The position numbers and the translations under genes were made by a program. From Nitrospira sp. (GTDB lineage: Bacteria; Nitrospirota; Nitrospiria; Nitrospirales; UBA8639), in the NCBI GenBank assembly GCA_020430245.1, contig JAGQKG010000003.1:1-41677 (forward strand): a stretch of 41,677 nt of DNA, given 5' to 3'. Shown in pieces: positions 1 through 41,677 of this stretch (positions within the stretch are counted from its first letter, which is position 1; each line of letters starts with the position of its first letter). The notes under the pieces were generated by a model. The model was not told where the DNA came from, did not search any database, and saw only the letters and a list, made by a program, of their open reading frames with translations.

Positions 1-5
1 AGACA

Positions 6-1187
6 TTGCTTGAACAGGTGGAAACTCAGCAGAGAGGACCGGTTCGGATCTCTGCCGTCGTTCTTAGCGAATCGGAAAGCGAAGAGGTGTTTGGAAGTTC
101 CTTGCAGGACAAAAACATACAACCCCTTTGGCTGAAGATCCATAATCTGTCTGGGGAAGAACTAGTCCTCCAGCTTTTGAGTATCGACCCGGACTACTTC
201 GCCCCTTCGGAAGCGGCCTGGCTCAGCCGGGGGTTCGGTGAAAGAGGCATGACGGACAAGATGCGGTATTTCTATGAACAACACCTTCCGCTATTCATTC
301 CGGCCAATGTCACCACGACCGGTTTTGTGTTTACGAATCTGGATCCAGGGGTCAAGGCATTTGCCGTACAACTGCTCGGCGACAAGAAAATCTATAATTT
401 CGATTTTGTCCTTCCCGTGGTCGGTTTTCAGGCAGATTTCATGAAGCAGGACCAGGCGAATCTGTACAGGCCTGACCAAATTCAATCGCTCAATCTCGAT
501 GAGCTACGTGACTACCTGACCAACCTGCCCTGCTGTGTGTTGGGCGGCGATCAAGAGACGGACGGAGATCCGCTTAATCTGGTGATCGTTGGCCAGGGGC
601 GCCATGGGGTCGTCACGCTGGTTCAGAGGGGGTGGGACCTGACGGAAACCCTTAGTACGGGTACGGCCTGGCGGACCGCCCTATCCTCGATTTTCGGCAG
701 TCGGTATCGCACATCGCCATTGTCCCCGCTCTATCTGTTCGGTCGGTCACAGGATGCGTCATTTCAGAAAGCCCGGGAAACTGTGGATGAACGCAATCAT
801 CTGCGCCTCTGGCGGGCTCCGGTGACCTATCAAGGGGTTCCAGTATGGGTCGGTCAGATTAGTCGAGACATCGGAGTCAAATTGTCCGGGAAGACGGTGG
901 TGACACACAAAATCGATCCAGTTATCGATGAGGCACGAACATATATCGGATTGGACCTTCTGGCCTCACAGTACTTAGGGCAAGTCGGCTATGTGAAGGG
1001 AGTAGGGATTTCGAATAGGGCTGAACCACGCTACAACTACACTGAGGATCCGTATTATACCGACGGACTTCGTGTCGTCCTGTTTCTCAGTGAGGCACCA
1101 GTGGCCTATGACGAAATCAATTGGCTGGATTGGGAGCGCCCCCCGGGCAGACAGTCTCTCCCAGAGCCGGAGATCGAAAGACACTAG
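6..1187 (+). CDS. LssY C-terminal domain protein, possibly 5'-truncated
   Basis: The 393-residue product matches what I know of the LssY C-terminal domain: an N-terminal beta-rich half (about residues 1-150) that may sit at the membrane surface, then the LssY core with VIVGQGRHG near residue 194, the segment LYLFGRSQDASFQKARETVD near 245, and VWVGQISRDIG near 280. The family often occurs next to membrane phosphatases, but its biochemical role is not established. The first usable codon is a TTG at position 6, and the frame stays open to the window edge, so the true start and a lipoprotein signal probably lie upstream. The gene ends well before the converging GAP-family gene. The 220 bases that follow hold no gene I can support. 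Confidence 0.7.
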   Translation: MLEQVETQQRGPVRISAVVLSESESEEVFGSSLQDKNIQPLWLKIHNLSGEELVLQLLSIDPDYFAPSEAAWLSRGFGERGMTDKMRYFYEQHLPLFIPANVTTTGFVFTNLDPGVKAFAVQLLGDKKIYNFDFVLPVVGFQADFMKQDQANLYRPDQIQSLNLDELRDYLTNLPCCVLGGDQETDGDPLNLVIVGQGRHGVVTLVQRGWDLTETLSTGTAWRTALSSIFGSRYRTSPLSPLYLFGRSQDASFQKARETVDERNHLRLWRAPVTYQGVPVWVGQISRDIGVKLSGKTVVTHKIDPVIDEARTYIGLDLLASQYLGQVGYVKGVGISNRAEPRYNYTEDPYYTDGLRVVLFLSEAPVAYDEINWLDWERPPGRQSLPEPEIERH

Positions 1188-1406
1188 TTTACTTGAGCCT
1201 TCCCTCCAAGTTCTCCTAACCGCCGGGTGACCCGTTTTGGTGAAGATTTTCTTGAACACAAGTTCGCTTGTCTTGAACTTTCGCTTGAGCTCTTTTGCCT
1301 CTTGGTTATTGTTGAATTCAACCTACAGAGATTTGGTTAAGACGGACCTCACATATTTTTTTGAAAGCCCCTCTAATTCACCGTCAAATCATTTGTTCTG
1401 CTGAAG

Positions 1407-2080
1407 TCAATTGGTGACCATACCCATACCTCGTACCAGAATGAGTCCTCCAAAGATAACCAGGATCACCGCCAGAACAGTCTGGTTGTTCCGGAACAGC
1501 CAGACTTTCCAACTTTCGAAAAGGGTCTTGGCCTTCTCCTGCGAAACAACGTATGGAATCATCGGAATCACGATTGGGCTGCTTGCGATCATGATGAATA
1601 CCGCATACGCAAAAAATTGCTGGCCAAGATTTGCAGTCTGGAGATCAATCGATGCTGCTCCCGCCGCCGATAGAATTACGTTCTTGGGGTTGATCACGAC
1701 CAGAAGAAAGCCGGTCAGTAGAAATTTTCTGGGGGAAAAATTGTCTAAATCCGAAAGGAACTTCGGGGGCTCGATGACTTCGTCGGGACGGGGACGCCAG
1801 AGCCACTGCCTGATGGCGAAAAACAGCAAAAGAATACCGACCCCGATACGGAGATAGCCCGCAGCGGCTGTGGGCTTCCCCCCTTCACTTTGGCTGACTG
1901 GAATCATAAAAGTGATGACTCCTATCATCAAGAGCCCAAGCATCCAACCAAAAAAAATGACGCAGCATTGGTCTTTGCCTTGCCTGTCATGAAAATCAAG
2001 ACGATGACTGCGATTAGCATGGGGCTCAGCGCAACGCCCACGGACATCGGGAACGATTCGGCAATTGCTTTGAGGATCAT
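1407..2080 (-). pseudogene. GAP-family (LysE-like) membrane protein, frameshifted
   Basis: The protein resembles GAP/Sap-type inner-membrane proteins of about 220 residues with six helices. The start at 2080 gives an N-terminus MILKAIAESFPMSVGVALSP, typical of the family, which runs through a first helix and then stops soon after an A8 tract at 1950-1957 (T8 on the coding strand). The rest of the protein (GWMLGLLMIGVITF onward, 178 residues, including the NPKN motif in FLLVVINPKNVIL) continues in another frame. One additional T would join the halves as SFFFGWMLGL. This is either a real inactivating frameshift, slippage at the homopolymer, or an assembly error. The substrate is unknown; family members have been linked to glycopeptidolipid export in mycobacteria. 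Confidence 0.75.
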
Positions 2081-2170
2081 GAACCTTCTCCCTTACGGCA
2101 ATGATCGTTCAAACAACTGGGTTATGTGACCAGTAATAGGGAAACCGATGTTTTGTACCATGTCAATCGT

Positions 2171-3394
2171 TCAACACGCCTGGAGCGCTTTGGCCAAATG
2201 ATAGGAATTCAGCACCCCATAATGATCGGAAGCAGGGAGTCCGTCGCTGCCGAGCTGTCGGCCGAACAAAGTCTGATGAAGACAAGTTTCCATAAAGAAC
2301 GAATCCACAAAAATATAATCAATGCGTTTGGGACGGCGCATGTCTTTTTGATAGACATCCAACAGTTCCTGCTGGCTAGGTGAAGAACCTTTTGCAATTG
2401 ATGTCTGCAAAATCTTCGGTATGATGGGTTCGTCCCCATCATAGATGAGATCATTGGCGACAGGGTCGAGAGTGAAGAGGTCACCTTGGTGATGGGATAA
2501 TTCATGGGTGTCCCTGAAGCCCGACCGGACGACCTTTTGATACTCTCGGGAATTGGGTTCAAAGTTGAAATCTCCAGCCAGTACCACCCCTTCATACTGA
2601 CCTGTCCGCCGGAGTTGTTGTAAAGCCGCACTCAGGATAGCTAAGCCTTCCTTTCGTTTGGTCACGGGTTCCTTAATTTTTTTCTTGATGGCCTTATAAT
2701 CAAGGAGTTCTTCCTGGGCATGCACCTCCTTTAATTTCGATAAAAATTCGAGGCTGCTTTCCAGACCGGAATGCTTATGGACGTTCACCACCAGGTATTT
2801 GTTTTGAGTGCCTGGCCAGGTAATTTCTCCGATAAGGGCATATCGAAGTTCTTCCAGTTGAAAGCCTCTGATACTTCGACACATCCCGAAGGTGCCAAGA
2901 ATTTTCACGGCTTCGATTTTTTTCAGGTTGAGGTAGGGTTTAGCCAGAATGACTAAGCCGTTGTTGAGGTCAGGCATCAGCGCCACCGATTGACTGGCAC
3001 GAAGCCCACAGGCATCTACCTGATGGATTTCAGTATACTCAAAGCCAACCTGCTGTAACGCTTTGATAAACCGAGTAGCCTGTTTTGGGAGGGGATTGAC
3101 TTCCTGAAGAAAAATCAGATCGGGTGCTTCCTCGGCTATTTGACGGATTTGGAGATTGAATCGGGCTTCATGTTGATCCGGTGTTTCCTCCAGACGGACC
3201 CAATAGGGACCGACGTGTAAGCCATGCCAAATGTTATAGGTAAGAATTTTGAAGGTGGTCGGCTGGTACGAGGCGTCGAACTCTTCCTCAAAAAATGCAG
3301 ATTCCAAGCCGGCGCACCCTCCAGCCCCTACTGCCCATCCTAGAGCTGCCATGAGTAGGAGAGGACCCCCAAAAAGATTTTTTTTATGGGACAT
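2171..3394 (-). CDS. Endonuclease/exonuclease/phosphatase-fold lipoprotein
   Basis: The 407-residue protein starts with a lipoprotein signal: a basic N-terminus, a hydrophobic core and the lipobox AGGC around residue 27, so it is probably anchored in the envelope. The mature part carries the EEP (DNase I-like) fold signatures in order: LTYNIWHGLH, DLIFLQEVN (metal-binding Glu), VVLAGDFNFEPNS (catalytic Asp and Asn), RIDYIFVDS and the terminal ASDHYGVL (catalytic Asp-His). The family covers metal-dependent phosphodiesterases and phosphatases that act on nucleic acids, phosphoinositides or sphingomyelin. An exported location argues for a phospholipid or extracellular DNA substrate, but the sequence does not decide this. 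It is a single gene with no operon partner. Confidence 0.85.
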   Translation of the reverse strand: MSHKKNLFGGPLLLMAALGWAVGAGGCAGLESAFFEEEFDASYQPTTFKILTYNIWHGLHVGPYWVRLEETPDQHEARFNLQIRQIAEEAPDLIFLQEVNPLPKQATRFIKALQQVGFEYTEIHQVDACGLRASQSVALMPDLNNGLVILAKPYLNLKKIEAVKILGTFGMCRSIRGFQLEELRYALIGEITWPGTQNKYLVVNVHKHSGLESSLEFLSKLKEVHAQEELLDYKAIKKKIKEPVTKRKEGLAILSAALQQLRRTGQYEGVVLAGDFNFEPNSREYQKVVRSGFRDTHELSHHQGDLFTLDPVANDLIYDGDEPIIPKILQTSIAKGSSPSQQELLDVYQKDMRRPKRIDYIFVDSFFMETCLHQTLFGRQLGSDGLPASDHYGVLNSYHLAKALQAC

Positions 3395-3464
3395 TGGGGC
3401 TATTCCGGAATTCTCAAGACATATCTGGTTGAGTGTTGTGATACAACGGTTCTCCTATTTTTCA

Positions 3465-3760
3465 ACTTTTCGCTGAATTGGGGCCTCAGTCAATACCTGC
3501 CGCTTGATAAGGCCCACTCGCTCATTCTGGAAGTGGGCGCGATGGGCTATTCGCAATGGCAGGTGGAGAAAGACTCAGGCTCCGACGTCAATAAACGTTT
3601 TAATTCAAAAGACCAGATTCATGCTGCCGGCGAACAAATTGGGTTGCTCTATACCCCCTGGAACGCGTTTATTCAGTTTCATGGGCTACAGGAATTTGGA
3701 GCTGAAGCCAGGTTTGAAGGTCAGTAGTTTACGCTGAGCCTGGGCAAAAAGTTTTTTTAA
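3465..3760 (+). pseudogene. C-terminal fragment of an outer-membrane transporter (MetA-pathway/SphA-like)
   Basis: The reading frame from about 3465 gives SLNWGLSQYLPLDKAHSLILEVG and ends with beta-barrel strands (GLLYTPWNAFIQFHG, then EARFEG). An in-frame TAG at 3725-3727 interrupts it, after which the same frame continues as FTLSLGKKFF and stops at 3760. A terminal Phe and alternating hydrophobic residues are typical of an outer-membrane barrel end. The fragment is only about 95 residues, whereas the phenol-degradation MetA/SphA-like family usually has 250-300, and no N-terminal part or signal peptide is visible. I read it as a decayed remnant. The family assignment is tentative. Confidence 0.5.
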
Positions 3761-3836
3761 AATTACCAGGAGCACTGTTATCTGAAATCTCAGATTACCA
3801 CGGAGCTTTTTGTCTACCTTCTGCAGGATTTCCTCC

Positions 3837-4415
3837 TCACTGTGGCTTGTTCAGTTCTTCATCTTTCCAGTATTTTGTTCCCTGAATCGTGGCCTGCAGA
3901 GCCAGCCCGCTTTCGGTAATCTGATACAGTTTGACTCCGGGAGCCACATCGATCGCACCTGCGGCTGCGCCGCCCTTTTCTCCCGCTTTCGCCGCCGCAT
4001 CAGCCTGACCGCCAGCCTGCCAACCGCTTTCGACAAAGCGGTCAAACGCCTCACGCGTCGTAAAGATAAATACTCCTCGAAAATCCTTCACGCCAAGCCC
4101 GATGCCGACGCCTGCCGAAAACATCTTCATGTAGGTTTCTTTCCCTGTCTCATTGTCATGAGCAATTCCCCACCCATTGCCTGTAGACAGAAGCAGGAGG
4201 TTCACACCGGTATTGCTGAATGCGGCGTACCCAACAGCGCTATCCATATAGGTTTTGGCTTGGGGTTCGATGGCATGAAGTTTCATGAGGGTTTCCTGTG
4301 CCATGTCGCGAACGGCTTGGCGTTTTTCATCTGGGCTGGCCCCTTTAGGCCCACCACATGCGGTCAGCAAGAAGACTGGCACCACAAGACACATGAACAA
4401 CAAGACATTCTTCAT
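3837..4415 (-). CDS. SYLF/Ysc84-domain lipoprotein
   Basis: The 192-residue protein has a lipoprotein signal ending in LLTAC, so it is probably lipid-anchored. The mature part follows the SYLF (Ysc84-like) pattern: a helical region (about 30-60), AVGYAAFSNTGVNLLLLSTGNGWGI, then KMFSAGVGIGLGVKDFRGVFIFTTREAFDRF, followed by an Ala/Gly-rich segment and a final strand region. In eukaryotes the domain binds phosphoinositides; bacterial versions are exported proteins of unknown function. A ribosome site AAAAGGAGAAAC precedes the ATG at a suitable distance. It is a single gene, convergent with the porin fragment. Confidence 0.85.
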   Translation of the reverse strand: MKNVLLFMCLVVPVFLLTACGGPKGASPDEKRQAVRDMAQETLMKLHAIEPQAKTYMDSAVGYAAFSNTGVNLLLLSTGNGWGIAHDNETGKETYMKMFSAGVGIGLGVKDFRGVFIFTTREAFDRFVESGWQAGGQADAAAKAGEKGGAAAGAIDVAPGVKLYQITESGLALQATIQGTKYWKDEELNKPQ

Positions 4416-4845
4416 CGGAGTTTCTCCTTTTTATAAGAGGAAATTTGCTGGAAGGCGCTCCTCACACCTATGTAAGGGAATTCCGTGCGGTTCTTATGTA
4501 TGAATGATGGGTAAGAATAAAATCCTTGATATTTTTTTGCAAGAAAATTGTAGGATATAGTTGGGATGTCTTTGTGTGTATGCTTTCCTGGAGCTTCTCC
4601 TCGCTCGAGGATCGGTGGTAGTGGATTTGTTCCGGGTTGAAGTCATCATTGTTATTTTTCATGTGAGAAAATGGGAAACCATGCTTTCTGGAAGGAATCT
4701 GGACCATGCATTGAACCGGTTACACGGGAATCATCCTCCTCTTGGTAGCGGTGGTGAGCATCCCATCCTCATTGTCTTCCGTTCCTCGAACCGAAGGAGA
4801 ATCCGAGTTGGCCAAGGAATCACAAAATCCAATCGCAGATTTCGT

Positions 4846-4917
4846 AAGGGTACCCTTTCAAAACAACATGAATTTCGGATTGGAGCCCAGCCACCGAATG
4901 CAAAAAAGGTTCATGAC
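4846..4917. repeat. Dispersed repeat, copy A
   Basis: A block of roughly 65 bases around the core TTTCAAAACAACAT and GGATTGGAGCC recurs at about 33580-33650 at roughly 80 percent identity by hand alignment. Copy A abuts the 3' end of the IS1595-type transposase relic, so it may be the element's end or a neighbouring relic. The rest of 4416-4845 shows no gene I can support. Confidence 0.5.
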
Positions 4918-5360
4918 TAGTTAAGGGGATGTTTGCGAAAGATCTTGAGTAATAATTGGTAAAGGTTTTGTCCCCGATGATTCAATCGAAACTCGCATTC
5001 TTTCAGATGCACATTGAAGGATCCTTTGTTGATCCCGCGAAAACGGACGAGACGGGATTTCGCATGACCCCAGAATCCTTCAATCCCGTTCACAGGCACA
5101 CGACCTCGGCCCACTTCATCGTTGCCGTAATCGACGCGGAGCTGTTGGCCAAATCCCACATCGCCTCAACTGTTATAGCCTCACCACCCATCCGAATAGA
5201 TCACACTATCCCATGCCACCTTCCCTCGAATAATCGCTTGCAGCGTGGGTTTTCGACAATCCGGGACCAGTTCCGTATAGACCTATCCATTGCGTTGGAA
5301 AATCCCAAGGACGCTCGTCTTACCGTGAAATCCTGACTTTTCGACCGGGCTTCGCGAGTC
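4917..5360 (-). pseudogene. IS1595-family transposase relic
   Basis: Translating the minus strand in a single frame gives GKTSVLGIFQRNG-stop-VYTELVPDCRKPTLQAIIRG, then KVAWDSVIYSDGW-stop-GYNS-stop-GDVGF, then VDYGNDEVGRGRVPVNGIEGFWGHAK and KECEFRLNHRGQNLYQLL, ending in KIFRKHPLN. These are hallmarks of the ISXO2-like DDE domain of IS1595-type transposases (YSDGW with the second Asp, the HVNGIEGFWG-like block, and the LKECEFRFNHR block). At least three in-frame stops are present and the N-terminal zinc-ribbon half is missing, so the element is dead. I did not find clear terminal inverted repeats. The following 5361-5752 holds nothing I recognise. Confidence 0.85.
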
Positions 5361-5752
5361 ACGTCACAAACACCGACCATCTCCAACAAAACACAAGCAA
5401 CAACCTCTCAAAAAACATTGTTCCACTTTACCATCTGGACTTTTTCCTTCTTTTAATTTTGAATCCTAAGACACAAATGGTCATCCTGGCCAGGTAGACA
5501 ATAGGTATCCTCCTTGTAAAAAGGGATTGAACGCTTCAGGCCTTTTGGGCTTATCCCTACAAACCGGGGACAACCAGAGTGGCACTTCGAGTCTTCTTTG
5601 GGGTAATATTTTCCAATTTCCATTTAAATTTTTCATCGGTTCTATCACCCGGGCAGCCACCTCAACGCTCCCAAATTCGTCACTCACACCCTTGGATGCT
5701 CAACACCAACGAGGTGTAAGAATCAGCGCATTTTCACGGACGCAACACGCTT

Positions 5753-6373
5753 ATGAGGAATTGGAGCAGAGGAATATTTTTAGGCCATCTCACCTCACTG
5801 GAACGGCTCAATGGCCTCACTGACGGTGTGTATGCCATTGTGATCACTCTTCTGATGCTGGATCTGAAGGTGCCTGAAACCCCGGGACTATCCACAGGAC
5901 AGCTTCTTACCGACCTACGGGAGCAGATCCCAAATTTTGCTGCCTGGATACTCAGTTTTTACATGGCGGCGTTTCTTTGGATGAGAAATTTTTGGATTCT
6001 CAAGCATCTCCAGAAATGCGATGAAAAGACATTCTGGTTGAACTTTGTTCACCTGATGTTTGTATCCCTTCTCCCCTACGCGGCTTCATTGCTCGGACAT
6101 TATGAAGAAGATTCCATTGCCGTCATGCTTTTCTCTGCAATTCTTGGTCTGGCCAGCTTTTCCTTACTTATCCTCCACCGATATGTGGCCGCCAAACGCG
6201 AATGGCATCTGGAGGGTGCCCCCAGGCTATGGACAAACCCAAACTTGTGGGCCATGTACCCCGCCCCACTTTTCGCGGTGGGTTCTATTCTCATCTCCTT
6301 CAATAGCGTCAATGGCGCGATTGCCTTCTGGTTTCTCGCCCCCCTTTGGACACGTCTTTTCTCGCAGAAATAA
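5753..6373 (+). CDS. TMEM175-like (DUF1211) membrane protein
   Basis: The 206-residue protein has about six hydrophobic helices. Its first helix contains LTDGVYAIVITLLMLDL, the equivalent of the FSDGVFAIAITLL signature that lines the pore in TMEM175-type potassium channels. Bacterial members form tetrameric, leaky K+-selective channels, and that is the best guess here. The ATG at 5753 gives a short N-terminus (MRNWSRGIFLG) ahead of helix 1 but has no strong ribosome site. The product ends in the inner membrane with a short basic tail. The following lipoprotein gene begins 44 bases downstream, so the two may be cotranscribed. Confidence 0.8.
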   Translation: MRNWSRGIFLGHLTSLERLNGLTDGVYAIVITLLMLDLKVPETPGLSTGQLLTDLREQIPNFAAWILSFYMAAFLWMRNFWILKHLQKCDEKTFWLNFVHLMFVSLLPYAASLLGHYEEDSIAVMLFSAILGLASFSLLILHRYVAAKREWHLEGAPRLWTNPNLWAMYPAPLFAVGSILISFNSVNGAIAFWFLAPLWTRLFSQK

Positions 6374-6417
6374 TTGGCCCCGGAAGTAGAACCGCGCCAC
6401 TACTCAGAAAAACCATC

Positions 6418-6855
6418 ATGAGGACATATCGACAAGGGAGACCACCACTAAGCCGATGGTGGTTGGTTTTGAACCTGTTGTGGCCTGTCGGACTGTTTGC
6501 CTGTACCTCACAGGACCTCGTATTGAAAGGGTGGTGGATCAGTACAGACATTACACATCCATCGCCTTTCTTTTCCGAGACTCTGACTGATGACAAGTCC
6601 AAATCTATCACCCTCTCTTTTGACGAGGCAGGAGGATTCGAGTGGCGCGACCGGAAAGAGGTTTGCCACGTTGGAGTCTATCTTGTCCAAGATCACACTC
6701 TGGTTCTGACTGACCCGCACGGTGAAACCATCATCCTCGGGTACACCTTCGAGGAAGATCAACTCCGACTGAAGAGTCCGGATGGTTTTATATTTGATTT
6801 TCGAAAAGTACCGCCCCAGGCCGATGCGGCAGGTGCCAATCCCTGCAATCAATAG
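6418..6855 (+). CDS. Small lipoprotein, unknown function
   Basis: Starting at the ATG at 6418 gives 145 residues with a basic N-terminus, a hydrophobic stretch LVLNLLWPVGLFAC and a lipobox Cys at about residue 26. The mature part is predicted beta-rich (GWWISTDI, SITLSFDEAGGFEWRD, HTLVLTDPHGETIILGYTF, QLRLKSPDGFIFDFRKV), like small extracytoplasmic lipocalin-like or META-like proteins, but I cannot name the family. The longer frame from a TTG at 6346 overlaps the previous gene and would spoil the signal peptide. The EF-hand gene begins 13 bases downstream, which suggests one transcript. Confidence 0.6.
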   Translation: MRTYRQGRPPLSRWWLVLNLLWPVGLFACTSQDLVLKGWWISTDITHPSPFFSETLTDDKSKSITLSFDEAGGFEWRDRKEVCHVGVYLVQDHTLVLTDPHGETIILGYTFEEDQLRLKSPDGFIFDFRKVPPQADAAGANPCNQ

Positions 6856-6868
6856 AAAGGAGGAACCG

Positions 6869-7207
6869 ATGGGAGCCGAAGAAGAGGAGTTGAAAAGCAA
6901 AATTCGTCGGCTGGTCAAAGAACGGTTTGACGGTGACTTTCGTAAAGGGTTCGACCACTACGGTAAAATCGATGAAGAGGATGCAAAGATCGGCTCGTCC
7001 GCGTTGGAACAACTCTTAACGGATGCCAAGGTAGGAAATTTTCTGACCCGAGCACTATGGGTGGAAGGCGTCCTGAAGGTACTCGACAAGGATAAGGACG
7101 GTGCCATTTCCTGGGACGAGTTCGAATCGATTCTTGAGGACGGCCCCCAAATCAAGGACGAAACGGGCAAGGAGCCGGAAGATGATATCCCATCCCGTGA
7201 CAAGTAG
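6869..7207 (+). CDS. EF-hand protein
   Basis: The 112-residue acidic, soluble protein has one canonical EF-hand loop at residues 73-84 (D73-K-D75-K-D77-G-A-I-S81-W-D-E84), with all Ca2+ ligand positions filled including the bidentate Glu at position 12. A degenerate first half (residues 21-45) could be a broken partner hand. It lacks an export signal, so it is probably a cytoplasmic Ca2+ sensor or buffer. The ATG at 6869 is chosen because AAAGGAGG lies five bases upstream; the frame open further upstream overlaps the lipoprotein gene. A CorA-type gene converges on it. Confidence 0.75.
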   Translation: MGAEEEELKSKIRRLVKERFDGDFRKGFDHYGKIDEEDAKIGSSALEQLLTDAKVGNFLTRALWVEGVLKVLDKDKDGAISWDEFESILEDGPQIKDETGKEPEDDIPSRDK

Positions 7208-7278
7208 GGTTGGCTACTGGGAAGGTAAAAGTTTCGGTGCCGCTTTTCCAAAAGATCGACAAGGAGCGAGGAGATCCT

Positions 7279-8241
7279 CTACTCAAACCAGCCCCGCACA
7301 TAGAAAAATATTCCCAATCCCCCACCAAGCAAGACCATGAGAGCAAGGATAATGAAATAGCCATAGGAGGTCTGCAGTTCGGGCATATTTGTGAAATTCA
7401 TGCCGTAAATACCGGCAATAAGAGTGAGTGGCATAAAAATGGCGGAAATCACCGTCAGGATTCGAAGACGATTATTCGTGCTATTCTGCAGCGACAAATT
7501 GTAGTGTTGGAATAATCCCTGTAGCCGTCCCTCCAAACGTTCCAGCCAACGCTGCAATTGCGTTAATTCGTTCATCGCCTCTTTAAAATACAATCGTACC
7601 TCACTTAATTCCAATAGAGGGGATTTCAACGTAAGTAAGCCTCCCATGAGAATGAGACGATCTTCCGTCGTTGATTGAAGACGGCTAACTTGATTGGTCA
7701 GATTCTGAATTTCATTCAGAACCTCAGTGTTGAAACACTGGTCCAAATTATTTGACAATTTCGCAATCATTTGGCGAGTTTGCTGATACAATTCGATATC
7801 ACGATTAATACCCAATAACAGGACATGGAGAAGAAGATCGGTCATGGTGGTGGTTCCAATTCCACCGAACCGGTCGATCCTTGCGAGAATCTGTTCCGGG
7901 GGCAAGTACATTCCATGATGAAGAGTAATGAGGGTTTCTCTCACACAGATCATCGAAATATAGGGATCCTTAAAATCGTGTATGGCCGGGCGTGGAAATC
8001 GAAGAAATAAGGCGTGTGAAAAGGTTTCAACCCAGACACCTCCGGCTTGGGATTCGATCTTATCCAGCAGAGCAGTATCCAGATTCAGGGGTGCAAGAAC
8101 CTCACGCAGCCCTTTGGTAAAGTCTGGGTAATCCACATCGAATAAACGAACGATCCCATCCTCCAGCCATGATGCCGTAGGTCTTTCCTCGGTGCGTTGA
8201 AGCAAACCCTTCTCTTGTAGCCGGAAGCAATGGATCTGCAT
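7279..8241 (-). CDS. CorA-family divalent cation transporter
   Basis: The 320-residue protein has the CorA/ZntB architecture: a cytoplasmic alpha/beta N-terminal domain (residues 1-130), a long helical stalk (about 130-255) and two C-terminal membrane helices. The signature GMN is present in LTLIAGIYGMNFTNMPEL at the end of the first membrane helix, followed by a helix ending in FFYVRGWFE. The family forms pentamers that move Mg2+, Co2+, Ni2+ or, for ZntB types, Zn2+; the sequence does not tell which. Length is normal for the family. The downstream end converges on the EF-hand gene. No cotranscribed partner is visible, and 8242-8490 upstream holds no gene I can support. Confidence 0.9.
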   Translation of the reverse strand: MQIHCFRLQEKGLLQRTEERPTASWLEDGIVRLFDVDYPDFTKGLREVLAPLNLDTALLDKIESQAGGVWVETFSHALFLRFPRPAIHDFKDPYISMICVRETLITLHHGMYLPPEQILARIDRFGGIGTTTMTDLLLHVLLLGINRDIELYQQTRQMIAKLSNNLDQCFNTEVLNEIQNLTNQVSRLQSTTEDRLILMGGLLTLKSPLLELSEVRLYFKEAMNELTQLQRWLERLEGRLQGLFQHYNLSLQNSTNNRLRILTVISAIFMPLTLIAGIYGMNFTNMPELQTSYGYFIILALMVLLGGGLGIFFYVRGWFE

Positions 8242-8490
8242 TGAGAGGATCTTCCGAAGCTGATTGTTCTTACCAAAGATCTTGGAAGTCCAGGATCACG
8301 GTGAAGGTCATATCGTTCAGAGCAGCATATATCACAATGACGGAAGTTTTTGTTTGACCACACTGCCCATAACCGGAAGCAGGTTTGTCAGTAGAATTTC
8401 AAAATGGTTCGGTAAGTTTTTTTGAGGGCGACCATAAAAGACTCCCTCCCCGTTTACCCGGCATGAGGATGCCATCCGACTGAATCTGGC

Positions 8491-8904
8491 CTACCCCAAA
8501 AAAGCTAAGAGAACAAGAGGCGCGAAAATCAATCCCAATGCCCACTTCAGGCAGAGATTTTCCTCCTCGAGTTCGACAAGACGTTCCGATAATTGGTCGG
8601 TTGTCGGAAGCATCTCAGTGTGTAATTGAGGCGCTGGTGCAGGCTGCCCTTGGGAGCCCTTGGATTTCGGTTGAGGCCGGTCATCCTGTGAAACTAGACG
8701 GAGCCGTGTCGCCTGTTGTTCGTCATAATGAACGCGACCCGGCCAGGAAAACCTATTGGCAGAATTGTGTGCATTTTTCGGTTTTACCTCTTCAGGAAGC
8801 GCCGATTGTCCTCGACCTGTAGGTTGATCAGATATCGCAGCCCCCAATGAATTCGGAATGATCTCATCCAGTGGATTTGTCCCGATCGTGCTTCGTTTGG
8901 TCAT
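8491..8904 (-). CDS. Small ParA-partner candidate with C-terminal membrane anchor
   Basis: The 137-residue product starts MTKRSTIGTNPLDEIIPNS, a short basic segment with a conserved-looking TIGTNPLD motif. It continues as a Pro/Gln-rich, low-complexity linker (about 30-95), then a short coiled-coil-like helix LSERLVELEEENLCL and a single hydrophobic helix at the C-terminus (about 119-136). It lies 49 bases downstream of parA on the same strand. ParA-type ATPases are usually stimulated by a basic N-terminal peptide of their partner, so the basic N-terminus fits a ParB/McdB-like adaptor that is tail-anchored. That role is inference; I do not recognise a named family. Confidence 0.6.
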   Translation of the reverse strand: MTKRSTIGTNPLDEIIPNSLGAAISDQPTGRGQSALPEEVKPKNAHNSANRFSWPGRVHYDEQQATRLRLVSQDDRPQPKSKGSQGQPAPAPQLHTEMLPTTDQLSERLVELEEENLCLKWALGLIFAPLVLLAFLG

Positions 8905-8953
8905 AAACCAAGTCTCCTTTGCGAAAAAGAGTAAATGCTTTTCCCTCTCCCCC

Positions 8954-9715
8954 TCATCGTCTTTCCTGTCTAATCACTTCTTTTGCCAAAGCCCGATAAT
9001 CTTTCGCGCCATTCCCCTGCGGATCATAGAGAGTCACGGGTTTCCCGAATGAGGGACATTCCGCCAGCCGAATACTTTCTCTGACCACCACTCGAAACAC
9101 TTGCTTGCGAAAACGCTCCCGGAGTTGGGCAACCACTTCTAAGGCATGCCGCGTGCGAGCATCGACCCGACAGGCCAGAATCCCGGAAATCGCTAAATCC
9201 GGATTCAACCTGACACGAATCGTCTCCACCGTTTGAAGCAGATGAGCCAATCCACGTAAGGCCATCACATGGGCCTCAACCGGAATTAAAATTTCTCTGG
9301 CGGCGACCAAGGCATTGATAGTCACAAGACCAAGCGTGGGAGAACAATCAAGAAGAATATAATCCCATTGGCCGGACAGGTGAGTGAGCTGACGGTTCAG
9401 GATCATCTCTGCCCCGACCTCCCCGGCCAACGCCTTATCCACCCCCACCAGCCAGGTGGAAGATGGGATCATCTCAACCAAGGGAATATAGGTCTGATGT
9501 ATGAGTTCCTTGAGATTTCTCGATTCCGTAAAGGCCTCGAAGAGCCCTTTTCCCTCTTCGGTCATCCCATACCAGTTGGAGGCTGAGGCTTGGGGATCCA
9601 GGTCGACCAGCAGCACTCTGCGCTTCAGTTCGCCCAGCGTTGCGGCAAGATTCACGGCGGTGGTCGTTTTACCACTCCCGCCTTTTTGATTGGTGATGGC
9701 AATGACGCGACCCAT
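8954..9715 (-). CDS. ParA-family ATPase
   Basis: Starting at MGRVIAITNQKGGSGKTT (ATG at 9715) gives 253 residues. The deviant Walker A is KGGSGKTT at residues 11-18, with the signature Lys at 11. Walker A' is VLLVDLDPQA, and the Walker B-like segment is DYILLDCSPTLGL. No N-terminal helix-turn-helix is present, as in small type Ib and cargo-positioning ParA proteins. The frame is open upstream to 9796, but the extra 27 residues do not look like a ParA N-terminus. It forms a two-gene unit with the small anchored protein downstream. No parB or parS is evident, so a role in positioning a cargo other than the chromosome is likely but unproven. Confidence 0.9.
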   Translation of the reverse strand: MGRVIAITNQKGGSGKTTTAVNLAATLGELKRRVLLVDLDPQASASNWYGMTEEGKGLFEAFTESRNLKELIHQTYIPLVEMIPSSTWLVGVDKALAGEVGAEMILNRQLTHLSGQWDYILLDCSPTLGLVTINALVAAREILIPVEAHVMALRGLAHLLQTVETIRVRLNPDLAISGILACRVDARTRHALEVVAQLRERFRKQVFRVVVRESIRLAECPSFGKPVTLYDPQGNGAKDYRALAKEVIRQERR

Positions 9716-9845
9716 ATTGAAAAAGGAATTGCCTCTAGTTATTGGCTCAGGAAACGACCAGTGTGACGCCAAAAGGACATGGAAGAGTTTCTGCAAAGCC
9801 CGCTACAAAGTCAAGGAGAATGAAACGCCTATCACCTCATCTTCC

Positions 9846-11207
9846 TCAGCTAATGGATTGTCCAGCCGCACTTTCAAGTAAAAGGATATTCCGTTGATAA
9901 TTGTAGAGGGCATCAAGATACGCCTCTTGGATATCGTTAGCCGTCCGAGCCGCATCAAGAAAATGAAGATTAGTCGTTTTCCCTGCCTTATACCTTTGCT
10001 CAACGGTGTTAAACAGAGATTCAGCGGAATGCAGAGCACTGGCCAAATATGTTTCCACTAACAGGCGACTGTGAAGGAGCTGACGATACGCAGTGTTCAC
10101 TTCATTCTGGATATCACTTAGGATCTTTTGCAAGTCGGTTTCCGCCATTTGGACCGCCGTGGCCGCTTCCATCATGCCGCCCTGATTCCTATCAAACACC
10201 GGAAGGGGTACACCAAGCGTTGCGGTCCACTGCTGTTGATTGTCAGGCCCTGTGGGTCCCTGCATCATAAACCCGACCCCAACGGTCACATCCGGATATT
10301 GCATTGCATGAGCAAGCTTCAATTCGGACCGGCGTTGGGAGGCCAACAGGCGTTTGGCTCGGATATCAGGTCTTTTTTCGGCAAGCTGATTTCGTAGACT
10401 GGCAATATCGGGATCAACCCGGTGGTACCGCAAGTCGTTAGTCAGTTCTAGTTCAACTTCAGGTGCAAGCCTCAAGAGCATTCGAATGTCGGAGTTGGCG
10501 GTTTCGATTTGCTGAAGGTCATTGATTACCTCGGTCTCAGCCCGTATTTGTTGAATGTGGAGACGGATCTCGTCTTCTACATTCTCCATAGTCTCATGTT
10601 GGGCCGAATCCTCGGATATTTTCTCTAATATTTTCTTGAGCCGATCCCGCCGTTTTTTATCGACTTCCAGATGCTGCCGCCCCACTTGCAATCGATAGTA
10701 GGTGTCCTTCACAGCGAAACTCATCTGTCGAAGCGTGTCTTCAAAAATCGCCTCAGCCGATTGGGCCCCCAACTCAGCGCTTTCGATCCGAAACCCCCGT
10801 TTGCCTGCCATTTCAAACAGTTGACTGATTTCAGGCAAAATGCCCCGGCAATCAGCGAAGGTGCACTTTTGGGTGAAGGCACTGAAGCCCGCGATGGAAA
10901 GTTCAGGATTGGGGAACAGGCCCGCGGTAATTTTTCTGGCTTTTGCGGTCTCAATCCCGTATTTGGCGATCAGAAGATCCTGGTTTTGACGCAAAAAGAT
11001 GGCAAGGGCCTCATCCAGACTCAGACGCAGCACCATGGGGTCCGGCTTCTCCAAGTTCCCCTCCCCCGTTGCAGCCACTGCGGGACTCAGACTCAGAAAC
11101 CCCGCGATCATCATTCCAATCATCAGGAACCATGCCCCCACGCACACGGTCCATCCCCCATTGCCTCTCACTGGATAGGAGACGGGTGTAGCCCAACTTC
11201 TGGTCAT
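9846..11207 (-). CDS. TolC/CzcC-like outer-membrane efflux protein
   Basis: Two outer-membrane-efflux-protein repeats are visible: LSLDEALAIFLRQNQDLLIAKYGIETAKARKITAGLFPNPELSIAG in the first half, and LASQRRSELKLAHAMQYPDVTVGVGFMMQG followed by a long coiled coil in the second. After a signal peptide (to about residue 42) the protein should trimerise into an outer-membrane channel with periplasmic alpha-barrel. It looks most like CzcC-type proteins of metal RND pumps. No RND pump or membrane-fusion gene is in the window, so it is an orphan here. The ATG at 11207 is preferred over 11234 because GGAGGGAGGAAAC sits immediately upstream. Length is 453 residues. Confidence 0.88.
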   Translation of the reverse strand: MTRSWATPVSYPVRGNGGWTVCVGAWFLMIGMMIAGFLSLSPAVAATGEGNLEKPDPMVLRLSLDEALAIFLRQNQDLLIAKYGIETAKARKITAGLFPNPELSIAGFSAFTQKCTFADCRGILPEISQLFEMAGKRGFRIESAELGAQSAEAIFEDTLRQMSFAVKDTYYRLQVGRQHLEVDKKRRDRLKKILEKISEDSAQHETMENVEDEIRLHIQQIRAETEVINDLQQIETANSDIRMLLRLAPEVELELTNDLRYHRVDPDIASLRNQLAEKRPDIRAKRLLASQRRSELKLAHAMQYPDVTVGVGFMMQGPTGPDNQQQWTATLGVPLPVFDRNQGGMMEAATAVQMAETDLQKILSDIQNEVNTAYRQLLHSRLLVETYLASALHSAESLFNTVEQRYKAGKTTNLHFLDAARTANDIQEAYLDALYNYQRNILLLESAAGQSIS

Positions 11208-11970
11208 ACGTTTCCTCCCTCCTGACAACTTCACTGATCAAATAATGACGACGGGCTCACCCTCCTCCACCAAAGGGGCCTGTGCTTGCGGAGGATTCGG
11301 CAATCAAGGCCGAGGGCGCTTCTACACCCGGGTGCAAATGGTAAGATCCTGGCTTTGCGGTCCCAATAATCGGGAGCCCTGATATATTATCTATCGAGCG
11401 AAGAAAGCTCAATGATATCTCGTCATCTTATAGGAGCGTCTCTTAGCATCCTGCGCTTCCAAACCTTCTACTGACCAAACTGCTGTCTGAATTTCTTATC
11501 ATGCCCATTTCAGTTCATGCTTTCCGCGCAAAGGCTTCGAAGGAAGACTGGATCCCGAGGTCGTGGGTTGAATCCCAACTCTTCGTGTTCGTGGCGGAGA
11601 ACCTCGCACCCACCTGCCAGCACTCCCCTCTTCTCCTGACCTCACTCATCGCTTCCCTGGTCAGGGAATTCCCCGAATTAGCCAACAGGTGCTATGCCTC
11701 TAACTTAAAAAAAATACCATGCCCATGGGCTATCCCCATGTGAAGTGGTTGGGATACTGGCGGCCCTGACTGTTGAGTGGAAGAGCCGTACTTTTATTCG
11801 GATTCCTTTTCTCTTTGTGAGTGTGAGATCCATAACATCCCGCTCTCAAAGAAATATGGAGCCAGCGCACGAAAATAGTTTTATACAGAGAGATAGTGAA
11901 TAGTGTGGTAGGTATTTAGTACACTGCTGAAACTCTGGGTTCTCTTCACCACTTCAATAAGAGAGCAACG
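11208..11970. other. Intergenic region, no supported gene
   Basis: This 760-base gap lies between the divergent efflux and antiporter genes, so it must contain both promoters. A plus-strand frame at 11501-11743 has no ribosome site and no family resemblance. A short stretch near 11560-11580 resembles a tRNA T-arm but no tRNA can be folded around it. Confidence 0.5.
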
Positions 11971-13038
11971 ATGGGATTGAATCTGCTATTGGTCTTCATC
12001 CCCATTGCCGTGGGACTTGATTGGTTCGACGCCAACCCTATCCTGGTCTTTATCGCTTCGGGCCTGGCCATTGTACCGCTCGCCGGGTTGATGGGGCGAT
12101 CGACGGAAAGTCTGTCGGTTTATATTGGCGCCACTCTTGGGGGATTACTCGCCGCCACGATGGGAAACGCCCCGGAATTAATTATTTCGATCTTTGCCTT
12201 GAAGGCGGGGCTTTACGATGTAGTCAAAGCCTCCATCACCGGATCCATCTTGGGAAATCTGCTGCTCGGAATGGGCCTCGCGATGTTCCTCGGCGGGCTT
12301 CGCCATAAACAACAAAAATTCAATGCGACCGCGGCAGGGATGAGTTCGGGACTGTTAACCCTTGCAGGCGTCGGACTCATGGTCCCGGCACTGTTTCATT
12401 TCACCTCCCGACAGGAGACAGAGCTCAGCACCGAAATCGCCATCGTGCTCTTCATTGCCTACCTCTCAAGTTTGGTGTTTACCCTGAAAACGCACCAGCA
12501 TTTATTTTCCGCGGAACCCCCAGAGCCGATTGAAGGGAGCTCCCACCCAAATGAGGAAGAACAAGAAGAGGTATGGAGTAAAAACATGGCCATTGGAATG
12601 TTAGCGGCCGTGACAGTAGGCATTGCCTTCATGAGTGAAATATTAACGGGAGCGATTGAACCCGCCGCCGCAAGCATCGGCCTCACGCCCATTTTTGCCG
12701 GTGTGATTTTTCTAGCCGTGTTCGGGAATGCGGCCGAGCTGATGAATTCAGTGCGGTTCGCCAGAAATAATCAAATGGATCTGGTCATGGGCATTGCCGT
12801 CGGGGCGAGCACCCAGGTGGTGATGTTTGTGGCACCGATGCTGGTATTCGTCAGTTACCTTCTCGGTCCCAAACCGTTGGATCTGCTCTTCGTGCCATTT
12901 GAAATTGCGGCCATTGTCATCGCGATTCTCGTCAACGGAAATCTCACAAAAGATGGAGAATCGCACTGGATGGAAGGCGTGATGTTATTGGGAGTCTATG
13001 TGATTTTGGGCATTGGGTTTTTCTTTCTCCCGATGTAG
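11971..13038 (+). CDS. Ca2+/H+ antiporter (CaCA superfamily, CAX type)
   Basis: The 355-residue inner-membrane protein has 10-11 hydrophobic helices in two related halves. Each half carries an alpha-repeat with its acidic residue: GNAPELI at residues 65-71 and GNAAELM at 252-258. The two halves are joined by an acidic cytoplasmic loop (EEEQEE at 195-200), typical of CAX exchangers. It should export Ca2+ against protons. The length is slightly under the 360-400 usual for CAX but complete. The ATG at 11971 is preceded by GAGAGCAACG. The next gene follows after 12 bases, so the two probably form an operon. Confidence 0.92.
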   Translation: MGLNLLLVFIPIAVGLDWFDANPILVFIASGLAIVPLAGLMGRSTESLSVYIGATLGGLLAATMGNAPELIISIFALKAGLYDVVKASITGSILGNLLLGMGLAMFLGGLRHKQQKFNATAAGMSSGLLTLAGVGLMVPALFHFTSRQETELSTEIAIVLFIAYLSSLVFTLKTHQHLFSAEPPEPIEGSSHPNEEEQEEVWSKNMAIGMLAAVTVGIAFMSEILTGAIEPAAASIGLTPIFAGVIFLAVFGNAAELMNSVRFARNNQMDLVMGIAVGASTQVVMFVAPMLVFVSYLLGPKPLDLLFVPFEIAAIVIAILVNGNLTKDGESHWMEGVMLLGVYVILGIGFFFLPM

Positions 13039-13050
13039 CTAGGCGAACCC

Positions 13051-13773
13051 ATGGCAAGCTTTGAATCCGTCCTTTCCGCACACTTCCCAAGCGCGATACC
13101 ACAGGGTGAGTTTGTCACACGTTCGTACGATCTTCTGCAGGCCGAGGGCTTCCGGGCCGAGAACACGATTGCCTTCGTCAGCGTGTGCCGGGATGAACTG
13201 ACCTTACCCCTTGTCGAGGAGATAAGACAAACCTGGGGTGAAGCTTTTATTTTTTCAAGTCTGGGTGGGATGCTTTTTTTGGGCAAGACCGGCTTCTTAG
13301 CCGCGCAGCACCATGCGCCGAATACAGACGGACGTGAGCGATATATCTATTTTGCCCTGCCGCACATCGGCGTGGATGCACAAGGCGAAATTGGTCGCCA
13401 CGATCGCCCTGGGCGGTTGCAACCATCCCATGCTTGCGGCGCCTTGCACGGTTTTCAAAGGGAATTGGCTAATCGATGCGTCTCTTTGGGAATCGATCCC
13501 GATGATATTGAACAAAGCCTGCTGAAACAACACCTCTTTCGCAAACTCACCTACGGTGACATTCCGGATCTGCTGAACCTCACCAAAATTGCCTATGCGG
13601 TGATTCTTGAAGAACTGGAAAGAATGATCCACTTAACCGTTGACCCCCTTCATAATGACTATGCCGTCCTGACCGGCATCCAGATCCATGGTCCCCAAGG
13701 CAAAGAATACATCTGGCCAGGAGAGACCTACTGGGTTCGGGAGGGAATTCGAAAGGGCTTTGTCTTATATTAG
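13051..13773 (+). CDS. LCIB/C-like (theta-type) carbonic anhydrase homologue
   Basis: The 240-residue soluble protein resembles the LCIB/C domain, which has a beta-carbonic-anhydrase-like fold. Key blocks are GFRAENTIAFVSVCRDE (C46, D48), FSSLGGMLFLGKTGFLAAQHHAP, a DGRERY-then-LPHIGV block (H105), GEIGR and HACGAL (C129). C46, H105 and C129 are the likely zinc ligands, the arrangement known in LCIB-family enzymes. It lacks a signal peptide and should act in the cytoplasm on CO2/bicarbonate, useful to an autotroph. It sits 12 bases after the Ca2+/H+ antiporter gene. I am fairly sure of the family, less of activity, since some LCIB members are inactive. Confidence 0.72.
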   Translation: MASFESVLSAHFPSAIPQGEFVTRSYDLLQAEGFRAENTIAFVSVCRDELTLPLVEEIRQTWGEAFIFSSLGGMLFLGKTGFLAAQHHAPNTDGRERYIYFALPHIGVDAQGEIGRHDRPGRLQPSHACGALHGFQRELANRCVSLGIDPDDIEQSLLKQHLFRKLTYGDIPDLLNLTKIAYAVILEELERMIHLTVDPLHNDYAVLTGIQIHGPQGKEYIWPGETYWVREGIRKGFVLY

Positions 13774-13918
13774 GCAGATGTTATCCGGGGAAGCACAAAG
13801 ATGGGAATCCTCCGCTGGCTCTTCAGAAGATCCCAATATCATCTGGGGCATTCTGGGGCATTTTTTGTGGTGTAGAATGTTTTCATAACGAAAGTCACAG
13901 ATTTTAACGAGAAATCCC

Positions 13919-13947
13919 TTGCAAAAAAAATCATACCTATTTATAAG
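13919..13947 (+). promoter_or_regulatory. Sigma70-like promoter of the ferrosome-like cluster
   Basis: TTGCAA (13919-13924) and TATAAG (13942-13947) are separated by 17 bases, and the first gene's ATG is at 14004 after AAAGGAGG. The transcript would start near 13954. No clear Fur-type operator is visible. Confidence 0.6.
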
Positions 13948-14003
13948 TGAAGCCTTGTGGAAGAATTGTGAATAAGTACTATGTCAAAAGGAGGACCTAA
14001 CAA

Positions 14004-14243
14004 ATGGAAGCTGTAATTGGTGGTGCCGTTGTTGGAGCGGTGGCGGTCGTGGCAGCCCCATCGCTCATTTCTGGAATTGGAGGGATACTTCGTCCCTTGG
14101 GGAAAGAAGTCCTCAAGGGAGGAATTGTGGCCTATACTGCCGTTTCAGAAATGATTGCTGAGACCGGGGAACAATTCAATGACATTGTCGCTGAGGCAAA
14201 ATCAGAAATTGCCCGGCCGGCGAAAGCCAAACCATCTAAGTAA
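14004..14243 (+). CDS. DUF5132-like small membrane protein 1
   Basis: The 79-residue product has a glycine/alanine-rich hydrophobic N-terminal helix (AVIGGAVVGAVAVVAAPSLI) with GxxxG-type small-residue spacing. An amphipathic segment (LRPLGKEVLKGGIVAYTAVSEM) follows, then an acidic helix (ETGEQFNDIVAEAKSEIA) and a basic tail. This is the DUF5132-like layout. Such proteins flank HMA2-domain genes and P1B-ATPases in several genomes. A strong ribosome site AAAGGAGG precedes the ATG. It is the first gene of the cluster and is matched at about 57 of 70 residues by the solitary gene at 39551-39805. A structural role in a membrane compartment is inference. Confidence 0.75.
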   Translation: MEAVIGGAVVGAVAVVAAPSLISGIGGILRPLGKEVLKGGIVAYTAVSEMIAETGEQFNDIVAEAKSEIARPAKAKPSK

Positions 14244-14261
14244 AGCAGATTGGGCCGGAAC

Positions 14262-14564
14262 ATGTCTCAGACCGATAAAGAAAAATCTGAATCAACGGAA
14301 AACCCACAAGCCGAGAGCGGTCCCGGCGGAATTTCAGAAGCATTCCGCCCTTTAGTGAAAGAGCTCGTGAAAGCCGGGCTGGTCGTATATGAAACGGTTT
14401 CAGAGAAGGCGTCGGGATTCGGAAAACAATTGAATGAGCTCGTAGAAGAAGCACGCTCTGAAGCTAAAAAAACGTCTTGCCATGACAGTGCCCCGGAAGA
14501 ACCCGAAAAAAAAAGCCGAGAGAGCAAACCTGCAAAAGCAAAGGAATCACAGAAAAAATCCTAA
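14262..14564 (+). CDS. DUF5132-related charged small protein
   Basis: The ATG at 14262 gives 100 residues. The middle (AFRPLVKELVKAGLVVYETVSEKASGFGKQLNELVEEARSEAKK) aligns with the second half of the neighbouring DUF5132-like protein (LRPLGKEVLKGGIVAYTAVSEMIAETGEQFNDIVAEAKSEI). The hydrophobic N-terminal helix is replaced by a polar, Ser/Glu-rich segment, and the C-terminus is Lys/Glu-rich. It may be a soluble or peripheral partner of the membrane versions. A TTG at 14250 is an alternative start. The spacing of 18 bases from the previous stop suggests translation from the same transcript. Confidence 0.65.
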   Translation: MSQTDKEKSESTENPQAESGPGGISEAFRPLVKELVKAGLVVYETVSEKASGFGKQLNELVEEARSEAKKTSCHDSAPEEPEKKSRESKPAKAKESQKKS

Positions 14565-14593
14565 AGAAGAACTTAAGATATATCCGGAGAGTC

Positions 14594-14998
14594 ATGCAGG
14601 AAAGAAAAATGAAGAACGAGAAAGACCTTCAAATTGTCCATGCTTTGCCTGGTCGAGTGCGTCTTAAGCTTCAACACCTGAAAAACAATGTTGCCTATGC
14701 CGGCCCCCTTCAACGACACCTTCTTGAAGTCCGGGGGATTACACATCTAGAGGCTAACCCCAAGACGGGAAGCCTTCTCATTCACTATGATCCCACTGTA
14801 TTAGAGGTTCTGGCCCTTCATCCGTCTGTTTCCTCCTGTCTGGGCTTACCCTCCTCTGATGCCAAGCCAGTTAAAAAAGAAACTCCTCCTGCCAAAGGTC
14901 GCGTCCAACCTCTAAAAACGACGCGCAAGGCCAAGCCCAAAATGAAGGGAAAAACCAAACCGAAGAAACCTTCCAGGAAAATAAAAGACAAATCTTAA
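14594..14998 (+). CDS. HMA2-like domain protein with basic tail (FezC-like candidate)
   Basis: The 134-residue protein has a ferredoxin-like HMA2 domain at about residues 12-85. It begins with VHALPGRVRLKLQHL, followed by GITHLEANPKTGSLLIHYDP, the typical strand-turn-strand pattern. The loop that holds CxxC in copper HMA domains carries the Arg-rich GRVR instead. The last 45 residues are Lys-rich with no hydrophobic stretch, suggesting binding to acidic membranes or polyphosphate. The same domain appears twice at the N-terminus of the adjacent ATPase. Free HMA proteins of this kind accompany P1B-6 ATPases in fez operons, from memory of that literature. The ATG at 14594 follows GGAGAG by a short spacer. 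Confidence 0.7.
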   Translation: MQERKMKNEKDLQIVHALPGRVRLKLQHLKNNVAYAGPLQRHLLEVRGITHLEANPKTGSLLIHYDPTVLEVLALHPSVSSCLGLPSSDAKPVKKETPPAKGRVQPLKTTRKAKPKMKGKTKPKKPSRKIKDKS

Positions 14999-15137
14999 AT
15001 TTAACAATAGCGACCATGTCGAGGTTGGCGAGAGAAACACCGAAATGGGATTCGATTTCACCCTTTATAAATACAAGTTACCAAGCTGGTGCAGATTTTC
15101 CCCCACCTTTCCACTTCAATCATAAGGATTTATACCC

Positions 15138-17741
15138 ATGGGCGTTCCCTCTGCCTCCATTATTCATGCTATTCCAGGACGTCTTCGTGTAAAACTGTCT
15201 GAAGACGAGCAAAATTATGACTCTGCGGAAGCGATCGATCTCAAACTTTCTGAGTTGGAAGGGGTCGATGAAGTTACAAGAAATGTCACAACCGGTCACC
15301 TCGTTCTCCACTACGATCAATGCCTGGGCAGCAATCCGAAATTCTTCCGTTCGGTAGCTGAAACCCTCGGCATCTCCCCAAACGATTTTGCCAACGACAG
15401 CCTCGAAACATCTTTTGAGCACATTGCGCATGACCAAAGCAATGGGAGTGGAGTCAAGTCCGCTTCGAAAGATCAAGCATACACCCTACCTGCCACCGTT
15501 CCCAATATCATGGTCTCTTCCAAGGTCGTCCACTCACTTCCAGGACGAGTGCGTCTTCGTGTCCCGGCTTTGCAAATTCGTGCCCAGCTTGCCGAAGCCC
15601 TCCCTATCTTTTTACAAGACCAGGAAGGCATTCAGGACGTGAGAGTCAATTCCAGCTGCTCTAGCGTCACGGTGACATGTGACCCGGACCGCTGGGACGC
15701 GGAAAACCTCTGCCAGTTCCTGCGAGGGCTTCGTCATGAAGACATTGAAGCCTACCAGCCCAAGCCGGTCACACAAGAACAAGCAGAGAATGTGGTCGAT
15801 GAGGAATCGGGCCCGGAATTGTGGTATTCAAGCACCGGTATTGCCATCGCTCTGTTCGTCGAATCCCTGGCGCCGATCGCTGTCCCCGCATTTCTCCTGG
15901 CTGCTGCCCTACCTATGCTCAAGCGAGCCTACCATTCTGTCGCAGTTGACGGGAAACTGAATGTGGATGTTCTTGATGCCTCGGCAACCGCTTTGATGTC
16001 GATACAAGGGGCCTTTCCCATGGCGACGGGTATGGTCTTTTTAATCAATGTTGCGGACTATATTCGTGACCTGACGGTCTTACAGTCCAAGAAGGCGATT
16101 GAGGAAGTCTTGGCCTATCAGAAGACTCAGGCTTGGGTCATCCGGGACGGGCAAACCATTCAGGTACCAGTCAGCGAGATTCAACGAGGAGAAACCGTGG
16201 TGGTTTATCCCGGCGAACGGATTTCCATAGATGGAACGGTCCAATCGGGAAAAGCCCTGGTGGATCAGGCTACCTTAACCGGCGAATCCATGCCGGTTGA
16301 AAAAAATACCGGCGACCCGGTCTATGCCGCCACAGTCCTGCGTGAAGGGGAATTGTACATTCAGGCTGAACAAATCGGAGATGAAACCGAGGCCGCCCGA
16401 ATTGTACGCTTGGTTGAAGGCGCCCCGGCCAGAGAAACCAAAATTCAAAACTATGCGGTGAAATGGGCCAATGACCTGGTTCCCTATAGTTTTGGACTTG
16501 GCGCGGTGGGAGCCGTGATTGGGGGCGGTATTCCTGGCGCAGCCGCCGTGTTAATTGTGGACTATGGAACCGGAATCAGAATCGCAGCCCCCACGACCGT
16601 CCTCTGCTCCATGACCAAAGCGATTCGCCATGGCATTTTGATTAAAGGCGGGCGCCACATGGAAACTCTGGCTGAAGTAGATGCCGTGGTCTTTGATAAA
16701 ACGGGCACCTTAACCATGGGACACCCCGACGTGGTGGACATTTGCCCACTTGGATCATTTACCGCAAATGAAGTCTTAACATTGGCAGCAGCTGCAGAGA
16801 ATCGACTTACACACCCTGTGGCCCAAGCGATTGTCCGTTCCGCGCAGGAACGTGGACTGAGTATCCCGGAGCGAACCACTTCCGACTACACACTGGGACT
16901 TGGCGTTGAATCCATAGTAGAAGATAAGATTGTGTTGGTAGGCAATCACCGGTATATGACGGAACAACGCATCACTCTTTCCAAAAAGATTAAAAAGCAA
17001 CTCAGCGAAATGGAAGATCGTGCCGTCTCTCCCCTTTGTGTGGCCGTGGATGGGAAACTCGCAGGCCTGTTGTCCTATACCGATCCCATCAGACCGGAGG
17101 CCATTGACGTGATTCACGCTCTCAAGGAACGTGGGATAAAAGAAATCGTCATGCTCACAGGGGATCATGAAAAAGTTGCGAAACGCGTGGCCCTGGATTT
17201 AGGGATTGACCGCTATATCGCCGAAGTCTTCCCTGGCCATAAAGCCGATGTGGTGAAGGATTTGCAGCGACAAGGGTATAAGGTGGCGGTGGTGGGAGAT
17301 GGGATCAATGACTCCCCGGCCCTCGCCTTTGCGGATGTCGGCATTGCCGTGGAAGGTGGAACCCAGGTCGCGCAGGATACAGCCCATGTGACCTTATTAC
17401 ATGGAGGCCTATGGAAGATTCCCGCGGCTATCGACATTAGTCGGGAAGCGGTCAGCTTGATCCATCAGAACTGGAAAATAATTTCTATCCCAAATACCCT
17501 GGCCTTGGGATTGGCCTGCATTGGAATCCTCGGTCCCATCGGCGCGACCCTGCTCAGTAATGGTTCAGCCATCATTGCCACTCTGAATGGCCTTCGACCC
17601 ATTATGGGAAAGCCTGCTTCCCCGCTACAGAGTATGCGGGTGATGGAGCCACACTTTGTGCCACATGATATTTCGGAATACGAGAGGCAAGAACAAAGCC
17701 CTCCGGTTTTAGAAGGCGAACTCATCACCATCCCGGCATAA
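15138..17741 (+). CDS. P1B-type ATPase with two HMA2-like domains (FezB-like candidate)
   Basis: The 867-residue protein has two N-terminal HMA2-like domains (HAIPGRLRVKL at 10-20, HSLPGRVRLRV at 132-142), a membrane core and a complete P-type ATPase engine. TGES is at 381-384, the phosphorylated Asp is in DKTGT (520-524), the nucleotide-binding HP is at 559-560, and the hinge MLTGD and VGDGINDSPAL (719-729) follow. In the transport helix the usual CPC is replaced: Y476-G477-T478 align with it, in VDYGTGIRIAAPT. So this is not a Cu+, Zn2+ or Cd2+ pump of the CPC class. The Arg-rich N-terminal motifs point to the P1B-6 group, whose member FezB loads iron into ferrosomes. The metal is inferred, not shown. 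Confidence 0.85.
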   Translation: MGVPSASIIHAIPGRLRVKLSEDEQNYDSAEAIDLKLSELEGVDEVTRNVTTGHLVLHYDQCLGSNPKFFRSVAETLGISPNDFANDSLETSFEHIAHDQSNGSGVKSASKDQAYTLPATVPNIMVSSKVVHSLPGRVRLRVPALQIRAQLAEALPIFLQDQEGIQDVRVNSSCSSVTVTCDPDRWDAENLCQFLRGLRHEDIEAYQPKPVTQEQAENVVDEESGPELWYSSTGIAIALFVESLAPIAVPAFLLAAALPMLKRAYHSVAVDGKLNVDVLDASATALMSIQGAFPMATGMVFLINVADYIRDLTVLQSKKAIEEVLAYQKTQAWVIRDGQTIQVPVSEIQRGETVVVYPGERISIDGTVQSGKALVDQATLTGESMPVEKNTGDPVYAATVLREGELYIQAEQIGDETEAARIVRLVEGAPARETKIQNYAVKWANDLVPYSFGLGAVGAVIGGGIPGAAAVLIVDYGTGIRIAAPTTVLCSMTKAIRHGILIKGGRHMETLAEVDAVVFDKTGTLTMGHPDVVDICPLGSFTANEVLTLAAAAENRLTHPVAQAIVRSAQERGLSIPERTTSDYTLGLGVESIVEDKIVLVGNHRYMTEQRITLSKKIKKQLSEMEDRAVSPLCVAVDGKLAGLLSYTDPIRPEAIDVIHALKERGIKEIVMLTGDHEKVAKRVALDLGIDRYIAEVFPGHKADVVKDLQRQGYKVAVVGDGINDSPALAFADVGIAVEGGTQVAQDTAHVTLLHGGLWKIPAAIDISREAVSLIHQNWKIISIPNTLALGLACIGILGPIGATLLSNGSAIIATLNGLRPIMGKPASPLQSMRVMEPHFVPHDISEYERQEQSPPVLEGELITIPA

Positions 17742-17822
17742 ATTGACGGGCTTGAGAAGCTTTACTGAACACACAGTTCGAAAGTATTCACGCAAACCGG
17801 TTCAAGAAGGGAGATTTGCTTA

Positions 17823-18062
17823 ATGTTACCAATCATCGGTGGTGTGGTCGTTGGAGCGATTGCAGCAATAGCTGCTCCATCACTCGTTTCGGGAGTGTCT
17901 TCCGGAATACGCACGCTCACCAAGGGAGTCCTTAAGGGTGGCATTGCGGCCTATACCGCAACATCAGAACTCGTGTCTGAATCAGGGGAACAATTTCAAG
18001 ATCTTGTCGCCGAGGCGAAAGCCGAAGTCAAGCAGGCAGAGAAAACACACGTCAAAGGCTAA
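17823..18062 (+). CDS. DUF5132-like small membrane protein 2
   Basis: The 79-residue product is a clear relative of the protein at 14004. MLPIIGGVVVGAIAAIAAPSL is the hydrophobic helix, TKGVLKGGIAAYTATSELVSE the amphipathic middle, and SGEQFQDLVAEAKAEVKQAEK the acidic helix. The ribosome site is GAAGGGAG. It begins 81 bases after the ATPase, on the same strand, so the family brackets the pump gene on both sides. Its role is unknown; a membrane-shaping or packing protein of the compartment is a reasonable guess. Confidence 0.72.
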   Translation: MLPIIGGVVVGAIAAIAAPSLVSGVSSGIRTLTKGVLKGGIAAYTATSELVSESGEQFQDLVAEAKAEVKQAEKTHVKG

Positions 18063-18125
18063 AGTTTTCCCCAACGAGAAATAAGAGAAGAGTGGCATGA
18101 GGGACCTAAAAAAGAGGAGAATATC

Positions 18126-18344
18126 ATGGAGACAGGCGTAGCGGGTTTGGTCTGGGGCGCGATCGGTTTCGTGGCAACGGCTGCGGTGGGGTATATTTCG
18201 CCCTATATCATTTCCGGTCTTCAGCAAAGTGTCCGCCCCGTCGTAAAAGGAATAGTCAAGGGAGGCCTGATAATCGATGCGACCTTTTCCGAACTGGTCA
18301 GTGAGGCTCAAGCGGAATTGACACATTCATCATCGTCATCATAA
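18126..18344 (+). CDS. DUF5132-related small membrane protein 3
   Basis: The 72-residue protein is more divergent: a hydrophobic helix GLVWGAIGFVATAAVGYISPYIISGL, then VRPVVKGIVKGGLIIDATFSELVSEAQAELTH, ending in a run of five serines. RPVVKGIVKGG and SELVSEAQAEL correspond to the conserved centre of the other copies. The ribosome site AAAGAGGAG precedes the ATG at 18126. It probably belongs to the same transcript as the preceding gene, 63 bases upstream. Confidence 0.68.
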   Translation: METGVAGLVWGAIGFVATAAVGYISPYIISGLQQSVRPVVKGIVKGGLIIDATFSELVSEAQAELTHSSSSS

Positions 18345-18482
18345 TTCTCTTACCTCACTCGAGGTCCAGTTCAGCGAAATTCAGGACTTGGATGCATGGC
18401 AGAGTTGTACAACCCGCCATGATTTCTATAGAATTTCATCGTTGCTTGGGACCAAAGATTTTTCATTTATAAGGATCTCCAT

Positions 18483-18818
18483 ATGCCAAAACGCGCAACC
18501 AGAACAACAAAGACAACATCATTGGGTGACTCAATGGCCACAAGCGGCAAAGAAGCTTTAGGCGGCCTTGAGGGGGGAATTACCGCACTCACCGCCGGAA
18601 TCTGGGAAATCTTTCACGAACATCCCAATGTTGGAGGAGTCTTAACCGGAGGTTTGGGCATTGGCGCAGCCATGACCATTGGTGTCGCCGAGATTGTGGC
18701 AGGGGTCGCCGCCGGGTATCTCGGGTACAGAATTTTTGCCTATGGGGAAACGTTTACCGAGGCCATTGAAAAAACCATCGAGTTCAGAGAAGGAAAGCTC
18801 TCAAAGGAAGAGCTTTAG
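18483..18818 (+). CDS. Two-helix membrane protein of the cluster
   Basis: The 111-residue product has a basic Thr/Arg/Lys-rich N-terminus (MPKRATRTTKTTSLGD) and a glycine-rich central hydrophobic region (about 45-85: VGGVLTGGLGIGAAMTIGVAEIVAGVAAGYLGYRIFAYG) that can form two tightly packed helices. A charged C-terminus (FTEAIEKTIEFREGKLSKEEL) follows. I do not recognise a family; the layout recalls small magnetosome membrane proteins such as MamC, but no sequence match is claimed. The gap of 138 bases before it could hold its own promoter. Confidence 0.6.
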   Translation: MPKRATRTTKTTSLGDSMATSGKEALGGLEGGITALTAGIWEIFHEHPNVGGVLTGGLGIGAAMTIGVAEIVAGVAAGYLGYRIFAYGETFTEAIEKTIEFREGKLSKEEL

Positions 18819-19262
18819 CCATCCATTCGATTAGAAAACCAAGAACTGTCGGCCATGGCAGTCTGGCTTCACACCTTCACAGTAGTCTGTTCCGGTTTAA
18901 CCAAACGCAAGTCTTCCCTCCCTTCAGTCGTCATACGAAATTTCGAAAGGACCATAATCCTTTTCACAACATAAGAGCATTTGGTAAATATATCTCCTGA
19001 TTCATAGTCTTTTTCATTTTCCTAATGTTCCATGAGGTCATTTGATATCAATTGGCGATGGACCTTCAAACAGAAGTGAACAATAACATCACGGCATTAC
19101 GCTGTTGAGTAATCAGACCCCATCAAAAAAGCTCCCGATATGGGTTCGCCAAAGAATGGGACAGAGTGCTATTCTTTTAAAGAGGGAATCCCCAAATCAC
19201 TTTATTCAGTGAAGAGGATTGTGCACAGAATGACTATCACCCCAAAAAGAGGAGGAGTCAAC
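18819..19262. other. Gap with no supported gene
   Basis: These 444 bases hold no frame with a ribosome site and family resemblance. The frame opening at 19140 simply extends the downstream small gene and is not a credible start. Confidence 0.5.
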
Positions 19263-19388
19263 ATGAAAAAGACCTTTTATAATTTTATGGGTTGGCTTTC
19301 GTTAGTCGTGGGTGCAGTTTTGTTTATCATCCCAGGATTGCCGGGAGCACCGATTCTGCTTCTTTCTAAATATTTCTTTTCTATCTAA
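19263..19388 (+). CDS. Small membrane protein, DUF454/PGPGW-like fragment
   Basis: Starting at the ATG at 19263, just after AGAGGAGGAG, gives 41 residues: a basic start, then GWLSLVVGAVLFIIPGLPGAPILLLSKYFF. The pattern (Gly-Trp, hydrophobic helix, Pro-Gly-x-Pro-Gly-x-Pro turn, second hydrophobic segment) resembles the first hairpin of DUF454/YbaN-type or PGPGW proteins, which are usually over 100 residues. It is either a genuine microprotein or a gene truncated by a stop; I saw no convincing continuation in other frames. Confidence 0.5.
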   Translation: MKKTFYNFMGWLSLVVGAVLFIIPGLPGAPILLLSKYFFSI

Positions 19389-19494
19389 ACCCAAGACTCT
19401 TTACCAGCCGGGTGAAATGAGTCCGAAGGGGAAGAAGTGTTGCACCTGAAAGGCCATGGAGCTTTCAACCTTACTGGGAAAAGGAGGTGATGAT

Positions 19495-19575
19495 ATGTCC
19501 TTTCTGTCAGAAATTCTGGCGTCCTTCTTGGGTGTGTTGGCAGCCTTTTTTGTCTTAGGCGCCTTAGCCGTTTAG
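19495..19575 (+). CDS. 26-residue hydrophobic microprotein
   Basis: A near-perfect ribosome site AAAAGGAGGTGATGAT directly precedes ATG at 19495. The encoded peptide is 26 residues and almost entirely a single membrane helix (SFLSEILASFLGVLAAFFVLGALAV). A strong intrinsic terminator follows within 40 bases. The combination of optimal ribosome site, membrane helix and terminator supports a real gene. Function is unknown; it could be the last gene of the upstream cluster's transcript. Confidence 0.5.
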   Translation: MSFLSEILASFLGVLAAFFVLGALAV

Positions 19576-19613
19576 CCCATTGTGGGGACGACCCAGGGGT
19601 TGCAAAAAAACTG

Positions 19614-19648
19614 GAGCCTCATGCTGCTGGTATGAGGCTCTTTTTTTT
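19614..19648 (+). terminator. Intrinsic terminator
   Basis: A 9-bp perfect stem (GAGCCTCAT pairing with ATGAGGCTC) with a 9-base loop is followed at once by eight T residues. It ends plus-strand transcription after the microprotein gene. Confidence 0.92.
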
Positions 19649-19734
19649 CTGGCTCCAAGAAACCGGTGAGAAAGGAAACGGGATGAAACAGGGGGAGAAT
19701 ATTTTTATCCTCAAAGAAAGAATTTCATACCGGG

Positions 19735-21072
19735 CTAAAAGAGTGTGATGAATTCAAGGGCCAGAGTTTCCTGATGATTGGCCGGTCGGTTCCCGACTTG
19801 GAAGGCATTCTTGTTTGATTTATCATAGCGAAACTCCAGACGGGAAATCAGACGTGGGGAAGCCTGAAATTCAAGAGTGGCGGTGGTTTCCCAGAGGGTC
19901 TGGGCGAGGGGTGGCGCTGATGTGTTTGATGTGGCTCCGAAACAGACATTCGATTTAGGGGGCGCTGCCACACCCAAACAGGTGACCGATCCGCCAGCAT
20001 CCTCAAACAGTTCAGCCCGCATGCGGATGCTCCATTTCGGAGTAAACTCATAGGTGGCATATCCGGCCACCCCGTTCCATCGAGCGTTCTTCCCCGAACT
20101 CAACGGGCTACTATCTTCCTGATTGGCATAGTAGGCCTCGAGAGCCAGCTCGACATGAGGGACAGGCTCTATGTGAACGAATCCCCCTCCCTGTATCCGG
20201 TTCCCCCCAGGAGTGCCAGGGGGGCCGTCGATAAATCCATACAAGCCATACAACGTGACATGAATGGATTCATGGGGTGTGAATGAGATTGCCGTTTCGA
20301 GTTTGGGATGCCGAAATGAGATCGGGACGAGTTTTCCGGGTTTGACATGTCGAATGAACGCGTTGCGCTGCGAGGTTACAGAATTAATCGCCGCCATAGA
20401 CAGGGTGAAATAGTGGTTGAACTGATAGGTCAGGCGGACTCCCACGGTGGTAAAAGGCTGGCCCAGGTTAAACAGAAAGGATCGAGAGTAGTTTAAGTTG
20501 TATGGACTTTCTAGGACCTCGAAACCAATGAGCGAATTGATGCGCCCGACTTGGATATTGACCCCCTTCCCTATTGGAGCCAGATATTGGAGATAATGTT
20601 CCTGGAAATCGGCGTCATTTCCCACATTGGTTCCGCCCACCGTTCGAGAGTCCGACCCAATATTAAATTTTAATCGGGCTCCAAAGCGATCAAGCCAATT
20701 TCCCTCAGTCGTGGCCTTCCGATCCAACACAAACTGTGCCAAATGAAGTCGAACGGCGTTCGACCCCACGTCAAATCCTCTCAGATTATTAATGCCGGTA
20801 GAAGGACTATTGAAATTGTAGGTATAGGACACATCGCCATACCCATAAAACGACAGGCCATACCATTCTTGGGCGTATTGCGAGAAAACGCCGCTATTTT
20901 CATGGGCATGGCCCCTCTCCTCCAAAGTCTTGTGTTTGCCTACAACTGGGGGCGAACCGGACACCACATTGGAGCTGTCATGTTCCATGCCTTCGGCAAC
21001 AAAAACATGGAGGGATAGAAACATGAGAACGAACATCAGGAAAAAATATTTGCAGTGCCTTTCCTCTGGCAT
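19735..21072 (-). CDS. BBP2-type outer-membrane porin
   Basis: The 445-residue protein has a signal-like hydrophobic N-terminus (FFLMFVLMFLSLHVFVAEG) and then a barrel of alternating strands. It begins with the BBP2 (OmpL-like beta-barrel porin-2) hallmark FYGYGDVSYTYNFNSPS and NLRGFDVGSNAVRLHLAQFVL, continues with GRINSLIGFEVLESPYNLNYSRSFLF, and ends in a terminal Phe. A His/Glu-rich stretch follows the signal peptide. The barrel should sit in the outer membrane with unknown substrate. Immediately downstream is the terminator of the opposing cluster. The start is uncertain, since no good ribosome site precedes the 21072 ATG. Confidence 0.82.
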   Translation of the reverse strand: MPEERHCKYFFLMFVLMFLSLHVFVAEGMEHDSSNVVSGSPPVVGKHKTLEERGHAHENSGVFSQYAQEWYGLSFYGYGDVSYTYNFNSPSTGINNLRGFDVGSNAVRLHLAQFVLDRKATTEGNWLDRFGARLKFNIGSDSRTVGGTNVGNDADFQEHYLQYLAPIGKGVNIQVGRINSLIGFEVLESPYNLNYSRSFLFNLGQPFTTVGVRLTYQFNHYFTLSMAAINSVTSQRNAFIRHVKPGKLVPISFRHPKLETAISFTPHESIHVTLYGLYGFIDGPPGTPGGNRIQGGGFVHIEPVPHVELALEAYYANQEDSSPLSSGKNARWNGVAGYATYEFTPKWSIRMRAELFEDAGGSVTCLGVAAPPKSNVCFGATSNTSAPPLAQTLWETTATLEFQASPRLISRLEFRYDKSNKNAFQVGNRPANHQETLALEFITLF

Positions 21073-21428
21073 AGCTGACTTTCAGAGCTGATAGGTCCAC
21101 ACCAGGAACAATGGTTTCAAAAGCGTCTGCTTTCTCTTCCCAAGGATTTGAAAATGTTCCCCTACCTGATTCTGTATTAGCATCATGATGTGGGTGTGCC
21201 ATGATAGGTTACATGGAAACTCGCCAAGGCTCCGGCAAAATCAGGAAGTTGCTTGACAACCTGACTGGCTGATACTCAGGCGGGTATACCTCCCACCAGG
21301 CTCAGACTGATGATCAGGATTGAACAAGAGTGCATAGGAATCACAGATTTTTTATTTCCCGACATTTAAGAAGCCTATTTTCAAAACGGCATTGTGACTT
21401 GGTTTTTTAATTTGGAGCAAAGAACCTA

Positions 21429-21827
21429 TCATTCCACCTTCGATTCTCTTAGTAATGCTCCGAACCGGAGACCGAGTTGGACTAATGCCAGTCCAGCCAT
21501 TAGGCTGACTCCCAGGTAGGTTATGCCGACCCAAATCTGATGTTGCTCCAGCACCAAGAGCACCAATGTGCCCCAAATCAGCGTGCTGAAGGTGGACATC
21601 CCACCCATCATACCCGTGCTATAAAACAATTGAGCCTTTCTCTCGATGGGACCGTTTTTCCCGGTGAGTTCAGTGACAAGTCCAATAAAAAAAGCCGCGG
21701 TCAGATTTGCCACAAGTATGGCCGAAGGGAAATGATTATGGAAGTTCATCCCCGCGAGCACCATCGTTTCCCGCATGGCTGCCCCGATGGCTCCTCCCAA
21801 AAATACCAGAATCATTTGGTTAAGCAT
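21429..21827 (-). CDS. crcB: Fluoride channel Fluc/CrcB, subunit 1
   Basis: The 132-residue protein has four membrane helices with family signatures: GGAIGAAMRE near the N-terminus, LVANLTAAFFIGL (the conserved Asn in helix 2) and GMMGGMSTFSTLIW in helix 3 (the Phe-box/Na+-site region). It forms an F- channel with dual-topology partners and expels fluoride. It lies 15 bases after the related gene upstream, the pairing typical of heterodimeric Fluc. Both follow ureD on the same strand. I saw no fluoride riboswitch. Confidence 0.92.
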   Translation of the reverse strand: MLNQMILVFLGGAIGAAMRETMVLAGMNFHNHFPSAILVANLTAAFFIGLVTELTGKNGPIERKAQLFYSTGMMGGMSTFSTLIWGTLVLLVLEQHQIWVGITYLGVSLMAGLALVQLGLRFGALLRESKVE

Positions 21828-21842
21828 GGAAGCCGGGATTCC

Positions 21843-22232
21843 TTATAACATTCTGGACGCAAGGGCTGACCCAAGAAAGGCGGCGACGAACGCCAAGGCA
21901 ATGGTCCCGAACAAATACATGAGGGCGAGGGAGGCCTTTTGGCGCTGAATGAGCTTGGTAGTATCGAGGGCCATGGCGCTGAATGTGGTATATCCTGCAA
22001 GGACTCCCGTCAAGACGAAGGTGTTGAACGGATGCCCGAAACGTTCCGTCCAGCCAAAGTCCAAAAAGACCGCAAAAAAAGCTATAAGAAAAGTTCCCGA
22101 GATGTTAAGCAGGAAAGTCGCGAGAGGGAATGTCCCACCATAGCATCTTCCCACGCCCAACCCAACCAACCAGCGCGCAAGCGAACCGATTCCTCCTCCT
22201 AGAGAAGCCAACATAAGGTCAGATCCACGCAT
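21843..22232 (-). CDS. crcB: Fluoride channel Fluc/CrcB, subunit 2
   Basis: The 129-residue protein has GGGIGSLARWLVG, FLLNISGTFLIAFF (conserved Asn and Gly-Thr-Phe) and GVLAGYTTFSAMALD, again four helices. It is clearly diverged from the neighbouring CrcB, as expected when the two subunits have fixed opposite orientations and form a heterodimer. The gene begins 44 bases after ureD ends, so it may be read with the urease operon. No functional link between fluoride export and urease is known to me, although fluoride is a classical inhibitor of nickel urease. Confidence 0.92.
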   Translation of the reverse strand: MRGSDLMLASLGGGIGSLARWLVGLGVGRCYGGTFPLATFLLNISGTFLIAFFAVFLDFGWTERFGHPFNTFVLTGVLAGYTTFSAMALDTTKLIQRQKASLALMYLFGTIALAFVAAFLGSALASRML

Positions 22233-22276
22233 GCGTCAAACCATTCTCTCAGCCGGGAGGGTTCGCAGATACCACT

Positions 22277-23185
22277 TCACCGCCAGGGAAATTCTTGCGG
22301 AACAGCGAAGCCGGTGACCTGGGGCCGCACCAACGACCAGAATTCTCGCACTTTCGTGCGCACGGTGTTCGACTCCTTCCCAACGACCTTGTAGATCAAT
22401 CCGGCATTGTTGGGCAACCGACTCACGCCTGCGGCCCACCTTTCCTCACAGTTCCAGGCTGCGGCCACCCGTCCATGGATCGCGTCCGCATGTTCCTGAG
22501 GGGTCAAAAGTATCACGTTGCCAAAGACGGTGAAATCACCCATAACGCCCAGTCGAGATGGTTCCGAGCGGCCGGGCTCGATGAGGAATTTCTCAATAAA
22601 CAACTTCGTCCCATCCAGTCGCTCTGCGGCAACTGTGGAGGAGAACAAGTCAAATTGGAATAGTTCGCCGTCGCCATAAAACTGGCGTCCTCCCATCAAA
22701 ATCTCCGAGTAGAGGAGAGTGGCTGTTGAGGCAATTCGGATCCGGGTGTGGGTGTGAAAGCGAGAATGTCGAAACGGAATTACGGTTTCAGGGAGGTATT
22801 CCAGATACGCGCCCTCCTCCAATGTAATGTCCTGCATCTGCCCCGCGTAGTTCGCGTCCATCTCATGAATCTTGGTGGCTGCCTGGGACGTTATGTGCCC
22901 GCAAGCATCGGGCCCGGCCGCAAACTCCATCGTGTAGCGATCCCCCTGGAGGATACCCCCGGAATTGGTGATGATGAACACCACCGGCAGATCGGGCATA
23001 CCTTCATCACAGTAAAGGGCCTTCTGCACCAGGAGCGGAGCCCTTCGCTCCGAGAACGCCAGGATCGAGCGATTACGCCGCGCCTCGAAGCGCAGACGCA
23101 GGAGCGCATTCTTGCCCAATGCGCCACTTGGTAATTGCTTCGGCTCGTCCTGATAAGGAGCGAGTTCCGGGGCTACAACCCTCAT
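22277..23185 (-). CDS. ureD: Urease accessory protein UreD
   Basis: The 302-residue protein has the UreD core: [21 protein letters not shown], then [12 protein letters not shown], and [16 protein letters not shown], in the expected order. UreD (UreH in some species) is the scaffold that binds apo-urease and, with UreF and UreG, delivers nickel through an internal tunnel. Its start overlaps the ureG stop by four bases, implying translational coupling. It is the last accessory gene of the operon, unlike the classical order with ureD first. Confidence 0.95.
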
Positions 23186-23820
23186 ACCTTCGGTTCCAGG
23201 AGATTCAGGTCGAACAATGCATTTTCCTTAATAAGGTCCACCAGGCGGTCGATGCCTTCTCCCGTCTTGCAATTGGTAAATACGAATGGCCGTTCTCCTC
23301 GCATTAGGCGGGAATCATGATCCATGACTTCAAGGCTTGCTCCAACGTACGGAGCCAGGTCCGTTTTGTTGATGACCAGAATGTCTGACTTCGTGATTCC
23401 TGGTCCATTCTTGCGCGGAATTTTGTCTCCGGCGGCGACATCGATCACATAGATGAAATAATCGACCAAAGCAGGGCTGAAGGTCAGGGTCAGATTGTCA
23501 CCACCACTCTCGATCAGGACCACATCGGTTTCAGGGAACCGTGCTTCCATATCCTCGACGGCAGCAATGTTCATGCTCGGATCTTCGCGAACCGCCGTAT
23601 GCGGGCACGATCCGGTTTCGACACCCAGGATACGATCCTCTACCAGGATACCTTTCAGTGTGCGTTGGACGTGCTTGGCATCTTCAGTGGTCACAACGTC
23701 ATTTGTGATAATCAGAATGCGCCCTCCCATGTCCATCAGTTTCGGCGTGATCGCCTCGATAATAGCCGTTTTGCCGGACCCGACAGGCCCACCGATTCCT
23801 ATGCGTGTGATTTTCTTCAT
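23182..23820 (-). CDS. ureG: Urease accessory GTPase UreG
   Basis: Starting at ATG 23820 ([11 protein letters not shown], with GAGGAGA upstream) gives 212 residues. The P-loop GGPVGSGKT is at residues 10-18. The nickel-binding Cys-Pro-His motif appears in [19 protein letters not shown], the switch region in [17 protein letters not shown], and the guanine-specificity motif in INKTDLAP. UreG is a SIMIBI GTPase that dimerises on Ni2+ and GTP and hands nickel to urease. A GTG at 23835 is a less likely start. All catalytic motifs are intact. Confidence 0.97.
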
Positions 23821-23838
23821 GCGTGTTCTCCTCACTCA

Positions 23839-24528
23839 TTAATTCATAAACATGCGTACTTTCGCCTGCACATGCGCGGAGGCCAATATGTCCATCACAG
23901 GCGCGAAGGCCGCCATGTCCTCAAGCGAGCTGGCGACAACTCGTTCATAGGCAGCCTCTGCATCGGAATTAATCTCGAAGAGGATCGCCTGCGCATCCAG
24001 GTAATGCAGCTTCATCAGGCGCAATGATGCAGCAAGCATCATACTCGCCAGACCATACTGGTGCACCGCGAAGGCATCTTGCTCCGAAAGGCCAAGGGAA
24101 GCAAAAATCAGCGCCTGGCCAATCGGGTAACACCCCGGTGTCTTCCCTTCCTTGATCCGGCACAGCCACGCACTGGCCGCACTGGGACCTAACACTCGAT
24201 CGGCCATCTCGGCCAGTTTCCGGCCCATACGCACAGTCATCGTACGTATCTCCTCGTTCAGCTTGCGATTAAAGACCGCATGGTCCACCTCGTCGATCCG
24301 GCAATCGTCCCCCGCACGGGCTGCGCGAAAGGCGACAAGCACCGCGATGCCGTCCGAGGTCGCAACCTGCTCGACAGCGACCCGCACGAACTGTCGTAGC
24401 GATGTGAGGTCGTGCACGACCCCATGCTCCACAGCCGACTCCAACCCGTTGGAGAACGTAAACGATCCGACCGGGAGAACCGAATCGCCAAACTGGAGGA
24501 CACGCATCAGCTCAGGGATGGTCAGCAT
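23839..24528 (-). CDS. ureF: Urease accessory protein UreF
   Basis: The 229-residue all-helical protein begins with LMRVLQFGDSVLPVGSFTFSNGLE, a close variant of the UreF signature (FPVGAFSYSHGLE). It continues with a long helical core and ends in a conserved C-terminal segment. UreF bridges UreD and UreG and gates nickel transfer. It lies 18 bases upstream of ureG and 45 downstream of ureE, which fits one operon. Confidence 0.95.
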   Translation of the reverse strand: MLTIPELMRVLQFGDSVLPVGSFTFSNGLESAVEHGVVHDLTSLRQFVRVAVEQVATSDGIAVLVAFRAARAGDDCRIDEVDHAVFNRKLNEEIRTMTVRMGRKLAEMADRVLGPSAASAWLCRIKEGKTPGCYPIGQALIFASLGLSEQDAFAVHQYGLASMMLAASLRLMKLHYLDAQAILFEINSDAEAAYERVVASSLEDMAAFAPVMDILASAHVQAKVRMFMN

Positions 24529-24573
24529 GAACGTTTTCCTATCGAATGGTTTCGGGCAATCGTCGTTCGTCGT

Positions 24574-25179
24574 CTACGCGTGCGGATGGGAGTGAACGTC
24601 ATCGTGATCCAGGGGATGCGAATGCTCGTGTACATGGGAATGAGGTGTTGAATTGGCTCCGCCGAACAGTCTTCGAGACTCGTGCGGAGCGAGATAGGGA
24701 ATGACCGAGGCACCCGGCGAAAATTCGTAGGTGATCCCCTCAAACGCGTGGGTCTTCATCACTGAAGCCATCACTTGGCGATCCACTGTCAGAGGCACGT
24801 AGACGGTTGTTCCCTTGACCACTGCCGGCCAGTGCTGATTGCCCAGCGCGTGCCCCAATTCGAGGCAAATGTGCACGAGGAATTCCTGCGTCCTCGCAAG
24901 CAAGCTGTCCAGCCGGATCACCATCACATCCTGCAGTTGAATGCGGGCAATGATTGCCTCACGTGTGTTGTCATCCCAGATCAGAATATCTCCATCGTGC
25001 AAATGAGTATTCCGCTCCAACGACACAGCCAACTCGACTCCCCTCTCCGACTTCAGGCGGAATCGCGTTTTCTGCGCCTGCCATTGGTCAAGATTCATGA
25101 CGTCAACCTGCGCGTTATCAAGTTTGGCCTCCCAGTCCGGATCCTTGACGTTGCCTAGCACCGATTCAACGATAATCAT
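24574..25179 (-). CDS. ureE: Urease nickel metallochaperone UreE
   Basis: The 201-residue protein has an N-terminal peptide-binding domain (KTRFRLKSERGVELAVSLERNTHLHDGDIL) and a C-terminal nickel-binding domain with the conserved GHALGNQHWPAV. A histidine-rich tail (HSHVHEHSHPLDHDDVHSHPHA, ten His residues) ends the protein. It collects Ni2+ and passes it to UreG. The His tail should raise nickel-storage capacity. Next upstream is ureC after 120 bases. Confidence 0.96.
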   Translation of the reverse strand: MIIVESVLGNVKDPDWEAKLDNAQVDVMNLDQWQAQKTRFRLKSERGVELAVSLERNTHLHDGDILIWDDNTREAIIARIQLQDVMVIRLDSLLARTQEFLVHICLELGHALGNQHWPAVVKGTTVYVPLTVDRQVMASVMKTHAFEGITYEFSPGASVIPYLAPHESRRLFGGANSTPHSHVHEHSHPLDHDDVHSHPHA

Positions 25180-25299
25180 GGTTTTTCCTCAATAGCTCAC
25201 CCTTACGCTGGCGTGTTTGAACTTTCTCAAAAATCCTGGAGCCCGGATTCCAGCCAGAGGCAACCGACTGGTGCCGGACACAGGAGCCATCGATACCGA

Positions 25300-27018
25300 T
25301 CAACTGAAAAAGTACAACTGGTTGAGTGCGATATTTTTTGGCGGCATGACCGTGGCGTGTACGCCATCGACCATTACGGCAAATGTCTGCGGATCGACCT
25401 CAATCTTCGGCAGATAATCGTTGCGTACCATGTGTTTCTTGGTCAGGACCCGTGTCTGTCTGACCGGCTCGACCATGCGACCCAACCCATACTTCTCCTT
25501 GACGTTCCTGTCGTAAGCAACCTGGGACACAAACGTCATGCAGGTACTCTGCAGCGTCGAACCCATGGCCCCGAACATGGGGCGGTACATCATCGGCTGC
25601 GGGGTCGGCAGCGAGGCATTGGGATCCCCCATGTTGGCCCATACCACGAAGCCTCCCTTGAGTACCATTTTGGGCTTCGCTCCGAAGAAGGCTGGTTCCC
25701 AGAGAACCAGATCGGCAAGCTTGCCAGGCTCGATCGATCCCAACTGGTGGAAGATCCCCGCAGCGATGCAGGGAGCCGACGTCACCTTTGACAAATAACG
25801 CAACACCCGGAAGTTGTCATTGCCCGGGGCGTCCTCAGGAAGCTTACCACGCGCCTGTTTCATAGCGTCAGCCGTTTGGAACGCACGCAGGAAATTCTCT
25901 CCAATTCGGCCCATTGCCTGGGAATCGCTGCCGATCATCGAAATCGCCCCCATGTCATGCAACACACTTTCGGCCACGATCGTTTCCCCCCGCACCCGGC
26001 TCTCGGCAAATGCCACGTCCGAGGGTATCTTCGGGTTCAGGTTGTGGCAGACCATGATCATGTCGAACAGTTCCGCGACTGAGTTCACACCGCAAGGCAG
26101 TGTTGGATTGGTCGAACTTGGCAGCACGTTCGGTTGACCGACGACCTTCAACAGGTCCGGCGCGTGGCCCCCTCCAGCTCCCTCCGAGTGGAACGTATGG
26201 ATCGTCCGCCCGTCAAAGGCTGCGATCGTGTCCTCGACAAAGCCCGATTCATTGAGGGTGTCCGTATGAACGGCGACGCTGACGTCGTATTCATCGGCAA
26301 CCGACAAACAGCTCCGTATGGCGGCAGGAGTCGTTCCGTAGTCCTCATGAATTTTGAACCCGGCAGCCCCGGCTTCTAACTGTTCAACCAAAGGTGCCTT
26401 ACCGCTACAGTTGCCCTTGCCCAGAAAGCCCAAGTTCACTGGCAACCCCTCAACTGCGCGGAGCATCATCTCGATATTCCACGGACCATTGGTTGTCGTC
26501 ACACCATTAGTCCCGTCGGTCGGGCCAATACCGCCGCCCCAGAGAGTCGTGATGCCATTAGAAAGTCCGTGCCAAATTTGTTGCGGGCAGATGAAATGAA
26601 TGTGCGTGTCCATGCCGGCGGCCGTCAGGATGAGATGCTCACCGGTGATCGCGTCTGTCGAGGTGCCCGTGGTGAGTCCCGGAGTGACCCCATCCATGGT
26701 CGAAGGATTGCCGGCCTTACCGACGCCGACAATCCGACCGTTGCGGACACCGACATCCGCTTTAATTACGCCCAAGATCGGATCCAGGATGGTCACGTTC
26801 GTGATGACGAGGTCGAGACAGCCGGCCTCCTGCGTAATTTGGTTGTCCGACCCCATTCCATCACGGAGCGTCTTTCCGCCCCCGGTGACCAGTTCGTCGC
26901 CGTACACACGCAGGTCTTTTTCGATCTCGACGTAGAGATCCGTATTGCCCAATCGGATTTTGTCGCCTGTGGTTGGCCCATACAGGTCAGCATATTGTTT
27001 CCGTGAAATTTTGGTCAT
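25300..27018 (-). CDS. ureC: Urease alpha subunit UreC
   Basis: The 572-residue catalytic subunit hydrolyses urea to ammonia and carbamate at a di-nickel site. All key residues are visible: H139 and H141 (DTHIHF), the carbamylated K222 (FKIHEDYG), H251 (AVHTDTLNE), H277, the flap C324/H325 (MVCHNLNPK) and D365 (GSDSQAMGR). The length matches the family (565-572). It ends 120 bases before ureE. The ATG at 27018 is standard. Codons in this gene are visibly richer in G/C than in the flanking regions (one sampled line is 65 percent GC). Confidence 0.98.
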
Positions 27019-27043
27019 CTCGGATAATCCTTTCTATAGTCTG

Positions 27044-27472
27044 TTAGCGCTTGCTTGACTTGAATCCACCCTCGTTGGCGCGCCGTACGGCCTTATCGAA
27101 ATTGGGATGGTAGTCGGGTGTTGAGCCCTTTCCCGTCCAGCCATCGACCAGATTGTTAAAGCCGACACAGTACTGCTTCCCGCCCATCGGCACGAGCGTG
27201 ACTTCTTTTTCGTCTCCGGGTTCAAAACGGATGGCGGTCGTTGACGGAATATCCAGCCGCGTGCCAAACGCCTGCGGCCGGTCAAACTCCAAATAGCGAT
27301 TGGATTCGAAAAAATGAAAATGCGAGCCGACCTGAATGGGCCGGTCGCCGGTGTTTCGCACTCTCAGGGTGATTCTCGGCCGACCGGCGTTGATTTCGAT
27401 ATCTCCTTCTGCCAGGACCAGGCCCCCAACCGGCACAGACTCCTTCTTTTCTGTTTTTTTTGAACTAGCCAT
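27044..27472 (-). CDS. ureB: Urease beta subunit UreB
   Basis: The 142-residue subunit has the family core [20 protein letters not shown], then [19 protein letters not shown] and [24 protein letters not shown] lysine-rich 15-residue N-terminal extension (SSKKTEKKE) and a C-terminal tail extend the usual 100-110 residues. It forms part of the (UreABC)3 trimer in the cytoplasm. Spacing is 50 bases from ureA and 25 to ureC. Confidence 0.97.
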
Positions 27473-27522
27473 GTATGTACTCCTCTCGTGCTCAGACGCA
27501 ATCAGGATACCGGATTAGTAAA

Positions 27523-27825
27523 TTATTTGATGGGATCATGAACCGTAATCAGCCTGGTGCCGTCGGTGAACACGGCCTCGAGTTGAACGAAGGGGATCAT
27601 CTCGGCAACTCCTTCCATGACGTCATCGCGTGTCAGCACACCCGCCGCCTCTTTCATCACCTCCTCGACCGTCTTCCCCTCGCGGGCTCCTTCGAGGGCC
27701 GCCGAGCAGATGAGCGCCATTGATTCCGGATGATTCAGCTTCAGACCTTTGTTTTTCCGCCGTTGGGCAATATCGCCCAGTTGGTAAATCAATAATTTTT
27801 CCGTCTCACGAGGTGTTAGATGCAT
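27523..27825 (-). CDS. ureA: Urease gamma subunit UreA
   Basis: The 100-residue protein matches the family across its length: [39 protein letters not shown], then [16 protein letters not shown] and [22 protein letters not shown]-like end (here [22 protein letters not shown]). The first urease structural gene, it follows the urea transporter after 96 bases. The ribosome site before the ATG is GAGGAGAG. Confidence 0.97.
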
Positions 27826-27921
27826 GATAAGCTCTCCTCTTCAATAGTGAACGTGTGGTGTAAGATATCCGGCGCCTGTGGCCCGCAAAACGACTCTCGC
27901 AAACCCGTGTGCCTCGGGACG

Positions 27922-28842
27922 CTAACTCGGCTCTTCTCCCGGCTCCCCTAGAAATAAAACCTCGATCTGGCCTAGAACAATCACAAGCCAAGCCGCTGCT
28001 ACGAAGGGGGCCGTCAGTGGGGGAATTCCCAGCCAACTCGGAAAGAACTCCGTCAAGGGCACAGAGATCAATATGGCCAAGATTGAGACAAAGAGCGATT
28101 TCCTCCACAGGAACCCGGCGATGGCGGCGAGCGAGGCATTGTACCCGTAAAGGCCAAGAGTTATGGCTTCAACCGGATCGTGGTGATACATCGCCACAAA
28201 CAATCCTAACACCGATCCCAGCAGCGCCAGAACCGCATGTCGCCAGTTGCACAGCGCGATCCCCGCAAGAAAGAACATCCCGGTCACCATGTTCGCACCA
28301 AACATGACCTCGGCGACACCGCGTAAGATCTCGTCCACCAACCCCACCGACATATATTCCGTGGGAACCGGTTGCACGTCGATCGTCGTTCCAACCATCG
28401 CATGTGCAAGGAGCAGGAGGATCCAGGTCGCGAGTACGAAAGGCGCCGTGTAGGTCGGGAATGGCACAAATCTGCGCATGGCGAAAGTCAGGAAAGTCGA
28501 CCCCACACAGCCCACAACCAACAGGCCCCACGTCAATGGCTCAGGCTTCAGGTAGAAGAACGTGGCGATACCCACCAGCACGGGATTGAAGCCATGAATA
28601 CCATCCTCGATCTCCGCACGGTCGAATTGCGCCAGGGAAGCAACCAACGGACCGATGATCGCACCGATTCCTGCCCCTACCGCCATGAGCGGCGACGCAA
28701 CCGCGATCCCGATCAGAAACAACAGCCCGGTGCCGGCATGGCCCTGCAACATCACTTGACCAAACCCGCGCAGCACGATACGAGAAGCGTGTGCCGGATC
28801 ACCCAACGTTTGCCGATCATTCATGATAGATCCTGGTGCCAT
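27922..28842 (-). CDS. Urea transporter (UT family)
   Basis: The 306-residue inner-membrane protein has the ten-helix, two-repeat layout of the UT (SLC14-like) urea channels. GRGFGQVMLQGHAGTGLLFLIG-like start (here LRGFGQVMLQGHAGTGLLFL), IHGFNPVLVGIA and the second-repeat GVAEVMFGANMVTGMFFLAGIA and LYGYNASLAAIA are present. The paired FNPVLVG and YNASLAA elements line the selectivity filter. It gives facilitated urea entry. Placed between the porin (19 bases upstream) and ureA, it completes an uptake and hydrolysis operon. An ATG at 28824 is an alternative start. Confidence 0.93.
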   Translation of the reverse strand: MAPGSIMNDRQTLGDPAHASRIVLRGFGQVMLQGHAGTGLLFLIGIAVASPLMAVGAGIGAIIGPLVASLAQFDRAEIEDGIHGFNPVLVGIATFFYLKPEPLTWGLLVVGCVGSTFLTFAMRRFVPFPTYTAPFVLATWILLLLAHAMVGTTIDVQPVPTEYMSVGLVDEILRGVAEVMFGANMVTGMFFLAGIALCNWRHAVLALLGSVLGLFVAMYHHDPVEAITLGLYGYNASLAAIAGFLWRKSLFVSILAILISVPLTEFFPSWLGIPPLTAPFVAAAWLVIVLGQIEVLFLGEPGEEPS

Positions 28843-28860
28843 ATCAGAGCCCCCTGCGCA

Positions 28861-30054
28861 CTAAAGTTGGATCTGAAGACCCAACCCGATTGCACTGACC
28901 GCATGGCCGTTGACCCCTGGTGTATAGGTCCGGCCTTTGGTTAAAAAATCGCCATATTGATAAAACAGCGAAATCCTTGCGTTATGCCCATCGATCACGT
29001 AGTTCAGTCCGCCTTCGAACAGGTACCGGGAAGAGCTGTCATTAGGATTAGTGTCCACATAACGCACGAAAGGCTGAAATTGTCCGATCCCGACTTTTTG
29101 GGGAAACAGATACAATCCGGTGGCCATCCAGGAAACACCGGAGAACAGGCAGAAACAATTGGGGTCTGCGAGCGCCTGGGCGCTCAGGTTGGGATTGAAA
29201 TACTTGAGTTCACCCTCCAGGGTCAGAACGCCCTTATTGGGCAGAACCTTTTCGAACAACAGATCCCCATTCATTCCATAAAAATCCGAAGGGGAAGCCT
29301 GAGTGCCGGCCCCATCGTTCTGGTATTGGAACACATAGGCCGCTGTCAATATGTCGCCGCCCTTCCCGTAATACGTGCTGCTGGTGTAATAACCAGGATT
29401 TTGTTCAATGTTAAGAAAGTTGTAACTGATGCGACCTGCGTAAAGAAGATGGTCTGACTGATTCGACCCTCCGCCATGCCCCTCAAAAATCCCCACAACG
29501 TAAGTCAATCGTCTATCCGGACTTAACGCTCCCCAAATATTCACGCCGTCATCGCGGCCGAACCGTCCACCCTGCCCAATGGACCCGGAAAAATCAGATG
29601 TGTAAAACGGCGTTTCAACAAAATCAAAGGTACTTTGGAAAAACGGACCGGAAAGTTCTCCCCGGTGCTGCGAAACTAACTGGCGCCCTGCCCAGATGTT
29701 GAAGTACGGATTGAATTCAAACTTCCCGATGGCGTCAAGGACAATCATCGTTCCGCCCTGAGTATTATCCGAAGAGACGCAATTGTTACACTCTGTGTTG
29801 AATTCAACCTTAATATATTGATGGATCTGCCCATTCACATAGAGGCGGAGATTATCCAATTGGAAGCTATTACTCCAATGAGACTTATTCGGCGCTGCAT
29901 CCTCCTGCGTGAGAAAACTTGTTTTCAGACCGAGGCCCACACTAATCCATTTCGTATCGTCGATTTCGATCTTCCCTGCTGCATGCACAAGCGACGCACT
30001 CACCACGACCGCGATAAATATGGCGCCAATGGCACACGACCAAATTGTTCGCAT
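28861..30054 (-). CDS. Outer-membrane porin for urea/short amides (FmdC-like)
   Basis: Starting at the ATG at 30054 gives 397 residues with a clean signal peptide ending in SASLVHA. The barrel shows the phosphate-selective-porin-like pattern: FQLDNLRLYVNGQIHQYIKVEFNTE, FEFNPYFNIWAGRQLVSQHR, and a C-terminal strand ending LGLGLQIQL. Nitrospira urea operons encode such a short-chain-amide/urea porin, FmdC, and the gene sits first in this operon ahead of the urea transporter, which supports that role. An ATG at 30090 is open in frame but would add 12 residues before the signal. Substrate is inferred from context. Confidence 0.8.
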   Translation of the reverse strand: MRTIWSCAIGAIFIAVVVSASLVHAAGKIEIDDTKWISVGLGLKTSFLTQEDAAPNKSHWSNSFQLDNLRLYVNGQIHQYIKVEFNTECNNCVSSDNTQGGTMIVLDAIGKFEFNPYFNIWAGRQLVSQHRGELSGPFFQSTFDFVETPFYTSDFSGSIGQGGRFGRDDGVNIWGALSPDRRLTYVVGIFEGHGGGSNQSDHLLYAGRISYNFLNIEQNPGYYTSSTYYGKGGDILTAAYVFQYQNDGAGTQASPSDFYGMNGDLLFEKVLPNKGVLTLEGELKYFNPNLSAQALADPNCFCLFSGVSWMATGLYLFPQKVGIGQFQPFVRYVDTNPNDSSSRYLFEGGLNYVIDGHNARISLFYQYGDFLTKGRTYTPGVNGHAVSAIGLGLQIQL

Positions 30055-30134
30055 ATGATCAAACTGCCGATGCAGGCTCAGACAAACCATTTTTCATTGC
30101 GGAAGGATGTAGCTGTGTCTCACAAAAGGAAGTC

Positions 30135-30163
30135 ACTATGTGAAAATCCAAGAAAATTGTCAA
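30135..30163 (-). promoter_or_regulatory. Sigma70-like promoter of the urea operon
   Basis: On the minus strand, TTGACA (30163-30158) and CATAGT (30140-30135) are separated by exactly 17 bases, placing the start of transcription near 30128. The -35 box is perfect and the -10 box matches TATAAT at four of six positions. No sigma54 or NtrC site was seen. Confidence 0.65.
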
Positions 30164-30297
30164 CGATATGATTGAACGCCCCCAACTTCGCCCCCGTTAT
30201 TATATGGATGAAGAAACTACCCTCCTGCTTGTGTCCCCGTGGCTTAATGGTATACTTGCCCAACGATCAACTTTGATGGTGTCAACAAGGGGGAAGC

Positions 30298-31158
30298 GTG
30301 AGAGTCAACGCTGTGGATCTGAGTCGCATGACCCTGGCAGGCGCTTTGGCTTGTACATTTCTGCTTGGTTGCACCGGATCGGGCATACACACTCCCCTTC
30401 ACCAGAATAAAACCAGCCGCATCTATCTGGAGTGGGTTCCGCAAGATTCTTTCCACGCCTCTCATCCAGCTACACTGCCCCCGACCGTAATCCATGGCGT
30501 GTTACGCGGGTTGCGCGTGCAAAAACCGACAACGAACCTTGGCAACATTATCAGTGAGCAGCAAGAACCCAAGAGAGTTTTCTCCGATGAAGACGTGGCG
30601 CTCCTGACTCCACACATTCTCTTCGCCTTGTCGCAGGCAACCCCGGAAGAGCAGGTCGCTTTTCAACGGATCTATCCTTGGGAATACGGTTCAAGGATGA
30701 CGGCTGGGACTCTCTCTCTCCGCGAAGACCTGCTTTTTCTAACTATCACCCACTACACACAGAAACACGAAGGAATAAATTTTGTTTATGTGGATGACCG
30801 TCAGGCCCCTGATCCTACCGGCCTTGGTGGTCTGACCGTGCTTTTCGTCCCCAAGGAAGCCCTCCGGCCCGACAAGCCCCCTCTGGTGGACCATCACCCC
30901 CACAAAGTCACTCTGGCGATCAATTACCCGTCTCTGGAAATGTGGCGAGAGCCGTCCGAACAGCCATCCCCTTCTCAGGTCAAATCAACGGAAGAATCTT
31001 CAGTCGCCGTCAAGCCGGAAATCATGCCGGGAGAATCGGCATCGAAAGATCATGCCATCCGTGCGTTGAAGGAACAGGTTCACCGGCAACAAATGGAAAT
31101 GGAGCAATTAAAAAAAGAATTTCGGGAACTTCAACAAAGTCCTAAAAGAAAAGAATAA
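30298..31158 (+). CDS. Secreted lipoprotein, paralogue of the one at 35606
   Basis: The GTG-started 286-residue protein has a lipoprotein signal ending in LACTFLLGC (lipobox Cys about residue 25). The mature domain contains VFSDEDVALLTPHILFALSQATPEEQVAFQ and EYGSRMTAGTLSLREDLLFLTITHY, which line up with DQEEIDHLSLALSRAFPQARAQEWVVF and TYGTEMTTGAWFARDTTLHLLLANY in the protein at 35606-36427. A C-terminal Glu/Gln/Lys-rich coiled coil (about 250-286) follows a linker. I do not recognise a characterised family. It is divergent from the urea operon and shares its upstream region. Confidence 0.72.
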   Translation: MRVNAVDLSRMTLAGALACTFLLGCTGSGIHTPLHQNKTSRIYLEWVPQDSFHASHPATLPPTVIHGVLRGLRVQKPTTNLGNIISEQQEPKRVFSDEDVALLTPHILFALSQATPEEQVAFQRIYPWEYGSRMTAGTLSLREDLLFLTITHYTQKHEGINFVYVDDRQAPDPTGLGGLTVLFVPKEALRPDKPPLVDHHPHKVTLAINYPSLEMWREPSEQPSPSQVKSTEESSVAVKPEIMPGESASKDHAIRALKEQVHRQQMEMEQLKKEFRELQQSPKRKE

Positions 31159-31339
31159 ATTCACGACCGGTCCATCCACCAAGAGAGAAATAATGTTCGG
31201 ACTGATCAGAGGAGATGCCTAACCCTTCCAAATTGAATTTTCCACGCCGTCAAGATCCGACGAGAGTCGTTGTGCTGAGTCTACCCCAAGACCCATTTGC
31301 CATAATCAAACGGATCATCTTTTTATCACCTCCTCCTGA

Positions 31340-31740
31340 CTTCTGGAGTTGATATTGGATATGGCACATCCCCTCTACCCAGACGATTTCATTGCATTAA
31401 GAACGTTAATTGACGGATAGAGGGCTAGACGTCGTTCGGCTCTCTTGTGAGTGTTATGGGGAATTGGACATACATCTGCATTGGCCTTGGATGGAATGTG
31501 TGTTGACTCTCAAGTGATCGTTTCCTGCGGAATTGACATTCTCAGTGGAAATGCTCATCAGAGACATGATGGTAATTTTTGAGGGTTCCCTTGATTTGAA
31601 AGGCCCTCCAGCCTCGCACACGAGATCTTCATGAACATAGCCCAGACCAGGAAAGCCATCTCCATCACGTGAGCGGGTTGCATACCAAAATTTTTGTAGC
31701 CGGCTTACATGAGATCGCCGGGAGCGCTGCTCTGAAGCAT
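31340..31740 (+). pseudogene. Relic 1 of a NicO/UreH-type nickel transporter
   Basis: Reading across stops and frameshifts gives DMAHPLYPDDFIALRTLIDG (compare the H-x4-DH nickel motif, GLRHALDPDHLAAVSTL), then RRRSALL-stop-VLWGIGHTSALAL. Further on come SFPAELTFSVEMLI, the His-rich loop DLHEHSPDQESHLHH, and FVAGLHEIAGSAAL (family: FVVGLVHGLAGSAAL). At least three stops and one shift are present, so no product is made. The remaining 31741-32311 and 31159-31339 show nothing else I can support. Confidence 0.65.
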
Positions 31741-32311
31741 GACCACCATGCCGTCAACCTTTTTCATGTGGTCCCCGCCGTCCTAGCGCACTCTGTTTTG
31801 TGCAACACCCACCCACTTGATTAAAAACCCCGTAGTCAGGACAAGTCTTGTTTTTTTGGTGTATGTTTGTTACAGGTTTATGTACTCATCAAAAGCCTGC
31901 GGCGCATAAAGGGCATCTTTAAAAACTTCTGACACATGGCTCTCAGTCTGCGATGGCGCAGCTTTCTAAAGAAGAGATACCATGTTGATAATGCCCAACC
32001 TGGATTCGTTGATCTCATTACACGCTTTTGAGGTCTTTAGTCAAATACTCTATCCTCAATGTTGCCACAAGATACCTGAATGAAAGAGTCATTTGGCCGA
32101 CCCGAAAATCTCAGTCCATTCGACTATTGAGAGTTTTATCTTTGCCCCTTACCCACACTCACCGTTCCGATGAACTCAAAAACGGTCTGCCTTCCACCGT
32201 TGGCTAGGCAACCCATAGGACCTCATGAACCATAGCATTCCGTCTTTCACCATCAACGGAGCCTCAAGAGCGTCTGTCCATTTAATATCAACAACACACA
32301 GGGGATACTTC

Positions 32312-33313
32312 ATGAGTAATAAATCCATTCGGATTTTATCCTTCCAAATTGGCTTAGCAATCATCCTAACCGTTCCCGTGTTTGGTGACACCAATCCTTT
32401 ACCATCTTGGAAGGAGGGGCCCAGTAAATCAGCCATTCTGGAGTTTGTCACCAAGGTTACGAAGGAAGGCAGCCCTGACTACGTTCCCTCCCACGAACGC
32501 ATCGCAGTGTTCGATAACGATGGAACCTTGTGGGCCGAACAGCCGATGTATTTCCAGGCAATCTTCGCCTTCGACCGCGTGAAGGAACTTGCCCCACAAC
32601 ATCCCGAATGGAAAACGAAGGAACCCTTCGCCTCGGTCCTGAAGGGCGACGTACAAGCAGCGCTCGCGGGCGGGGAAAAGGCTCTGCTGGAAATGGTCAT
32701 GGCCACACATGCCGGGATGACCACCGAGGAGTTCAGCAGGACCGTGAGCGATTGGATCGGCACCGCAAAACATCCAAAAACCAATCGTCTTTATACCGAG
32801 ATGGTCTATCAGCCGATGCTCGAATTATTGACATATCTCCGTTCAAACGCCTTCAAGACTTTCATCGTCTCCGGCGGAGGAATTGAATTCATGCGGCCCT
32901 GGGCAGAACGCGTTTACGGCATCCCGTCCAACCAGGTGGTCGGAAGCAGTATCAAAACCAAGTATGAAGTCCGTAACGGCAAGCCCGTGCTGACACGTCT
33001 CCCGGAACTCAACTTTATCGACGACAAAGCCGGCAAGCCGGTAGGGATTAATCAACACATCGGGCGTCGCCCGCTAATGGCCTTCGGCAATTCCGACGGA
33101 GACTTCCAGATGCTCGAATGGACCACTACCGGGGAAGGCCCTCGATTTGGACTTCTGGTCCACCATACCGATGACGAACGTGAATGGGCGTATGATCGAA
33201 AATCCCACATCGGTCATCTCTCCCGAGGCCTGGATGAAGGGGCCAAACGCGGGTGGACCATCGTGAACATGAAAGCGGACTGGAAACGGGTCTTTCCCTT
33301 TGAAAAACCCTAA
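32312..33313 (+). CDS. Exported HAD-family phosphatase
   Basis: Starting at ATG 32312 (AGGGGAT upstream) gives 333 residues with a signal peptide ending near VPVFGDT. The HAD catalytic motif I is RIAVFDNDGTLW with nucleophile D68 and D70; motif II is FIVSGGG, motif IV is AFGNSDGDFQML. The large cap between 75 and 180 is helical. It should be a periplasmic, Mg2+-dependent phosphomonoesterase, of the acid-phosphatase-like branch; the substrate is unknown. The frame is open 87 bases further upstream, but that extension has no ribosome site and would bury the signal peptide. It is a single gene. Confidence 0.85.
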   Translation: MSNKSIRILSFQIGLAIILTVPVFGDTNPLPSWKEGPSKSAILEFVTKVTKEGSPDYVPSHERIAVFDNDGTLWAEQPMYFQAIFAFDRVKELAPQHPEWKTKEPFASVLKGDVQAALAGGEKALLEMVMATHAGMTTEEFSRTVSDWIGTAKHPKTNRLYTEMVYQPMLELLTYLRSNAFKTFIVSGGGIEFMRPWAERVYGIPSNQVVGSSIKTKYEVRNGKPVLTRLPELNFIDDKAGKPVGINQHIGRRPLMAFGNSDGDFQMLEWTTTGEGPRFGLLVHHTDDEREWAYDRKSHIGHLSRGLDEGAKRGWTIVNMKADWKRVFPFEKP

Positions 33314-34048
33314 ACCGGATGATTCACCGCTTGATAATTAAATCGGCTAGGCCATTGAATCAACCCCCATAAATCATACTGCCTGTAGAGTTAGGGTGTG
33401 GAGTCGGTGGCCGATACCCCTGGGCACTATGAGATCGACGGGTGTCGTACTGCCCCCGCCATTGTTCAATAATTACGTGAAGGGGAGTTCCTTGAGGGTA
33501 TACAGGACTTCGCTGTTTGAAACATTAATCCAACATGTCGTTGAACAACCCCACCAAGCCATATTCCCAGGAGCTGTCCGGCTGCCGTTTCAAAACAACA
33601 TAAATTTGGATTGGAGCCTAACCATCGAACACAAAACCTGTTGAACATCCAGTCGGTCAGCAAACAACCGGATATCCGCAACACCAGTGATGGTACCTGG
33701 GGAACAGATGATATCAACACACCCCTGTTTTTCTCTCTGGCCAAAAGTGGGGTTTGGATTGATTCTGCAATTTCCCACCGGCACGGATGAGGCTCTCAAT
33801 TCACGAATATAGGCTACCGCCCCGCAGTGAAAGGTGTTTCGTGTTGGGGTACCCATCCAATGGAAGTGTTGCAGCCTTTTCCAATGTGGCGCACGACCGA
33901 CTGGGAGAATGGATTGGACCCTGCGCCTACAACTGCCCCTCAAACTACCGAAGACCGTGTTCACCGAGTGAACACGATATGATCAACTCAACATTGTCAG
34001 GTTAAGAGATCTATTCTGCGAGCAGGTGGGATTCGGACTCTGATTCTC
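33314..34048. other. Gene-poor gap with decayed sequence
   Basis: Besides the repeat at 33575-33650, a minus-strand frame at 33590-33964 (124 codons) is open but has no ribosome site, signal or family resemblance. I treat the gap as relic DNA. Confidence 0.45.
33575..33650. repeat. Dispersed repeat, copy B
   Basis: This block shares TTTCAAAACAACAT and GGATTGGAGCC with 4846-4917, in the same orientation, with one-base indels and scattered changes. No transposase sequence adjoins this copy. Confidence 0.5.
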
Positions 34049-35515
34049 ATGAACCTTACTCAATATGAAGGGGCTGTGGAACGGCAGCGACAAGTCGCGC
34101 GATCTTGGCTCGTCATGGTATTTTTTTTGGCGGTCCCTCTGACCTGGTCTCTGCCATACTCAGCCCAGGCCCAAGAGCCCATCGACCATGGGCCTCCGCC
34201 TCGTGCACAGGGCAATGTGGAGAAAGAGCAGCTGGAGGAGCGACTCAAGCGGCTGGAAAAGGAAGTGAAGGAACTGAAGGGACGCCACGAACAGATAACT
34301 GGGGGGATGCAGGAGTTGGTGGCCGAGCAAGACCGACAGGCCGCCGAATGGGCATCCAAGTTCGATTCGCTTCGCAGAGTTCCCCTCAACGAACTTTCTG
34401 GAACAGGGGAGAAAGACGGTTGGATTCGCAATCAGTATGTAAACCTCGATATAAGGTTCGGCGGTTTCTTACAAGCAAGCTTTATCCACAACTTCCAGGA
34501 CACGGGTGTCCTGGTTGACAAATTCCGACCTGCAAGTTTCCCGGTACCGACACAGAGAACCACCAGCACGCTGATGAGTGCGAAATCGACTCGATTTATC
34601 TTTGAAACCCGAAAAAACACACAGTATGGGCGGTACAGCACCTTCCTCTCCATGGATCTGTTTGGCAGTAACGACAGAGACGACTACACAATGCGTGGCC
34701 GTCAGGCCTACATCACCGGTGTCAGCCCGTTCTCAGGGTGGTCATTCCTTTTCGGACGAGCGTTTTCGACCATGCGAAATTTGCAAGCTTGGCCGGACAT
34801 GTTCGGCCGGGAAGGACCACAGGCAATTGGACGATGGTTTGCAGGCATGATTCGCTATTCGTTTCAACTCGATGAGGCGAAGCACTGGATTTTTACGACT
34901 GCCATTGAAGAACCCGACACCAAAGTGACCAATGGGAATGGTGAGGAAGATTGGCCCGACGGCATACTCCGGCTCGATACGAATCAGGCATGGGGGAGCC
35001 TTATGATCGCAAGTGTCGTCCGGCAACTCAAGGCCACGAACCTGGCCAATTCGGGATCGGACAAGGCCTTCGGTTATGGTGTAACGGCTTCCGGAACGTT
35101 GGGAGTGCCAGGTACCAGGGATGTCATTAAATTCACGGGCCACTATGGTTCCGGTTATGGAGGACTCTACATAATGGATCTTTTTGAGGAGGGTGGCCAG
35201 GACGGTGTCTACGATGATGCCAAGGGTAAACTCAGACCCTTGGAGGTGTATGGGGGGTATGGGATCTACGAGCACCCATGGACCGATACGTTGCGGTCAA
35301 CAGCGGGGTTTGGTTACGTCGGAGTAAGCAACCTAGCTATTCAGGCGGGAAATTCCTATAAGAAAACCTTTTGGGTGTTAGCAAGCCTGATTTACAGACC
35401 GTTCAAGGCATTCGACATGGGTTTGGAATACTATTGGGGCCAGCGGGAGAACAAGGACGGCCAAACCGGAGCGGTGAACCGTCTGATGTTCAGCAATAAA
35501 TTCTATTTTAATTAG
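34049..35515 (+). CDS. DcaP-like trimeric outer-membrane porin
   Basis: The 488-residue protein has a signal peptide (hydrophobic WLVMVFFLAVPLTWSLPYSAQA), an N-terminal periplasmic coiled coil (KEQLEERLKRLEKEVKELKGRHEQI, about 58-85), and a barrel starting NLDIRFGGFLQASFIHNFQ and ending MFSNKFYFN. This coiled-coil-plus-barrel plan is that of DcaP-type porins, which take up dicarboxylates and other small negatively charged compounds. The substrate here is unknown. An internal GTG at 34076, preceded by GAAGGGG, would give a shorter N-terminus and is a possible alternative start. The related-lipoprotein gene lies downstream. Confidence 0.82.
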   Translation: MNLTQYEGAVERQRQVARSWLVMVFFLAVPLTWSLPYSAQAQEPIDHGPPPRAQGNVEKEQLEERLKRLEKEVKELKGRHEQITGGMQELVAEQDRQAAEWASKFDSLRRVPLNELSGTGEKDGWIRNQYVNLDIRFGGFLQASFIHNFQDTGVLVDKFRPASFPVPTQRTTSTLMSAKSTRFIFETRKNTQYGRYSTFLSMDLFGSNDRDDYTMRGRQAYITGVSPFSGWSFLFGRAFSTMRNLQAWPDMFGREGPQAIGRWFAGMIRYSFQLDEAKHWIFTTAIEEPDTKVTNGNGEEDWPDGILRLDTNQAWGSLMIASVVRQLKATNLANSGSDKAFGYGVTASGTLGVPGTRDVIKFTGHYGSGYGGLYIMDLFEEGGQDGVYDDAKGKLRPLEVYGGYGIYEHPWTDTLRSTAGFGYVGVSNLAIQAGNSYKKTFWVLASLIYRPFKAFDMGLEYYWGQRENKDGQTGAVNRLMFSNKFYFN

Positions 35516-35605
35516 GCAGTTGGCAAGATGGAAGATGGCCCTCTCCATGATCGCGTCTTCATTGGAGGATTTGGTCTTGGGCAAAAGGACCGCTCAAGAA
35601 TCTAC

Positions 35606-36427
35606 ATGCAAGAAGGCAAGAAAGCCGAAAAGGGTCTCTTGAACTTCACGAAGAAATCGTGCAGGTCAAGACCGACAAACCAAACCTTTACGTTCTCAAC
35701 AGTTTGTCTGGTTGCTTTGGTGGGAGCGAGCTGTGCAAGCTCCACTCCTCCGACCGTCGTATGCGGGGTTTGTGAGGAGTCCGGGCGCTACGTCCGGGTA
35801 CAAATCCCTTCCGGGCAGATTTCGACTGGTCTCCAAGGATCCTTTTCACATCCGTTGAACCTGAGTCCTCAAGACTGGAAGCAAGTGCTGGCCGTCGTTC
35901 GGATTCGTCCATACGTCCAGCGGTTCGGGGTCTTTTCAAGGAAAGGAGATGAAAAACCCGTCTTCGATCAAGAAGAGATTGATCATCTCAGTCTAGCCTT
36001 GAGCAGAGCCTTTCCCCAGGCACGTGCCCAGGAATGGGTGGTCTTCAGCTTGAGTCGGCCTGACTCAACCTATGGAACTGAAATGACCACGGGCGCATGG
36101 TTTGCGCGCGATACAACCCTGCATCTGCTTTTGGCCAACTATCGGGCAACCGTCCGGCTCAGCAACAGGCAGGAGGCTCAGGATCAGGATCCGCTATTTC
36201 GAATACAACGCCAGGTGCAATATGAATTTGTGGAAAACGGGTATGCCCGAATACCGTCGGACAACAAGTCCTTGCTCTCGCTTTTGCTGCCACAGACGCC
36301 TCATCTGATTATTGAGTATCAGCAGTTGTTAGAAAAGGGATTGGCGGCCTCCAATGATGCCCCTATGAAAAGGCCTAGGACCCCTTGCCAAGAACCTGAT
36401 GGTCGGCAGGTGCGAGGAAAGAACTGA
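35606..36427 (+). CDS. Secreted lipoprotein, paralogue of the one at 30298
   Basis: From the ATG at 35606 the 273-residue product has a hydrophobic segment VCLVALVGASCAS with a lipobox Cys. The mature part shares its central region with the protein at 30298 (see there), with VVFSLSRPDSTYGTEMTTGAWFARD as the best-conserved stretch. The N-terminus is long for a lipoprotein signal; a TTG near 35639 (MNFTKKSCRS) would be more normal, so the start is unsure. It begins 90 bases after the DcaP-like porin gene. No known family was recognised; porin-lipoprotein pairing suggests an envelope role. Confidence 0.68.
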   Translation: MQEGKKAEKGLLNFTKKSCRSRPTNQTFTFSTVCLVALVGASCASSTPPTVVCGVCEESGRYVRVQIPSGQISTGLQGSFSHPLNLSPQDWKQVLAVVRIRPYVQRFGVFSRKGDEKPVFDQEEIDHLSLALSRAFPQARAQEWVVFSLSRPDSTYGTEMTTGAWFARDTTLHLLLANYRATVRLSNRQEAQDQDPLFRIQRQVQYEFVENGYARIPSDNKSLLSLLLPQTPHLIIEYQQLLEKGLAASNDAPMKRPRTPCQEPDGRQVRGKN

Positions 36428-36984
36428 CGAACTGGATTTTGGAACCCCTCCCTCATACCAGGTAGGTTAGGTTTAACATATGACTTGACTGTCATTCAGA
36501 ATTCAAGCACGATCGGATCAATCATTCAACAGTACTCGATAGGAAACATAATCAGATCAACGGGAAGGGAAATTTCTGAAATCAAGCCAACCGCATCCTG
36601 CACAAAACCACGGCATTCCGGCCAAGCCATATATCGGTTCTTGAAGGCGTCCAGGTTTCGGTTTAATTAGAGAGCCCATCACCACCAATGTAGCATTCTG
36701 AAAAAGTGGTGTGATTTGCGACTTTTCTACGACAACCTCAAGATTTTTAGTGATAGGAAGACTGGGCAATCTGATAGGAGCTGTGCGGTCGGACAGCGAT
36801 GGGGATGACCATGTGACGGATCAGTCCACAATTGATGAATACACCGCAGGCATTGCAGAACTGAATAGAGTCGTTTTGTACATTGTTCAGATGATGGTGA
36901 GAAAAGCAGGTAAAAGTGGCGTGCCGGCCAAAGTACCAATCCGAGTCACGTGCTCCTATGGATCATCTGCTCAGCATCCAATAG
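36428..36984. other. Gap with no supported gene
   Basis: Short frames on both strands lack ribosome sites and family resemblance. A plus frame at 36711-37046 runs into the transporter relic and shows only coincidental openness. Confidence 0.45.
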
Positions 36985-37615
36985 TTGCTGGGTTTCACGT
37001 TAGGCATAACGCGTCCCTCTCGACCTGGACCATCTTATTGCCATGACAACATTGGCCGCAGAATCACGAGATATCCGTCGTTCGGCTTTGTGAGGAGCGA
37101 TCTGGAGAGTCAGGCACACGTGTGCGTTAGCACTAGTCAGATACCTGGTGTTGGGTTTCAAGTGAACGGTTCCGGCACAAATGACAACTCATGTGGAGGT
37201 AATGGTCGGAGCCATGATTGTGAGGCACCTTCTGTGGAGAGCACTCCAGCCATGGACGGTTCACCTTCATGAACATCATCATGAGGAAGTGCCCCATTCA
37301 CATGCTCATGGTCAAGATTATGCGAGCCATTCCCATCATCTGCGTTGATCTCGTACCAAAGTCTTGTTTGAGGGTTTTGTGCATAACCTGGCAGACAGTG
37401 CCGCATTAAGCCTTTCAGTACGGACGACAATGCCATCCATCGAAATGGGTATGGTCTATATTCTCTTCTTCAGTCTTGGTTCGATTGGGAGCATACTCAT
37501 GATGAGTAGGCAGATCAGTCTTCTGTTTGTCTATCTTTCTCAATAGCGGCATCACAACCTGAAAATGCGTGCGGGATTCCTTCCCCTCGGATTCGGTGCG
37601 TATTTTATGTGGTCT
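36985..37615 (+). pseudogene. Relic 2 of a NicO/UreH-type nickel transporter
   Basis: Reading through stops gives LLGFTLGI, a shift, then LDLDHLIAMTTLAAESRDIRRSAL-stop-GAIWRVRHTCALALVRYLVLGFK. A second stop is followed by TVPAQMTTHVEVMVGAMIV, the His-rich loop VHLHEHHHEEVPHSHAHGQDYASHSHH, another stop, then FEGFVHNLADSAALSL, GMVYILFFSLGSIGSILMMS and, after a final stop, MRAGFLPLGFGAYFMW. The order DxDH, WxxxHT, His-loop, HxLAxSAAL, YILLFGxGSIxGMxxMS, LxFGxYxMW is that of UreH/NicO-type nickel permeases. Four or more stops mean it is dead. The gap 37616-37983 holds nothing I can support. Confidence 0.75.
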
Positions 37616-37983
37616 CCTCTTTCCTCAGCCACTTATGCTTATCCATTGTAAAGTCACAACACATGATGGTCCGAGGAAGATGGGTATCTGTGTTCGTTTT
37701 CCCCATACATCCCTACCCACGCTTTTACACATTCTCATAGGCTGAAAACCTTCCCCCAAAAATACCGGTTGTAGGAATCCTTCATTGCGAGGGTAGAATG
37801 GTTTATGTTGAAATGGCCCCTGGCTCGGAGGGGTGCCTGCATGAAATCAGCACGAGAACGACCATTGGACAATCAACCTGCAACATTCTCTCTGCAACAG
37901 CTCTTATCGTAACCATATCACCGGTTTTTCCAAAATTGTATTCAACGCCCATCCCACGTGGATTACAAAGAAAGGCATAGGCT

Positions 37984-38466
37984 ATGAGCATGTTACGCAT
38001 GACGAACGTTTTCGTATTGCTGTTGACCCTGACTATGGGAATTATAGGAACCTCGTTGGCCGCAAATGAGGAAATACACCCATTGCCATCCATTCTCAGC
38101 GATATCGAACGACATATTGCGGAATTAACCATCAATATCGAAAAAATTTCGGATCGAATAAGGTTTTTACGGGAGGTTCCGGATTCCAAGGATCCTCTCA
38201 TTCAAGAGATCCGCAATCTTGACCTAAGAGGATGGGAACTGCATCAGGAACAATGGAAACTGCAACTTGAGGGATTGCGATTCACGGAGGGACTCTTGCG
38301 AAAGGTCCAGGACCATCCGGAGGAAAAACCAGAAGCCTTACAAGCCTGGCTTGGCCGACTGAAAGACTTTAAAGAGACGATGAACGATTATCGACAACAG
38401 CGGACTGGAATCGAAGTGTTGCGGATAGAAACAGAAGCCAAGTTAATCGAACAGTATTTGCGATAA
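37984..38466 (+). CDS. Secreted coiled-coil protein
   Basis: The 160-residue product has a signal peptide (FVLLLTLTMGIIGTSLA, cleavage before NEEIHPL) and a mature part that is almost all helix, with heptad-like spacing from about 40 to 155 (ILSDIERHIAELTINIEKISDRIRFL, then LHQEQWKLQLEGLRFTEGLLRKVQ). It should be periplasmic. I do not recognise a family. The lipoprotein gene begins 15 bases downstream, after AAGGAG, so the pair is probably one operon. Confidence 0.7.
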   Translation: MSMLRMTNVFVLLLTLTMGIIGTSLAANEEIHPLPSILSDIERHIAELTINIEKISDRIRFLREVPDSKDPLIQEIRNLDLRGWELHQEQWKLQLEGLRFTEGLLRKVQDHPEEKPEALQAWLGRLKDFKETMNDYRQQRTGIEVLRIETEAKLIEQYLR

Positions 38467-38481
38467 GGCAAGGAGACCATA

Positions 38482-39063
38482 ATGGATTGCATCAAACATC
38501 CGAACGTAATTCTTCTCCTAATATTGACGGGAATAGGGTTTTTCATGACGGGATGCACCTCGGTCGATATCATTGAATTGACCAGCCAAACCTTTCCACC
38601 CAAAAAATCAGCTCTAGAGGTGGAAGTCATGGCTCTAGAACCCAAATGTCCTCATATCGCCCTTGCCCAATTGAGTGTCATGGATTCAGCGGTGAGCTAT
38701 GAAGACGAGGAAGGCGCCATTCTCAAAAAAGCGGCTGATTTGGGAGCGGACGCCGTTGTGCTCTATAGGGGGACCAAACGGACGGTTGCAACTCCAGCCT
38801 ATGGAGGCTATGCGTACAACTATGGCTATCCAGGGTGGGGTTATTCTTCTTACGGTATGGTTGGATACGGTGGATACGGTACGACCGGATACACGATAGG
38901 TGGATTTGGGTATTCTCCTTATGGCATGGGAACGCCCATGATGTATGACACCACCGTAAGATCGCTCACGGGAATTGCCATTCGCTACCAGAATGGCCGC
39001 CGCTGCGTAACCGGTGCGCCAGAATCTCGACTGATTCACCCATCCCTTTTCCTTCAGTCATAA
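38482..39063 (+). CDS. Gly/Tyr-rich lipoprotein
   Basis: The 193-residue protein has a lipoprotein signal (ILTGIGFFMTGC, Cys about residue 25). A folded domain (about 30-95) ends ILKKAADLGADAVVLYRGT, resembling the YbjQ/RcsF-like fold used in several envelope stress lipoproteins. A low-complexity tract of Gly, Tyr, Ser and Thr follows (about 105-150, with repeated YGGYG and YSPYGMG units). A final conserved-looking strand (LTGIAIRYQNGRRCV) closes the protein. The function is unknown; the Gly/Tyr tract may lie in the periplasm or contact the cell wall. Confidence 0.72.
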   Translation: MDCIKHPNVILLLILTGIGFFMTGCTSVDIIELTSQTFPPKKSALEVEVMALEPKCPHIALAQLSVMDSAVSYEDEEGAILKKAADLGADAVVLYRGTKRTVATPAYGGYAYNYGYPGWGYSSYGMVGYGGYGTTGYTIGGFGYSPYGMGTPMMYDTTVRSLTGIAIRYQNGRRCVTGAPESRLIHPSLFLQS

Positions 39064-39103
39064 CATTCAATGCAATCTCTTAAGGCCCTCTTTCGCATTT
39101 AGC

Positions 39104-39131
39104 TCTTCTCAATCCTTATAAATTGAGAAGA
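39104..39131. other. Perfect 10-bp hairpin, possible terminator
   Basis: TCTTCTCAAT pairs fully with ATTGAGAAGA across an 8-base loop, 41 bases after the lipoprotein stop. There is no T-tract, so it is only a candidate terminator or RNA-stabilising stem. The gap 39132-39550 shows nothing else I can support. Confidence 0.5.
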
Positions 39132-39550
39132 AAGGATTGCACAGAGAGCGGATCAAACTCGCCAGTGCGTCAGACAGAATTGAGGTAAAAATTTTTAATT
39201 GTGGAAAACCGACAGGTTAGGATGAAGGCTTGGCCACTATTCAACCAAGAGAGGAATGAGAGGTCCCTCTTTTCGAATGTGAAGAATTCAATGACGTAAG
39301 GTGAGTTAATGAGTGGGTCAAATGGAAAATCGAATCCATTACTTCAAAAGGCAATGAGAAAAAACAGTACAGGAGGACTGCATCCTCCTTTGCATTTTTC
39401 CTCCGGGGATCCGCCCTCAATACAGTACAGCCAACAGGCAACTGTTCCCAATTTCCGGAATCCGGTGTAATCCTGCACCAGCCCCCTGTCATAGGACCAA
39501 CAGGAACTGTAGGATGCTAACGTCTAAAAAACTGTGATTAAAGCTTGCGT

Positions 39551-39805
39551 TCAAGCGCGCTGCGATTTCGCCCGTGGCATTTTTTTACCGTTGTGCCCGA
39601 TTTCGGCCTTGGCCTCAGCGACAATATCATTGAATTGTTCCCCGGTCTCAGCAACCATTTCTGAAACGGCGGTGTAGGCGACAATGCCTCCTTTAATAAT
39701 TTCTTTAGCAAGAGGACGAAGTACTGAACCAATTCCCGAAGCAATCGAGGGAACAGCTACTGCCGCCACCGCTCCGACCACAACCCCACCAATTACAGCT
39801 TCCAT
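39551..39805 (-). CDS. Solitary DUF5132-like small membrane protein
   Basis: The ATG at 39805, preceded by GAAGGAGG, gives 84 residues. The first 70 match the protein at 14004 at about 57 positions by hand alignment, with conservative changes (V/I/A/L swaps), and the same hydrophobic-amphipathic-acidic plan. The C-terminus differs (basic HNGKKMPRAKSQRA). It stands alone, 20 kb from the cluster, with no HMA or ATPase gene beside it. It may be an accessory copy that works with the cluster, or a leftover of a duplication. Confidence 0.75.
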   Translation of the reverse strand: MEAVIGGVVVGAVAAVAVPSIASGIGSVLRPLAKEIIKGGIVAYTAVSEMVAETGEQFNDIVAEAKAEIGHNGKKMPRAKSQRA

Positions 39806-40087
39806 GTTATCCTCCTTCGACAATAAATAATACGCACATAGCAGAAAATCCTATCATAATGGGAAAGATTTAGTAAATTTATGGGTACCGCTGATTGCGA
39901 GGTCAGCTGGGTGGCCCCGTTCATCTGTGCGCTTCCAGACTATGGGCTATGAGATCATAACACGATGCGACCGCACCTGACCCATTCCACTAAGAGCGAG
40001 AATGCCACGAACGCGTTGAATTCACCATCATGAAAATTGCCTGAAGCCTCATTCGGCAATTAACACACACACGCCGACAGTGTCTCA

Positions 40088-40627
40088 TCAAGATCGCTTA
40101 GGGGGAAATTGCGCCAAAACCTTTTGGACGGCCTCATTAATCAGCTTCGTCTTCTCTTCATGGGATTCTTGCCAATCTGCCGCGCCTTTGGCCACTCCAC
40201 GCCAGATAACATGTTGCTTCTTCCCATCCAGCAGATCGATGATGAGCGTGCCTTCTTCGTATTGGTAAACTTCCGCGTAGCCCATACCCCAATACGGCCT
40301 TATGAACGGACCTTGCATAGGCTGGACCTGCAGGCGTTCTTCTGTCCGAACAAAATAGGTCACATAGAAATCGGAATCTCCAGAGATGACTTCAATGTAT
40401 CCCTTGTTTGCAAGTTCTGCTGCAATCGCGTCCTGAATCCTTTCCCGAGCCAGGAGGTTGATCCCGCCAAGATCGATGTCCCCTTCCGGTGTTTTCAACA
40501 TCCAGGAAAATGTCTTCAGCTTACTAAAGTCAGTCGACTCCCTATAATCAGCATTGACAGTGATACTGGAGCATCCGAAAAACGCGGGTAACGCCAACAA
40601 AACGAAACTCCTCATGAGACCTCGCAT
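40088..40627 (-). CDS. DUF4136-domain lipoprotein
   Basis: Starting at ATG 40627 (AAAGGG then AGGA upstream) gives 179 residues with a short lipoprotein signal ending in LPAFFGC. The mature part follows the DUF4136 pattern: ITVNADYRESTDFSKLKTFSWM, RIQDAIAAELANKGYIEV, DFYVTYFVRTEERLQV, GTLIIDLLDGKKQHVIWRGVAKG. Family members are Gram-negative outer-membrane-associated lipoproteins of unknown function. The frame is open further upstream to 40708, but the extra 27 residues lack a signal-like character. Confidence 0.85.
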   Translation of the reverse strand: MRGLMRSFVLLALPAFFGCSSITVNADYRESTDFSKLKTFSWMLKTPEGDIDLGGINLLARERIQDAIAAELANKGYIEVISGDSDFYVTYFVRTEERLQVQPMQGPFIRPYWGMGYAEVYQYEEGTLIIDLLDGKKQHVIWRGVAKGAADWQESHEEKTKLINEAVQKVLAQFPPKRS

Positions 40628-40708
40628 TAGTCCTACCCTTTCTTTTGCATGATTCATTGCATTCACGAATTTTGGATTTGGTGTGTTATCACCAAGAACA
40701 CCGTTCAA

Positions 40709-41530
40709 GACGCAAGCCTACCACTGACCACCTTTGAGCAAAGAGGAGCCGCCCAGCAGCTAAAAAATGAGACATCTAGCAGAAGATGTAAATACCGTAG
40801 TTTGAGTTTTTCCGTCTCACTGAAGCCCGATCACTTTCCATACGCGGGCCATACTACTGCGAAAACATCAATCTCATGATGAAAGAGCGAACTAAAGGAG
40901 ATCAGGAGCACTGCCGTCCTCCCGTACGATCAAAAGGAAAGGGATAGTTATCCCGTCTGTACTCCGCCTGCTCCGGATGTTTTAAAAAAGTATAGCAGAC
41001 ACCTCCGACCCTTTTCGACTCGGGCTCCTCAGGTCCCACATTCTTCCTCAAGGTGGTTTCGCACATGTGCGTTGGGATGGTGTTTGCATCGGCATGAATA
41101 GATCCGTTAAAAAGCATGGCGTTTGACACAATATTCTGCGACCTAAGGCATGTTGGCTCTAAACTGTCAAAACGAGCCATAACCACACGGACAATGCCTG
41201 ATGAAGCGCGAACATGTTAGTTTTTGAAAATGAACCGCCACTTTCATTTTTTTCGTGCAAACAGAAATCCCTCCACAGTCATGGTTCCCAGCCCTGGCTA
41301 TCGGGAATCTCTCTCAACTTCGCTTCGGGCGGATCCCCGCTACCACCTGCCGGGATTGACGGAATGAAAGGGTCGTTCCCGACATTTTCACTCGGGAAAC
41401 TATCTGTGTGTCCAAATGGATACCTACACAGACACGCAGGAATGTCGATAGGAGGATAGTAGTCCACCCAAAACTCCGGACCCGACAATTGACGCTCTTG
41501 AGACTTACCGACACAGGAGAGACTGCTCAC
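40709..41530. other. Gap with no supported gene
   Basis: Minus-strand frames at 40902-41186 and 41279-41530 and a plus frame at 41214-41459 lack ribosome sites and recognisable families. They could be decayed sequence. Confidence 0.4.
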
Positions 41531-41677
41531 ATGCCACTCTTTGTATCGCTTCTCATTGGAATTCTATTGCTTGCGTCTCCGTCGTTTGCGGAGTGGAAGG
41601 TCACTGGCGAGAGCAACGTCTATTATACCGACGATGCCGCGCTGTTCTCGGCGACCCGGAGGCTGAGTCGAAACCAG
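41531..41677 (+). CDS. Exported protein, 3'-truncated by the window edge
   Basis: The ATG at 41531 follows AGGAGA and opens a signal peptide MPLFVSLLIGILLLASPSFA, with the mature start EWKVTGESNVYYTDDAALFSA. The start of an N-terminal strand (WKVTGESNVYYTDD) is like many beta-barrel outer-membrane proteins, but 49 residues are too few to assign a family. The frame is open to the end of the window. Confidence 0.6.
   Translation, partial: MPLFVSLLIGILLLASPSFAEWKVTGESNVYYTDDAALFSATRRLSRNQ

Follow-up and report, generated by a model that had tools for sequence, protein, structure and literature searches.

The stretch of DNA analysed here, called the window below (41,677 nt; Nitrospira sp. assembly GCA_020430245.1, contig JAGQKG010000003.1, positions 1 to 41,677, forward strand), comes from a nitrite-oxidiser-like bacterium and carries a conserved gene cluster centred on a P1B-like ATPase. 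On balance, we lean toward the view that this cluster specifies a membrane platform, which may be a compartment inside the cell, that has the architecture of the fez and PacL-CtpC systems but has shifted from handling a soft transition metal to handling a hard cation, most likely Ca2+. A membrane system for calcium, perhaps as calcium carbonate, is more likely than an iron organelle, because the pump has lost the iron-type metal-binding residues and is encoded near calcium exchangers and a carbonic anhydrase. Two aspects of the cluster are surprising. One is the existence of a P1B-type pump clade in which both soft-metal sites have been exchanged for small or oxygen-bearing residues, and the other is the association of a ferrosome-like gene set with calcium instead of iron.

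Gene content and conservation

A preliminary description of this DNA had assigned the genome to the Nitrospirales and had listed small DUF5132-type proteins, a charged relative, a free HMA_2 protein and an ATPase with two HMA_2 domains. The assignment holds, and all of these proteins are recovered as Pfam, TIGRFAM or family HMM matches. The three DUF5132-like membrane proteins of 72-79 residues are D1 (79 aa; 14004..14243, + strand; PF17195, 39.1 bits against a cut-off of 25 bits), D3 (79 aa; 17823..18062, +; 35.2 bits) and the shorter D4 (72 aa; 18126..18344, +), which is missed by Pfam and recovered by the family HMM (67 bits; alignment A2). D1 is built from an N-terminal Gly-rich TM helix followed by a C-terminal, E/A-rich DIVAEAK tail. 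The charged relative, D2 (100 aa; 14262..14564, +), scores 18.2 bits with PF17195 and 72.5 bits with the family HMM, and a scan of the protein found no hydrophobic or TM segment. A further DUF5132 gene absent from the preliminary description, D5 (39551..39805, -; PF17195, 43.2 bits), sits some 22 kb away from that of the ATPase. The free HMA_2 protein (14594..14998, +; PF19991, 58.7 bits; start ATG at 14594 or 14609) has GRVR in place of CxxC and ends in a lysine-rich tail.

Downstream lies T111, a small Gly-rich membrane protein of 111 aa (18483..18818, +) that has no family match over cut-off and recurs in the clusters of the two Nitrospirales families. It had been described as a two-helix protein; one strong hydrophobic stretch is present, and a second helix is possible. 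A short DUF454-like (PGLPG) membrane peptide follows (19263..19388, +; PF04304, 26.9 bits, below cut-off), and in the operon of magnetotactic Nitrospirota (L058, 6603-7223) an HMA_2 protein carries this DUF454 domain as a fusion. The promoter previously placed at about 13919 was not recovered: no match occurs there, and promoter-like matches in the region are no more frequent than in shuffled sequence.

Further genomes of the genus, including one that consists of a single contig, keep the whole array with ATPase identities of 86-90%, so the assembly of the array in the window is not due to chance. The synteny check also found the gene set conserved elsewhere in Nitrospirota, and the conserved set reaches upstream to about 5.7 kb of the window, an extension that the preliminary description had missed. 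A single-protein query against genome contigs returned six close relatives only, all of them from Nitrospirota. DUF5132 genes, as detected by the family HMM, adjoin nearly every ATPase of the type found here, and the family is present in 13 of 14 ATPase genomes and in none of 133 others (Fisher p 1e-17, uncorrected for phylogeny).

The ATPase and its metal sites

The 867-aa ATPase (15138..17741, +; TIGR01525, 514.9 bits) was classified by alignment, tree and type-switch columns. Its two HMA_2 domains carry GRLR (residue 14) and GRVR (residue 136) and lack CxxC, just as had been reported. The P1B core is present, and the catalytic motifs TGES, DKTGT, HP and GDGxND are intact. That said, TM4 holds no CPx, SPC or TPC metal motif and reads DYGTG instead (475-479), while the site in the last TM segment reads SNGSA (807-811). 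The window ATPase and its Nitrospirota relatives therefore have Gly-Thr and Ser-Asn, the GT type, where fez and other P1B-6 ATPases have Ser-Cys and His-Asn; the HN pair of the last TM segment is a known P1B6 feature (PMC9374683). In the alignment the switch relative to P1B-6 (S477G/C478T and H807S) is fixed across the Nitrospirota members. The canonical soft-metal ligands are all gone from the protein.

In the tree the GT-type ATPases form a clade apart from the canonical P1B-6 pumps with support of 98/96 (22 rows), and both groups fall on the same side of the branch that leads to CPC-type pumps. The preliminary description had made its reading depend on the ATPase grouping with P1B-6 proteins and sharing their features; it branches apart from them and is without both site features. 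The AF2 model of the ATPase, made from 6 sequences, has a pLDDT of 49, too poor for site geometry or a fold search, and that of DUF5132, with a pLDDT of 55, is too poor for a fold search, so site geometry is taken from the alignment. The HMA domains alone reach about 75 and show a strand-strand-helix-strand-strand-helix order.

Calcium exchangers beside the ATPase

Just upstream of the small membrane proteins lies CAX, a Ca2+/H+ exchanger gene (11971..13038, +) whose TIGR00378 score of 356.9 bits passes the equivalog cut-off of 211 bits. A CAX gene lies within about 4 kb of the ATPase in 16 of 23 GT loci, versus 0 of 10 canonical P1B-6 loci, and CAX and the ATPase are linked in two orders of the phylum whose gene orders differ. 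In the Nitrospirales, this CAX orthologue, at scores above 430 bits, is confined to ATPase genomes (11/14 versus 0/133), though such co-occurrence counts are not phylogenetically independent.

The association is elaborated in magnetotactic Nitrospirota, where a second CaCA exchanger, YrbG-like, joins the operon. Six loci of one magnetotactic family share the fixed order YrbG-like, CAX, ATPase, DUF5132, DUF5132, HMA_2, HMA_2-DUF454 (exchanger identities in L058, L154 and L157 are from family models), and a seventh locus (G321) retains CAX-ATPase-DUF5132-HMA_2. Magnetotactic Nitrospirota were recently shown to make intracellular Ca-carbonate; no gene cluster has been assigned to it, and the copy numbers of the Ca2+/H+ antiporter and YrbG are tied to calcification (PMC12710302).

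Not every locus conforms. There is no CAX adjoining the ATPase in a Nitrospira GT subclade (G064, G108 and the second copy in G107), in G073, or in the cyanobacterial, Deinococcus and Methylobacterium loci, and this part of the loci counts against the calcium reading.

Carbonic anhydrase, ParA pair and other neighbours

An LCIB-type beta-carbonic anhydrase is encoded immediately after CAX (13051..13773, +; PF18599, 183.9 bits). LCIB lies in the cluster or about 10 kb away in both Nitrospirales families and is enriched in ATPase genomes (p 1.5e-7), with strong scores also in about 10 of 133 ATPase-free genomes. On the opposite strand are a ParA/MinD-family ATPase (8954..9715, -; PF13614, 176.8 bits), whose gene lies between CAX and DUF5132 in L028-L031, and a putative partner (8491..8904, -) with an N-terminal KRxTIxxNPLD motif, a low-complexity middle and a C-terminal TM anchor (residues 117-135). 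The partner was found solely in ATPase genomes, in 6 of 6 as against 0 of 16 without the ATPase within the genus. LCIB and ParA each occur outside the system too and are thus not specific alone; the system-specific markers are the ParA partner, DUF5132 and the high-scoring CAX only.

An outer-membrane efflux gene of the OEP/TolC type (9846..11234, -; PF02321, 122 bits) is conserved by synteny next to CAX. A TMEM175-type cation channel gene (5753..6373, +; PF06736, 83.9 bits) is conserved with the cluster, adjoining the ATPase in L027, L028, L030 and L031, and CorA joins TMEM175 in the ATPase neighbourhood in the genus.

Relation to ferrosomes and other known systems

Ferrosome clusters encode the P1B-6 ATPase FezB (Grant 2022 and Pi 2023, cited through PMC12574912, PMC10979944 and PMC12016538), and the fez gene definitions used here are second-hand, as relayed by those citing papers. 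The window had been described as a fez-type cluster with iron as its cargo, and the architectural half of that description survives. Like fez clusters, the window sets an HMA-type protein and small hydrophobic proteins beside the ATPase (PF19991, PF17195), and the plan of a P-type ATPase, a CxxC-less HMA_2 protein and small TM proteins whose tail is rich in E and A is shared with fez and PacL clusters. Moreover, an hhalign comparison of DUF5132 with the PacL-like protein of canonical P1B-6 clusters gives a probability of 86% (E 5e-6). This likeness and the common side of the tree on which GT and P1B-6 pumps fall are consistent with a true ferrosome, in which the ATPase would load iron into a lipid-bounded organelle, but we regard that as unlikely. 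Membership of the fez group was rejected, with site residues, tree position and gene context all against it. Iron is the less likely cargo because the pump forms a separate clade that has lost the P1B-6 sites, no feo or other iron gene and no Pfam match to FezC/DUF4405 or DUF6110 was found among the cluster proteins scanned, and calcium exchangers, a carbonic anhydrase and a ParA pair stand where fez has its iron context. A DUF6110 search of 246 genomes of the phylum gave no match anywhere, the controls being likewise empty. Canonical P1B-6 clusters exist separately in the phylum; two of them (L061, L158) adjoin feoB and none adjoin calcium exchangers.

The PacL-CtpC effluxosome of Mycobacterium tuberculosis (DUF1490, with DUF6110 relatives beside P1B6 pumps) offers another comparison, in which P1B6-like pumps are assembled by PacL scaffolds (PMC9374683, PMC13043812). 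The likeness lies in a small protein that joins a Gly-motif TM helix to an E/A-rich cytoplasmic tail, in the P1B6-like pump and in the presence of several paralogues. CtpC, however, keeps CPC and HN, which the window ATPase does not, and the His-rich metal motif of PacL1 is absent from the window proteins. Against a single DUF1490 sequence, a one-sequence target, DUF5132 gives a non-significant hhalign E of 0.02 and a probability of 2%.

Calcyanin consists of a CoBaHMA domain and glycine zippers. In domain make-up the window resembles it by combining a basic CxxC-less HMA domain with Gly-zipper-like segments in a calcium context, but its modules are separate proteins and are accompanied by a P-type pump. 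The calcyanin gene ccyA is tied to cyanobacterial intracellular amorphous Ca-carbonate and is missing from magnetotactic and Achromatium calcifiers, to which no gene set has been assigned (PMC11773610). The ParA pair recalls McdAB/ParA organelle positioning (PMC13052382), with a ParA-type ATPase beside a partner that has a basic N-terminal motif and a low-complexity middle, except that the window partner has a TM anchor at its end and belongs with a pump cluster rather than a protein-shell compartment.

Proposed function and alternatives

In the mechanism that we propose, DUF5132 proteins would insert through the Gly-rich N-terminal helix and cluster in the membrane, their acidic E/A tails holding the ATPase, while the basic GRxR HMA_2 domains would not bind metal but dock on anionic lipid or on the tails of DUF5132. 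The GT-type ATPase would move the cation across the platform membrane, with Asp475, Thr478, Ser807 and Asn808 as candidate oxygen ligands where P1B-6 has Ser-Cys and His-Asn. CAX, together with the YrbG-like exchanger in the magnetotactic relatives, would move Ca2+ against H+. LCIB would supply (bi)carbonate, so the cation could plausibly be stored as Ca-carbonate. ParA, with its tail-anchored partner, may space patches or compartments within the cell.

A more far-reaching version is tentative: a new organelle system, present in Nitrospirota and with related systems in other phyla, that builds and distributes membrane-bounded calcium (carbonate) bodies by means of a P1B-like pump re-engineered from soft metals to calcium, Ca2+ exchangers, a carbonic anhydrase, scaffold proteins rich in Gly and a ParA pair of its own. 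Somewhat doubtful is a calcium or divalent efflux platform of the PacL type in the cytoplasmic membrane, with no internal compartment and with the carbonic anhydrase and ParA as ordinary neighbours. PacL proteins do give membrane foci and not organelles (PMC9374683, PMC13043812), and CAX and the outer-membrane efflux protein fit export; the strict tie of the ParA partner to the ATPase, however, is easier to reconcile with a positioned body than with diffuse foci, and the enrichment of LCIB with the ATPase also speaks against this scheme.

The loss of Cys and His could instead point to a different ion or to a pump that has degenerated. It is improbable that the GT-type ATPase moves Mn2+, Mg2+, K+ or lipid while the calcium exchangers merely balance charge or pH. 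The presumed cargo is read from the genes, and TMEM175 and CorA share the neighbourhood, but the CAX linkage across two orders and the second CaCA exchanger of the magnetotactic operon speak against this alternative. That the protein no longer transports anything and has become a scaffold or sensor driven by ATP, as the absence of every canonical soft-metal ligand might suggest, is very improbable: all catalytic P-type motifs are intact, and a degenerate site is disfavoured because every Nitrospirota member carries the same replacement residues.

Membrane-bounded intracellular Ca-carbonate bodies are known from several bacteria (PMC11773610), and the operon of the magnetotactic Nitrospirota family is a concrete candidate gene set for them. 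The calcium reading is also favoured by a Microvirga plasmid on which DUF5132 and HMA_2 are paired with a P2-type Ca-ATPase-like pump. Were the organelle reading true, it would offer a candidate for the still missing genes behind intracellular carbonate in magnetotactic Nitrospirota, and some nitrite oxidisers would be predicted to calcify internally. The fez/PacL architecture would then look like a general design for membrane bodies that handle metals, one in which the cargo can be exchanged.

Gene content and architecture of the cluster

The window comes from a Nitrospirales genome (G000) of 4.05 Mb and 88% completeness, which counts the named MAGs NPIRA03 and NPIRA06 among its same-genus relatives. 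All of the genes that the preliminary description had placed in the cluster were recovered. DUF5132 proteins start at 14004 and 17823, with weaker relatives at 14262 and 18126, and they are accompanied by a free HMA_2 protein and a P-type ATPase of 867 aa. The two HMA_2 domains of the ATPase carry GRLR and GRVR and are without CxxC, and its catalytic motifs (TGES, DKTGT, HP and GDGxND) are all intact. No support was found for the promoter that had been proposed ahead of the array. The whole array recurs in G044, a same-genus genome that is complete in one contig (ATPase identity 90%), and is thus not an assembly artefact; the observation of the gene array is sound.

The window's ATPase type

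Homologues of the ATPase were gathered from plasmids and from genome sets for the order (147 genomes), the phylum (246) and the order to which genome G250 belongs (177); they fall into three site types. CPC pumps are ordinary, while the canonical P1B-6-like type (SC/HN), found in other Nitrospirota, Azospirillum, Vibrio and Fusobacterium, combines DYSC in TM4 with HN in the last TM helix; HN in TM6 has been named as a P1B6 feature (PMC9374683). The window's type (GT) carries D[YF]GTG, with SNGSA as second site in the Nitrospirota members. A maximum-likelihood tree built on 47 core sequences recovers the GT type as a single group (support 98/96) and the CPC type as a separate one (100/97), with the SC/HN pumps between them. 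Since this tree was midpoint-rooted for drawing only, we place the GT pumps next to P1B-6 and do not claim that they nest within it.

Twenty-two alignment columns are fixed differently between GT and SC/HN pumps, seven of them in the two site helices. These switches (SC/HN to GT: 477 S>G, 478 C>T, 479 A>G and 484 T>A, then 804 A>T, 807 H>S and 811 T>A) mean that both soft ligands were exchanged for small or oxygen-bearing residues. The ATPases of Gloeothece (NN at the second site), Deinococcus (DFASG and SH) and Methylobacterium (DLGTG and NN) vary at these sites, and an ATPase in G367 (L160, 6689-8800) has a variant P1B-6 motif, DYACSTKL, plus HN. Structure models were too poor for use.

Genes that accompany the ATPase

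Among the 147 Nitrospirales genomes, DUF5132 occurs in 13 of the 14 with the ATPase and in none of the 133 others; in the single exception the ATPase contig is only 3.3 kb long. By family HMM, DUF5132 adjoins GT pumps at the Nitrospirota loci examined, and the cyanobacterial GT locus has two copies and the Deinococcus locus a weak match. No paper that names DUF5132 turned up in a literature search. A CAX orthologue scoring >430 bits is restricted to ATPase genomes, 11 of the 14 having it. In 10 of these 11 it adjoins the cluster, or the DUF5132 gene D1 (14004-14243, +) in the split G059 assembly; in G073 it lies away from the ATPase locus, beside another DUF5132 gene. LCIB carbonic anhydrase, at strong score, is enriched with the ATPase (10/14 versus 10/133) but not exclusive to ATPase genomes.

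The ParA protein has a tail-anchored partner, with KRxTIxxNPLD at its N-terminus and a TM anchor at its C-terminus; within the genus, every one of the six ATPase genomes has this partner and none of the 16 others does. A second-family form is confined to four ATPase genomes, where it sits between CAX and DUF5132. TMEM175, an OEP protein and T111, a 111-aa small membrane protein (18483-18818, +), are common to the clusters of both families. Gene content is kept between these two Nitrospirales families despite differing gene order, which favours functional linkage over mere shared descent of a block.

Several other genes lie nearby. Between the TMEM175 and CorA genes is a weak EF-hand protein, just under Pfam cut-offs (6782-7207, +), which is retained in further genomes of the genus that have the ATPase. 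The CorA-type Mg2+ transporter (7279-8241, -) adjoins the ParA pair and is conserved with the cluster in the genus. Two genomes of the genus have a second, weakly YrbG-like CaCA exchanger just upstream of CAX (L025 in G030, 13792-14781, -; L122, 5932-6990). At 21429-24528 (-), two CrcB-like fluoride-channel genes overlap each other and precede putative urease accessory genes UreD, UreG and UreF (names assigned by eye); a similar order follows the cluster in L025.

Ferrosome or calcium system

CAX lies within ~4 kb of the ATPase at 16 of 23 GT loci and at none of 10 SC/HN loci (Fisher p 2.5e-4, computed on 16/22 GT loci, the loci not being independent). At the SC/HN loci of the phylum, a PacL-like protein accompanies the HMA_2 proteins instead; two of these loci, L061 and L158, lie next to feoB. 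CAX is absent beside the GT ATPase in G064, G108, the second G107 locus and the G073 ATPase locus, as well as at the cyanobacterial, Deinococcus and Methylobacterium loci, so it may have been added in two lineages. Neither CAX nor ParA occurs in a GT-type subclade made up of the second G107 locus (L033), L032 and L035, where the ATPase has an HMA_2 protein on either side; G107 has both subtypes.

Relatives of medium identity (40-41%) belong to family f28 of another class. Magnetochrome domains occur in all six f28 genomes tested, which are therefore very likely magnetotactic. Six of the GT loci in this family share one fixed order: YrbG-like Ca2+ exchanger, CAX, GT ATPase, DUF5132, DUF5132, HMA_2 and HMA_2-DUF454 (exchangers identified with family models). 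A seventh locus at a contig end, in a genome placed in another family by the taxonomy labels used (G321), has CAX, ATPase, DUF5132 and HMA_2.

The ferrosome identity first proposed for the cluster does not hold, while its resemblance to the fez plan does: the architecture is fez/PacL-like. Calcium is the more likely cargo, and there is a realistic chance that the cluster represents a new organelle system. A good candidate for a fez-type locus in Nitrospirota is L158 (G328), where two divergent canonical P1B-6 ATPases (DYSC/HN; 5886-8264 and 10605-12887) are accompanied, within 9 kb, by feoB and a PacL-like protein.

A proposed working

Being basic and without CxxC, the HMA_2 domains are unlikely to bind soft metals; from the CoBaHMA work, they might instead dock on anionic lipid. 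DUF5132 and the PacL-like protein of SC/HN clusters are alike over most of the length of DUF5132 (hhalign 86%, E 5e-6). PacL proteins cluster via a TM glycine motif, and their E/A repeats hold the pump's N-terminal domain (PMC9374683, PMC13043812); DUF5132 would gather the GT pump in an analogous way. What points to Ca2+ and carbonate is the repeated presence nearby of CAX, the YrbG-like exchanger and LCIB. ParA and its membrane-anchored partner resemble McdAB-like organelle positioning systems (PMC13052382). Substrate, transport direction, compartment, mineral and positioning are all matters that we infer. Magnetotactic Nitrospirota of the order Thermodesulfovibrionales form intracellular Ca-carbonate, and the same study tied calcification to copy numbers of Ca2+/H+ antiporter and YrbG, naming no gene cluster (PMC12710302).

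A third hint comes from a Microvirga sp. VF16 plasmid (L078, 5413-12144), where the scaffold module accompanies a pump of another class. This P2-type pump has an HMA_2-like stretch at its N-terminus, is flanked by two DUF5132 frames plus an HMA_2 protein, and closely resembles calcium ATPases (539 bits with the PMR1-type model, under the equivalog cut-off of 798).
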